DNA of 64,000 nt from Pyropia yezoensis. Taxonomy: Eukaryota; Rhodophyta; Bangiophyceae; Bangiales; Bangiaceae. This document shows positions 1-64,000 of the stretch, piece after piece (the stretch's first letter is position 1; every line of letters begins with the position of its first letter). The position numbers and the translations under genes were made by a program. The notes under the pieces were generated by a model. The model saw nothing but the letters and a program-made list of their open reading frames with translations, was not told the DNA's origin and did not search any database. Where the stretch lies: the NCBI GenBank assembly GCA_009829735.1, contig CM020619.1, positions 31,393,751 through 31,457,750 of the forward strand. Reading direction: 5' to 3'.

Positions 1-3000
1 GTGGTTCCACTTGACCTTCCTTGTCAGGGGTAAGGATATCTCCTTCGTAGAGCTCGGCAATCCCGAGGATAGTTCCCTTCGGGAGGGTGACTGCCTTACG
101 GCGATAGTTCGCCATCACTAGGAGGGACGACCCTCCTGCTGGGAGGTCTATGAGACCGTTGGCCATGGTCAACTCATGGCGCTTGTACGTCCGCAGGTTG
201 GACCGGACTCTGCAGATGCCTGCGAGGTCGCATTTAACCGGGAGGACTGTCTCTGACAACGGCTCAAAGCGAGTTCGCTTGGCCAACCGAAGTGTCTTCG
301 GCTCGACGCTTGCGTACACCTCAGCCACGTTAACGTGGCTCCCTTGTAGCGTCAGGTCCCTGACGATAGCCGTGTGTCCTCGCTTCGTCCCGTCTGCTTC
401 TTGAAGCTCGACGGTCCTCCGGCCTGGCCGGATTGCATCAACGTGAACGTTGATGAAGGTGCACCCCAGTATGCAGGGCACCGATAGGGTCTCACACACC
501 AGGAAGTCGACTTCCGTGGTGAGTTCCCCGATGGTAACCCGCAGCGACATCGCTGCGGTCGTACGAATGAGGCGACCATTCGCGTCCTTGATGGTGGGTC
601 CCCGAGTCACTCTGACTCCCGGAAGCCACTTGTCCGGGAGGGTGTCCCTCCGGATAAGGTTGGGTCCAGCCCCTGTATCCAATACAGGGTAGTACGATCG
701 TGTCGACTGGGGGTCAAGCCCCAGTGTAGCTGATACCTTGAAGTTCTCCAAGGTGAACAGTACGTAGCCTACACCGATATCCGGTGTATCTCGGGCATCC
801 TGAACAGGGCCCTTGTCTGGTTCCATGTGACGGGGCTTCCCGTCCTCTCCTCCCAGCCTTGGAGGTTGGTCATCAATCCCCTGACGCCGTGTCGTCGGGG
901 CCAGAAGGTGTACCCGGGGGTTGATGCGGCGTCGGCTCAACCGCGCTCTCCGTGGGGCCTTCCCCGCGGCAGTCCGGGGTGGCTTGCTAGGGTTACCCCA
1001 GCGACCCCGTGTCGTCCTTCCTCTTACTCGTTTCCCGTGCTCGGCCGGGTACTGTCCTCCGGGGCATCCGAGGGAGGGGGTGCCTCCACGGGGTGCCTCC
1101 TCGACTGCCAGTACTCCTCCTGGAGCTGGCTGCCTACCCGGTGCGGGTCCGGGTACTCTGGCGGGGTACCCCCCGGTGGATGCCTTGCGTTGCGCCATTG
1201 CCCGCCGAGACTCTTCGGGGATGAGTGGGCAGGAAGACACCCAGTGTTGGGGATCCCCACACAACATACATCCGGACGTGCCGGTCCCCCCTTGAGTTCG
1301 CATCGGGGTAGCCCCGTAGCTCCAGTTGCCTGCCTCGGGCGCCCGAGGGCCTGCTCCCTGGTAGGCCTTGGGTCCTTGGGTCAACCGGAACATGGACTCC
1401 CCCAACCGGTTGGGTCGGCCCGCAATCTGCGGAGGTGCCTCCGTGCGCACCGCCCATGTTGGCAAGGGTTGGTGAGGGTTACCCGTCACCGGGGCGTACC
1501 CCGTAGTCCGTACGTACGGGACGCGACGTCCCGTGCCCTCGCTGACCTGGAACTGGGTTCCAGCCGGGGCGATGTACGCTATTGTACCGTGCTCATCAAT
1601 CACCGGCGTCGCCGGTAGCAACAGGTGGCCCTGTTGGTCGACTAGAGGTTCATCCTCACCGGTAGGGGGATGTTCGGTCGCCACCAGTACTGGTGCGGCC
1701 TTACGTTCCACCTTCTCTTGCCTCGGTACCGGGGTAAGATTGGGCTTGCCTCCCTCACCCTTGGGCTTCGGGGCCAAGGCACATTCCGGGTGAAGCACCC
1801 GGTAGGCGTCCCCCAGGGACTTGCACATATGCATCAGTCGACTGAAGTTCGTCCGTGCCGTGTTGGCGCCCCGTGCGGATATCCGCACGTAGTTGGGTAC
1901 TCCTGCGAACAGGATGGCCCGTAGTTCCCCTTCACCGAGGAGCTTCCCCAGCTCGTAGTCGAGCTCTTGAATCCAGCGCACAAACATCTCCTCATCCTCC
2001 CAGCTCTGGGCGGTGGCAGTGCGCAGGGCCCGGTAGTGGTCCTCGCACTTGTCCTCACTGAGGTAACTGCTCAGCAGCTCCTTGAGAATCCCACGGTAAT
2101 CCATGGGGGTGGCCGCAACCCTCATTCCCGGCATCGGGGATGCCTGGCGAAGGATGCCTCGCACCCGTTCATCAACAAAGAACGGGAGGATCTCCAGGGC
2201 CAGCCCCTCGTTAACGAGGGCCTTGTCCGCGGCTGCCTTGAAGCTAGTCAAGAAGCCGATGACTGCCAACGGGCGTCCGTTGGGGCCCCCGAACATAGGG
2301 ATTCCCTTCATAAGGGTCTGCATAGAGCGGATCGCCCAATGCGACGTATTACGCATCGATTCCGATACGGTGGGAGAGCGGTCCTCCAAACGATAACGTT
2401 CGGGAGTCAGTACCGACCGGAAGACCTCGTTGACGATCTCCGTGTCAGCGTCCTGGATATCCAGTCGTTTAGCCAGTTGATGAGCAAACTCATCGGACTC
2501 CATCCGCTTCAGTAGGCTCGCAGTTACCTGCGCGGTCATAGCTTCCACCACTGAAGATGGTACTTCAGGCGTCGGCAGCTCGGGAACCCGAGTTTCCTGG
2601 CCTCCTTCGTCGTGGAGGTACTGTGAGAGGGTACCCCCTCCCCCAATAACCGACTCTCCACCGGCGTAAGTTTCCGCCGGGTCGTGTCCGCGGAGTCCGC
2701 TTCGGGTGCTTCGAGCGTATCGCTCCGTGTGACTCCGTTCCAACTCTGCCGACGAGTCGGATCCATACCCCATTGTGTCCGGGGGTTGCCCAGGAGTAGC
2801 AACACCGGGGTTGACCCTGGTGGACTCCGAAGGTAGTCCGGCCGGTTCGAACCGTACCGGTGTGGGAGGGATACGACGGGGTAACGTCGTATGCCGTGCT
2901 GACATCAGCACCACCATCGCGTCCTCCGTCCGATCTTGACGGGCGTCGAGCCCGGAAAACCGGGCCTCGATGCGGGCCAATGATGCCATCAGGGAATCCC

Positions 3001-3220
3001 CTGGTGAAGGAGGAGGCGGAGTGAGGTCGGTCGACGACAGTTGAGGTGGGCCCCCGCCTCCTGCCGTCCGAGCCGTGCCAAACGTCGATCCGGCACCGGA
3101 AAGCATTGGCGTCTCAATGTTGTTGATCGGGTTCCCGATCCCGGTTCCCGTAGTCACCTCCGGGGTCGGCGTCGACGCCGATCCGTAATCTTGAACGTTC
3201 CCCGTCTCTTGGGTAGACAT
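1..3220 (-). CDS. gag-pol: Gag-Pol polyprotein, family A (partial, in-frame fusion)
   Basis: Open from ATG at 3220 (MSTQETGN...) to base 1, about 1073 codons, with no stop in the window. Order: a Ser/Pro-rich N-terminus; a capsid-like region (about 2500-1850) matching gag of A3; a CCHC knuckle C-x2-C-x4-H-x4-C (CMLCGDPQHWVSSC) near 1260; then an aspartic protease motif LDTGAG near 680 and the start of the pol spacer. In A3 gag ends after a GGGAAAC heptamer and pol lies in the -1 frame. Here a 13-bp tandem duplication near 1081-1100 shifts gag into the pol frame, so Gag and Pol are fused without frameshifting. Position 2735, where A2 and A3 carry TAA, is a GAA codon here. Whether the fused version is functional is unknown. 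Confidence 0.85.
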   Translation of the reverse strand, partial: MSTQETGNVQDYGSASTPTPEVTTGTGIGNPINNIETPMLSGAGSTFGTARTAGGGGPPQLSSTDLTPPPPSPGDSLMASLARIEARFSGLDARQDRTEDAMVVLMSARHTTLPRRIPPTPVRFEPAGLPSESTRVNPGVATPGQPPDTMGYGSDSSAELERSHTERYARSTRSGLRGHDPAETYAGGESVIGGGGTLSQYLHDEGGQETRVPELPTPEVPSSVVEAMTAQVTASLLKRMESDEFAHQLAKRLDIQDADTEIVNEVFRSVLTPERYRLEDRSPTVSESMRNTSHWAIRSMQTLMKGIPMFGGPNGRPLAVIGFLTSFKAAADKALVNEGLALEILPFFVDERVRGILRQASPMPGMRVAATPMDYRGILKELLSSYLSEDKCEDHYRALRTATAQSWEDEEMFVRWIQELDYELGKLLGEGELRAILFAGVPNYVRISARGANTARTNFSRLMHMCKSLGDAYRVLHPECALAPKPKGEGGKPNLTPVPRQEKVERKAAPVLVATEHPPTGEDEPLVDQQGHLLLPATPVIDEHGTIAYIAPAGTQFQVSEGTGRRVPYVRTTGYAPVTGNPHQPLPTWAVRTEAPPQIAGRPNRLGESMFRLTQGPKAYQGAGPRAPEAGNWSYGATPMRTQGGTGTSGCMLCGDPQHWVSSCPLIPEESRRAMAQRKASTGGYPARVPGPAPGRQPAPGGVLAVEEAPRGGTPSLGCPGGQYPAEHGKRVRGRTTRGRWGNPSKPPRTAAGKAPRRARLSRRRINPRVHLLAPTTRRQGIDDQPPRLGGEDGKPRHMEPDKGPVQDARDTPDIGVGYVLFTLENFKVSATLGLDPQSTRSYYPVLDTGAGPNLIRRDTLPDKWLPGVRVTRGPTIKDANGRLIRTTAAMSLRVTIGELTTEVDFLVCETLSVPCILGCTFINVHVDAIRPGRRTVELQEADGTKRGHTAIVRDLTLQGSHVNVAEVYASVEPKTLRLAKRTRFEPLSETVLPVKCDLAGICRVRSNLRTYKRHELTMANGLIDLPAGGSSLLVMANYRRKAVTLPKGTILGIAELYEGDILTPDKEGQVEP

Positions 3221-3427
3221 AGTCACAATCAGTCAACCGACGTAACAATCACCACGAATAAGAGAGCGAGGGGGTAGGTTGGGGAGAGTAACAGTAGATC
3301 ACAGTCAAAGGTAAAAACTCAACACAATCGATCAGGTCGCAACACGACGAGTACAAGAAAAGGACCGGATCCCTATCCGTGTGCCAGGGCCGAAGACGGC
3401 GTCACCACAAGGGGGACGGAAACCCGT

Positions 3428-3444
3428 CCCCTGCTGCTCCACCA
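3428..3444 (-). other. Primer-binding site of A1
   Basis: Read on the minus strand, TGGTGGAGCAGCAGGGG begins one base after the LTR end. It is complementary to a tRNA 3' end ending in CCA. The same 17-mer follows the 5' LTRs of A2, A3, B1 and B3. I did not identify the tRNA. Confidence 0.7.
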
Positions 3445-3445
3445 A

Positions 3446-3808
3446 TGTAGCACAATAGGTATCCGTCGCACGTCCACTCTCAGGGAACACTCACCAAGGG
3501 GGATCGGCACTAACGTCACCGGGAGGCCAAGGTTGCTGTCCTTGGAGCGCAAGCCACGGGACCAAGATGGGAGCCCAAATGGGAGGGGTTTGTTGTTCTA
3601 CCTTGGCCGGCGGTGGATTCGCCGCCGGCCCCCTCGTTAAAAACCCTCGGAGACACTACGAACTACCCTCCACCCCAAGATGCAAGTCCCTCTGGTCATA
3701 CGTAACTTATAGATACCGTGACCAGTACGAACTCTCAAATTGAAAGTTAAGGGTCAGAAGGAGCCCCCCTAATACTAGGGTCACAATACGGCCGACCATA
3801 TTGCTACA
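3446..3808 (-). repeat. LTR-A of A1 (5' LTR)
   Basis: A 363-bp copy of LTR-A with termini TGTAGC...GCTACA. It is collinear with the copies at 9731-10093, 37667-38029 and 52621-52983. It contains the GC-rich inverted repeat typical of this LTR (about 3610-3640). Confidence 0.9.
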
Positions 3809-4187
3809 GCCGGTTATTGACATGTGAAGTATCATGACCTCCCGTGGCAATGACCTGTCGACACCGAAAGCAGCGGAGGCAGCGTAGGGCACCGAGTCAC
3901 AATTGCGTGAGGCGCCCGCTCTCTCACTGACACCGCTGACACTCGCAATGAAGCACGCACAGGTAGCTAACAGAGCTCAGACGGGGGGACATACCACGGT
4001 ACACGCGAGCGGGAAGCGATGTGGCTCAGGGGGTGACGTATGGCTGAGGCGCCACGAGTGACAGGCGCAAGCAGCCGTCGACGGTCACTTGGAAATTGAG
4101 CATGGCGCACGCCGCCACATGCCCCGTAGACAATCGCTTCTGCACTACCAGCACCGGCAAAGAGATTGACCGTGTGGGAAGCCAGCT
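3809..4187. other. Unique spacer between A1 and B1
   Basis: Non-repeat sequence whose other half resumes at 18336, because B1 inserted here (TSD CAGCT at 4183-4187 and 18331-18335). Joined across B1 a short frame from ATG 4102 would read about 48 codons, with no recognisable domain. I see no convincing gene. Confidence 0.6.
4183..4187. repeat. Target-site duplication CAGCT, left of B1
   Basis: CAGCT directly abuts the first base of LTR-B at 4188 and is repeated at 18331-18335 after its last base. A 5-bp TSD is the usual size for Ty3/gypsy integrases. Confidence 0.85.
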
Positions 4188-4765
4188 TGCAGCATCCCTG
4201 ACTCCGACTTGGCGCCGACCCAGGACTGCAACCAGAGGGCACCAGGTGCCAGACCACGCCCGCCGTGTCGTGATGGTTGGCGGCCGTGGCCCGCGCCCGG
4301 CACTGGGATGCGGTGGACTACGCTACCCACACGTGAGAGAGGGATTTCTGATGGGTTTTTGCATACTTGTGAGGGACTTGATTTGAGAGAATTTGGGTGT
4401 GAGATTAGTGAGTGGGAATAGATTTAGTAGTGATAGTGGCCCCCGACCTGACGAGGTTAGACTCGGGTCGGGGCCACTCGGGGGTATGGGGGGGGCTACC
4501 TGGCCAACGTGCCGAGGCTCCCCCAGACGCACGTTAAGAGGGACAGCGAGGCGCCCTTGGCCCGCGCCCTCAAGAAAAAGACAACTGCGCGTTTGCGTCC
4601 TCTTCCCCGTGTGCACTACCGTGCGTATCTGTTTGCTCTGCGAGCAGGCACGTGGGGCAACAGGCATACCACTCTCGTAGTTCCCCTTTCTGTGTTACCT
4701 GTCACTTTCCTTCGAGGTCCGAGGGGTATTGACACGTGTCAGAGAGGATCGAGTTTTGTACCACA
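4188..4765 (+). repeat. LTR-B, 5' LTR of B1
   Basis: 578 bp, TGCAGCATCC...GTACCACA; the other LTR-B copies start TGTAGC and are 571 bp. It includes an inverted repeat at 4436-4477 (GTGGCCCCCGACC against GGGTCGGGGCCAC). The last bases carry a T-rich TTTTGTA stretch; in other copies this is TTTTATA, which on the opposite strand reads TATAAAA. Confidence 0.9.
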
Positions 4766-4769
4766 TATT

Positions 4770-4786
4770 TGGTGGAGCAGCAGGGG
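4770..4786 (+). other. Primer-binding site of B1
   Basis: TGGTGGAGCAGCAGGGG, four bases after the 5' LTR. It is identical to the family A site, so both families appear to prime from the same tRNA. Confidence 0.7.
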
Positions 4787-4974
4787 ATTGGAGTGTTTGA
4801 GAAGAGACATTTGGTAGCAGCGGTTGGGTTGTTCCTGTTCTGTCTTTTTCTGTGGTTTGAGAATTATTTGCACCCGCTCACGGGGATCCCATTCCTCGCT
4901 CTCCAACCCCTCTCTTGTAGTCTTGCGATCTTTGGGCACGCAAGCAACTGGACTCTGGCTGTCAAGAGACCAAC

Positions 4975-6735
4975 ATGGCTACCCTCCCTGGCACGACGGT
5001 GCCCGAAGGGGTAGACCCCGCGTCCCTCGACGCATCCCTGGTCACCGCGGGGGACGGTGCCCAGCCCGGCGTTCTCCCTTCGGGTGAAGCGGACCTGGGC
5101 GTGACACCCGGTAGCGGACTGGAGTCTTTAGGCAGCCATGTACCACTTGCTCCCGTTCCTCCGGCTGCTCCTCCTGTGGGAGCCACCCCGGGGTAAACGG
5201 CGTTTGAGTCCGCTCGCAGCAGACGTCTCCCTCCTGTCGGTTCTACTCCTGAACTTCCAGGGATAGCCCCTGGTGTGTTTACTCCTGGACCTACACATGG
5301 CAGCTGGGTGTATACACCTCTTCCTGTGGGCGCTAGCAGGGCCAGGGGCACCGCTGCAACTGGTTCTACGGGTCACCCTGAGACCTCAACTCCTGGGACC
5401 GGCGAAGCTTTTCCTCCCCTTGCGTCCTATGGGGCGGGGAGCTCCAAGACCGGTAACCGGAGCAGCCGGAGGCGTCGGCGTCGTCGTCGTCGCTCTAGCA
5501 CCAGCGAGACTTGTTCCTCCAGCTCTGAGAAGTGATATGACTGGGACGCATCTCCTGGTCCCACCCGGCGCAGGCTAGTCGAGTTTGACTTCCCTGCCCA
5601 CCAAGTGGGGGATGCCACCCAGAACGAGGTCACGTATAGAGGTAACTACCGGCTGGAGATCCAAGACCACGGTTACACTCGGAAGATGGCCAAGAAGATG
5701 GCATCCCCGAACCAGTGAATGCAGCCGAGCTTCGGGGGATATCCTAAGTTTTCCGGGAAGAAGCCGGCGCTTATCTTTGCCCTCCTGCGCCGGTTTGTCA
5801 AGGCATGCAATGACAACGATGTGTCCGAGGGCAAGGCTCTCTACCTCCTGGTTAACTTCATGACCGGAGAAGCGGAACAGCGGTTTGCACTGGTTCTACC
5901 AGACTCTGCCGGACACATTGTCGGGCGTACCGTTGCGAGTTGTCCGGAGGCGGTCAACTGGCTCCTGTCCAACTACGCTGACGCGGACTCCCTGCGCAAG
6001 GCAGTGGGCAGGTTGAACCGGGCAACCATGGAACGACAAGAGACTCCAGAGGCCTTCGCCCGCCGTGTCCGGGAGATGAGCGAGGCTTGTGGCAACGTTT
6101 ACCCTGAGGACAGGCTCAAGATGACCTTCTCGGAAGGGCTTCCTGAATATCTTCAAGTGGATGCGGAGAACTACAACCAGAAACATCAAGAACAGACCTT
6201 CCAGCAGTTGACGGCCTACACCCAGGGCAAGTACCGGCAAGCCAAGGCCCTCCAAGCTCCCATGGTATCAACTTCCAAGCCGTTGTCGCGAGTTCGTCCC
6301 GGACCCGACAAGTATAAGGGAGGTGATAGCCCTGTACCGGTACTCGCAGTTGGCGAGGCCTCACCCGTGGGGTCAGGAGACAAGTGCCGCGGCTTCGTTT
6401 CTAAGGAGCAACCTTCCCTAGTCGCCTCCACGCAGGTCAGGAACCAGCGATTCCGGTCTTATTGGCTGTGCCAGAAGGAGAGCTACATGTCCTACCAGTG
6501 CCCGACCATTCCCAAGGACCTCCAGGAGAAACTCAAGCGTCAAGGACTAGTGCTTGCAAAGGCGGTCAACTGGGCTGACCGGCGAGCACCCTCCGAGATG
6601 GACAATGCACAGGTACACGCAATCCGGGTGGCAACCTTGCAGAGCATCACGGAGGCTCTGGCAAGGGAAGCTCTTACGGACTTTCACCTGGAGACCAAAG
6701 CCTCTAAGAAATCCTCGGACCCGGGAAACGAGTAG
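4975..6735 (+). pseudogene. gag: Gag of family B, first copy in B1 (three nonsense codons)
   Basis: Frame from ATG 4975 (MATLPGTT...) to TAG 6735, 587 codons, broken by TAA at 5194-5196, TGA at 5533-5535 and TGA at 5716-5718. The matching positions in the copy at 52984-53637 or in B3 are sense codons, so these are lesions. The N-terminal 220 codons are Pro/Gly/Thr-rich, then an Arg-rich and Ser-rich patch (5461-5530). The capsid-like core covers about 5740-6250. A degenerate zinc knuckle lies near 6468; its first Cys is Tyr here. The protein ends Pro-Gly-Asn-Glu at a GGGAAAC heptamer. At 5624-5628 this copy keeps the empty target site where A is inserted in B3. Confidence 0.85.
6723..6729 (+). 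promoter_or_regulatory. -1 ribosomal frameshift heptamer GGGAAAC (B1, first gag)
   Basis: The bases read G GGA AAC in the gag frame, the X XXY YYZ pattern for -1 slippage, two codons before the gag stop. The pol frame is exactly the -1 frame and is open from here. Confidence 0.7.
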
Positions 6736-8233
6736 GGCAGGCGCTCTCCCCAAGTGTCTTCCCGAATCCCCGACGGCGGGGTACTTCTACCCGTTCTCCC
6801 CTTGCGTGCCGGGAGAAAGGACGGCAGTTACCTGCTCAACTGGTAGCCGCCTGGACACCCTGTTTGTTCAAGGGGACCTTGCTCGTCCTGCGTAAGGAAA
6901 ACCTCAAGATTAATGCTCGTATGCGTGTGGGGGATAGCCTCCCCCAAGCTGTTACGCCGGTGGTTGACACGGGAGCCGGACCAAGCGTCATCACTCAGAA
7001 CCTGTTACCTCCGGGCTGGCGTCGACATGCCTGGAGAGCGCCTACCAAAACACACATTGTCGACGCATCAGGTCAAACCCTACGACCGCTGGGCCGTCTT
7101 CCTGTCGCCATCCATGTCAACAATGAACCAATGCTTTTCTTCTTTCTAGTAGTCAAGACTCTCTCGGTCCCCCTCGTCCTAGGCTGGGACTTCAAGAAGC
7201 TGCATGTCAAGAGTGTCATGCCCGGAGAAGGGAAGGTCCAGTTCAACCATGGAATTGTGTCGCCGGTGCTGGAGCATCTGGACGCCAAGGTTCGTGTAGT
7301 CATGAACAAGAAGGAACGCATCCCACCCTCTATCTTGACTCTCTTCAAACCGGTGCTCCTACCTCCTCGCTCGGAGACCAAGGTTCAAGTAACCACCCGG
7401 ACTACGGGTCAATGCCTGATCTACGGACGTAAGGAATTTCTGGCGAAACACCGGTTATGCTTGGCCCACGGACATCACAAGAAGGTGGAAAGGCACACCC
7501 CATTCTCGGTACTAATCGTCAACGTGAGCCGGAAGCCAATAACCCTAGCCAAGGGCACTCGAGTTGGAACAGAAGAGCGTTACCGGGGGTCTGCCCGTCC
7601 CATGAGCAAGGGGGACCTCTTGAACCTGCAACAAGAACTTGCATCCAACCTAACGGCCTTAGACGTACCTCCGGAACAGGAGCGCGCTGGCAGCGTCACC
7701 CCGAAGCCCGATCAAGCACCACCCGGGATGCCGAATGTCAACCAAGAAAATGTTCCTCCCGACTTGAAGGAGGCACTGGAGAAGCTTCTCCAGGAATATC
7801 GGCACCTGTGGTCTGGAGAGCTGGGCAAGATGGACGCCACCCTACACCGGACTCAACTCAAGCCAGATGCCAAACCAGTGCACCTGCAACCATACCGGGC
7901 TGGACCTCATCGCCGGGATGAGATTGAGAAGCAGGTTAACAAGATGCTCAAGATGGATGTTATCGGGCCGTCTGATGGCGAGTGGGCCTTCCCGGTGGTA
8001 GTCGTCCCGAAACCTGGCGGTCACTCCCGTTTCTGCGTTGAATACAGGTGCCTGAACGAGATGACAGTCAAGGATGTATACCAGATACCCCGGATGACCG
8101 ATTGCATCGACTTGGACGATTGCATCGACTTTCTTGGTGATGGCACCCTCTTCTCAACGCTGGATTGTAATGCCGGATACTGGCAGATCCCCCTGGCTGA
8201 CGAGGACAAGGACAAGACCACCTTCACGTGCCC
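6726..8233 (+). pseudogene. pol: Pol of family B, truncated in RT (first copy in B1)
   Basis: The -1 frame relative to gag is open from the slippery site to 8233. It contains the aspartic protease motif VDTGAGPSVI (about 6962-6991), a linker, and the front of reverse transcriptase up to the TLDCNAGYWQIP block (about 8158-8195). It stops at the breakpoint before the catalytic Y-x-D-D box, where reversed family A gag begins. Without RT active site, RNase H or integrase it cannot be functional. Confidence 0.85.
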
Positions 8234-9505
8234 CAGCTCGTAGTCGAGCTCTTGAATCCAGCGCACAAACATCTCCTCATCCTCCCAGCTCTGGGCGGTG
8301 GCAGTGCGCAGGGCCCGGTAGTGGTCCTCGCACTTGTCCTCACTGAGGTAACTGCTCAGCAGCTCCTTGAGAATCCCACGGTAATCCATGGGGGTGGCCG
8401 CAACCCTCATTCCCGGCATCGGGGATGCCTGGCGAAGGATGCCTCGCACCCGTTCATCAACAAAGAACGGGAGGATCTCCAGGGCCAGCCCCTCGTTAAC
8501 GAGGGCCTTGTCCGCGGCTGCCTTGAAGCTAGTCAAGAAGCCGATGACTGCCAACGGGCGTCCGTTGGGGCCCCCGAACATAGGGATTCCCTTCATAAGG
8601 GTCTGCATAGAGCGAATCGCTCGGTGCGAGGTCGTACGCATCGATTCCGATACGGCAGTGGATCGGTCTTCCAAATGATAACGTTCGGGAGTCAGTACCG
8701 ACCGGAAGACTTCGTTGACGATCTCCGTGTCCGCGTCCTGGATATCGAGTCGCTTCGCCAGTTGATGAGTGAACTCATCGGACTCCAACCAATTCAGTAA
8801 GCTCGCAGTAACCTGCGCTGTCATCGCTTGCATCAGTGACGCTGGAACTTCAGGCGTCGGCGCCTCGGGTACCCGAGTTGCCTGGCTTCCGTCGTCGAGG
8901 GGGTAATGGAAGACGGTACCGTCTCCCCCCATCGCCGACTCTGTTCCGGCGTAAGTGTCCGCCGGACCATGTCTGCGGAGCCCGCTCTGGGTGCTCCGAG
9001 CGTAGCGCTCCGTATGGCTACGTTACAACTCAGCCGACGAGGCGGATCCATACCCCGCCGTGTCCGGGGGTTGTCCAGGAGTAGCAACACCAGGGTTGAC
9101 CCTGGTGGACTACGAAAGTAGTCCGGCCGGTTCGAATCGTACCGGGGTGGGAGGGATACGACGGGGTAACGTCGTATGGCGTGCTGACATCAGCACCACC
9201 ATCGCGTCCTCCGTCCGCTCCTGGCGAGCGTCGAGTCCGGAAAACCGGGCCTTGATGCGGGCCAATGATGCCATCAGGGAATCCCCTGGTGAAGGAGGAG
9301 GCGGAGTGAGGTCGGTCGACGACAGTTGAGGTGGGCCCCCGCCTCCTGCCGTCCGAGCCGTGCCAAACGTCGATCCGGCACCGGAAAGCATTGGCGTCTC
9401 AATGTTGTTGATCGGGTTCCCGATCCCGGTTCCCGTAGTCACCTCCGGGGTCGGCGTCGACGCCGATCCGTAATCTTGAACGTTCCCCGTCTCTTGGGTA
9501 GACAT
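8234..9505 (-). pseudogene. gag: Gag of family A, truncated (A2)
   Basis: Frame from ATG 9505 (MSTQETGN...) to the breakpoint at 8234, interrupted in frame by TAG at 9110-9112 and TAA at 9023-9025. The TAA is shared with A3 at 38735-38737 and replaces a Glu codon found in A1. It keeps the N-terminal Pro/Thr-rich region and the capsid-like region and lacks the zinc knuckle. Past the junction the frame continues into B pol read backwards, an artefact. Confidence 0.85.
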
Positions 9506-9712
9506 AGTCACAATCAGTCAACCGACGTAACAATCACCACGAATAAGAGAGCGAGGGGGTAGGTTGGGGAGAGTAACAGTAGATCACAGTCAAAGGTAAA
9601 AACTCAACACAATCGATCAGGTCGCAACACGACGAGTACAAGAAAAGGACCGGATCCCTATCCGTGTGCCAGGGCCGAAGACGTCGTCACCACAAGGGTG
9701 ACGGAAACCCGT

Positions 9713-9729
9713 CCCCTGCTGCTCCACCA
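9713..9729 (-). other. Primer-binding site of A2
   Basis: Same 17-mer as in A1, one base from LTR-A, minus strand. Confidence 0.7.
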
Positions 9730-9730
9730 A

Positions 9731-10093
9731 TGTAGCACAATTGGAATCCGTCGCACGTCCACTCTCAGGGAACACTCACCAAGGGGGATCGGCACTAACG
9801 TCACCGGGAGGCCAAGGTTGCTGTCCTTGGAGCGCAAGCCACGGGACCAAGATGGGAGCCCAAATGGGAGGGGTTTGTTGTTCTACCTTGGCCGGCGGTG
9901 GATTCACCGCCGGCCCCCTCGTTATAAACCCTCGGAGACACTACTAACTACCCTCCACCCCAAGATGCAAGTCCCTCTGGTCATACGTAACTTATAGATA
10001 CCGTGACCAGTACGGACTCTCAAGTTAAAAGCCAAGGAATAGAAGTAGCCCCCCTAACATTAGGGTCACAATACGGCCAACCATATTGCTACA
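9731..10093 (-). repeat. LTR-A of A2
   Basis: 363 bp, TGTAGC...GCTACA in minus orientation. It is followed by ACAAG and then B gag, the right-hand half of the A-in-B insertion site. Confidence 0.9.
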
Positions 10094-10098
10094 ACAAG

Positions 10099-11205
10099 GT
10101 CACGTATAGAGGTAACTACCGGCTGGAGATCCAAGACCACGGTTACACTCGGAAGATGGCCAAGAAGATGGCATCCCCGAACCAGTGAATGCAGCCGAGC
10201 TTTGGGGGATATCCTAAGTTTTCCGGGAAGAGACCGGCGCTTGTCTTTGCCTTCCTGCGCCGGTTTGTCAAGGCATGCAATGACAACGATGTGTCCGAGG
10301 GCAAGGCTCTCTACCTCCTGGTTAACTTCATGACCGGAGAAGCGGAACAGCGGTTTGCACTGGTTCTACCAGACTCTGCCGGACACATTGTCGGGCGTAC
10401 CGTTGCGAGTTGTCCGGAGGCGGTCAACTGGCTCCTGTCCAACTACGCTGACGCGGACTCCCTGCGCAAGGCAGTGGGCAGGTTGAACCGGGCAACCATG
10501 GAACGACAAGAGACTCCAGAGGCCTTCGCCCGCCGTGTCCGGGAGATGAGCGAGGCTTGTGGCAACGTTTACCCTGAGGACAGGCTCAAGATGACCTTCT
10601 CGGAAGGGCTTCCTGAATATCTTCAAGTGGATGCGGAGAACTACAACCAGAAACATCAAGAACAGACCTTCCAGCAGTTGACGGCCTACACCCAGGGCAA
10701 GTACCGGCAAGCCAAGGCCCTCCAAGCTCCCATGGTATCAACTTCCAAGCCGTTGTCGCGAGTTCGTCCCGGACCCGACAAGTATAAGGGAGGTGATAGC
10801 CCTGTACCGGTACTCGCAGTTGGCGAGGCCTCACCCGTGGGGTCAGGAGACAAGTGCCGCGGCTTCGTTTCTAAGGAGTAACCTTCCCTAGTCGCCTCCA
10901 CGCAGGTCAGGAACCAGCGATTCCGGTCTTATTGGCTGTGCCAGAAGGAGAGCTACATGTCCTACCAGTGCCCGACCATTCCCAAGGACCTCCAGGAGAA
11001 GCTCAAGCGTCAAGAACTAGTGTTTGCAAAGGCGGTCAACTGGGCTGACCGGCGAGCACCCTCCGAGATGGACAATGCACAGGTACACGCAATCCGAGTG
11101 GCAACCTTACAGAGCATCACGGAGGCTCTGGCAAGGGAAGCTCCTACGGACTTTGACCTGGAGACCGAAACCTCTAAGGACTTCTCAGACCCGGGAAACG
11201 AGTAG
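10099..11205 (+). pseudogene. gag: Gag of family B, second copy in B1 (5'-truncated)
   Basis: B gag resumes directly after the A insertion site and ends at TAG 11205 with the GGGAAAC/Gly-Asn-Glu ending. Nonsense TGA at 10186-10188 (shared with the first copy) and TAA at 10879-10881 (a CAA in the first copy). The capsid-like core is nearly identical to the first copy. The zinc-knuckle region again has Tyr in place of the first Cys (YWLCQKESYMSYQC). The N-terminal 220 codons are missing. Confidence 0.85.
11193..11199 (+). promoter_or_regulatory. -1 frameshift heptamer GGGAAAC (B1, second gag)
   Basis: Same G GGA AAC arrangement before the gag stop; pol lies in the -1 frame. Confidence 0.7.
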
Positions 11206-14200
11206 GGCAGGCGCTCTTCCCAAGTGTCTTCCCGAATCCCCGACGGCGGGGTACTTCTACCCGTTCTTCCCTTGCGTGCCGGGAGAAAGGACGGCAGTTA
11301 CCTGCTCAACTGGTAGCCGCCTGGACACCCTGTTTGTTCAAGGGGACCTTGCTCGTCCTGCGTAAGGAAAACCTCAAGATTAATGCTCGTATGCGTGTGG
11401 GGGATAGCCTCCCCCAAGCTGTTACGCCGGTGGTTGACACGGGAGCCGGACCAAGCGTCATCACTCAGAACCTGTTACCTCCGGGCTGGCGTCGACATGC
11501 CTGGAGAGCGCCTACCAAAACACACATTGTCGACGCATCAGGTCAAACCCTACGACCGCTGGGCCGCCTTCCCGTCGCCATCTATGTCAACAATGAACCA
11601 ATGCTTTTTCCCTTTCTAGTAGTCAAGACCCTATCAGTCCCCCTTATCCTAGGCTGGGACTTCCAGAAGCAGCATGTCAAGAGCATCCTACCCGGAGAAG
11701 GGAAGGTCCAGTTCAACCATGGGTTTGTGTCACCGCTATTGGAGCATCTGGACGCCAAGGTTCGTGTAGCCAAGAACAAGAAGGAACGCATCCCACCCTC
11801 TACCTTGACTCTCTTCAAACCGGTGCTCCTACCTCCTCGCTTGGAGACCAAGGTTCAAGTAACCACCCGGATTGCAGGTCAATGCCTGATCTACTGACGT
11901 AAGGAATTTCTGGCGAAACACCGGTTATGCTTGGCCCACGGACATCACAAGAAGGTAGAAAGGCACACCCCGTTCTCGGTGCTGATCGTCAACGTGAGCC
12001 GGAAGCCAATAACCCTCGCCAAGGGCACCCGAGTTGGTACAGCAGAGCCTTACCGGGGGTCCGCTCGTGCTATGAGCAAGGAAGACCTCTTGAACCTGCA
12101 ACAAGAGCTGGCATCCAACTTGACGGCCTTAGACGTACCTCCGAAACAAGAGCAGGCTGGCTGCGCTACTCCGAAGCCCGAACAAGCACAACCCGGGATG
12201 CTGAATGTCAACCAAGAAAATGTTCCTCCCGACTTGAAGGAGGCACTGGAGAAGCTTCTCCAGGAATATCGGCACCTGTGGTCGGGAGAGCTGGGCAAGA
12301 TGGACGCCACTCTACACCGGTTCAACTCAAGCCGGAAGCTAAGCCAGTACACCTGCAACCATACCGGGCTGGACCTCATCGCCGGGATGAGATTGAGAAG
12401 CAGGTTAACAAGATGCTCAAGATGGATGTTATCGAGCCGTCTGATGGCGAGTGGGCCTTCCCGGTGGTAGTCGTCCCGAAACCTGGAGGTCACTTCCGTT
12501 TCTGCGTTGACTACAGGTGCCTGAATGAGATGACAGTCAAGGATGTAAACCAGATACCCCGGATGACCGATTGCATCGACTTGGACGATTGCATCGACTT
12601 TCTTGGTGATGGCACCCTCTTCTCAACGCTGGATTGTAATGCCGGTTACTGGCAGATCCCTCTGGCTGACGAGGACAAGGACAAGACCACCTTCACGTGC
12701 CACCTGGGACTATTCCGGTGCAAGCGTCTTCCTTTTGGTCTCACCAATGCTCCGGCCACCTTCCAAAGAGCCATCGACATCATCCTGTCGGGGCTAAGGT
12801 GGAGAACATGTTTGGTCTACCTGGACGACATTATCGTTTTCTCCAAGACCCCAGCGGAACACCTGGAACACCTTCGGGAGGTCCTGGCCCTCCTGTCCAA
12901 GGCAGGAGTTACTCTCAAGGCCGAGAAGTGCCACCTGTTTGAGACTGAGGTGGAGTACCTGGGGCACGTGCTGAGTCCGGGGGAGCTCCGAGTCAATGAG
13001 AAGAACATCAAGGCCCTCCGGCATGCACGGCAACCTAAAACCCAGACGGAACTCAAGAGCTTCCTGGGTATGTGCAACGTCTACCGCCGGTTCGTACGGG
13101 ACTATGCTCTGATTGCCCGGTCATTGACCAAGCATACCAGCAAGAAGCTTCCCGCACAACTCCCGGTGTTCGACGAGAAGCAGACCGCTGCCTTCGAAGA
13201 GCTCAAGAAGCGCCTGACCACAACTCCAGTACTGGCGTTACCCAAGCGGGAGGGCCAGTTTGTCCTGGAGACTGATGCCTGTGGCGCCCAGGTGGGGTGC
13301 TCACTACTCCAGCAGCAGCCTGATGGGCTCTTCCTCCCGATAGGCTACTACAGTCGCGTCCTGACTCCAGCCGAGAAGAGTCATTCCACGACGGAGCGCG
13401 AATGCTTGGCGGTCGTCTTGGCATGCTTCCTGTTACGCCTATATCTTGAAGGACAAGAGTTCCTCATCCCTACGGATCACGCCAGCCTAAGGTGGCTGCT
13501 ATGCATGGACAGCAGCCAACGAAGGGTCGCCCGGTGGCGCTTACGCCTTTCGGAGTTCAAGTACAAGGTGTGCACCAGAGCAGGGAGGGAGCACCACTGC
13601 GCCGACACCATGTCCCGGCTGGAGACTCCTGCAGCCGACACCGGTCCTATTCCGGAGGAAATACCTTGCTTCATCCTCCCGAATGTTGGACGTGGCTGGC
13701 ATGCTCCCCTGTATTAGACACCTGAAGCTCATCAACCGGTGACCATTCACCGGATGCTGGAGGCACAACTGACGGATCCTCAATGCTTGGAGCTTCGCCA
13801 CCAAATGGACTTGAACCGGAACAGTCGTTTCTCCGAGTCTACAGATGGACTTCTGATACGGGTGTCACCCTTCGATGGGGCAACTCAAGTCTACGTGCCC
13901 CGAAGTCTGCGAGCTGACATCCTACGCCTGGAGCACTCGTCTCCCCAGGCCGGACATCCTGGCATCAATCGGATGTATGCTTCAATGCGACGACACTACT
14001 ACTGGGAAACCATGGCCAGTGACGTCCATAAGCACCTTGAGGCTTGTGTCTCCTGTGCAAGGAACCGGGTGTCCCAGAGGAAGAAGACTTCTAAGCTACG
14101 CCTATTCCCTGCGACGGAGCCCTTTGCAAACTTAAGCATGGACAGCCTGGGGCCCCTACCTGAAACATCCAGTGGCAGCATATACCTGCTCATCATTTGT

Positions 14201-15310
14201 GACCGGTTCTCCAAGCTCACTGGAGCGAACCCGCTGAGGACCATTACGGCCCTGGATGTCACGTCAGCCTTCTTCGAGTACCGGATAGCTGCCTACGGCT
14301 CTCCAGACTCCGTCTTGACCGACAATGGCCCCCAGTTTGCATCCCTGTTCTTCCAAGGAGTCTGTGTCCTGATGGGTACCAAGAACTTGTTCACCACGAC
14401 GTATCACCCACAAACGAACGGCCAGGTGGAACGCTTCAACCGGACCCTTGTGGACATGCTACGGCACTACGTGAAGGAGCACCAAGAAGACTGGGATGAG
14501 CTCCTGGCTGTCCTCACTCTAGCCTACAACTCCCGAGTTCATCGGACAACGAAGGTCGCTCCACTCGACTTTGTCACCCCAAGGCGGCTGACCAACTTCT
14601 CCCTGGAAAGAATACCAGACGGTCTCCAGCCTGCACTGAAGTCAGGTCCCCAGGCAAAGGATGAGTTCCTGGAACAACTGAAGCTCCTGCTCCCAAGAGT
14701 CAAGGAGTCAATCACAAAGACCCAGGAGCGATACAAGCGGGACTATGACAAGGGTGTCCAGGAAAAGAACAAGGAACTAGGTGGTGGCGACTGGGTTTTT
14801 GTGGACAATCATAGGAAGACCCGGGGGAAGCCGAACTCCAAGACAGATGGACCTTATGAGATCCTGAATACGGACGGCCGGACATTTCTTCTGGACGTGG
14901 ATGGCTCCCCGTACCGGGTGGGCAGCGACCATGTCACCCGAGCTCCACCGCCAAGCAAACGGGATTTGACCCGGCGCAAGCCGGCCGCAGTACCCTGGTT
15001 ATCCCAAGAAGAAGCCCGAGAATATGTCGACGTCAAGTTTGTCGACCACGCCTGGACGGACGGGCGCTTGTACCTGCGAGTACGCTGGTTCGGCTTCAAC
15101 CCGGCGAATGATACCTGGGAACCCTCAAATCGGTTACCCATTGCGGACGTCTTTGCCTACACGCGAAGGAACGGGATCGAGGGCACTCCAGAGGCCAGAA
15201 CCGGCAAGATCCTGGAGACCGACTCGGAGGAGGACCAGGAGGACGGGGCCGATCAAGACCCTCAGGACGAGCCGAGCTCACGCGCAACAGACGCGGAACA
15301 AGAGGATTGA
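11196..15310 (+). pseudogene. pol: Pol of family B, full length but broken (B1)
   Basis: Order: protease (VDTGAG near 11435), RT with YLDD (near 12820), RNase H (near 13260-13520), integrase HHCC zinc site (about 13930-14070), D-D-E core (about 14140-14450; SMDSLGP, TDNGPQF, QVERFNR), GPY/F-like segment, and a C-terminal chromodomain-like block (about 15020-15180; RVRWFGFNPANDTWEPSN). Lesions: TGA at 11895-11897, a 1-bp deletion near 12320, and TAG at 13715-13717. The TAG replaces a Glu codon kept in B4 and is shared with B3. The family assignment as a chromovirus-like Ty3/gypsy element is firm. Confidence 0.9.
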
Positions 15311-15455
15311 GAAGAAGGGAACGGGTATATCAAGGAGAACACGCACTACAAGCATGGAACAATCAAGGAAAACAAGCACCCGCTCGGGCAACCCTTCTCT
15401 CCGCCTCTTCCCTCCTCGCTTCTCCCAAGACCCTCACCCTCCTTGCCTCCAACTA

Positions 15456-17574
15456 CTACTCCCGGCGCGGACGCTGAGCCGCGGGAGTGTCCTCCAGCGC
15501 TGCCTCCGCGGCACGACGGGAACCGGAGGAAGACGGGATGACGTAGTGCGGTGGACGCGGTGCATCCCGGTATGACGCCATCGGAGTAGTACCGGTAGTT
15601 GCCGGGGGCTCCCGCTCATCCAGATATGCCCGTCGGCGCCCCTGGAAGCCAGTGAAGGTTTCGGACCACTGCTGGGCCAAGCCATGCCGCGTCAAGGTCG
15701 CCAGAAGTTCACCAATCACCGGGCTGTCCGACATCTGGCCGCTGTCCGCGCAAGCAAACACCCGGTGGACCACGTCGTTCAAGACGCTGGCATATGTGCC
15801 CAGAACCAAGGAAGACTCGACGCCTTCAATCTGCTCCGGAAGACGATTCAACTGGTCCTCAATCATGCCGACCTTATACTGGTCGTGCGTCGGGCTACCT
15901 TGGTTCAGATACCAGTCAGGCACCCGGAAGCGGGTAAGGCGCAGAGTCGGCGCCGAGATCTCGAATTGACCCGAGTTTGCCACCACCGGACGGTCAGCAA
16001 TAGCCCCAGAAACCGGAGTCCCCAACTTAAGGGGGGGGCACAGGGCCGCCGACAGTTGAAGAAGGCGCCCGAGGAGGAACGGTCGGAGTAGTCGGCGACT
16101 GGACGGCCACGCCAAGCCTTGCTGCAGACAAGCGCGGTGCCGGAGGAGCTTGAAGTACCGGCACAGCCAGAGCGGGGCGCAGCCGCGCCGGCGACCGTTT
16201 AGGCAACGCCACCGAGGGGACAGGCGCAACTGGAGCAAGCGGAACCGCCGCAGACGCCCGACCGACCGCCGCGGCCCATCCCGACTCTTGCACCGGCGGC
16301 CCAGTTGGCAGAAGATCGAGGGCGACCGAAGCAGGAAGGCTGCCTAGCTGCGGCCACGCCGGAAGCGGTGTCGCTAGCTGCTTCTTGGCCGGAGAAGACT
16401 GGTAGACCACCTGCACCCAACCGGAGCCATCCCGACGCGGGCTGTTCTGGTCGGCGATCGCGTTTAAGAAGCTCCGGTCATGCACCGGGAGCTGGCGGCG
16501 GAAGTCAATCATCGCCTGGAAGAGCTCCTTGTACTCCTCGTCCTGGCTGCACAGGAAGTCGACGGTCAACTTGTCGACGATCCAGACCATCAGGAGGTCG
16601 GGGAGAAGCCAAAGCCGGTTAGACACCAAGACCTCGTGGAGCGGTTGGTTGGCCGCCAAGACCGTCATCTCGGAGGTGTACATCATGTACGGGATGGAAC
16701 GGAAGAAGCCCTTGATCGACGCCTGGGTCAAGGCGTCCAGAATGTACCAGGTGAAGGGGATGCTGGATGGAACAAACCCGACTGGGATCTCGATTTCCTG
16801 CTGCTGCGGGATGACCTTGGGGTAGTACGCCACCCGGTGGGCCTTGTCCAGCTTCCAGAACTCTTTATGGTTGCAGCTCACGATGTAGTCACGCTGGCGC
16901 CCGCGCCGCTCGCCTTGCTCCCGCGCCGGCGACCACACGGAGTACTTCCGGGTCAAGAAAGGCGGCTCCAGAGCGACCATGCTCGGACGGGGATCGCAGT
17001 TCAGGCTCCCCGACCCCTTGAGCGCCTCGTCCCAGACCTTAAGCGCCCAGTGGACGTACCCTTCCTCCTCTGGCCACCGGAGAACGGACGCAGACACGCG
17101 ACGCTCGGTCAAGGGTAGATCGAGCACCAGCGCGAAGGGGAGATCCTCCAGGCGAGCAACACAACAGGAACCCGAGAAGCTCTGGGAGCGGTCTTATGCT
17201 AGGCGCATCTGGTCCGCCGCATGGAAACGAGGCTTGTCCATCTCGGTCAAGACCCCGCGCTGGAGTTCCTTGCGCCAGATGACCAGGCAATCTTCCTGAC
17301 ATTGGGCCGCGCTGGCGTTGCCGACCACCGTAGAGTAGCGCCGGCCCGTCAGAGGATCCTTCCCAAGAAGCATCTCCGGGAGACCCGCCGGCGGGGTCTC
17401 GACCGGGCGCGACGCAGAAGCCGGGGGAACTCGATCCGCCTCTGCCGTGGCCACCGACGTCGGCACCGACACCCGAGGAACCGGAAGCATGGGAAGGGCA
17501 CGGCCGCCCGGGCTCTCCTCTGCAAAACTCGCCACCGGAACCGCGGGCCCAACTTGGATCTCGGAACTGGACAT
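15456..17574 (-). pseudogene. Antisense ORF of family B (B1 copy, two lesions)
   Basis: A protein-length frame on the strand opposite to pol, tail to tail with it (145 bp between the two stops). It runs from ATG 17574 (MSSSEIQ...) to the stop at 15456. It matches B4's intact 705-residue version throughout but has TAA at 17194-17196 and a frameshift in a G-run near 16027. Features: Pro/Ala-rich N-terminus, a conserved core with Leu-Val-Ser...Glu-Phe...YYPK (near 16830-16880), a second Pro/Ala-rich linker, and an Arg-rich C-terminus (QRPRRE). I know no domain match. See findings for the shared motifs in families A and D. Confidence 0.75.
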
Positions 17575-17743
17575 GACGTCCAGAGTCCGGGGTAACGGAA
17601 GAGTCGAGGTGAAGGAGAAGGGGGGGTAGGGCAGGATTGGGGCAGGTGATCGTGCTCGGGGTGAAGACGCTCGACCTCGGCACCGTGGTGACGTGCTCGA
17701 GGCTGTGCACGGTGGCACCTGGTTCGGCCCGAGGACGTGCCGG

Positions 17744-17759
17744 ACTAGGGAGGGAGCCA
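17744..17759 (+). other. Polypurine tract of B1
   Basis: A purine-rich stretch (AGGGAGGGAG) directly before the 3' LTR, the expected plus-strand primer position. Confidence 0.6.
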
Positions 17760-18330
17760 TTTAGCATCCCTGGCCCCGACTTGGCGCCGACCCGGGACTG
17801 CGACCAGAGGGCACCAGGTGCCAGACCACGCCCGCCGTGTCGTGCTGGTTGGCGGCCGTGGCCCGCGCCCGGCACTGGTATGCGGTGGACTACGCTACCC
17901 ACACGTGAGAGAGGGATTTCTGATGGGTTTTTGCATACTTGTGAGGGACTTGATTTGAGAGAATTTGGGTGTGAGATTAGTGAGTGGGAATAGATTTAGT
18001 AGTGATAGTGGCCCCCGACCTGACGAGGTTAGACTCGGGTCGGGGCCACTCGGGGGTATGGGGGGGGCTACCTGGCCAACGTGCCGAGGCTCCCCCAGAC
18101 GCACGTTAAGAGGGACAGCGAGGCGCCCTTGGCCCGCGCCCTCAAGAAAAAAACAACTACGCGTTTGCGTCCTCTTCCCCGTGTGCACTACCGTGCGTAT
18201 CTGTTTGCTCTGCGAGCAGGCACGTGGGGCAACAGGCATACCACTCTTGTAGTTCCCCTTTCTGTGTTACCTGTCCCTTTCCTCCATGGGGTATTGACAC
18301 GTGTCTGAGAGGATCGAGTTTTATACCACA
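17760..18330 (+). repeat. LTR-B, 3' LTR of B1
   Basis: 571 bp ending TTTTATACCACA, followed by the TSD CAGCT. The first bases are TTTAGC rather than TGTAGC. The LTR inverted repeat is present at about 18008-18049. Confidence 0.9.
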
Positions 18331-18335
18331 CAGCT
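18331..18335. repeat. Target-site duplication CAGCT, right of B1
   Basis: Matches 4183-4187. Confidence 0.85.
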
Positions 18336-18469
18336 CTCAAAAGCGCCGACTGAGGAAGCGCCCATTCGTTGCCGTCGCGCTCAGTCAAGTGCAACGCCGT
18401 GACACGTCGACATGGGTGTCATTCTTTGCTTTTCTTCAACGAGGGGGGATAATATTTCAAAGCACGATC

Positions 18470-19149
18470 ATGCCTTGTCGCCTCTGTCAGACACCGTGCT
18501 CATCTGGAGTGCTCGACACGCGCACGCATCTGTGCGATGATTGCATTTTTTTTTCATCTGCGCACGCGCTGAGCGCTGTCGCACCCCCCCCCCCCCCCCA
18601 AGGGGGCACCTGTGGGCTTGTGCACAAATCTGGCACGTTATGGGGTGAGACACCACTGCACCGTGCTCTGACACGGACACCGCATGTGGCCGTGTCTGTG
18701 TCGGCGTCTGTGACCCGGACTTCGGTGATCGACGTGGCTCGCCGCGGTGCACTATTTGCACTTGCCGGCGCGCGACGTGCTGGCAACCACCACTTAAAAA
18801 AAAATCAAAGAAAGTGTATAAAAATCGACCTACAACTCCACATGGACAGGCAGAGAGCGTGCCGGCATCTGGTTGCTGCCGGACACTTCTAGCGATGCCT
18901 GTTCAACGCACTGTATGTCTTCTTTGCAGTTCGCACTGCAGCGCGTCGTACGCGCGGCTGCCTCATCGTTGTCCCGCGTGACCTGAAAGGCTCTTTGGTG
19001 CAGCTGAAATACAGACATTGCACCGCAGTTGTTGCTTTTAAAAAAGGATTGAAGTGCGTGAAAAACATGCAACGAGTTGCAGTTGTTCTGGTCACCGACG
19101 GTGGGACAGCGCACTACGCTTTATGGTCGAGCAGGTGGCTGTGCACTAC
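18470..19149 (+). pseudogene. Unidentified Cys-motif reading frame with one internal stop
   Basis: A frame beginning MPCRLCQTPC (ATG 18470) stays open to TAG 18890-18892, then continues in the same frame to about 19149. The first 25 residues hold Cys pairs (C-x2-C...C...C-x2-C) that could bind zinc. The second part (18893-19149) is mixed hydrophobic and basic (VVPRDLKGSLVQLKYRHC) and reads like protein. A poly-C run interrupts it at 18585-18600. I do not recognise the family; it could be a decayed transposon or host gene, or chance. Confidence 0.3.
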
Positions 19150-19494
19150 ATGAAATTTACCCTGCCTAGAGCATGCCGCAACTTTATATACCCCACATGG
19201 CACCCGTTACTGGTACACGCACAATTTTTGCATTGCTATGGGCCGTTTGGCCCCGACACCGACGGCGATAGCAACGTCTCTTGCTCTGGGCCACACAACC
19301 CCCACTCTGCTAGACTATGGCTAACCCCCACGGTCCACACACTGGACGAAGTGGTCTCTGACCCACAACAGTGTTTTCAGGATGCTGTCCGTGTCACCCC
19401 CCTCTGGGAACACACTACTTGGTTCTCAAGAACAAGACGGCTCTGCCAGGAGTACCATGTACTCAAGCCCACTCAACAAAGAGAAGCTCTTTAA
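19123..19494 (+). other. Short unidentified ORF
   Basis: Open from ATG 19123 (MVEQVAVHYM...) to TAA 19494, 123 codons, overlapping the end of the previous frame in another phase. It contains several Cys, His and Trp residues but no pattern I can name. It may be the continuation of the 18470-19149 frame after a frameshift. Confidence 0.25.
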
Positions 19495-19629
19495 ACAGAA
19501 TGGGCCAGGGCGGCCTTCCTGTTGAAGAGTACAACCCCTCACAAGAAGGGACACCAACCAGGCCTCACAGGCAATCGCAAGCCAGACTAACAGAGCCCAT
19601 CAGGCAACAGTGCACATTGCAAGAATCTC

Positions 19630-20522
19630 TCAATAGTGGCGGTGACGATGCTTGTCATACGACGGGCTACGGGAGCGAGTCTGGCGTACATTGGGCGTCA
19701 CGGGCGGCTCCTTCTCGTTTTCCTCCCCCACGGAGCGCCGACGCACGCCCAATAGGGCATTCACGTCAACTGGAGGAGGGATAGCGTCCCAAACCACCAC
19801 CTCTCGAGCCGAGCGCAACTCAGCAAGCATGCTGTGTCGGACGTAATCCACCTTGGTCAAACGAGACACCGTCAGAATCAACGATTCCCCTGCCTCCGCC
19901 TCGGTCATACCGCTGACATGGTGCAAAGCACCCTCAAGCTCGCCAATCTCGCGAAACCAGGCAGTGGCCAAAGCCCCGACCGTCGCCCCACGCGGGACCA
20001 TCTGGCCATGGAGCTCCCCCACCCGGTCCGTACCCAAGGAGGCAACCACACACACTCGGTCCCACTCGGACCGCTACAGCGGCTCATGCCCACCGGAACC
20101 AGAATAATCAGGGACGCGCCCACTAGGGCCAACACGGTTAACCGACCAACCTCCAGAAGGAGGAGACTCATAACAAGCGGTTGCCCGCGTCTTGAGGCGA
20201 ATATCACGCCCACCGGCCGCCGGGCCCCGCACGACAACCGTCGAGTCCTCGGGCACCGCCCAAGAAATTTCCGGCTTCCAGTCGAACCTGCAACACGGCT
20301 GGAGAAGAACGAAGCCATATTTTTCTAGTCGTGAACTCTAACATAGACCTGGCGAGCCGCCTGACTGCAATAGGCGCGACGACGAATGTCCGCAACCACC
20401 GTGGATCACGAGATGTCCCCATGAGCCTGCCTCATCAGGCCATCAGCCGTAAGGCGGGCCTTGCCCCCCGGCCCATCGGCAATACGCCCGTAATCCAAAG
20501 CATCTAGCCGCTTCAACTCTTG
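19630..20522 (-). pseudogene. Decayed unidentified coding stretch
   Basis: The minus strand shows protein-like segments in shifting frames: a 141-codon open piece at 19630-20055 ending in a Ser/Arg-rich tail (RSRSPSYDKHRHRHY), a piece at 20074-20256, and a piece at 20410-20522 with two stops. The solo LTR-D inserted at its upstream side. The tail is loosely reminiscent of the Arg/Ser-rich end of the D antisense ORF, but I could not align the rest convincingly. Confidence 0.3.
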
Positions 20523-20527
20523 GTCGG

Positions 20528-20996
20528 TGTGGCAGTAATGACCCCCAGGTAAGGGGGCCACTCGTGCCATGCAAGGGGCGGCAGGCCACTAGCCTGATCC
20601 GTTCCTCCCCCTGCATTTGGGTCCATATTCCCTAAGTTTGGGATAGTTAGCTTAGTAGTAAATCCAACTTGGATTTGAGGGTTTTCTGCATTTATCGTCT
20701 TGAATTTTCGTGTGGCCCGGTGGGCAGGTGCTGGGGTGGGAGATTCTGAGTGGCGAGATTCTGAGTGGACCCTGGGGGGATAAGGGGAGGGACAGCGGGG
20801 CTTGGCCCAGCGTCCCCGTCCCGACCAAGAAACTGTTGGACCACACACCATCCTCTTGTTTGTTCGTGGGGGGATTGCCCCACAACAGGGACAGAGTGTG
20901 TGCGACTTGCACTTCTTCCGGTTCCCCCGACACGGGAGGCAGCCCTTGCACACCGCCCCAACTTGGGTGTCGAGTGTGTGAGAGGTTTTTGCCACA
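20528..20996 (+). repeat. Solo LTR of family D
   Basis: 469 bp, TGTGGCAG...TTTGCCACA, flanked by GTCGG at 20523-20527 and 20997-21001. No internal domain is attached on either side, so this is a solo LTR left by LTR-LTR recombination. It matches the 3' LTR at 30165-30633. On the minus strand it is open along its whole length and encodes a Cys-rich segment. Confidence 0.85.
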
Positions 20997-21066
20997 GTCG
21001 GGCAACCAGCGAAAAAGTCCAGTGTAGACGGTCCATAGCCCAACTCGGGCCGCCCATCATCCGACC

Positions 21067-21214
21067 AGGCCTTGTCGCACAACAGTGTAAGGTACCCTTC
21101 CATACCCGGCTCTTCAGGCCTTGTCGGCCAACTGGGTAAGGTACCCTTCCATACCCGGCTCTTCAGGCCTTGTCGGCCAACTGGGTAAGGTACCCTTCCA
21201 TACCCGGCTCTTCA
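21067..21214. repeat. 49-bp tandem repeat, about three copies
   Basis: Units start with GTAAGGTACCCTTCC at 21087, 21136 and 21185; the third is partial and a diverged half-unit precedes the first. The 49-bp period is not a multiple of three. Confidence 0.85.
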
Positions 21215-21595
21215 GCCCTCCGGGACGTCTAGCCGGTCGGCCAGGTTACGCTGAAGATACACGGCCGAAGGCCACAGACGTCGCAGACGGCCGAAGTTGC
21301 TGGCCGCAACAACAAGAGTCTCTGTTTTCCCAACGCAGAAGCAAAGGGCCCAGGCATACATCCGGCGATGAAACGCGTGAAGAACACCACCGGCGCCAAA
21401 GCGCAGAAGTTTGTTGCACAACGCAAGCACTTCGTACGCTTGCCGATCCAGCCCTTGCGACCAAAGTCAGGGTCGCCGTGAACGTCCTTGACGGACTCGC
21501 CGGCGTAAAACGCCCCGTCTGACGTGGCCTCCTGAAACCGTTCCAGGTCCACCCAGCGCGCGCGTCGCGAATTTGTCTTAAGGCTAACAGCCGGG
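21212..21595 (-). pseudogene. Unidentified decayed coding fragment
   Basis: The minus strand reads protein-like in one frame (ARWVDLERFQEATSDGAF, about 21560-21500) and then in another from about 21430 (MLALCNKLLRFGAGGVLH... to a stop at 21212). One frameshift near 21440 would join the two. I do not recognise the product. It ends where the reversed LTR-D fragment begins. Confidence 0.3.
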
Positions 21596-21804
21596 TGTGG
21601 CAAAAGCCACATGCACACACGGCACCCAAGTTGGGGCGGTGTGCAAGGGCTGCCTCCCGTGTCGGGGGAACCGGAAGAAGTGCAAGTCGCACACACTCTG
21701 TCCCTGTTGTGGGGCAATCCCCCCACGAACAAACAAGAGGATAGTGTGTGGTTTAACAGTTTCTTGGTCGGGACGGGGACGCAGGGCAAAGCCCCGCTGT
21801 CCCT
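21596..21804 (-). repeat. LTR-D fragment (reversed, truncated)
   Basis: About 209 bp of the 3' part of LTR-D in minus orientation. It is cut at GGGACAGCGGGG and joined to LTR-B. Confidence 0.8.
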
Positions 21805-22375
21805 TGTGGTATAAAACTCGATCCTCTCAGACACGTGTCAATATCCCTCGGGGGAAAGGGACAGGTAACACAGAAAGGGGAACTACAAGAGTGGTATGCC
21901 TGTTGCCTCACGTGCCTGCTCGCAGAGCAAACAGATACGCACGGTAGTGCACACGGGGAAGAGGAAAGCAAACGCGCAGTTGTCTTTTTCCTGAGGGCGC
22001 GGGCCAAGGGCGCCTCGCTGTCCCTCTTAACGTGCGTCTTGGGGAGCCTCGGCACGTTGGCCAGGTAGCCCCCCCATAACCCCGAGTGGCCCCGACCCGA
22101 GTCTAACCTCGTCAGGTCGGGGGCCACTATCACTACTAAATCTATTCCCACTCACTAATCTCACACCCAAATTCTCTCAAATCAAGTCCCTCACAAGTAT
22201 GCAAAAACCCATCAGAAATCCCTCTCTCACGTGTGGATAGCGTAGTCCACCGCATACCAGTGCCGGGCGCGGGCCACGGCCGCCAACCAGCACGACACGG
22301 CGGGCGTGGTCTGGCACCTGGTGCCCTCTGGTTGCAGTCCTGGGTCGGCGCCAAGTCGGGGCCAGGGATGCTACA
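21805..22375 (-). repeat. LTR-B copy (reversed) abutting family D
   Basis: A full 571-bp LTR-B in minus orientation. Flanking bases TCCCT and GTGGT do not match, so it is not a clean solo insertion. It may be the 3' LTR of B3, with the DNA between it and D gag deleted, but this is inference. Confidence 0.8.
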
Positions 22376-22384
22376 GTGGTCACG

Positions 22385-23791
22385 ATGACGAATACTATTC
22401 TGAATCAGATTGTGGCGAGTTTGCCAGATGGCCTTAATGTCCAGACCGGATTGGGGCTTTCGAGCCCGCAGGCGCAGGGGGAATCTCCCCTGACGCCTAT
22501 TCCGGGTCGCCCCGAACAGGGGGGGACCCCTGTGACTCCCAACGTGGGAGCCGCACCATTCTCGGTGGGGCCTACGCCCTTCATGGGGGAGTTCCCTTCG
22601 GAAACGCCGGCGGCTACACCAAGTGCGCCGAGCCGGACTACAGGCACTGAGGGTCAACTTACCCCAGTGCCACAGCGGCTGTTCCCTCAACGTGAGGTGC
22701 CGCCCAAGATCCAGGTAGCCAACCCGGTCTACCAGCGGATCTTTGACTGTGAGACCTACGCCCTCCACAACAAGTCGGTGGCGTATGGTCCTGACCAGGC
22801 CCGAGCCATGGGCCGTGCCAAGAAGAATGCACTTCACTCTTTTGGGCACAAGGCGGAGTGGGATGGAACTCTCCCCCTCCGTGTCTTTGAGTTCCTACGT
22901 CGTTTCACAAAAGCCTGTGACGACAATGCCATAAGTGAAGGCATGGCTTTCTACATGCTACAGGAGTTTACCAAGGGCGACCTCCGGACAGAACTTATGT
23001 CCGTCATGCCCAGTTCCTCTAGTGGAGGCGCTGGGGAGGTGACGTCCTATTTGGAGCTCGTCAACTGGTTGTTGAGAGCCATGGTTGATGAGGCAGCGTT
23101 GGCTTCTCAAGTCGAGGAGTTTACGCAAGCCCATCAGGAAGAGGCGGAGGACGAGTTGTCCTTTGCGGAGCGAGTCCGTAAACTCAACAATCTTTGTGGG
23201 TTTCTTCATCCACAAGCTGTGGTGAAGAGCCGGTTTGTGGAGGGACTCCATTGGTCAGTCCGGATGGAGACCCGGGAGCATATCAATGCCCGGGCGACCC
23301 TGGCCGAGTTGGCCAGGTTCGCTTATCGCAGAGGCGAGGCCTACCGCAAGTTGCGGGAGGAACAACGCCAGGAGCGTCAGGCCGAGTTGGCCAAGGAACG
23401 GGAGGAGGCGCGCAAGGCCCGAGAGTTGAGAGAGGCACGCCGAATCCGCAAGGAGAGGGTGGTAGCTGCCGTGGGAACTTCCCAGGGTATCCCTTCGTCT
23501 TCCCCAGTTGAGAAGACTCCTCCCGGAACAGACCATCGGTGTTGGAACTGCAACTCCGATGGACACTGGGCATATGATTGCCCCAAGCTGAGTAAGCGCA
23601 TCCAACAAGTTGTTAGGAATGCGAGTAAGAAGACGGCTACGAACGAAGTACGTTCACGCCGCGAGGGTGGGTCTCGACCGGTCGTCGCGGTCGCCACACC
23701 CTCGGCGGAGGAGGCGGACACGTCGTCCTCAGACTCGTCGTCTTTCTCCCCGCCCTCCGATTCGGAAGCCAAGTCGGCGGGAAACGAATGA
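22385..23791 (+). CDS. gag: Gag of family D
   Basis: ATG 22385 (MTNTILNQ...) to TGA 23791, 468 residues with no lesions. The N-terminal 100 residues are Pro/Gly/Thr-rich. A capsid-like region follows (about 22830-23330; hydrophobic helices such as LRRFTKACDDNAISEGMAFY, also seen in B gag), then a charged Glu/Arg-rich coiled-coil-like stretch (about 23340-23470) and one perfect CCHC knuckle (CWNCNSDGHWAYDC, about 23540-23581). It ends Ala-Gly-Asn-Glu over GGGAAAC. Another GTG/ATG lies nine bases upstream; I prefer 22385 because the upstream bases directly border the LTR. Confidence 0.85.
   Translation: MTNTILNQIVASLPDGLNVQTGLGLSSPQAQGESPLTPIPGRPEQGGTPVTPNVGAAPFSVGPTPFMGEFPSETPAATPSAPSRTTGTEGQLTPVPQRLFPQREVPPKIQVANPVYQRIFDCETYALHNKSVAYGPDQARAMGRAKKNALHSFGHKAEWDGTLPLRVFEFLRRFTKACDDNAISEGMAFYMLQEFTKGDLRTELMSVMPSSSSGGAGEVTSYLELVNWLLRAMVDEAALASQVEEFTQAHQEEAEDELSFAERVRKLNNLCGFLHPQAVVKSRFVEGLHWSVRMETREHINARATLAELARFAYRRGEAYRKLREEQRQERQAELAKEREEARKARELREARRIRKERVVAAVGTSQGIPSSSPVEKTPPGTDHRCWNCNSDGHWAYDCPKLSKRIQQVVRNASKKTATNEVRSRREGGSRPVVAVATPSAEEADTSSSDSSSFSPPSDSEAKSAGNE
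23779..23785 (+). promoter_or_regulatory. -1 frameshift heptamer GGGAAAC (family D)
   Basis: G GGA AAC in the gag frame, two codons before the TGA stop. The pol frame is -1 relative to gag. Confidence 0.7.
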
Positions 23792-26700
23792 CCGTTGGGG
23801 CTGGGCGTCCGAAGCTCACAACGGCAGCCTCGGCCAAGTGGGCCAGGAGGACGAACCAACCGTGCCGGATACTGCGGCGACCTAAGGGAGTCCGCCCACC
23901 TCGGGTAGGACTCCCCACGAACGTAAACCCACGTCGGGTCATCGCGGTGCGGACGGGTGAGAACTTCCAGGTGATTGGACGGGTGCAACTTGCCCCCGGC
24001 CGCGCCTAGTGTGCCCGTATCGTACTTGATACCGGGTCAGGAGCCTCCTTGATACGCAAGTCGCTATTACCAAAGGAGGTGAAGCTCCAACGCTGGAGGT
24101 CCAAAGCTGACCATATGATTGACATCAATGGTGGGGTACTTCCCATCGTTGGTGCCGTGACCCTACCAACTAGGTTGGGGACCCATGAGGTCGACGTGAA
24201 CTATGGTGTAGTTGAGAGTATATCGGTACCACTGCTTCTGGGTACCCCTTATGTTGTTACACGAGTGCCTTTGATTTGTGGCCCTGAGTACTGGGTCAAG
24301 TTGATGAATTGGGAGACTATCCCCATCCTTGGTAAGGGAAAGTGTGTGGCTCCTGTGACAGTCTCACAGTCGAAGCCTGTTTGCTCTGTGAGGGAAGGGT
24401 TTACTGCTACTCTGCGTTTAGCCCGTAAAGTCACGTTGCCCCCCAACTCGGTGGCGCACGTTGACGTTGTAACTGATTTTTCGGGGAACGGGTTGGTGCA
24501 CCCTTACCCCCGTCTTGCTCGCAAGCACCAAGTGCATGTTGCCCTTGGCACGATGGACTCCAAAGCAAGAGTCGTGTGGAGGATACAGGTGATGAACCTG
24601 AGCTCGTCGCCCCAGTACTTCAAGTCGGGAGCCAAGTTCGGCTATATCGACCAACACGAGGGACCGGTAGTAGCGGTCACCCTCAACGCGGGCGCAAGTA
24701 GTGACCCGAGGTCCGGAAAGGAGAAGCATCAAGCCAAGTCGGCCGCCTTTCCTCGACCCCATGTGAACATGGAGGGTGTCCCCCCCAGGTTGAGGGTTCA
24801 AGTTGAACGCCTCTTGGACCAATATCACAAGTTGTGGGATGGTCAATTGGGACTCATAAGAGCTACCCAACACCGGATCGAGTTGAAGCCCGGTGCACCC
24901 CCTATACGCCAACAGCCGTATAGGGGAGGACCCCGTTCAAGGGCCCTCGTTAAGGAGCAAGATGCTCGCATGGAGGCCCTCGACGTGATCGAGGCCAGCA
25001 ACGCCGAGTGGGCGAGTCCGGTGGTTATCGTCCCCAAAATTGATGGGACCCCCCGGTTTTGTATCGACTACCGTAAGCTCAACGAGAGCACGGTGAAGGA
25101 CAGTTATCCCCTACCTAGGATGGATGATTGTCTGGACTCTCTGGGGGAGGCAAACGTGTTCTCTACCCTGGACTGTAACGCGGGGTACTGGCAAATTCCC
25201 ATTGCCCTGGAGGACAGGCAAAAAACTACCTTTACCTGTCACTGTGGTACCTACCAGTGCAAGCGACTACCGTTTGGACTGTGCAAAATGCCGGCAACTT
25301 TCCAGCGCGCTATGGACATGATTCTGGCCGGAGTACGGTGGCAGATCTGTCTTGTGTACCAAGACGATATTATTGTGTTCTCCCGAAGTCCGGACGAACA
25401 CATTGGCCATCTTGGCCAGGTGTTCAAGCCACTTGCTGACGCCGGTGTGTCACTGAAGGCGAGTAAGTGCCACCTCTTTACTCAAGAGGTGGAATACTTG
25501 GGACATGTTGTCCGTCCGGGGCGCCTCAGTGTCAACGAGAAGAACTTGAGGGCCATCCGTAAGGCTCAGTACCCCCGGACCCAGACCCAGATGAGGAGCT
25601 TCCTCGGGATGTGTAACGTGTACCGACGTTTCACCAAGGGCTTCGCCAAGGTGGCGAAGCCGTTGAATGAGCTAGTGAGCTCGACGCTACCGAAAAACCT
25701 GCCTCCCCCAAGTCGGGTGGAGCAGGAATCCTTTGAGGCTCTTCGGGACCTTCTGCTGAAGCCCCCCATCTTGGCTATTCCCAGGTTGGGAGGCCACTAC
25801 ATCCTGGATGTGGACGCTAGCTACGACCAACTTGGTTGTGTGTTGCTTCAGCAGCAGCCGGACAAGGAGTACTTGCCGGTGGGATACTTCAGTAAGGGGC
25901 TGAACTCGGCCGAGAAGAACTACGGAGTCACCGAGTTGGAAGGACTCGCAGTGGTGTGGGCGGTGACGTCACTTCGTCACTACCTGGAGGGTGAGAAGTT
26001 CCTCATCCGCTGTGACCACCGCGCGTTGCAGTTCATCTTTAAGAGGGATCGCAAAAACACACGCCTCAACAGGTGGAGGGTGCGACTGGCACCCTTCAAC
26101 TTTGATATTGAGTACCGACCTGGCAGGCAACATGCCCTTGCCGACGGCCTCTCTCGGGTACCTACCGAGGGGCTGGACACTAACCCAGTCGATGAGGACA
26201 TCCCTATCGTGGGAGTAGTCACGCGCTCGGGTCAGGCGTTGAACCCCGAGGCGCCAGGGAACAAGAAGTACTTGCCCCTGTCCCTGGACGAGGTGGTGAA
26301 GGCCCAGGCCGAGGATCCCTTCTGCAAGTCGCAGAGGGATATACTGGATACATTGGTGGAGACGCGTTTCTTTCTGGGAGACGATGGCCTCCTCAAGAGG
26401 AGGGGGGTATTCCAGGGTACTGAACAACTTGTCGTCCCCGCATTCCTCAAGGACAGTATCCTTGAGAGGGAGCACAACGCTCCCACGGGCGGACACCTGG
26501 GGTCTAGTAAACTGTACCAGACCCTGAGGACCAGGTACTACTGGCCGTCCATGGTGGTGGACATCTACAGTTGGGTGGCTGCCTGCACAAGTTGCGCACA
26601 GAACCGTCTGATGGAACGGCGGCCTAGTACGGCTATGCTATTGTTCCCGGCCAAGGAGTCCTTCGCCGCGTTGGCGATGGACATCCTTGGTCCACTGCCA

Positions 26701-27771
26701 GTGACCGAGGAGGGCAACCAGTACCTCCTGGTCATCTGTGACCGCTTCACGAAACTTACGCGAGCGATCCCACTGGCAGAGATCACGGCCATGTCGGTCG
26801 TGTCAGCCTTCCTAGATCACTGGGTTGCCGCGTATGGCATCCCAGATAGTACACTATCGGACAATGGACCGCAATTTGCGTCTGAACTGTTTCAGGGAGT
26901 GCTGGATATGTCGGGGGTTAAGGCAAACTATGCCACCCCCTACCACCCACAAACTAATGGGCAGGTGGAGCGCTTCAACAAAACTATTGTTAGGCAGCTG
27001 CGCCACTATGTGAGTGAGCACGTGAAGACATGGGACCAATACATTTCTATTCTCACCACTGCCTACAATTCGCAGGTTCACTCATCTACCGGGGAAGTAC
27101 CCCTCGCTTTTGTGACCCCCCGTCGTGTGCGGTCTATTGCCGTGCGGCGGTCGCTCCCAACTAGGGAGGATGGTGGCAGTACGCCTACTCCTACTGAGAG
27201 TAAGGCGGAGTTCGCTGCTAGGCTGGAGCACCTCATCCCTAAAGTCAGGGCTGAGATGGAAAAAGCACAAAAGCGCTACAAGCGTACCTTTGACAAAAAG
27301 GTGCGCAACGCTAAGTATGTCCCCGAACAGGGTGACTGGGTGTTGGTTCACTCACACACCCCAACTGGGGGTAAGTTGGTATTCCAGACGAAGGGGCCGT
27401 ACCAGGTCCTTCGTACTGATGGGCGGCGCTTCACCATCGAAAGTGACGATGGGGTCCGCACAGTGAACGGACAGGACGTGGTCAAAGTTGCACCACCGCC
27501 TGCAGGCGACCCAGCTTGGGCGCGTGCGTTGGAAGCGTGGCGCCTCCCCTCGCTGCCTGCTGCCAATCAGGGCCCGCAGGAGTACGTGTTCGATAAGTTT
27601 ATCGACCACGGATGGGATGAGGATACTAACCGCCTCATGTTGAGGGTGCGTTGGTTTGGCTACAAAGCCAAGGACGATACGTGGGAGTATGTGGAGGACC
27701 TTCCTGCTGAGAAGGTCCGGGCGTACTGTGCCCGGAATGAGATAGACCCTAACAGCCCTCCCTCAACGTGA
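23782..27771 (+). CDS. pol: Pol of family D (one internal TAG)
   Basis: The -1 frame is open from the slippery site except for TAG at 24007-24009, just before the protease (VLDTGSGASLI at about 24025). From 24010 it is open for 1253 codons to TGA 27771. RT (about 24890-25520) has TLDCNAGYWQIP and the catalytic box YQDD, not the more common YLDD. RNase H (about 25790-26160) keeps its D, E and D residues. Integrase has an HHCC site (about 26470-26600) and a D-D-E core (AMDILGP, SDNGPQF, QVERFNK). A GPY/F-like motif (TKGPYQV) and a chromodomain-like tail (about 27580-27740; LRVRWFGYKAKDDTWE) complete it. The TAG may be a lesion or assembly error; readthrough is less likely given the frameshift site. 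Confidence 0.88.
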
Positions 27772-27882
27772 GGGAAGGCCGAGCAACAGTGCCAAGAGAG
27801 TGCTTCAAGTCGAAGTGGTACGCAGAGTGGCTTTTAACTACAGCCCTAACCCTCACACTCTCACAACAAAGGCAGCTGCCAA

Positions 27883-29826
27883 CTAGGCACGCATGCTAGA
27901 CTCCCCAACACCACGGCCCTCGCCCTCACGTGGAGGCGAGCGGCGAGACCCACGCCGATAACGGTCTCCACTCGTTGGAGGGGGCGGCGGCTCCAAGTCG
28001 GAACCGTCGCGCCCTTCACGGTCGCGCAAGTGGCGCCGACCGTGGCTACTCTTCTGCCTGGTCTTGCGCGCAAGTTTGCGACGCAGATGCTGGACAGACT
28101 CCGTCTCCGACGGGGTAGAGGACTCCGAGACGGAGTAGGACAACTCGTCTTCCGACACGGAGGGAGAGCGCCGTGAGTGTCGGCGACGACGGCGAGGAGG
28201 CGAGTATGCCCGGCTCGCGCGACGCTTGCCACGCCCAAGTGGGGCTGGCTGGGGCATAATAGCCCCAATGCGAGCAAACTCGGCTGTCATAAACTCCGCC
28301 ACCGACTCGCAACTCGCGGTCGCCACTGCAGTACGAACGCGCTCCTCAAGTTGAGGAGTCTCGGAGCTCTGGAGAGTTGCGGTCGACGCGGCCAACCAGG
28401 AAATGGTGCGCACCAACGTGGTGATCATCATCTCTGAGGTTAGAGGCGTGGGCGGTAACACCAACTTGGGGTATACCGTCAGGAGGGTGGCCCCCAAGTT
28501 GGGGGACACCGGGGTGGATGACTCCACGGCCACGCTGATCGGGATGTTCCCGTGAGGTTGGAAAGGAACAGGAGGAAGCGGAGGGGCCCGCCGAGGTGGC
28601 GGTACCCGGGTGTAACTGCGACCCCGACTTGGGGCCCCCGCAGTGGGTTGAGTCATGTGGTCATCATAGGACGGCACGGCCATAATTATGGGCTTGTCCG
28701 GGGGTGGCGCAGTGGGGCGATCCACCCCCGGGGCATACGGGTAGTCCCCGATGCCCAACCCCTCTCGTAGGACCACACGGCCGTCGTGAAGTTCACGAGC
28801 GACCCACACGAACTGGCGAAGTGCGCCATCGTCCTTGGGCCCACGAGTGGGGCGGCGCAACTTGTGCTCAATGCTCTCCCACTCGATGAACTTGTGGAGG
28901 CGGAGCATCTCCTCAAGTAGAGTGAGTTGTCCTGATGAGCACCCCTCAGCAACTAGCTGAGGGGTGAGCTGTTCCAAACCTTGGATGAGCCGGAGGGGGA
29001 GATGCCAGAACATCCCCCGCCGCTGAACACAAGCCACCCAGGTCGACATGACCTCGAGGTGCCACTGGGTGGCCAACATGGCCCACACCAGGTGATGAGG
29101 GCCAGCCGTCAACATGACGGAGCCGAAGTGGTCAAGCAACCGTGGCAGCAACGCCGGGAACCCGTAGCGGACCTCAACTTGAGGCCACCACTCGGGCTTC
29201 TTCGGATAGTACTGCTCCTTACTGGCAGCAGACTGTTGAGGAAACTCAAGTTGAGCCGAGGTCACCAAGTAGGGACCTCGCCGGAAGTCCTTCTCCATCC
29301 GCACATCAAAGTGATGAGTGTGCGGATCGGCCTCGTGGGGGTACGGGGGGCGAGTTGCCACCGCGTCCCAAGTAAAGGTCGGCAAGTCGCCGGGACCCGG
29401 GATAGTTCCCCCGCGGTCCACCATGGCCTTGGCCCGCTGAACGTCCTCAACCTCCTCATCGTCCAGGAAGGCGAACTGGTCCGTCCTGAAGCCGGCAGGG
29501 AACCCGACCCTACGGGGATGCTTCTCCCGTAGGCGGTCCCATACCCGACCCATCGCTGCGCCAAGTCGGCCACAGCGAAGAACAGTCAACCCCTCCTCAT
29601 AGAGAGGCCAAGCGGGGTAAAACCACCGCCCCAAGGCCTCACGCGGGAAAACTTTTCCCGCCTCCGGGGGAGACCCCGCCGTCAACCCAAAGCCGGGTGA
29701 CGCGGGAGTCCCATCCCCCGGAGCGATCGCGGAGCCCCCGCCGGAAGTCCCGGCGGGTGCTGCACCGTAGGTGGTGTCCTCCATACGCTCATCCAGAGAG
29801 TCCGTCTCCACTCCCGGGGTCGCCAT
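27883..29826 (-). CDS. Antisense ORF of family D, unknown protein (647 aa)
   Basis: Intact on the strand opposite to pol, stop 111 bp from the pol stop. ATG 29826 (MATPGVETD...) is the first ATG; the frame extends upstream to 29997 only with a TTG. Layout: acidic and Gly/Ala-rich N-terminus; a core at about residues 130-330 with LV[ST]x4EFx10YYPK, a Phe-x-Ser-Val stretch and RRGMFWHLP; a Pro-rich linker; and an Arg/Ser-rich basic C-terminus (RRRRRHSRRSP). The spaced core motifs are shared with the antisense ORFs of B and A. No known domain, signal peptide or membrane segment is evident. It would be expressed from an antisense promoter in or beyond the 3' LTR; nuclear or RNA binding through the RS-like tail is speculation. 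Confidence 0.75.
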   Translation of the reverse strand: MATPGVETDSLDERMEDTTYGAAPAGTSGGGSAIAPGDGTPASPGFGLTAGSPPEAGKVFPREALGRWFYPAWPLYEEGLTVLRCGRLGAAMGRVWDRLREKHPRRVGFPAGFRTDQFAFLDDEEVEDVQRAKAMVDRGGTIPGPGDLPTFTWDAVATRPPYPHEADPHTHHFDVRMEKDFRRGPYLVTSAQLEFPQQSAASKEQYYPKKPEWWPQVEVRYGFPALLPRLLDHFGSVMLTAGPHHLVWAMLATQWHLEVMSTWVACVQRRGMFWHLPLRLIQGLEQLTPQLVAEGCSSGQLTLLEEMLRLHKFIEWESIEHKLRRPTRGPKDDGALRQFVWVARELHDGRVVLREGLGIGDYPYAPGVDRPTAPPPDKPIIMAVPSYDDHMTQPTAGAPSRGRSYTRVPPPRRAPPLPPVPFQPHGNIPISVAVESSTPVSPNLGATLLTVYPKLVLPPTPLTSEMMITTLVRTISWLAASTATLQSSETPQLEERVRTAVATASCESVAEFMTAEFARIGAIMPQPAPLGRGKRRASRAYSPPRRRRRHSRRSPSVSEDELSYSVSESSTPSETESVQHLRRKLARKTRQKSSHGRRHLRDREGRDGSDLEPPPPPTSGDRYRRGSRRSPPREGEGRGVGESSMRA

Positions 29827-30151
29827 GGCTCTCCCCAAGTTGGGGAGAGACGCTCTGGCTATCGCGGCACGAGACCCGCCTCGAGTTGAGGCGGACTCGA
29901 ATCGTGGGTATACGGGTGGCCTCCCCAGCGTGGGGCGGCCCAGTGGAAGGTGAAGGGGAGGTGGTGGTGATGGTGAAGTGTGAACTGAGGAGAGCAAGCT
30001 GCCGAGTGGGCAAGCTTGAGGAGAGGGGCGGTCAACGTGACCGCCTCCACATCCGCGTTACGTACTCGATGGGGGACAGCAAGTCGCGCCCCCAACGCCG
30101 AGACGTGCGTTTACGCACCCCCTCACAGGGCCGACCGGGTCGGTCGGAACT

Positions 30152-30164
30152 GAGGAGAGGGGAG
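30152..30164 (+). other. Polypurine tract of family D
   Basis: GAGGAGAGGGGAG directly before LTR-D. Confidence 0.7.
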
Positions 30165-30633
30165 TGTGGCAGTATTGACCCCCAGGTAGGGGGGCAACAC
30201 GTGCCATGCAAGGGGCGGCAGGCCACTAGCCTGATCCGTTCCTTCCCCTGCATTTGGGTCCATATTCCCTAAGTTTGGGATAGTTAGCTTAGTAGTAAAT
30301 CCAACTTGGATTTGAGGGTTTTCTGCATTTATCGTCTTGAATTTTCGTGTGGCCCGGTGGGCAGGTGCTGGGGTGGGAGATTCTGAGTGGCGAGATTCTG
30401 AGTGGACCCTGGGGGGATAAGGGGAGGGACAGCGGGGCTTGGCCCTGCGTCCCCGTCCCGACCAAGAAACTGTTGGACCACACACCATCTTCTTGTTTGT
30501 CCGTGGGGGGATTGCCCCACAACAGGGACAGAGTGTGTGCGACTTGCACTTCTTCCGGTTCCACCGACACGGGAGGCAGCCCTTGCACACCGCCCCAACT
30601 TGGGTGCCGTGTGTGTGAGTGGTTTTTGCAACA
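30165..30633 (+). repeat. LTR-D, 3' LTR
   Basis: 469 bp, TGTGGCAG...TTTGCAACA. The minus strand is open throughout and encodes the same Cys-rich segment as the solo LTR (CKGCLPC...CPCCG). Confidence 0.88.
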
Positions 30634-32304
30634 GTGCTGGATCTACCCTTGACCGAGCGTCGCGTGTCCGCGTCCGTTCTCCGGTGGCCAGAGGAGGAAG
30701 GGTACGTCCACCGGGCGCTTAAGGTCTGGGACGAGGCGCTCAAGGGGTCGGGGAGCCTGAACTGCGATCCCCGTCCGAGCATGGTCGCTCTGAAGCCGCC
30801 TTTCCTGACCCGGAAGTACTCCGTGTGGTCGCCGGCGCGGGAGCAAGGCGAGCGGCGCGGGCGCCAGCGTGACTACTTCGTAAGCTGCAACCATAAAGAG
30901 TTCTGGAAGCTGGACAAGGCCCACCGGGTGGCGTACTACCCCAAGGTCATCCCGCAGCAGCAGGAAATCGAGATCCCAGTCGGGTTTGCTACATCCAGCA
31001 TCCCCTTCACCTGGTACTTTCTGGACGCCTTGACCCAGGCGTCGATCAAGGGCTTCTTCCGTTCCATCCCGTACATGATGTACACCTCCGAGATGACGGT
31101 CTTGGCGGCCAACCAACCGCTCCACGAGGTCTTGGTGTCTAACCGGCTTTGGCTTCTCCCCGACCTCCTGATGGTCTGGATCGTCGACAAGTTTACCGTC
31201 GACTTCCTGTGCAGCCAGGACGAGGAGTACAAGGAGCTCTTCCAGGCGATGATTGACTTCCGCCGGCAGCTCCCGGTGCATGACCGGAGCTTCTTAAACG
31301 CGATCGCCGACCAGAACAGCCCGCGTCGGGATGGCTCCGGTTGGGTGCAGGTGGTCTACCAGTCTTCTCCGGCCAAGAAGCAGCTAGCGACACCGCTTCC
31401 GGCGTGGCCGCAGCTAGGCAGCCTTCCTGCTTCGGTCGCCCTCGATCTTCTGCCAACTGGGCCGCCGGTGCAAGAGTCGGGATGGGCCGCGGCGGTCGGT
31501 CGGGCGTCTGCGGCGGTTCCGCTTGCTCCTGTTGCACCTGTCGTCCCGGTGGCTTCGCCTGGACCGTCTCCGGCGCGTTTGCGTTCCGCTCCGTCTGTGC
31601 CGGTGCTTCAAGCTCCTCCGGCCCCGCGCTTGTCTGCAGCGAGTCTTGGCGTGGCCGTCCGGTCGCCGACTACTCCGACCGTTCCTCCTCGGGCGCCTTC
31701 TTCAAACTTCGGCGGCCCTGTGCCTCCACTGGAGTTGGGGACTCCGGTTCCTGGGGCTGTTGTGGACCGTCCGGTAGTGGCATCCTCGGGGCGGTTCGAG
31801 ATCCCGGCGCCGACTCTGCGCCTTGCCCGCTTCCGGGTGCCTGACTGGTACCTGAACCAAGGTGGCCCGACATGCGACCAGTACGACGTCGGTATGATTT
31901 AAGACCAGCTGGGTCGTCTTCCGGTGCAGGTTGAGGGCGTCGGGTCTTCCCTGGTGCTGGGTACATACGCCAGCGTCTTGAACAACGTGGTTGACCGGGT
32001 GTTTGCTTGCGAGGACAGCGGCCAGATGTCGGACAGCCCGGTGGTTGGCGAACTTCTGGCGACCTTGACGCGGCATGGCTTGGCCCAGCAGTGGTCAGAG
32101 ACCTTCACTGGCTTCCAGGGGCGCCGACAGGCACATCTGGATAAGCGGGAGCCCCCGGCAACTACCGGTACTACTCCGATGGCGTCATACCTCGATGCAC
32201 CGGGCCCACCGCACTACGTCATCCCGCCTTCCTCCGGTTCCCGTCGTGCCGCGGAGGGAGCGCTGGAGGACGCTCCCGCGGCACAGCGTCCGCGCCGCGA
32301 GTAG
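30634..32304 (+). pseudogene. Antisense ORF of family B (B3 copy, N-terminus lost)
   Basis: On the plus strand because B3 is reversed. LTR-D interrupts it at the codons for LDLPLTERRV, so about 150 N-terminal residues are missing. One in-frame TAA at 31900-31902 replaces a Glu; otherwise the frame matches B4 to the C-terminal QRPRRE. The core with Leu-Val-Ser...Glu-Phe...YYPK and the Trp/Phe-rich block are intact. That so little damage occurs in a non-gag-pol frame supports past selection. Confidence 0.75.
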
Positions 32305-32455
32305 AAATTGGAGGCAAGGAGGGTGAGAGTCTTGGGAGAAGGGAGGAGGGAAGAGGCGGAGAGAAGGGTTGCTCGAGCGGGTGCTTGTTTTCCTTGATTG
32401 TTCCATGCTTGCATTGCGTGTTTTCCTTGATATACCCGTTCCCTTTTTCTCAATC

Positions 32456-35400
32456 TTATTGCTCCGCATCCGTTGCGGGTGAGCTCGGCTCGTCCTGAGG
32501 GTCTTGATCGGCCCCGTCCTCCTGGTCCTCCTCCGAGTCGGACTCCAGGATCATGCCGGTTCTGGCCACCGGAGTGCCCTCAATCCCGATCCGTCGCGTG
32601 TAGGCGCAGACGTCCGCGATGGGTAACCGGTTTGAGGGTTCCCAGGTATCATCTGCCTGGTTAAAACCGAACCAGCGTACTCGCAGGTACAAGCGCCCGT
32701 CTCTCCAGGCGTGGTCGACAAACTTGACGTCGACATATTCCCGGCCTTCTTCTTGGGATAGCCAGGGAATTGCGGCCCGCTTGCGCCGGGTCAAGTCCCG
32801 TTTGCTTGGCGGTGGAGCTCGGGTGACATGGTCGCTGCTCACCCGGTACTGGGAGCCATCCACGTCTAGAAGGAAGGTCCAGCCATCCGTATTCAGGATT
32901 TCATAAGGTCCATCCGTCTTGGAGTTCAGCTTCCCCCGGGTCTTCCTATGATTGTCCACAAAAACCCAGTCGCCACCACCTAGTTCCTTGTTCTTTTCCT
33001 GGACACCCTTGTCATAGTCCCGCTTGTATCGTTCCTGGGTCTTTGAGATTGACTCCTTCACTCTTGGGAGCAGGAGCTTCAGTTGTTCCAGGAGCTCATC
33101 CTTTGCCTTGGGACCTGACTTCAGTGCAGGCTGGAGACCGTCTGGTATTCTTTCCAGGGAGAAGTTGGTCAGCCGCCTTGGGGTGACAAAGTCGAGTGGA
33201 GCGACCTTCGTTGTCCGATGAACTCGGGAGTTGTAGGCTAGAGTGAGGACAGCCAGGAGCTCATCCCAGTCTTCTTGGTGCTCCTTCACGTAGTGCCGTA
33301 GCATGTCCACAAGGGTCCGGTTGAAGCGTTCCACCTGGCCGTTCGTTTGTGGGTGATACGTCGTGGTGAACAAGTTCTTGATGCCCATCAGGTCACAGAC
33401 TCCTTGGAAGAACAGGGATGCAAACTGGGGGCCATTGTCTGTTAAGACGGAGTCTGGGGGGCCGTAGGCAGCTATCCAGTACTCGCAGAAGGCTGACGTG
33501 ACATCCAGGGCCGTAATGGTCCTCAGCGGGTTCGCTCCAGTGAGCTTGGAGAACCGGTCACAAATGATGAGCAGGTATATGTTGCCACTGGATGTTTCAG
33601 GTAGGGGCCCCAGGCTGTCCATGCTTAAGCTTGCAAAGGGCTCCGCCGCCGGGAATAGGCGTAGCTTAGAAGTCTTCTTCCTCTGGGACACCCGGTTTCT
33701 TGCACAGGAGACACAAGCCTCAAGGTGCTTATGGACGTCACTGGCCATGGTTTCCCAGTAGTAGTGTCGTCGCATTGAAGCATACATCCGATTGATGCCA
33801 GGATGTCCGGCCTGGGGAGACGAGTGCTCCAGGCGTAGGATGTCAGCTCGCAGACTTCGGGGCACGTAGACTTGAGTTGCCCCATCGAAGGGTGACACCC
33901 GTATCAGAAGTCCATCTGTAGACTCGGAGAAGCGACTGTTCCGGTTCAAGTCCATTTGGTGGCGAAGCTCCAAGCATTGAGGATCCGTCAGTTGTGCCTC
34001 CAGCATCCGGTGAATGGTCACCGGTTGATGAGCTTCAGGTGTCTAATACAGGGGAGCATGCCAGCCACGTCCAACATTCGGGAGGATGAAGCAAGGTATT
34101 TCCTCCGGAATAGGACCGGTGTCGGCTGCAGGAGTCTCCAGCCGGGACATGGTGTCGGCGCAGTGGTGCTCCCTCCCTGCTCTGGTGCACACCTTGTACT
34201 TGAACTCCGAAAGGCGTAAGCGCCACCGGGCGACCCTTCGTTGGCTGCTGTCCATGCATAGCAGCCACCTTAGGCTGGCGTGATCCGTAGGGATGAGGAA
34301 CTCTTGTCCTTCAAGATATAGGCGTAACAGGAAGCATGCCCAGACGACCGCCAAGCATTCGCGCTCCGTCGTGGAATGACTCTTCTCGGCTGGAGTCAGG
34401 ACGCGACTGTAGTAGCCTATCGGGAGGAAGAGCCCATCAGGCTGCTGCTGGAGTAGTGAGCACCCCACCTGGGCGCCACAGGCATCAGTCTCCAGGACAA
34501 ACTGGCCCTCCCGCTTGGGTAACGCCAGTACTGGAGTTGTGGTCAGGCGCTTCTTGAGCTCTTCGAAGGCAGCGGTCTGCTTCTCGTCGAACACCGGGAG
34601 TTGTGCGGGAAGCTTCTTGCTGGTATGCTTGGTCAATGACCGGGCAATCAGAGCATAGTCCCGTACGAACCGGCGGTAGACGTTGCACATACCCAGGAAG
34701 CTCTTGAGTTCCGTCTGGGTTTTAGGTTGCCGTGCATGCCGGAGGGCCTTGATGTTCTTCTCATTGACTCGGAGCTCCCCCGGACTCAGCACGTGCCCCA
34801 GGTACTCCACCTCAGTCTCAAACAGGTGGCACTTCTCGGCCTTGAGAGTAACTCCTGCCTTGGACAGGAGGGCCAGGACCTCCCGAAGGTGTTCCAGGTG
34901 TTCCGCTGGGGTCTTGGAGAAAACGATAATGTCGTCAAGGTAGACCAAACATGTTCTCCACCTTAGCCCCGACAGGATGATGTCGATGGCTCTTTGGAAG
35001 GTGGCCGGAGCATTGGTGAGACCAAAAGGAAGACGCTTGCACCGGAATAGTCCCAGGTGGCACGTGAAGGTGGTCTTGTCCTTGTCCTCGTCAGCCAGAG
35101 GGATCTGCCAGTAACCGGCATTACAATCCAGCGTTGAGAAGAGGGTGCCATCACCAAGAAAGTCGATGCAATCGTCCAAGTCGATGCAATCGGTCATCCG
35201 GGGTATCTGGTTTACATCCTTGACTGTCATCTCGTTCAGGCACCTGTAGTCAACGCAGAAACGGAAGTGACCTCCAGGTTTCGGGACGACTACCACCGGG
35301 AAGGCCCACTCGCCATCAGACGGCTCGATAACATCCATCTTGAGCATCTTGTTAACCTGCTTCTCAATCTCATCCCGGCGATGAGGTCCAGCCCGGTATG

Positions 35401-36565
35401 GTTGCAGGTGTACTGGCTTAGCTTCCGGCTTGAGTTGAATCCGGTGTAGAGTGGCGTCCATCTTGCCCAGCTCTCCCGACCACAGGTGCCGATATTCCTG
35501 GAGAAGCTTCTCCAGTGCCTCCTTCAAGTCGGGAGGGACATTTTCTTGTTTGACTTTTGGCATCCCGGGTTGTGCTTGTTCGGGCTTCGGAGTAGCGCAG
35601 CCAGCCTGCTCTTGTTTCGGAGGTACGTCTAAGGCCGTCAAGTTGGATGCCAGCTCTTGTTGCAGGTTCAAGAGGTCTTCCTTGCTCATAGCACGAGCGG
35701 ACCCCCGGTAAGGCTCTGCTGTACCAACTCGGGTGCCCTTGGCGAGGGTTATTGGCTTCCGGCTCACGTTGACGATCAGCACCGAGAACGGGGTGTGCCT
35801 TTCTACCTTCTTGTGATGTCCGTGGGCCAAGTATAACCGGTGTTTCGCCAGAAATTCCTTACGTCCGTAGATCAGGCATTGACCTGCAATCCGGGTCGTT
35901 ACTTGAACCTTGGTCCCCGAGCGAGGGGGTAGGAGCACCGGTTTGAAGAGAGTCAAGGTAGAGGGTGGGATGCGTTCCCTCTTGCCCTTGGCTACACGAA
36001 CCTTGGCGTCCAGATGCTCCAATACCGGTGACACAAACCCATGGTTGAACTGGACCTTCCCTTCTCCGGTTAGGATGCTCTTGACATGCTGCTTCTGGAA
36101 GTCCCAGCCTAGGATAAGGGGGACTGATAGGGTCTTGACTACTAGAAAGGGAAAAAGCATTGGTTCATTGTTGACATAGATGGCGACGGGAAGGCGGCCC
36201 AGCGGTCGTAGGGTTTGACCTGATGCGTCGACAATGTGTGTTTTGGTAGGCGCTCTCCAGGCATGTCGACGCCAGCCCGGAGGTAACAGGTTCTGAGTGA
36301 TGACGCTTGGTCCGGCTCCCGTGTCAACCACCGGCGTAACAGCTTGGGGAAGGCTATCCCCCACACGCATACGAGCATTAATCTTGAGGTTTTCCTTACG
36401 CAGGACGAGCAAGGTCCCCTTGAACAAACAGGGTGTCCAGGCGGCTACCGGTTGAGCAGGTAACCGCCGTCCTTTCTCCCGGCACGCAAGGGGAGAACGG
36501 GTAGAAGTACCCTGCCGTTGGAGGTTCGGGAAGACACTTGGGGAGAGCGCCTGCCCTACTCGTTT
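32456..36565 (-). pseudogene. pol: Pol of family B (B3), single nonsense codon
   Basis: The -1 frame relative to gag, open from the GGGAAAC site to the stop at 32456 except for TAG at 34043-34045 between RNase H and integrase. The same TAG is in B1. Protease VDTGAG, RT with YLDD, RNase H (ETDACG, DHASLRW), HHCC, D-D-E integrase (SMDSLGP, TDNGPQF, QVERFNR) and chromodomain-like tail (LRVRWFGFNQADDTWE) are all visible. Apart from the TAG it is the most complete B pol in the window. Confidence 0.88.
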
Positions 36566-37666
36566 CCCGGGTCTGAGAAGTCCTTAGAGGTTTCGGTCTC
36601 CAGGTCAAAGTCCGTAGGAGCTTCCCTTGCCAGAGCCTCCGTGATGCTCTGTAAGGTTGCCACTCGGATTGCGTGTACCTGTGCCTTGTCCATCTCGGAG
36701 GGTGCTCGCCGGTCAGCCCAGTTGACCGCCTTTGCAAACACCAGTCCTTGACGCTTGAGCTTCTCCTGGAGATCCTTGGGAATGGTCGGGCACTGGTAGG
36801 ACAGCTGGTCCTCCTTCTGGCACAGCCAGCAAGACCGGTACCGCTGGTTCTTGACCTGCTTGGGGGCGACTAGGGAAGGCCGCTCCTTAGAAACGACGCC
36901 GCCCCACTTGTCCCCTGACCCCACGGGTGAGGCCTCGCCAACTGCGAGTACCGGTACAGGGCTATCACCTCCCTTATACTTGTCGGGTCCGGGACGAACT
37001 CGCGACAACGGCTTGGAAGTTGATACCATGGGAGCTTGGAGGGCCTTGGCTGGCCGGTACTTGCCATGGGTGTAGGCCGTCAACTGCTGGAAGGTCTGTT
37101 CTTGATGTTCCTGGTTGTAGTTCTCCGCATCCACTTGAAGATATTCAGGAAGCCCTTCCGAGAAGGTCATCTTGAGCCTGTCCTCAGGGTAAACGTTGCC
37201 ACAAGCCTCGCTCATCTCCCGGACACGGCGGGCGAAGGCCTCTGGAGTCTCTTGTCGTTCCATGGTTGCCCGGTTCAACCTGCCCACTGCCTTGCGCAGG
37301 GAGTCCGCGTCAGCGTAGTTGGACAGGAGCCAGTTGACCGCCTCCGGATAACTCGCAACGGTACGCCCGACAATGTGTCCGGCAGAGTCTGGTAGAACCA
37401 GTGCAAACCGCTGTTCCGCTTCTCCGGTCATGAAGTTAACCAGGAGGTAGAGAGCCTTGCCCTCGGACACATCGTTGTCATTGCATGCCTTGACAAACCG
37501 GCGCAGGAAGGCAGAGACAAGCGCCGGTCTCTTCCCGGAAAACTTAGGATGTCCCCCAAAGCTCGGCTGCATTCGCCGGTTCAGGGATGCCATCTTCTTG
37601 GCCATCTTCCGGGTGAACCTTGGTCTTGGTTCTCCAGCCGGTAGTTACCCCAATACGTGACCTTGT
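36556..37666 (-). pseudogene. gag: Gag of family B, C-terminal part (B3)
   Basis: Open from ATG 37605 to the Gly-Asn-Glu stop at 36556, with the family's Arg codon where B1 has TGA. A 1-bp deletion lies upstream, near 37625, between this frame and the A3 insertion point. The zinc knuckle here keeps both leading Cys (CWLCQKEDQLSYQC) but has Gln for His. The N-terminal part lies across A3 at 52984-53637. Confidence 0.85.
36562..36568 (-). promoter_or_regulatory. -1 frameshift heptamer GGGAAAC (B3)
   Basis: Same heptamer on the minus strand, in the gag frame, with pol in -1. Confidence 0.7.
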
Positions 37667-38029
37667 TGTAGCAACATGGTTGGCCGTACTGTGACCCTAA
37701 TGTTAGGGGGGCTACTTCTAATCCTTGGCTTTTAACTTGAGAGTCCGTACTGGTCACGGTATCTATAAGTTACGTATGACCAGAGGGACTTGCATCTTGG
37801 GGTGGAGGGTAGTTAGTAGTGTCTCCGAGGGTTTATAACGAGGGGGCCGGCGGTGAATCCACCGCCGGCCAAGGTAGAACAACAAACCCCTCCCATTTGG
37901 GCTCCCATCTTGGTCCCGTGGCTTGCGCTCCAAGGACAGCAACCTTGGCCTCCCGGTGACGTTAGTGCCGATCCCCCTTGGTGAGTGTTCCCTGAGAGTG
38001 GACGTGCGACGGATTCCAATTGTGCTACA
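37667..38029 (+). repeat. LTR-A, 5' LTR of A3
   Basis: 363 bp, TGTAGC...GCTACA. It contains a TTTATAA box at 37832-37838 and a perfect 11-bp-stem inverted repeat just after it (GGCCGGCGGTG...CACCGCCGGCC, about 37846-37871). Confidence 0.9.
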
Positions 38030-38030
38030 T

Positions 38031-38047
38031 TGGTGGAGCAGCAGGGG
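38031..38047 (+). other. Primer-binding site of A3
   Basis: TGGTGGAGCAGCAGGGG, one base after the 5' LTR. Confidence 0.75.
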
Positions 38048-38254
38048 ACGGGTTTCCATCACCCTTGTGGTGACGACGTCTTCGGCCCTGGCACACGGAT
38101 AGGGATCCGGTCCTTTTCTTGTACTCGTCGTGTTGCGACCTGATCGATTGTGTTGAGTTTTTACCTCTGACTGTGATCTACTGTTACTCTCCCCAACCTA
38201 CCCCCTCGCTCTCTTATTCGTGGTGATTGTTACGTCGGTTGACTGATTGTGACT

Positions 38255-40438
38255 ATGTCTACCCAAGAGACGGGGAACGTTCAAGAATACGGATCGGCGT
38301 CGACGCCGACTCCGGAGGTGACTACGGGAACCGGGATCGGGAACCCGATCAACAACATTGAGAAGCCAATGCTTTCCGGTGCCGGATCGACGTTTGGCAC
38401 GGCTCGGACGGCAGGAGGCGGGGGCCCACCTCAACTGTCGTCGACCGACCTCACTCCGCCTCCTCCTTCACCAGGGGATTCCCTGATGGCATCATTGGCC
38501 CGCATCAAGGCCCGGTTTTCCGGACTCGACGCTCGCCAGGAGCGGACGGAGGACGCGATGGTGGTGCTGATGTCAGCACGCCATACGACGTTACCCCGTC
38601 GTATCCCTCCCACCCCGGTACGATTCGAACCGGCCGGACTACTTTCGAAGTCCACCAGGGTCAACCCCGGTGTTGCTACTCCTGGACACCCCCCGGACAC
38701 GGCGGGGTATGGATCCGCCTCGTCGGCTGAGTTGTAACGTAGCCATACGGAGCGCTACGCTCGGAGCACCCAGAGCGGGCTCCGCAGACATGGTCCGGCG
38801 GACACTTACGCCGGAACAGAGTCGGCGATGGGGGGAGACGGTACCGTCTTCCATTACCCCCTCGACGACGGAAGCCAGGCAACTCGGGTACCCGAGGCGC
38901 CGACGCCTGAAGTTCCAGCGTCACTGATGCAAGCGATGACAGCGCAGGTTACTGCGAGCTTACTGAAGCGGATGGAGTCCAATGAGTTCACCCATCAACT
39001 GGCGAAGCGACTGGATATCCAGGACGCGGACACGGAGATTGTCAACGAAGTCTTCCGGTCGGTACTGACTCCCGAACGTTATCATTTGGAAGACCGATCC
39101 ACTGCCGTATCGGAATCGATGCGTACGACCTCGCACCGAGCGATTTGCTCTATGCAGACCCTTATGAAGGGAGTCCCTATGTTCGGGGGCCCCAACGGAC
39201 GCCCGTTGGCAGTCATCGGTTTCTTGACTAGCTTCAAGGCAGCCGCGGACAAGGCCCTCGTTAACGAGGGGCTGGCCCTGGAGATCCTCCCGTTCTTCGT
39301 TGATGAACGGGTGCGAGGCATCCTTCGCCAGGCATCCCCGATGCCGGGAATGAGGGATGCGGCCACCCCCATGGATTACCGTGGGATTCTCAAGGAGCTG
39401 CTGAGCAGTTACCTCAGTGAGGACAAGTGCGAGGACCACTACCGGGCCCTGCGCACTGCCACCGCCCAGAGCTGGGAGGATGAGGAGATGTTCGGACGAC
39501 GGATTCAAGAGCTCGACTACGAGCTGGGGAAGCTCCTCGGAGAAGGGGAGCTACGGGCCATCCTGTTCGCAGGAGTACCCAACTACGTGCGGATATCCGC
39601 ACGGGGAGCCAATACGGCTCGGACCAACTTCAGTCGACTGATGCACATGTGCAAGTCCCTAGGGGACGCCTACCGGGTTCTACACCCGGAATGTGCCTTG
39701 GCCCCGAAGCCCAAGGGTGAGGGAGGCAAGCCCAGTCTTACCCCGGTACCGAGGCAAGAGAAGGTGGAACGTAAGGCCGCACCAGTACTGGTGGCGACCG
39801 AACATCCCCCTACCGGTGAGGATGAACCTCTAGTCGACCAACAGGGCCACCTGTTGCTACCGGCGACGCCGGTGATTGATGAGCACGGTACGGTAGCGTA
39901 CATCGCCCCGGCTGGAACCCAGTTCCAGGTCAACGAAGGAGCGGGACGGCGCGTCCCGTATGTGCGGACTACGGGGTATGCCCCGGTTACGGGTAACCCC
40001 CATCAGCCCCTGCCTACATGGGCAGTACTAACGGAGGCACCTCCGCACATCGCTGGTAAAGCCAACCGGTTGGGGGAGTCCATGTTCCGGCTGGCACCGG
40101 GACCCAAGGCCTACCAAGGAGCAGGCACTCGGGCGCCCGAGGCAGGCAACCGGAGCTACGGGGCTACCCCTATGCGAACCCAAGGGGTGGCCGGCACGTC
40201 CGGATGTATGTTGTGTGGGGATCCCCAACACTGGGTGTCTTCCTGCCCACTCATCCCCGAGGAGTCTCGGCGGGCAGCGGCGCAACGCAAGGCATCCACC
40301 GGGGGGTACCCCGCCAGAGCACCCGGACCCGCACCGGGTAGGCAGCCAGCTCCAGGTGGAGTACTGGCCGTCGAGGAGGCACCTCCTCATCAGGATGTCC
40401 CGGCAGACAGCACCCGGACGAGCACGGGAAACGAGTAA
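38255..40438 (+). pseudogene. gag: Gag of family A (A3), one nonsense codon
   Basis: ATG 38255 to TAA 40438, 728 codons, broken only by TAA at 38735-38737 (Glu in A1, TAA also in A2). The N-terminus is Thr/Pro/Gly-rich; the capsid-like region is at about 38960-39660. A Pro-rich spacer and one canonical CCHC knuckle follow (CMLCGDPQHWVSSC, about 40206-40248). The end is Thr-Gly-Asn-Glu over GGGAAAC (40426-40432). It shares the capsid-knuckle-GNE plan with B and D, but its sequence is clearly a different family. Confidence 0.88.
40426..40432 (+). promoter_or_regulatory. -1 frameshift heptamer GGGAAAC (A3)
   Basis: G GGA AAC in the gag frame, before GAG TAA. The protease frame (40522 onward) is -1. 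Confidence 0.7.
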
Positions 40439-43400
40439 GAGGAAGGACGACACGGGGTCGCTGGGGTAACCCTAGCAAGCCACCTCGGACTGCCGCGGGG
40501 AAGGCCCCACGGAGAGCGCGGTTGAGCCGACGCCGCATCAACCCCCGGGTACACCTTCCGGCCCCGACGACACGGCGTCAGGGGGTTGATGACCAACCAC
40601 CAAGGTTGGGAGGAGAGGACGGGAAGCCCCGTCACATGGAACCAGACAAGGGCCCTGTTCAGGATGCCCGAGATACACCGGATATCGGCGTAGGCCACGT
40701 GCTGTTCACCTTGGAGAACTTCAAAGTATCAGCCACACTGGGGGTTGACACCCAGTCGACCCGGTCGTATTACCCCGTACTGGATACAGGGGCTGGACCT
40801 AACCTGATCCGGAAGGATACCCTCCCGGACAAGTGGCTCCCGCGAGTTCGAGTTGCTCGGGGACCCACGATCAAGGATGCGAATGGTCGTCTCATTCGTA
40901 CGACCGCAGCGATGTCGCTGCGGGTAACGTCGAGCCGAAGACACTTCGGTTGGCCAAGCGAACTCGCTTTGAGCCGTTGTCAGAGACAGTCCTCCCGGTT
41001 AAATGCGACCTCGCAGGCATCTGCAGAGTCCGGTCCAACCTGCGGACGTACAAGCGCCATGAGTTGACCATGGCCAACGGTCTCATAGACCTCCCAGCAG
41101 GAGGGTCGTCCCTCCTAGTGATGGCGAACTATCGCCGTAAGGCAGTCACCCTCCCGAAGGGAACTATCCTCGGGATTGCCGAGCTCTACGAAGGAGATAT
41201 CCTTACCCCTGACAAGGAAGGTCAAGTGGAACCACTTGAGGTGCTGGCGGTCGCCGAGACCACCGAGCGACAGCAACCCGATGACGGGAAGCCTAACCCA
41301 TCGGCGGCTTCGGCGGACATGCCGCCAAAGGACCAAGCAGCACTGAAGGCCCTGGCCGAGGCTGACCTCGACCACCTTCCCCCTTCGGTAGCCGAAGGGG
41401 TACGACGGATGCTAAGAAAACATGACGTCATGTGGACAGGCGGGGCCTTGGGTACCATTGGGGCAACCCAACATCGTATAGACCTGGTACCAGGCGCACG
41501 ACCCGCCCGGTCACAACCGCACCGAGCGGGACCTATGCAACGAGAGATCGTTGATGGAGAAGTGAAGAGGATGAGCGACGCGAAGGTGTTACGACCTTCG
41601 ATGTCGGAGTGGGGTGCCCCAGTCGTTATCGTACCGAAGAAGGATCAAAACCCTCGGTTTTGCATCGATTATCGACGCCTCAACTTGGTTACCAAGAAAG
41701 ACTCATACCCTTTACCAAGGATGGATGAATGCATCGACTCCCTGGGGGAAGCTACGGTGTTTCCCACCATCGACTGCAATGCCGGATACTGGCAGATCCC
41801 GGTGGCGGACGAGGATATCCCCAAGACGGCGTTCGTCTGTCACAGTGGAGTGTACGAGTTCCTAAGGATGCCCTTCGGATTGTCCAACGCCCCCGCTACA
41901 TTCCAGCGGGCTATCGACATTATACTGTCGGGGGTGAAGTGGCGTAACTGCCTAGTGTACCTCGATGACGTCATCGTCTTCTCGCGTAACGTGGATGACC
42001 ATGTGCAACATGTTGACGAGGTACTCACCCTGTTGAGGGACCCCGGGGTAACCCTGCGTCTGAAGAAGTTCGCCTTCTTCCAACAGACGGTCGAGTATCT
42101 GGGCCACCAGATAACCCCTGGTAAACTAGGGGTACTCGAAGCCAATACCCGGGCACTCCGGGATGCCCGGTTCCCTAACACCCAGACGCAGCTCAAGAGC
42201 TTCCTGGGAATGTGCAACGTATACCGACGGTTCGTCAAGGACTTCGCTCGGATAGCTAAACCATTAACGGTTCTTACGAGCAGTACCTTGCCCAAGGTAC
42301 TCCAACCCCCTTCGCCTAGCGAAGAGGAGGCATTCGAGTCGCTGAAGCGAGCCCTACTATCCCCACCCGTCCTTGCGTTACCGCACAGACGGGGTACCTT
42401 CGTCATCGATGTCGATGCGTGCGACACCCAAGTGGGATGCACCCTGTTGCAGGGAGAGACGTTGATCGGTACCGATAACGTTATCCCGGACCTACTTCCA
42501 GTAGGGTACTTCAGCCGGACACTCAACCCGGCTGAGCGGAACTATAGTGCCACCGAGCGTGAATGCCTCGGAGTTATATGGGCAGTGCAACTGCTCCGTC
42601 CATACCTGGAGGGCTCCAGGTTTATCGTGAGGTCCGACCACGAACCCCTACGATGGCTCCTCAATCTTGGTGACAAGGATTCCGATAGCCATGGGAGGCT
42701 AGCCCGATGGAGGCTGAAGATGGCCGAGCACGACTACCGTACCGTGTATAAGGCTGGGTCAACCCACCACCTCGGAGACGCGTTGTCTCGACTCGACACC
42801 CCGAGCGGGGATACCCGCCCGGTGGACGAAGACATCTCGGTGGTACCGGTCTGCATGGTGGGTAACGCCACCCAAGGTATGGTTGACCATACCATGGCGC
42901 ACCGAGCATGCCCATTGACTCTCGCGGACTTCCGCGAGGCACAAGCCAATGACGACGACTGTAGACGCCATCGCGCTAACCTCCTGGCCGGTACGGCCCG
43001 CATCTTCTCCGAGAATGAAGACGGACTCATATACCGGCGGGCACCCGCCGATGGACGACATCAAGTCGTGGTTCCCGTGTCCTTACGGCAAGCCGTCATG
43101 GAACGAGAACACGAGAACCCTACAGCCGGACACCCGGGGGGTTCTCGTATGTTCGCAGCAATGCGAAGGTTCTTCTACTGGCCAGCAATGGCCGTCGACG
43201 TGGTCGACCACGTAAGGGGATGCCACCCCTGTGCACGTAACCGCATGAGTCTACATAGGCAGGCGTCTGCCATGAAGCTGTTCCCACCTGATGGGCCCAA
43301 CGAGCAGGTCGCTATCGACATACTCGGGCCACTTCCGGTAACGGAAGAAGGGAACAGGTACATCCTAGGCATGTCAGAACGATTCACTAAGCTGTCACGA

Positions 43401-44433
43401 GCGGCAGCCATCCCGAATGATACGGCATATACCATCATGAACGCAGTGGTTGACCACTGAATCAGTGCATACGGAGTCATGAAGCAACTCCTCTCCGACA
43501 ACGGAGCAAACCTGACGTCTGCATTCTGCACTAAGGTCATGGGCATGTTCGGCATCGAACCACGTCGGGCATCCGACTACCACCCGCAAACCAACGGGCA
43601 AGTGGAGCGGTTTAACCGCACCATCGTTAAGATGCTACAGTGCTACGTGGCCGAGCACACGAACACTTGGGACAGGCTTCTGTCCGTACTCACCCTGGCA
43701 TACAATGCCAGGCCACATCGGAGCACAAACATCGCCCCACTGGAGTGGGTCATGCCACTAGGCGTCGGTAACCTGACGCTGCCACCCGGCAGGTGCACTC
43801 GGTATGATACACCGAAGGGCCGACCGGCCGAACGCATCCACCTAGCTTGGTTGGCCAAGCTATCGTGGATGATTCCTAAGCTCAAGGGTGCCCTTGACAG
43901 AACACAACTTCGATACAAGAAGAACTTCGACGCCCGACTACGGGTGCGCAACGCTACCCTGATGACCGGTGACTGGGTCTACAACAGACACCAGAAGTTC
44001 CGGGGGGAACAAGCTCATGCAACCGGTCAAGGGGACCGTACAGATTCTCCACAGAGATGACTACTCTGTTATCTTACACTCCGATACGGAGATCCAACGC
44101 ATCAGTGTGAATGATGTCACACCAGCGCCGAAGCCAGAACATCCTCAGCCGGTACGGCTGGGTTGCTACATGAAAGCGCTTACCACCCACCGGTCGGATG
44201 ACCCGGTGGGACCGGATGGAATCCCATACCAGGTGGAGAGCATCGTCGGACATACCGACCCAGATCTACCAGAAACCCTGGTACGTCAAGGTAATGTGGG
44301 TCGGTTACGACTCACCCACCTGGGAACAGGCGGCGAATATACCCCGCCAACTACTCATGCCGTACATGAGGCGACGCCGCCTCCTGTAACAACCCAACCG
44401 ACACCGACTTCGGATGTAGGGGGTGGGGCTTAG
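40429..44433 (+). pseudogene. pol: Pol of family A (A3), several lesions
   Basis: Protease motif LDTGAG near 40781. The protease is then cut by a deletion of about 220 bp at 40928, judged against A1, which also shifts the frame. RT is intact (IDCNAGYWQIP; YLDD near 41960). RNase H (DVDACDTQVG) and integrase HHCC (near 43105-43240) follow. The integrase core (AIDILGP, SDNGAN, QVERFNR) is broken by TGA at 43458-43460. Two frameshifts follow, one in a G-run near 43999 and one near 44280; the second splits a chromodomain-like tail (VKVMWVGYDSPTWEQ). A3 cannot encode its own full Pol. Confidence 0.88.
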
Positions 44434-44531
44434 TCCTACTAAGTAGGGTGTGACATTGTTACGGCAGACTTAGGTTTCTAAGTCAAATCAGACTTAGGTT
44501 TCTAAGTCCAGCCAAGCTTAGGTAACTAAGT
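44432..44531. repeat. Cluster of short stem-loops after family A pol
   Basis: GACTTAGGTTTCTAAGTC occurs at 44467-44484 and 44491-44508 (7-bp stem, 4-base loop). A related CTTAGGTAACTAAG follows at 44517-44530, and a small palindrome around 44434-44446 precedes them. Confidence 0.75.
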
Positions 44532-44702
44532 AAAACCTGAACCTTAATAAGTTAACTTAAAGGTAGAGGCTAACTCCGATAATATCGAAGTAACTAGGGG
44601 GCTTACAAGGCAGGATGACCTCCCAAGCCAAGACACAAAGTGAGGGAGGATGACCTCCCCAAGCATGAACCAACTGGAAGAAGCTGGACGGGAGGCAAGG
44701 CA

Positions 44703-45202
44703 NNNNNNNNNNNNNNNNNNNNNNNNNNNNNNNNNNNNNNNNNNNNNNNNNNNNNNNNNNNNNNNNNNNNNNNNNNNNNNNNNNNNNNNNNNNNNNNNNN
44801 NNNNNNNNNNNNNNNNNNNNNNNNNNNNNNNNNNNNNNNNNNNNNNNNNNNNNNNNNNNNNNNNNNNNNNNNNNNNNNNNNNNNNNNNNNNNNNNNNNNN
44901 NNNNNNNNNNNNNNNNNNNNNNNNNNNNNNNNNNNNNNNNNNNNNNNNNNNNNNNNNNNNNNNNNNNNNNNNNNNNNNNNNNNNNNNNNNNNNNNNNNNN
45001 NNNNNNNNNNNNNNNNNNNNNNNNNNNNNNNNNNNNNNNNNNNNNNNNNNNNNNNNNNNNNNNNNNNNNNNNNNNNNNNNNNNNNNNNNNNNNNNNNNNN
45101 NNNNNNNNNNNNNNNNNNNNNNNNNNNNNNNNNNNNNNNNNNNNNNNNNNNNNNNNNNNNNNNNNNNNNNNNNNNNNNNNNNNNNNNNNNNNNNNNNNNN
45201 NN
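44703..45202. other. Assembly gap (500 N)
   Basis: Exactly 500 N, so the length is probably a placeholder. It hides the left end of B4 and its junction with A3. Confidence 0.98.
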
Positions 45203-47020
45203 TGGCTGCTATGTATGGACATCAGTCAAGGAAGGGTAGCCCGGTGGCGCCTACGCCTTTCAGAGTTCAAGTACAAGGTGTGCCCCAGAGCAGGGAGGGA
45301 GCACCACTGCGCCGACACCATGTCCCGGCTGGAGACTCCTGCAGCCGATACCGGTCCTATCCCGGAGGAAATACCTTGCTTCATCCTCCCGAATGTCGGA
45401 CGTGGCTGGCACGCTCCCCTGTATGAGACACCTGAAGCTCATCAACCGGTGACCATTCACCGGATGCTGGAGGCACAACTGACGGATCCTCAATGCTTGG
45501 AGCTTCGCCACCAAATGGACCTGAACCGGAACAGTCGTTTCTCCGAGTCTACGGACGGACTCCTAGTACGGGTGTCACCCTTCGATGGGGCCACTCAAGT
45601 CTACGTACCCCGGGGCCTACGAGCTGACATCCTACGCCTGGAGCACTCGTCTCCCCAGGCCGGACATCCTGGTATCAATCGGATGTATGCTTCCATGAGA
45701 CGACACTATTACTGGGAAACCATGGCCAGTGACGTCCATAAGTACCTGGAGGCTTGCGTTTCGTGTGCAAGGAACCGGTTGTCCCAGAGGAAAAAGACTT
45801 CTAAGCTACGCCTATTCCCTGCGGCGGAGCCCTTTGCAAGCTTGAGCATGGACATCCTGGGGCCCCTACCTGAAACATCCAGTGGCAACCTATACCTGCT
45901 CATCATATGTGACCGGTTCTCCAAGTTCACTCGAGCAATCCCGCTGAGGACCATCACGGATCTGGATGTTACGTCAGCCTTCTGCGAGTACTGGATAGCT
46001 GCCTACGGTCCTCCAGACTCCGTCTTGACCGACAACGGTCCCCAGTTTGCATCCCTGTTCTTCCAAGGAGTCTGTGACCTGATGGGCATCAAGAACTTGT
46101 ACACTACGACGTATCACCCTCAAACGAACGGCCAGGTGGAACGATTCAACCGGACCCTAGTAGACATGCTACGGCACTACGTGGAGGAGCACCAAGAAGA
46201 CTGGGACGAGCTCCTGGCTGTCCTCACTCTAGCCTACAACTCCCGAGTTCACCGGACAACGGGGGTCGCTCCACTCGACTTTGTCACCCCAAGGCGGCTG
46301 ACCAACTTCTCCCTGGAAAGAATACCAGACGGTCTCCAGCCTGCACTGAAGTCAGGTCCCAAGGCAAAGGATGAGTTCCTGGAACAACTGAAGCTCCTGC
46401 TCCCAAGAGTCAAGGAGTCAATCTCGAAGACCCAGGAGCGCTACAAGCGGGACTATGACAAGGGCGTTCGGGAAAAGAACAAGGAACTGGGTGGTGGCGA
46501 CTGGGTTTTTGTTGTCAACCATAGCAAGACCCGGGGGAAGCTGGACTCGAAGACGGATGGACCTTCTGAGATCCTGAATACGGACGGTTGGACGTTTCTT
46601 CTGGACGTGGATGGCTCCCCGTACCGCGTGAGCAGCGACCATGTCACCCGAGCTCCACCGCCAAGCCAACGGGACTTGACCCGGCGCAAGCGGGCCGCAG
46701 TACCCTGGCTATCCCAAGAAGAAGGTCGGGAATATGTCTACGTCAAGTTTGTGGACCATGCCTGGAGAGACGGACGCTTGTACCTGCGAGTACGCTGGTT
46801 CGGTTTTAACCCGGCAGATGATACATGGGAACCCTCAAACCGGCTACCCATCGCGGATGTCTGTGCCTACACGCGACGGAACGGGATAGAGGGCACTCCA
46901 GTGGCCAGAGCCGGCAAGATTCTGGAGTCGGACTCGGAGGAGGACCAAGAGGATGGGGCCAACCAAGACCCTCGGGACGAGCCGAGTTCATCCGCAACGG
47001 ATGCGGAACAAGAGGATTGA
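45203..47020 (+). CDS. pol: Pol of family B, RNase H end to chromodomain (B4)
   Basis: Open from the gap edge to TGA 47020, 605 codons. It has the end of RNase H, integrase HHCC (about 45640-45780), D-D-E core (SMDILGP, TDNGPQF, QVERFNR at about 45846-46160) and a chromodomain-like tail (LRVRWFGFNPADDTWEPSN). At 45424 it reads GAG where B1 and B3 have TAG, which shows that B pol is normally one continuous frame. The upstream part is inside the gap. Confidence 0.88.
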   Translation, partial: WLLCMDISQGRVARWRLRLSEFKYKVCPRAGREHHCADTMSRLETPAADTGPIPEEIPCFILPNVGRGWHAPLYETPEAHQPVTIHRMLEAQLTDPQCLELRHQMDLNRNSRFSESTDGLLVRVSPFDGATQVYVPRGLRADILRLEHSSPQAGHPGINRMYASMRRHYYWETMASDVHKYLEACVSCARNRLSQRKKTSKLRLFPAAEPFASLSMDILGPLPETSSGNLYLLIICDRFSKFTRAIPLRTITDLDVTSAFCEYWIAAYGPPDSVLTDNGPQFASLFFQGVCDLMGIKNLYTTTYHPQTNGQVERFNRTLVDMLRHYVEEHQEDWDELLAVLTLAYNSRVHRTTGVAPLDFVTPRRLTNFSLERIPDGLQPALKSGPKAKDEFLEQLKLLLPRVKESISKTQERYKRDYDKGVREKNKELGGGDWVFVVNHSKTRGKLDSKTDGPSEILNTDGWTFLLDVDGSPYRVSSDHVTRAPPPSQRDLTRRKRAAVPWLSQEEGREYVYVKFVDHAWRDGRLYLRVRWFGFNPADDTWEPSNRLPIADVCAYTRRNGIEGTPVARAGKILESDSEEDQEDGANQDPRDEPSSSATDAEQED

Positions 47021-47165
47021 GAAGAAGGGAACGGGTATATCAAGGAGAACACGCAATACAAGCATGGAACAATCAAGGAAAACAAGCACCCGCTCGGGCA
47101 ACCCTTCTCTCCGCCTCTTCCCTCCTCGCTTCTCCCAAGACCCTCACCCTCCTTGCCTCCAACTA

Positions 47166-49283
47166 CTACTCCCGGCGCGGACGCTGAGCCGCGGGAGTGT
47201 CCTCCAGCGCTGCCGCCGCGGCACGACGGGAACCGGAGGAAGACGGAATGACGTAGTGCGGTGGACGCGGTGCATCCCGGTATGACGCCATCGGAGTAGT
47301 ACCGGTAGTTGCCGGGGGCTCCCGCTCATCCAAATATGCCCGTCGGCGCCCCTGGAAGCCAGTGAAGGTTTCGGACCACTGCTGGGCCAAGCCATGCCGC
47401 GTCAAGGTCGCCAGAAGTTTGCCAACCACCGGGCTGTTCGACATCTGGCCGCTGTCCGCGCAAGCAAACACCCGGTCAACCACGTTGTTCAAGACGCTGG
47501 CGTAAGTGCCCAGCACCAGGGAAGACCCGACGCCCTCAACCTGCACCGGAAGACGACCCAGCTGGTCTTCAATCATACCGACGTCGTACTGGTCGCATGT
47601 CGGACCACCTTGGATCAGGTACCAGTCAGGCACCCGGAAGCGGGTAAGGCGCAGAGTCGGCGCCGGAATCTCGAACCGCCCCGAGGATGACACCACCGGA
47701 CGGTCCACAACAGCCCCCGAAACCGGAGTACCTAACTCCAGCGGAGGCACAGCGCCGCCGGCGTTGGAAGAAGGCGTCCGAGGCGGAGCGGCCGGAGTGG
47801 TAGGCGACCGCACGGTCACCCCCAGACTCGCCGCAGACAGGCGCGGTGCCGGAGGAGCTTGAAGTACCGGCACAGCCGGAACAGGGCGTGAACGCGCCGG
47901 CGACGGTTCAGGCGAGGCCACCGGGGCGACAGGTGCAACAGGAGGAAGCGGAGCCGCCGCAGACGCCTGACCGACCGCCGCGGCCCATCCCGACTCCTGC
48001 ACCGGCGGCCCAACTGGCAGAAGATCAAGGGCAGCCGGGGCAGGAAAGCTACCTAGCTGCGGCCACGCCGGAAGCGGCGTCGCCAGCTGCACCTTGGCCG
48101 GAGAATACTGGTAGACCACCTGCGCCCAACCGAAGCCATCCCGACGCGGGCGGTTCTGGTCGGCAATCGCGTTCAAGAAGTTCCGGTCATGCACCGGCAC
48201 TAGACGCCGGAAGTCAATCATCGCCTGGAAGAGCCCCTCATACTCCTCGTCCTGGCTGCACAGGAAGTCGACGGTCAACTTGTCGACAATCCAGACCATC
48301 AGGAGGTCGGGGAGAAACCAAAGCCGGTTGGACACCAGGACCTCGTGAAGCCAGTGGTTGGCCGCCAAGACTGTCATCTCGGACGTGTACATCATGTACG
48401 GGATTGAGTGGAAGAAGCCCTTGATCGACGCCTGGGTCAAGGCGTCCAAGAAGTACCAGGTGAAGGGGATGCTAGAAGGAGCAAACCCGACCGGGATCTC
48501 GACTTCCTGCTGCTGCGGGATGACCTTGGGGTAGTACGCCGCCCGGTTAGCCTTGTCCAGCTTCCAGAACTCTTGGTGGTTGCAGCTCACGAGGAAGTCA
48601 CGCTGACGTCCGCGTCGCTCACCCTGCTCCCGTGCCGGCGACAACTTGGAGTACTTCCGGGTCAGGAAGGGCGGCTCCAGAGCGACCATACTCGGACGGG
48701 GATCGCAGTTCAGGCTCCCCGACCCCTTGAGCGCCTCGTCCCAGACCTTGAGTGCCCGGTGGACGTACCCTTCCTCCTCCGGCCACCGGAGAACGGACGC
48801 GGACACGCGACGCTCGGTCAAAGGTAGATCCAGCACCAGCGCGAAGGGGAGATCCTCCAGACGAGCAACCCAAGAGGAACCCGAGAAGCTCTGGGAGCGG
48901 TCTTGTGCCAGGCGCATCTGGTCCGCCGTGTGAAGACGAGCCTTATCCATCTCGGTCAAGACCCCGCGCTGGAGTTCCTTGCGCCAGAGGTCCAAGCAAT
49001 CCTGCTGGCACTGGGCCGCGCAGGCGTTGCCGACCACCGTGGAGTAACGCCGGGCCGCCAGGGGGTCCTGCCCAAGAAGCATCTCCGGGAGACCCACCGG
49101 GGGGGTCTCGACCGGGTGCAACGCAGAAGCCGGGGGAACCCGATCCGTCTCCGCCGTAGCAGCCGGCGCCGGCACCGACACCCGAGGAACCGGAGGCAGG
49201 AGAAGGGCGCGACTACCCGAGTTCTCCTCCGCATTGCTCGCCGCCGGAACCACGGGCCCAGCTTGAATCTCGGAACTGGACAT
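47166..49283 (-). CDS. Antisense ORF of family B, intact (705 aa)
   Basis: ATG 49283 (MSSSEIQAG...) to the stop at 47166, opposite to pol and 145 bp from its stop. The upstream extension to 49445 has only a TTG start. N-terminal Pro/Ala-rich 70 residues; a well-ordered-looking region (about residues 90-370) with aromatic and charged residues, including LVSCNHQEF...AYYPK (10 residues between) and LAANHWLHEV; a Pro/Ala/Val-rich linker; a second ordered block (FRVPDWYL...); and a short Arg-rich end. No membrane span, protease, nuclease or zinc motif is evident, so neither an Env-like nor an enzymatic role is supported. Motif spacing matches the D antisense ORF. Confidence 0.78.
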   Translation of the reverse strand: MSSSEIQAGPVVPAASNAEENSGSRALLLPPVPRVSVPAPAATAETDRVPPASALHPVETPPVGLPEMLLGQDPLAARRYSTVVGNACAAQCQQDCLDLWRKELQRGVLTEMDKARLHTADQMRLAQDRSQSFSGSSWVARLEDLPFALVLDLPLTERRVSASVLRWPEEEGYVHRALKVWDEALKGSGSLNCDPRPSMVALEPPFLTRKYSKLSPAREQGERRGRQRDFLVSCNHQEFWKLDKANRAAYYPKVIPQQQEVEIPVGFAPSSIPFTWYFLDALTQASIKGFFHSIPYMMYTSEMTVLAANHWLHEVLVSNRLWFLPDLLMVWIVDKLTVDFLCSQDEEYEGLFQAMIDFRRLVPVHDRNFLNAIADQNRPRRDGFGWAQVVYQYSPAKVQLATPLPAWPQLGSFPAPAALDLLPVGPPVQESGWAAAVGQASAAAPLPPVAPVAPVASPEPSPARSRPVPAVPVLQAPPAPRLSAASLGVTVRSPTTPAAPPRTPSSNAGGAVPPLELGTPVSGAVVDRPVVSSSGRFEIPAPTLRLTRFRVPDWYLIQGGPTCDQYDVGMIEDQLGRLPVQVEGVGSSLVLGTYASVLNNVVDRVFACADSGQMSNSPVVGKLLATLTRHGLAQQWSETFTGFQGRRRAYLDEREPPATTGTTPMASYRDAPRPPHYVIPSSSGSRRAAAAALEDTPAAQRPRRE

Positions 49284-49472
49284 GACGTCTAGGCTCCGGG
49301 GGGGGGAACGAGAGGGCCAAGGTGAAGGAGAAAGGGGAGGGGGCAGAACCGGAGCAGGTGATCGTGACCAGGGGGAAGACGCTCGACCTCGGCACCGGTG
49401 TGGACGTGCTCGAGGCTGTGCACGGTGGCACCTGGTTCGGCCCAAGGACGTGCCGGACTAGGGAGGGAGCTA

Positions 49473-50043
49473 TGTAGCATCCCTGGCCCCGACTTGGCGC
49501 CGACCCGGGACTGCAACCAGAGGGCACCAGGTGCCAGTACACGCCCGCCGTGTGGTGATGGTTGGCGGTCGTGGCCCGTGCCCGGCACTGGGATGCGGTG
49601 GACTACGCTATCCACACGCGAGAGAGGGATTTCTGATGTGTTTTTGCATACTTGTGAGGGACTTGATTTGAGAGAAATTGAGTGTGAGATTAGTGAGTGG
49701 GAATAGAATTAGTAGTGATAGTGGCCCCCGACCTGACGAGGTTAGACTCGGGTCGGGGCCACTCGGGGTTATGGGGGGGCTACCTGGCCAACGTGCCGAG
49801 GCTCCCCCAGATGCACGTTAAGAGGGACAGCGAGGCGCCCTTGGCCCGCGCCCTCAGGAAAAAGACAACTGCGCGTTTGCTTTCCTCTTCCCCGTGTGCA
49901 CTACCGTGCGTATCTGTTCGCTCTGCGAGCAGGCACGTGAGGCAACAGGCATACCATTCTCGTAGTTCCCCTTTCTGTGTTACCTGTCCCTTTCCCCCGA
50001 GGGATATTGACACGTGTCTGAGAGGATCGAGTTTTATACCACA
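49473..50043 (+). repeat. LTR-B, 3' LTR of B4
   Basis: 571 bp, TGTAGCATCC...TTTTATACCACA, preceded by the polypurine stretch GGGAGGGAG (49460-49469). TATAAAA on the opposite strand at its far end points toward the antisense ORF. Confidence 0.9.
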
Positions 50044-50152
50044 GGCGACCCGTCCCCATAGGAGTCGGTTTACCGAGCCAGGGGGTTCCCACCTGGAGAA
50101 GGTCGGGCAGGACCACGGGAATACCCAGGCCGGGTACCGACTCGGTGGATGC

Positions 50153-52036
50153 TCACCCCTGGTATCCATCCTCACCCGAGATAACTCGGCGGATACGTAG
50201 CGAGTGACGAGGCAACGGGAGCGTTCCCGGTTGCGCGTCGCGGAACGGCGGCAAGGTCGCCACCGCCGACCAGTTCACGGCATCGTGAACGGCCACGAGC
50301 GCAGTCAGCTCACGGGTTAACCCCGTCCCAGTAGCAATGGCGGTAACGCCTAGCTCCCCAAGGTGCCGACGGACACCCGTCGGAAGATGGAAGAGCCGGC
50401 CCTGTCGGCGGGCCGACAACAGGAAGGAAGAAACCTGCCCGAGGGTAACCTCGAGGGTGAAGACACCCTGCAGCACATGCGTGGGCCGAGCGGCCAGCAC
50501 ACTGCTGAAGTAGCGCAGGCAAGGACCGGTGTCAAACCGGAAAGCCGGGGCGGGCTCCCACCCCTCTTGCCACCCAGGCGGGCGCAACAGAGTGTATACG
50601 GGCGCACGACCGTTACCGGTCTGCAACGCGCACGTTACATCCGTGCGGAATGGGTCCGCCATGACACCATGGTTTCGACGCCAGCTGGACGCCGACTTCA
50701 GGCCACCCATGGTCGGGAAGGGCGGCGTCAGCCACAGATACGGGGGATCCCCCGGGTAGTAATCCAAACCGGGATACCGGTTGGTACCAGGCACGAGCTG
50801 CCCGAAGGCCACAGGGGTCTGGGTAGCAGCCACCCCGCGGGCACCCGCAGGGTAATCCACCTCCCGCGGCAGCGCGGGGGCAACCAAGTCGCACACCCCA
50901 AAAGCGGGGTGCAGAGTAGCCTCAGGCCGCCCGACCCGGGCGCGCCAGAGTTGAGCATGCCGGTCGTCCGGCTGGCTGAGTACCCAATGATGCTTGACGC
51001 GAACCGCGTCAGGCTGGGCAACCAGCCGAGCCAACTCCCGCTCCCAACAGGGGTCCAACGAAACCGGACGGGAGGTACCTCCACGACGGCCCGGCGGGTG
51101 GAAGTCCACCCGCATCCGACCGCCTGAGTCCATGGCTTCTTGCACCGTCAGGCTACGCACCCGAGCCACCAGCTCGGAGACCGACAACGGGGGGTGTCCC
51201 ACCGCAGAGTCGGCACCGCCCCGCGCGGAAGCGGTACCGCCACCCGCAGAGGCGACGCCGCCACCGACCAGGCCGACGTGGCCGCCCAACGGGGCAACCC
51301 GGGCCGGCCCAGGAAGAAGCGCCGGCGCCGGCGGAAGCCCAACGGGTAGGTGCACCGGCGCCGGGGCACGGGGACGAGGAGGAAGAAGTAGGGCGGGCAC
51401 CCGCCCGGAGTAGCTCCCGGTGTCAACCGCCATGGGGGAAGGAGCGTCTTGACCGTTCGACGCCCGCGGCACCGCGGGTAGGGTACCGGCGCCGGCCCCA
51501 CCCGTCGACGTCGCCCCCGCCTCGGAAGGGGGAGGCACTTGGACAGCCTCGGGAGCCTGAGCACCAGCCGTGCGGGCACCCGCACCGTCTTGACCGGCCA
51601 CCCCGGGTGTCGCGCCACCACCACCACCCGCGTCAACGTCGGGGTCGCGTTGAGGATGCACCGTCCGGACTCCCGGACCACCTTGCCCAGCCGGAGTCGG
51701 CCGGAGATCGCCACTTCCGCCGCAGGGCGGGCCATCTTGGGGTAGCTGCGGCGAGCCGGCACCGGCACCAGGCTCCATCCGGGCAGCCGGCAGAGAGGGG
51801 GTAGAAGCCGCCACGAGCGGTTGACCGCCGGGTTGACCCCCGACCGACGGCACCGTCGTGCCGCTGCACACGGACGACAGTCCTCCGGCCGCCAGACGGA
51901 CGGACACCGCAGGCTCGTCGTCTTCAGACGAGCTCGCCCCGTAACGCGCGGCGGCAGGACCGACAGGCGCGTCGTCCTCCATCTCCTCCCCGATCAGGAG
52001 GTCTTCCTCCTCCCCAAGCACCTGGGGATAGGACAT
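50153..52036 (-). CDS. Antisense ORF of family A, intact (627 aa)
   Basis: ATG 52036 (MSYPQVLGEEED...) to the stop at 50153, between pol and the 3' LTR on the opposite strand. The frame extends to 52132 only with a GTG. The N-terminal half is acidic and then very rich in Pro, Gly and Ala. The C-terminal half looks ordered and contains DYYPGDPPYLWL, YFSSVLAARPTHVL, VSSFLLSARR and RRQGRLFHLP. From Phe-x-Ser-Val to His-Leu-Pro the spacing is 43 residues here and 44 in D. It is shorter at the C-terminus than B and D, lacking the basic tail. It is intact although the pol of the same element has at least four lesions. Confidence 0.72.
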   Translation of the reverse strand: MSYPQVLGEEEDLLIGEEMEDDAPVGPAAARYGASSSEDDEPAVSVRLAAGGLSSVCSGTTVPSVGGQPGGQPLVAASTPSLPAARMEPGAGAGSPQLPQDGPPCGGSGDLRPTPAGQGGPGVRTVHPQRDPDVDAGGGGGATPGVAGQDGAGARTAGAQAPEAVQVPPPSEAGATSTGGAGAGTLPAVPRASNGQDAPSPMAVDTGSYSGRVPALLLPPRPRAPAPVHLPVGLPPAPALLPGPARVAPLGGHVGLVGGGVASAGGGTASARGGADSAVGHPPLSVSELVARVRSLTVQEAMDSGGRMRVDFHPPGRRGGTSRPVSLDPCWERELARLVAQPDAVRVKHHWVLSQPDDRHAQLWRARVGRPEATLHPAFGVCDLVAPALPREVDYPAGARGVAATQTPVAFGQLVPGTNRYPGLDYYPGDPPYLWLTPPFPTMGGLKSASSWRRNHGVMADPFRTDVTCALQTGNGRAPVYTLLRPPGWQEGWEPAPAFRFDTGPCLRYFSSVLAARPTHVLQGVFTLEVTLGQVSSFLLSARRQGRLFHLPTGVRRHLGELGVTAIATGTGLTRELTALVAVHDAVNWSAVATLPPFRDAQPGTLPLPRHSLRIRRVISGEDGYQG

Positions 52037-52608
52037 GATAACGGGTGGCAGAGTCCCCCGCGCCCACAAGCCGTCGACGGCTACGATCCGGTACGGTGGG
52101 ACAACCGGGACGAGCCAGGGAAGCGCGGGCACCCGCGCTTATGACCACAACAGCCACGAGAAGCGCCGCAGGTACGCGGGTCGACCCGCGCCCCACAGGG
52201 CTACGAATGCGCTCCACCCAGGCACCTGGGCGGGACGGGGCCACACCCCCGTACGGGGCAACCAAGAGGGGTTCACCCCGAAACCGCACCCGCGAAAAGC
52301 GGGAGCGGCCGCCCCCATTCACTCGGTAACACGAGAGGGGCTCCCCTACCACCAGACACCTGGTGGCGGATCCGCTTGCACCACCCCTCGGAAAGGGGGG
52401 TCGTGAACAGAAACCCGCATCGGGAATTTAACGGTCCGGAAAACGGATCGTGTGTGTACCACACAAAGGGGGGCACCCCCTCAGACAACCTCGAAAAGGG
52501 GTGTCTGTCGCGACAGGGCGCAAAGCCTCACCCGACTGGTAAACGGTCGCGCGACCCACTTACATTCGGTAACCCGAATGCAACTCGACCCGAGCACGGG
52601 CCGAATCT
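52037..52608. other. 3' untranslated region of A3
   Basis: No ORF or domain found between the antisense ORF and the polypurine tract. If the antisense ORF is transcribed from the LTR, this would be its 5' leader. Confidence 0.5.
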
Positions 52609-52620
52609 AAGGGGGGGATA
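52609..52620 (+). other. Polypurine tract of A3
   Basis: AAGGGGGGGATA directly before the 3' LTR-A. Confidence 0.65.
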
Positions 52621-52983
52621 TGTAGCAATATGGTCGGCCGTATTGTGACCCTAATGTTAGGGGGGCTACTTCTAATCCTTGGCTTTTAATTTGAGAGTCC
52701 GTACTGGTCACGGTATCTATAAGTTACGTATGACCAGAGGGACTTGCATCTTGGGGTGGAGGGTAGTTAGTAGTGTCTCCGAGGGTTTATAACGAGGGGG
52801 CCGGCGGTGAATCCACCTCCGGCCAAGGCAGAACAACAAACCCCTCCCATTTGGGCTCCCATCTTGGTCCCGTGGCTTGCGCTCCAAGGACAGCAACCTT
52901 GGCCTCCCGGTGACGTTGGTGCCGATCCCCCTTGGTGAGTGTTCCCTGAGAGTGGACGTGCGACGGATTCCTATTGTGCTACA
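52621..52983 (+). repeat. LTR-A, 3' LTR of A3
   Basis: 363 bp; followed by the TSD CTTGT. The GC-rich inverted repeat has one mismatch here (CACCTCCGG). Confidence 0.9.
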
Positions 52984-53637
52984 CTTGTTCAGGGTGGCAT
53001 CTCCCACTTGGTGGGCAGGGAAGTCAAACTCGACTAGCCTGCGCCGGGTGGGACCGGGAGATGCATCCCTGTCATATCCCTCCTCAGAGCTAGAGGAACT
53101 GGTCTCGCTGGTGCTAGAGCGACAGCGACGACGCTGACGCCTCTGGCTGCTCCGGTTACCGGTCTTGGAGCTCCCCGCCCCATAGGATGCAAGGGGAGGA
53201 AAATCTTGGCCGGTCCCAGGAGTCGAGGTCTCAGGGAGACCCGTAGAACCAGTCACAGCGGTGCCTCTGGCACTGCCAGTGCCCACAGGAAGAGGTGTAT
53301 ACACCCAGCTGCCATGTGTGGGTCCAGGAGTAAACACACCAGGGGCTATCCCTGGAGGTTGAGGAGTAGAACCGACAGGAGGGAGACGTCTGCTGCGAGC
53401 GGACTCAAACGCCGTTGACCCCGGGGTGGCTCCCACAGGAGGAACAGCCGGAGGAACGGGAGCAGGAGGTGCTTGGCCGCCTGTAGACTCCAGTCCGCTA
53501 CCGGATGTCACACCCAGGTCTGCTTCACCCGTAGGGAGAACGCCGGGTTGGGCACCGTCCCCCCCGGTGACCAGGGATGCGTCAAGGGACGCGGGGTCTA
53601 CCCCTTCGGGCGCCGTCGTGCCAGGGAGGGTAGCCAT
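52984..53637 (-). pseudogene. gag: Gag of family B, N-terminal part (B3)
   Basis: Open from ATG 53637 (MATLPGTTAPEG...) with no stop until A3 interrupts it after Ala-Thr-Leu-Asn-Lys. About 218 codons: Pro/Gly/Thr-rich, then an Arg-rich patch and a Ser/Glu-rich patch. It supplies the sense codons at positions where B1 gag has stops. The C-terminal part is at 36556-37666. Confidence 0.85.
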
Positions 53638-53829
53638 GTTGGTCTCTTGACAGCCACAGTCCAGTTGCCTGCGTGTCCAAAGATCGCAAGACCACAAGAG
53701 AGGGGTTGGAGAGCCAGGAATGGGATTCCCGTGAACGGGTGCAAATAATTCCCAAACCACAGAAAAAGACAGAACAGGAACAACCCAACCGCTGCTCCCA
53801 AATGTCTCTTCTCAAACACTCCGACTAAT

Positions 53830-53846
53830 CCCCTGCTGCTCCACCA
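53830..53846 (-). other. Primer-binding site of B3
   Basis: TGGTGGAGCAGCAGGGG on the minus strand, four bases from LTR-B. Confidence 0.72.
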
Positions 53847-53850
53847 AATA

Positions 53851-54421
53851 TGTGGTATAAAACTCGATCCTCTCAGACACGTGTCAATAACCCTCGGGGG
53901 AAAGGGACAGGTAACACAGAAAGAGGAACTACGAGAATGGTATGCCTGTTGCCTCACGTGCCTGCTCGCAGAGCAAACAGATACGCACGGTAGTGCACAC
54001 GGGGAAGAGGAAAGCAAACGCGCAGTTGTCTCTTTCCTGAGGGCGCGGGTCAAGGGCGCCTCGCTGTCCCTCTTAACGTGCGTCTGGGGGAGCCTCGGCA
54101 CGTTGGCCAGGTAGCCCCCCCATACCCCCGAGTGGCCCCGACCCGAGTCTAACCTCGTCAGGTCGGGGGCCACTATCACTACTAATTCTATTCCCACTCA
54201 CTAATCTCACACTCAATTTCTCTCAAATCAAGTCCCTCACAAGTATGCAAATACCCATCAGAAATCCCTCTCTCACGTGTGGATAGCGTAGTCCACCGCA
54301 TCCCAGTGCCGGGCACGGGCCACGGCCGCCAACCATCACCACACGGCGGGCGTGTTCTGGCACCTGGTGCCCTCTGGTTTTAGTCCCGGGTCGGCGCCAA
54401 GTCGGGGCCAGGGATGCTACA
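53851..54421 (-). repeat. LTR-B, 5' LTR of B3
   Basis: 571 bp in minus orientation, ending GATGCTACA at 54421. This is the right boundary of the retroelement nest. Confidence 0.9.
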
Positions 54422-56948
54422 TGGGTGACGACACTCACACGGCGCAATCGAGCCCGCCCGCGCCGACACGGCCACCCATCGAGGCGCGACGTGTGTGCGA
54501 GTAGCACCTGAGCCGACCTCGCCGGGACGGCTCGAAGCTTGGAATGGGGGTATGTCGCATATCCGCAGTTCATACCGAATTCCGGTATTTACAGGCTTGT
54601 AGCCCCCGTGACTGGTGGCCCCTATCTTGTTGGTTTGAGATCACTTGTGGCTCGTCCTTTGGGCGACTACTTTATTATATTGTTTATCTGTCCTTGCTTT
54701 AGAGAGATCTTTCGTATTGCTTGCCGTGCTCGTAGAGGTCGGCCATTTAGCCTCCGCTCGGTCGCTCGACCGGCATGATGTTTCGCCCATACCTTCGACG
54801 CCGGGGCACGCCGCCCCCGTCGGGACGGCTTGCTCTCCATCGAACGTCCGGGCGAAAAAGGGCTGTCTTCTTTGCCTTTACAGTAATAGCTGTTGCCTTC
54901 CGCTTTTGCGGCTGGTCGGTCCTATTTCCTCATTACTGATTAATACTTGTTCCACAAAATGTACGCGTTGCGAGAGCCAGCCGGCTGCGCGGAGGTGGGG
55001 GCATCGCCATTCAGCAAGCTACAAGCGTGGCGCCTCCCTCAACGGGTCCAACCTCGCATCCACCGTCACTAACGCCAGCCTCGCCTTGCTGCGGTCCGTG
55101 CAGAACCCTCCTCTTCATGCTTCTCTCCCCACTGCCGCATGCGGCCACGAAAAGGCTCTCTGCCGCAAACGGCGTGCCCGTCATACGTCGTTCCGCGCCC
55201 GACCATCGCCCTCCCCACTTAAGTACATGTATCCATGCCCATCCACCACTCCGCGCGCTGTACCTCTGCGGACGTATCATTGGCATGACCACGTCAGCGT
55301 CAGCCGTGTCGTTAGGTGAACAAACATCCGTAGCCGCAAGCAGCGGCGAAGCGTCAGCGGCAGATAGCACGGCCTCCCAGAAGAACGATGGGACTGCAGC
55401 CTTGGCAGCTGCTCCAGCCGACTCCCTTGCCACCCCCGTCATCTCGGCCGCAGACGCCCCATCAAGAAAGAGCCACCCACCCTTCCACACGGCCCACACC
55501 GCGGCCGCCACCAGAGCACCTCTCTTGTCCGCGTGCAACCCCCTTCTCCTGCCTCCCCACCGCATCCCTTGAAGCAACGTCCTCGGCCATCTTCCCCCCC
55601 TTGCCCTCCTCACTGACCCGTCCGTTGCCGCCTCCTTGCCCGTCCCCATCCTTGTCGTCGTCCCTGCCCGTGCCCACCACACTGTCCCAAGCTCCCTCGC
55701 CGTCCACACCCCGCGCTCCTCGAGCCGCCGAGCCGTGCGCCGGACGACAAATTCGAAGTGCATGCGGAGGGCTGGCGGCCGCTGTGACCGCACAGTTGGC
55801 GGTCCCCCCCTCTTTTGTGCCGTTGTCAGCGACGCTTTGCCGAGGCGCTTCGTGACGCCGCACCAACCACGGCGTGGACGTGCCCCCCCCCGCACGCTCC
55901 TGCCACATAGAGACTTGCATTCACTGCCCCTCTACACAGCCCGCAGGACGCACATCACCAGGGCGGTGCGGCCCCACTGCCCAGCAGGCCGTGGCTTGGT
56001 CTTTGACGGAAATAATTCGGCGAGGGGGGTCGCTTTCGAACTCTCTGACGGGCCCCCTCTCAGACTGATCATTTAGCCTACCCCTGTGAACGGTTGTCAA
56101 ACCCACCTCTCAATGACACCTAAATGACTCAGTTACGGGACCCACCGTTCGCCCATTAGAAGCTCAATACGTCATTAGCCATCCAGTTGACCCCTCAATG
56201 GGCGCGCTCTCGTTTAGTGATGACGCCCACGGAGCGGGTGTCCTTCCGGTGGGAATTGGCCTACTGTCAGCCGGTACTCGTATCGAAAGCCACCAGCCAA
56301 TACTATACTAGTGAGGAAATCGCTACGTTGAGAACCCCGGTTGCAATTCCGAATTCCAAACGTTGTGCCCGCACCGATTCGGAAAGACTTCTGCGGAACG
56401 GCCTGAAAGCGGGATGTACAGGTCGTGGATATGAGGGGCTGCTTCCTTGGAGATTGCGCGTGGCATGGGCCAATCGCATGGCAGGCATTGCCCGTGGCTC
56501 CAAGAAGGCCGTCTTTGTTTAGAGAGGGGGTGGTCGTCGGGCCCCTCTCCGTGTCCGACAGAGCGCTCGCCGGCGAGAGGCCCATGCCAACGTGGAAGGA
56601 TCCATACGCGTCGGGCAAGGCCCGGAGCCCCCGCACTGCCCGTCCTCTCTCCGCCCCCGGCCGAGGGGGGCTGGGGTGGACGCCCGGGAGAGACAGGGAG
56701 CCCGTCGCCTACCCCCTTTTGCTCTCTTCTTTAGGGAAGGGGGGAGGTGCCTTCCCGGACAAGTGCCTCCTGTTGCGTCAGGGACACCGCCGCCCGGCGA
56801 GAGTCGTTCTGGCCGACGCCCGCCCCCTCGTTCTGCCCTTCGCACCGCCCCCCTGCTTTCCTTTTTTTGCACCTCTTCTCCGCTGTTTCTCTGCCCTTCC
56901 CGTGGCCCCCCTCCCCCCCAGGGCAGGCGCGGCTACTCGGTTGTCGTC
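54422..56948. other. Host sequence without a convincing gene
   Basis: Composition changes at 54422 from retroelement to host DNA. Two short plus-strand frames are possible exons. 55285-55572 (MTTSASAVSLGEQ..., 95 residues) is Ala/Ser/Thr-rich. 56220-56522 (MTPTERVSF..., 100 residues) has a basic C-terminus. Neither has a recognisable domain. The long minus-strand frame at 55011-55895 is GC-driven low complexity. 56523-56948 is the 5' flank of the carrier gene. Confidence 0.5.
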
Positions 56949-58151
56949 ATGTCGGCGGAGACGGCACCATCGGCGTCGGCTGAGGCAGGCCGCACGGGAG
57001 CGGCGCCTCCCTCCCCCCCCCACCTCCCCGCCCTTTCGGAGCGGCTCCGCCCATTTGTGGTGGGCGGCGCCGCGGGCGTTGCGGGTTGGCTGTTTATCCA
57101 CCCAGCAGATGTGATCAAGACGCGGCAGCAGACGGCGCCGCCTGGGGGCGGCGCTACCGCCGCCGCCCCCGCCGCCGCCGCCGCCGCCGCCCCTGCCGCA
57201 GCCTCCGCCGCCACGCCGTCCGCCGTGGCCACGCCGTCTCGGCCGGGTGCCCCCCCTCTATCGACGACCGCCGCCGCCGCTGCCGTGCCTGCCGGTAGTG
57301 CTCCCCCTACTGCGGCGGCCGTCGCGGCCGCCCCGCCCCGCGGGGGCGTCTTACCAATGGGCCCCATCGCCACTGGCCGCTCCATTGTTGCTGCCGGCGG
57401 CCCGTCTGCGCTCTACACGGGCCTTTCTGCCGCCTTGACCCGGCAGGTGACCTACACCACCCTCCGCCTGGGCCTGTATGCCACCTTTCGGTCTGCCGTG
57501 GTCGGCGACGGCACTTCCGGCGATGCGCTGCCGCCGTCGCTCGCCCAGAAGCTGGGCATTGGCCTCGCTGCGGGGGGCATTGCCGCCGCCGCATGCTGTC
57601 CCGTCGAGGTGGCCATGGTGCGCATGTACGCCGACGGGGCGTTGCCGCCGGCGGCGCGGCGCAACTATGCGCACGTGGGGTCGGCGCTGCGGCGGATGTG
57701 GGTCGAGGAGGGCGCCGCGACGCTCTGGCGCGGCGCCCGGCCAACGGTCGCGCGGGCATGTGTGGTTTCGGCGGTGCAGCTGGGCACGTATGACCAGGCC
57801 AAGCAGGTGTACGCCGGGTGGGGCGCCGCCGAGGGGGTGGGCCTGCACCTCGCGTCGAGCCTTACCAGCGGCCTCGCCTATTCCATCGTCTCCCTCCCCA
57901 TTGACATTGCAAAGTCCAAGCAGCAGTTCCAGCACCGCGAGGGTGGCGGCGGCGCCGCCACAGGGGGGGAGCTGAAGTACCGGGGGCTGGTCCAGACCGT
58001 TGCGCGGGTGGCGCGGGAGGAAGGCCTGCGGAAGCTCTACGCAGGGTTTGGCATGTACTTCGTTCGTTGTGGCGGACACACGGTGGGCATGTTTCTGGCC
58101 TACGAGCAGCTCAACCGGCTTTGGGGGAAGGCGTTTGGGGGGGGGGGGTGA
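56949..58151 (+). CDS. Mitochondrial carrier, 2-oxoglutarate/malate type
   Basis: 400 residues from ATG 56949 (MSAETAPSAS...). Three repeats with carrier signatures: P52-A-D-V-I-K, P218-V-E-V-A-M-V-R and P317-I-D-I-A-K. The second-repeat form PVEVAMVRMYAD, plus YTGLSAALTRQVTYTT and RRNYAHVGSAL, resembles the 2-oxoglutarate/malate (SLC25A11, plant DTC) subfamily. Expected role: exchange of dicarboxylates across the inner mitochondrial membrane. Family members are about 300 residues; the excess is an N-terminal extension and an Ala/Pro-rich insert of about 70 residues after the first signature, in the loop between helices 1 and 2. A longer in-frame upstream extension to 56592 is open but low complexity; I chose the ATG closest to the first conserved helix. 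No intron is needed. Confidence 0.9.
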   Translation: MSAETAPSASAEAGRTGAAPPSPPHLPALSERLRPFVVGGAAGVAGWLFIHPADVIKTRQQTAPPGGGATAAAPAAAAAAAPAAASAATPSAVATPSRPGAPPLSTTAAAAAVPAGSAPPTAAAVAAAPPRGGVLPMGPIATGRSIVAAGGPSALYTGLSAALTRQVTYTTLRLGLYATFRSAVVGDGTSGDALPPSLAQKLGIGLAAGGIAAAACCPVEVAMVRMYADGALPPAARRNYAHVGSALRRMWVEEGAATLWRGARPTVARACVVSAVQLGTYDQAKQVYAGWGAAEGVGLHLASSLTSGLAYSIVSLPIDIAKSKQQFQHREGGGGAATGGELKYRGLVQTVARVAREEGLRKLYAGFGMYFVRCGGHTVGMFLAYEQLNRLWGKAFGGGG

Positions 58152-59350
58152 GGGGAGGGAGCGGCAGTCGTCTCTGGGGAGGGGACGACAGTTGTATGTA
58201 CACTCGGGGAAGCATGCTGCCACTCGTTCAAAGGAGCACTGTGCTGTAAATACATACACGCGTGCAGGGTCGAGTGGGGCACGGGCGGCCGCCCCCGCGC
58301 ACCACGGGCGACCGTGGGGCAGTCATGCGACCGACCCCCCCCAAGAAGACAATGTCTGCGGGGGGCTGCTCTGAGAGGTAGGGCGGCCGTTCCCCGCGGG
58401 GGAGGCCATTGGCAGCCCCGATGGATACCCAGGACGCTGAAGCCACTGTACATATATTTGTACATACATACGTACAGTACATACACTCTCTGTACGCCTT
58501 CTTGTTAAGGTGTCCTTACACTACATATGCCAGACGTGGTGGAGTCTGCGGCACACGCGCCAATGAACGACGCACGCTGAGTGGTCGTGTCCACTTTCCC
58601 CCTTGTCGCACCCGCTCACCAATATTTTCCACCCCCCCGCGCGGCCGCGCGACCCCTCGACCCCCCCGCCACCTTTCAAGGAGTGGCCCGGCCCACCGCA
58701 CACGACTGCATCCCCCCCTTGTCCCCCAACGTGGCGCCCCACCATTGGCCCTGCCGTCGGCCGCGGCGCTTCCGCGGGCGGGCCAGCGCATGCCGCCGGG
58801 CCCACTGAGGGCGGCTGCCGTCGAGGCCAGCGCGGTGCCCTCCCTCCCACCCCCCGCCCCGGCGCGCTGCCATTCATTGCCCTGGGCCGCCTCTTCGGTA
58901 GTGGCGGGCTGCGGCGTTGGAAGCAGGCGGCCAACCACCACCACCACCCCCTTCTCCCCTCCCCCCTCTCCCCTCCCCCATCCCTACCTACAGCCAGGCT
59001 ACCCTCTGCCGCTGTCCGCCGCCGCCCGCCGCGGCTCCCCTCCGCCGCGACTCCCCTCCGCCGCCTCCGCGGCTGGCCTTTGCCGGCCGCACTTCCGGTG
59101 GGAAGGGACCCTTGGGAGTCCTCCACGGCTCCTTTTTTTTTTTTCGTTTCTTCTTCCTTCCTCCCTTCCATCCATCGACGGACACGGCCTCCTTCCCCAC
59201 CACTGGCGCTGCTCATCCTCTCCACAATCCCTCCTTTCAACGCGTCGTGGGGGGTTGACCGCAGTTGCCCCCGTCGCCTCCCCCCTCTCTCTGCTTTCTT
59301 GTTTTTGTGTCGTTTGCTGCTGACTGGGACCTTCTCCCACCGCCATCACG
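58152..59350. other. Intergenic, GC- and pyrimidine-rich
   Basis: Contains a TACATA-type simple repeat (about 58447-58497), then long C-rich and CCG-rich tracts. The frames here are low-complexity and I support none as genes. It may include the 5' exon or promoter of the DUF4239 gene. Confidence 0.5.
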
Positions 59351-59369
59351 TTGACCTCTCTCCACCTTC

Positions 59370-59404
<35 letters not shown>

Positions 59405-61315
59405 ACCCCCTCACTGCCGCCACCCGCCGGGGCGGCGGGGGGCTGGCGGGCGCTGTCCCTCCTCCCCCCCCCCCGCTCCCCCTGCTTTGTGGCATCCCCC
59501 GCGGGCGGCTGGCCAAGACCGTCCCGGTGCGCGCCCCGGCTGGCGGCCGCCACTCCGCGGCCACCCGCGGCGGCGGCCGCCACGGCTGGCCAGTGCCGTA
59601 AGCGCCCGTGGGTCGGCGCCCCAGCAGGTGGGCGTGCGGGGGATGGTGGTGCGGGGGGCGGCGGCAGTGACAGTCGCGGCGGCCGCCGCCGCGGCTGCAA
59701 CAGCGGCGGTGGTGGCGGTGGCGGTGACGGTGACGGTGGCAGTGGCGGTGGCGGTGGCCACATCACGGTGCGCGGCGCAGCCGCGTCGGCGCCCTCGGGC
59801 ACGCGCCGTCCACCCGTTGGAGTGGTCGCGCGCCTCCCCACCGTGGCCCACCGTGTCCACTCGGCGGTCGGCGTGTCACTGCCAGTGGGGGTTGGCGGCG
59901 GTCGCGGATGCGGCGGCGGCAGCGGTGACCGTGGGGTCGTAGCGGCGGCGGCGGTGGCGGCCAGCAGGCCGCCGAGGATACCCCAGTGGGGGGGCGGCAG
60001 AGGGGCGCCCCGAGGGGGGGCGGGGGCGGGGGGCGCCGCGCCACGGCTGGGGGGCGCCGCTGTCGGAACGTCGGGGCGGCGTCAGCGGCCGCTGGTGGTG
60101 TGCCGCTGGGGACTGGGCACCGGCCCCGCTGGCAGGGGCGGCAGCTGGCGGTGGGGCGACGGCCGCCCCGCCGACGTGACTGGCGGGGTGGCCGCCACTG
60201 ACCGGGTAGGCCCCGGCTCGGTGGGTGGCGCGGTGCCCGTGGATGATGCGACGCTCAGTGCCCTCGGCCGCGGTGCCGCGTCGGGCGGCCGCTCGGTCGG
60301 CACCGTTGGCGGCGCGGCGGTGGACGTGACGGGGAGCGGCAAGGGGGTTGGCGACGGCGGCCGCGGCTTTGCCCCGCCCGCCGGAGCGCCGCCCGACAGC
60401 GCCCCGCCGCTGTCGGTCGAGTACCCCGAGGCGGACGTGGCGTACGTGGCGCCGCCGCGGGTCAACCGGCTGCGGTCACTCCTCTTTACCGCCGAGCGCT
60501 TCCTGCCCGTTGCGGTGGGGTTGCTTGGCGCCGTTGCGCTGCCGACATTGTCAGAGCTCCTCCTGCCGCTAGTGCCCCACGTGGGGTCGGACATCTCTGT
60601 GCTGATCAGTGTGCTCTTCTCCCCGACTGTGGGCATCCTGTTTGCCACCCTCCTTTCTATCACCGTCTCGGTCCTGCGGCAGCGGCAGCAGGACATTCGG
60701 TCGCTGCTGTTTGAGGAGCTCGCTACCATCCGCACCCTCGCGGTCATCCTGCACGACAGCCATCTGCTGACGCAGCTGGGGGACTACCTGCGGCTGCTCA
60801 GCGAGGAGACGTTTGAGCACCGCTTCTTTGATGGCGACTCGGACTTTCACGACGCCGGCCAGGGGCCCTCGTGTTCGATGCGGGAGGCGGCCTACGAGGC
60901 GACCGAGGTGCGCGGCTACACCCTCATGCACGATGCCAACCGGCGGCGGCTGCGGGAGCCCGTGGAGGGCCTCATCTCCGCGCTGGTCACCCTCCGCACC
61001 CGCCGGCGGGCGACGCTCGACACGGGCTTCCCGCGGGTGCACTATGTCATCCTGGCGGCGCTCGGCGCGTCGACGCTCTTTTGCTTCCTCCTTGAGGTGG
61101 CCGCCCAGCCTCAGTGGCTCGACGTCCCCGCCGTGCGGCTGCTCTTTGCACTGCTGCTTGCGCTGCTGACGTCTGCCACCACGTTTGTGGCCGACATCAA
61201 GGACCCCTTCCAGGGGCACTACCGCCTGTCGACCGCGCGCGTGGACCGCACGCGGGTGACCATCCTGGAGCGTGTCGGGCTGGTGACGTCCGAGCCGCCG
61301 GGAGGGAGCTTCTGA
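59351..61315 (+). CDS. DUF4239 (bestrophin-like) membrane protein, start unresolved
   Basis: The frame ends at TGA 61315. The last 300 residues (from about 60418, VEYPEADVAYV) fit the DUF4239 bestrophin-like family: two hydrophobic spans (about 60500-60680), a helical soluble segment (QQDIRSLLFEELATIRTL), then GFPRVHYVILAALGAS and two more spans (to about 61195) followed by IKDPFQGHY. The 350 residues before this are Gly/Ala/Arg-rich low complexity. No in-frame ATG exists between the upstream stop at 59321 and the domain, and a 32-C run lies at 59371-59402. The start may therefore lie in an upstream exon or in another frame if the C-run is miscounted. The Arg/Ser/Ala-rich lead could be a plastid or mitochondrial transit peptide. 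Function is unknown. Confidence 0.75.
59371..59402. repeat. Poly-C tract (32 bp)
   Basis: Uninterrupted C run at the start of the DUF4239 frame. Length is easily miscalled in sequencing and would alter the frame. Confidence 0.95.
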
Positions 61316-63282
61316 CACAAAGTCAGGGTGAGGCGGGGGGAGGGGGTGGGCAAGAGCGGGGGCTGGGTTGGTGAGGGGGGGAAGGAGTGGTGGGGCGGAT
61401 GGTTCTTTTTTTTTTTGACGGCACCGCGGCGTCAGGCGGTGAGATGTGGTGGACGAGGGGAGTGGCGTGGGCGGGCTGTGGGACGCGGGGTAGCGTAGGG
61501 TGATGTGCGTGAGTCAAGGTCCTTGACTGAATGACCCCCGCGCCGGGCCCGGTGCGGTGGCGGCCGCCGCTTTGGGGTTGGCAGCCGTACCTCACCGCCC
61601 GCGTTTTGGTCGTGCCGGCGGCGTGGCGTGCGTCCACGTGGGGTGGTGCGCCTTAAAAGAAGAGCCGTCCCCCATGCGCACGAGCGCTATTCTCTCATTG
61701 CGTGGTGGGTGCGACACCCCGCCCGTGGCGACGGGGGGGGCGGGGTGGGGGGGAAGGGGTGCCATCGACGGGGACTTCCCAAGGAGAGTGGGGGGTAGCG
61801 GACGCCGCCGCCGCCTCGTACGCACCGTGCGGCCCCCCACCCGCGTCTTGTCACCCGCCCCTGCTTCTGGCAACCACCACCTCCACGTCCGCCGCCGCCG
61901 CCTCCACCGCCGTCACGGCTGCCGCCGGCGCCTCGCTACCGCTCCCCGCCGCCCCCCGCCCCTCACCTCCCGGTGCACCGGGGGGGACCGGGTGGAATCT
62001 CTGCGTGAGCAGTGGGGTGCGGACGGCGGTCACCGTCGGTTGGTGGCTGTGGCCTGTCGCCGTGGATGGGGCACTGTGGTGGCGGACCACCCTTGTCCTC
62101 TTGAGGGAGGGAGACGGGGCAGGTGAGGGGGAGGAGGGTCCCCGTGGCGGAGCCGTCATGGGCGCCTGGTCGTCGCTGCTGTCGTCGTCAACGTTGTCGG
62201 GGTGGCCCACCTCGGGGGGACGGCAGACCTTCCCCCTGGCCGGCGTGGGTGGGGGTGGTGTCGGGCGTCGGGCGGCAGCTGCCGGGCATTGCCCCCACTT
62301 CGTTGGCCGCCCCGGCGGGCCAACAATGGCGCCGAGGTGGGGGGGAGTGGCGCCTTTTGCCGCGCCCCCTGGGAGTGCGCGGCCTGCATCGCCAGACTGC
62401 CGCACGGCCGAGGGGGCGGTGGTTCCAGAATGGCGCCGACGGAACAGGTGGCAGGCAGCGGGCGGCGGCAGCGGCGGCGAGCGGCTGCAGCGGCCGCAGC
62501 GGCGGCGGGGGGGAGCCGGCGGTGGCAGCTGCGGTGGTCGACGCGGTCGGGAAGCTGGCGGGCTGGGCGTCGGCCGCCGCCGACGGCCCGCCCCGGATGG
62601 GGGGGGGGGGGGGATGGCGAGTGCCCGTGTGGCGGCATGGGTGCCTGTGCCGTTGTGCCTGTGGCGTGGGATGGCCGCCGCGGGGCTGCGGTGGGCCACG
62701 GGGTGCTCCCCGACGTGATGTAGGGGTTGGCGGGGGGGGCGGGTGCTGGGGAGGGGTGCCTGCCGCGGCCGCTCTTCCCCACGCCCGCTCTCACGGCACG
62801 CACTGCCCACACGGCGCCGTGCTTGGCGCACCACAATCGACACTGCTGCCGCCGCTGCCGGGACTGCCGCCGCCGCCGCCGGGGCCGCCGCCGGCCCCCT
62901 GCTGGGGCCGCCGCCGCCCCGCTGGCGGTGGGATGCCAACCCTCCTCCTGCTGGGACTGGCGGGGCGGGCCCGCTACCACCGTGTCGGCGGTGGCTGCGC
63001 CGGGGGGCCCGCTCCACCCGCTGTGCGCGCCCCCCCCTCCCACCGCAGCGCGGGTCGTGTCCCCTGTCTTTGGCCGGCAGCTTAGTACTGGGCGTCCCCC
63101 TCTGCTGCCGAGCGCGGGTCCATGCCGAGAGAAGAAACAAAGGCGAGACCACAAGCCCACGTCGCGGCGAAACAGTACCCTATCTACGCATGGTCCATGC
63201 CGAGAGAAGAAATCAATGGGACGACAAGTCCATGACGCGGCGAAACACGACAGTACACAAATAGAACCGGGCGATACGTCCC
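61316..63282. other. GC-rich low-complexity intergenic region
   Basis: Several overlapping long frames exist on both strands, but all are Gly/Ala/Arg/Pro-rich and lack domains, as expected from high GC. I see no gene. Confidence 0.5.
63118..63255. repeat. Two-copy direct repeat, period about 75 bp
   Basis: GTCCATGCCGAGAGAAGAAA starts at 63118 and at 63193. Each is followed by a diverged copy of a segment ending near GCGGCGAAACA. Confidence 0.8.
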
Positions 63283-64000
63283 TCACACCTCCGCCACAGG
63301 CCCAGGCTGCGTCGAAGGGGGGGGGCGCCGCTTACGCTTCCCCGACAAGTCAGTGAAGGTGATCATGGAAGACGCTTGGTGCAAGATGCATGTCTCCACG
63401 TCGCATAGGCGAGCCAGCCCCAGGTAGTTCTGGACGCTCCGGTAGTCACTGGCGCCATCCATGAGGAGGCCGCAGAGCTCGGCGATGAGCGGGTGCACAA
63501 CCTCCTGGTCAATGGTCAAAGCCAGGGCGTCTTGCAGCAGCTTCCCCACCGCTACGGAGGATAGTGCCCTAGACATCGACAGTGCGTCGACGTCGGGGTT
63601 GCTGCGTTTGAGCCGAGACCGCATCGCGTCCCAAAAGAGCCTAAAGAACAGGGGCTTGTCGAGGCACCGCCGCACAATGGCGCGCACAGTCAAGAGGGAG
63701 CGTGCGTCGTCCAAGAGGGACCTTGAGACGAGGAAGAGGAAGAGCAAAAACCAGCTCGTCATGAGGGTGCTGCTCACGGGCTCCTGAGAGGCACCCCCCC
63801 GGGGCACGTGGGTCCCCCGGTAAGAGCCCCCCTCCACTTGTATCCCGATGCTGTCGGTGAAGCACGCTGCCCACATCGTCGCCAGGCACACGCCCACCCC
63901 ACCGTACCACTTGACGGTCACGTCCTTGAACCACAGGGGCGTGCGCACGTTGGCGTGCTGGCGGCTGTTGGACTCGAGAAAAATCTCGACGGCCCCACGT
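63283..64000 (-). CDS. Unidentified membrane protein, C-terminal part
   Basis: Open from the window edge to the stop at 63283, at least 239 codons; the true start is off the window. A GTG at 63948 is not the start, because the frame continues upstream in coding-like sequence (EIFLESNSRQHANV). Two hydrophobic segments are visible: WYGGVGVCLATMWAACF (about 63905-63855) and LMTSWFLLFLFLVSRSLL (about 63770-63715). A mostly helical soluble tail and a basic end (GKRKRRPPP) follow. I do not recognise the family. It ends convergently with the DUF4239 gene, nearly 2 kb away. Confidence 0.6.
   Translation of the reverse strand, partial: RGAVEIFLESNSRQHANVRTPLWFKDVTVKWYGGVGVCLATMWAACFTDSIGIQVEGGSYRGTHVPRGGASQEPVSSTLMTSWFLLFLFLVSRSLLDDARSLLTVRAIVRRCLDKPLFFRLFWDAMRSRLKRSNPDVDALSMSRALSSVAVGKLLQDALALTIDQEVVHPLIAELCGLLMDGASDYRSVQNYLGLARLCDVETCILHQASSMITFTDLSGKRKRRPPPSTQPGPVAEV

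Follow-up and report, generated by a model that had tools for sequence, protein, structure and literature searches.

The window analysed in this study is a stretch of 64,000 nucleotides (C2:31393751-31457750) from the genome of Pyropia yezoensis, a red alga of the Bangiales. The assembly holds 107,475,971 bases in 11 contigs, of which three are large (43.59, 34.33 and 29.39 Mb), and the genome paper gives about 108 Mbp, scaffolds of 43.6, 34.3 and 29.4 Mbp, and 48% repeats with LTR elements foremost (PMC7423979). Three families of Ty3/gypsy LTR retrotransposons (A, B and D) were found in the window, and each of them carries a long ORF on the strand opposite to pol.

Nested elements and their antisense ORFs

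D was identified as a Ty3/gypsy element by its RT, RNase H and integrase in gypsy order (Pfam on D pol) and by its LTRs (repeats), and A and B were assigned to the same group by comparing their pol with that of D, which was the one scanned with Pfam. The three pols were 44-46% identical in pairwise comparison, which means near-equal relatedness. The gags were about 30% identical where they could be aligned, and the D-A gag match reached only E 0.004. A chromodomain (PF00385) was matched in D, the only pol scanned, at E 2.6e-4 and 21.3 bits, below the cut-off of 25.1. Self-comparison of the window gave the order of nesting: A3 lies within a minus-strand B copy and is in turn interrupted by B4 and an N gap, and D adjoins the cut end of another B part (junction 30634). 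The features are listed in Table 1.

Table 1 Positions of the elements and antisense ORFs in the window
Feature	Position	Strand	Basis
Damaged B2 antisense ORF, frameshift and stop	15456..17574	-	
D gag with zinc knuckle	22376..23791	+	Pfam zf-CCHC
D pol (RT, RNase H, integrase, weak chromodomain match)	24049..27771	+	Pfam
D antisense ORF, 647 aa from ATG; open frame extends back to 30057	27883..29826	-	
D Arg/Ser-rich basic tail, about residues 533-600	28027..28230	-	
D core domain, residues 95-319, probably common to A and B antisense proteins	28870..29544	-	BLASTP, hhalign, shuffles
D 3' LTR, about 472 bp	30164..30635	+	Direct repeat with 20527-20998
Damaged B3 antisense ORF, 5' end missing at D junction, one in-register stop	30634..32304	+	
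A3 5' LTR, 363 bp	37667..38029	+	Repeat with 52621-52983
A3 gag	38828..40438	+	30% identity to B gag across 158 residues
A3 pol, 875 open codons, then broken	40833..43460	+	
N gap in A3	44703-45202		
B4 pol, 3' part	45215..47020	+	46% identical to D pol 667-1233
B4 antisense ORF, 705 aa, open	47166..49283	-	
B core domain, residues 200-362, aligned to D 156-314	48198..48686	-	hhalign
B4 3' LTR	49472..50043	+	Repeats
A3 antisense ORF, 627 aa, cut by in-frame stop, then B4 insertion	50153..52036	-	
A core domain, residues 381-592, aligned to D 95-319	50261..50896	-	
A3 3' LTR	52621..52983	+	Repeat with 37667-38029

Some further features of the locus were also seen. The 5' end of D is rearranged, with an LTR copy at 20527-20998 and an inverted LTR piece at 21596-21804, and a minus-strand B LTR reaches about 22375-22385, where the gag ORF starts. 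An inverted duplication of 8.9 kb (97% identity; 8231-17127 and 30634-39529) includes an A/B junction; B2 and B3 thus probably arose by this duplication rather than by independent insertion. A near-identical TGGTGGAGCAGCAGGGGA-like sequence follows the 5' LTR in A, B and D (4764-4790; 38029-38050; near 5722 in the D copy L009), and it is probably a tRNA primer site shared by all three. Host genes for a mitochondrial carrier and a bestrophin-like protein (Pfam; 56592-58151 and 59351-61315) flank the repeat block.

As the original prediction had stated, the antisense ORFs of D, B4 and A3 lie opposite to pol and between it and the 3' LTR; pol is on the plus strand and the ORFs are on the minus strand. 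Pol stop and antisense stop face each other tail to tail, separated by about 110 nt in D and about 145 nt in B4, and the antisense start is turned towards the 3' LTR, which lies about 337 nt away in D, 188 nt in B4 and 584 nt in A3. Pol and the antisense ORF of A3 are separated by the B4 insertion, but elsewhere in the genome the A copy L099 and the 76%-identical A sister L100 have the ORF in the same place and orientation, and the tail-to-tail order could be seen there directly, with a wider gap of about 450-480 nt. The damage predicted for B2 and B3 was also found. All three main ORFs had been called intact, which holds for D and B4, but the A3 ORF ends at an in-frame stop, shortly after which the B4 LTR cuts the frame. 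L100 has 815 residues from the matching ATG, and L099 has 787 open codons with its N-terminal part in another frame; both extend about 200 residues past the end of the window A ORF, which means that A3 is a truncated copy. In position and orientation the ORFs belong to the aORF-3R class (antisense additional ORF between pol and 3' LTR), and they are conserved in most copies, as counted in copies ranked by similarity, from which the decayed fraction is not derivable.

Common core, copy number and codon pattern

The antisense proteins of D and B share the pattern LV[ST]x4EFx10YYPK, and a six-frame search of the window matched it once in each of these two ORFs and nowhere else. A second predicted motif, RRxGx[LF][FW]HLP, matched A only as it was written, but a form common to D and A does exist: [QR]R[QR]G[MR][FL][FW]HLP, a pattern composed after seeing the alignment, had exactly two matches in the six frames. 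Single BLASTP comparisons gave E 3e-7 for D-B, 6e-8 for D-A and 0.66 for B-A. When D was compared with all 253 stop-to-stop ORFs of at least 100 aa in the window (E<=0.01), only the A (5e-6) and B (1.7e-5) antisense ORFs were matched besides itself; the B protein matched its own copies and D. The A sister matched A, D and one other ORF (22145-22894) at E 0.002, and this last match shows where noise begins. Alignment of the cores scored 110 for A sister-D and 84 for B-D, against a maximum of 61 and 63 in 500 local shuffles, while A-B scored 48, a value reached by 3 of 500 shuffles (top 52). With whole proteins, D-B scored 113 and D-A 104 (top of 300 shuffles, 100 and 82), and B-A scored 73 (top 112). 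Profile similarity by hhalign, with shallow family alignments, was found for D-A (78% and 67% by direction), was lower for D-B (49% and 32%) and was lacking for A-B (2% and 0.3%), so the expected similarity among all three was obtained in part. The case for one family therefore runs through D. We consider it quite likely that the antisense proteins have a common core.

Each core is followed by a family-specific tail. We do not claim a shared C-terminal domain, since A sister-B scored 46 (reached by 1 of 500 shuffles) and A-D and B-D were at shuffle level. The core is 22-26% identical between families, compared with 44-46% for pol, which fits a common ancestor whose gag and antisense protein would have evolved faster; this relationship was judged from comparisons among A, B and D only. 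Origin by gag duplication was rejected: neither D compared with the gags of A and B, nor A and B each compared with its own gag, reached the top of 300 shuffles. D against its own gag scored 75 (top shuffle 74), in the proline-rich part of D (408-541) outside the core.

Protein relatives were found for D (P0001, 95%) and B (P0002, 98%), and a query with the three-family alignment added P0003-P0005 (65-71% to D) and P0006-P0007 (B-like, 76-82% over the best stretch). They came from lgn, ena and eukprot, and scoring was partly limited to candidates sharing most words. Pfam hmmscan found no family for the three whole antisense proteins (E<=1) or five core pieces (E<=10), and a PDB sequence search with the D protein gave 0 matches. 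The structure prediction called for originally was made with AlphaFold for D 60-369 and B 130-400; the helices of the core follow a similar order in the two models, but mean pLDDT was only 38 and 35, and since the two alignments share most sequences the similar order counts for little. The core is predicted to be helical with low confidence only. Arg-rich, RS-like clusters were seen near the end of D and were absent from B and the A sister. The highest 19-residue hydropathy was 1.13 (D), 1.54 (B) and 1.37 (A sister), and no membrane-type hydrophobic segment was found in any of these three.

The ORFs exist in many copies. In the genome, 68 of 68 scored D copies and 50 of 63 scored B copies had no stop; the A core had at least 151 matches (47 at 83-100%, the rest at 75-77%), and at least 150 were listed for a D-like query. 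These counts are lower bounds ranked by similarity and do not give the decayed fraction. The A sister, with a 75-77% identical antisense core (C1-C3, e.g. L093-L098), is high-copy with many near-identical matches, and its copies apparently come from a recent burst.

To follow codon changes, 28 D copies were fetched, namely the 8 best protein matches and 20 hand-chosen from the other 60 listed; all 28 were open, in 26 distinct DNA versions. Among the 8 (28 pairs) pN/pS was 0-0.18. The pair L002-L003 differed at 3 first, 2 second and 60 third antisense positions (pN/pS 0.02), and its five other frames held 13-26 stops each. In a six-frame test of four D pairs the antisense frame was the only one free of stops; one sense frame, whose third positions coincide with the antisense ones, also had a low ratio but contained 26-28 stops. 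In B, mean pN/pS was 0.21 (55 pairs, 11 copies, of which 10 were chosen from 62, all without stops). Higher values were seen for B4 against its two closest copies (0.47, 0.63) and for L032-L033 (0.82), as expected for changes after insertion, and the damaged B2 and B3 gave 0.34 and 0.30 against B4. For A, 20 loci were chosen from 150 matches besides the window's own, and one has a stop. The window core had dN/dS 0.11-0.75 against 13 copies at 83-99%, and 0.19-0.23 (pS 0.48-0.51) against 7 copies of the 76% sister. Judged by codon comparison, then, the protein encoded by the antisense ORF is under strong purifying selection in each of the three families, in agreement with what had been predicted. 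That the ORF is a selected accessory gene we hold to be very likely.

D copies with a pol deletion

Six of the 28 D copies (L003, L005, L007, L008, L009, L014) share a junction that joins window position 24958 to 26967 and, by the Pfam positions, are left without RT, RNase H and most of the integrase core. L009 and L014 also have no gag in a fetched stretch that reaches the other LTR, while the fetched stretches of the remaining four end earlier. A different, rearranged deletion was found in L011, where gag and most of pol are absent and the antisense ORF is open, so gag loss was seen directly in L009, L014 and L011 only. Next to the primer-binding site of L011 lie a short stretch of RT in inverted orientation and 61 nt of the antisense gene. 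The other 21 D copies are colinear with D as far as they were fetched (to window 26386 or 25886), which does not prove them complete, and variants called private below were judged against these 21 only.

A search with the junction DNA found at least 40 copies at 98-100% over 140/140 bases, 35 newly taken by this search and 5 from the earlier protein search. The antisense ORF was fully open in 25 of the 40 and broken or missing in 15. Adding L014 gave 41 copies, and removal of five that aligned poorly left 36 for analysis of variants. Variants shared by at least two of these 36 but absent from the colinear copies were 40 synonymous, 20 nonsynonymous and 1 stop, and singletons were 93, 184 and 8, respectively (40:21 vs 93:192, Fisher P = 2.5e-6). 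By state of the ORF, private shared variants were 12:4 in 26 open copies and 24:14 in 10 broken ones, a similar pattern. There were also 78 synonymous and 8 nonsynonymous variants common to pol-deleted and colinear copies, which makes it likely that the pol-deleted ones have exchanged sequence with others or arose recently.

The pol piece left 3' of the deletion was used for comparison. In 25 pol-deleted copies its pN/pS was 0.22 and that of the antisense ORF 0.12, and in the 21 colinear copies the values were 0.092 and 0.068. Private shared variants were 2:3 in the pol piece, too few to compare, and 17:5 in the antisense ORF of 24 pol-deleted copies; in colinear copies they were 7:1 and 3:0. 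Thus the leftover pol is also little decayed, and youth or recombination could keep the antisense gene intact without selection in cis. These variant patterns suggest, but do not show, that the antisense gene acts in cis.

Interpretation and known systems

We weighed several other explanations. Antisense RNA alone could matter, through double-stranded RNA or silencing control, with the ORF incidental; antisense transcripts of retroelements can act without a protein (PMC7264820), but substitutions fall mainly on the third positions of a single frame, and in that frame pN/pS is far less than 1 in each of the three families, so we find this hardly credible. Both this reading and chance ORFs were rejected, since the codon pattern is strongly against them. 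That the gene was captured from the host and retained because the host profits from it, or that it is env-like, is very improbable. Gene capture by LTR elements is known (PMC7264820), but the own-genome matches at 65-100% are high-copy repeats wherever their context was read, which was done for some, and no single-copy host gene with the same core was present among the best-scored candidates in the genome. An env-like additional ORF was rejected for its wrong strand and lack of a membrane segment, and Pfam gave no match. Three unrelated antisense ORFs might instead have arisen separately, with a similarity that is only compositional. The A-B similarity, not significant alone, and the lack of a Pfam family would agree with this, but D matches A and B over an overlapping region with both scores above all 500 of 500 local shuffles, no other of the 253 window ORFs matches D at E<=0.01, and each family has the ORF in the same place and orientation. 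We regard separate origins as improbable.

A further alternative is a selected protein that works in trans (in the particle, in packaging or in integration), with the pol-deleted copies keeping the gene through youth and recombination. The many variants shared with colinear copies and the little-decayed leftover pol speak for it, but the private variants in the pol-deleted antisense ORF are still mostly synonymous, and RT, RNase H and the integrase core have been lost while the antisense gene was kept, L011 included. We consider this explanation somewhat unlikely. A benefit in cis is proposed because a gene acting fully in trans should decay in deleted copies like their other genes.

By analogy with Grande, we propose a nuclear accessory protein that would keep its own copy or sub-lineage active. 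A single ancestor of A, B and D would already have had an accessory gene opposite gag-pol and beside the 3' LTR. The gene would be transcribed from a promoter in or beside this LTR, and its protein would act in the nucleus and favour the copy or sub-lineage encoding it, most likely by sustaining transcription from its own LTR or preventing that LTR from being silenced. The nuclear role is suggested by the Grande antisense protein, by the Arg-rich clusters found in D only and by the lack of a membrane segment. A selected accessory gene of common ancestry, its exact molecular role left aside, is likely on the whole, and the protein probably helps the element to spread; a cis-acting nuclear regulator is a tentative suggestion. 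With the same reserve, this may be an undescribed antisense protein family outside flowering plants and without detectable TRP28, acting in cis as the sole long gene kept under selection by some D-derived elements that have lost gag and most of pol and would borrow Gag-Pol in trans. If this is true, an element could be reduced to its LTRs and an antisense self-promoting gene, with Gag-Pol supplied in trans.

For the question of what antisense genes do in LTR retrotransposons, high-copy families in a 108-Mb red-algal genome offer enough copies for codon-level tests, and pol-deleted copies that often keep the antisense gene are a natural experiment, in which cis and trans action can be tested by sequence alone. 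What is new here is that at least 40 D copies share a pol deletion and often have an open antisense ORF. In a search weighted to openly readable papers, we found no description of antisense genes of LTR elements in red algae. But the original statement that no antisense family was known across element lineages has to be given up, since plant Retand elements had already been described with TRP28 (PMC11963269). In that paper TRP28 is antisense in 97% of Retand clusters, and every row of its Table 1 without a gag-pol domain keeps TRP28 (15 rows by our count, ten clusters in its text); across 617 Viridiplantae assemblies Retand, which is described as a lineage of non-chromoviruses, turned up only in eudicots and monocots. 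For Grande, the antisense protein is reported to be nuclear and to be expressed from a promoter of its own (PMC7264820).

Like Retand elements (Grande, RIRE2, Retand), the algal families have an antisense ORF between pol and the 3' LTR that is conserved across families. However, Pfam gave no PF04195 (TRP28) match in the A, B or D proteins, these elements live in a red alga, and a weak chromodomain match was seen in D pol, while Retand is non-chromovirus. The core had been suspected to resemble TRP28, but Pfam lent no support. The algal families parallel the Retand elements in a distant host, and their protein has no detectable relation to TRP28. Boty of Botrytis, compared by its description, has an antisense ORF in the same position and orientation between pol and the 3' LTR (PMC7264820). 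The env-like ORFs of plant and insect elements also lie between pol and the 3' LTR, but they are sense and have membrane segments, neither of which was seen in the A, B and D antisense ORFs. For algal DNA transposons, self-modifying accessory proteins are already under discussion. VANC proteins of VANDAL elements are anti-silencing proteins of DNA transposons. Those elements are of a different class, and for the algal retrotransposon protein we infer the function, but compared by description the proposed logic is alike: a factor encoded by the element keeps the element's own copies active.
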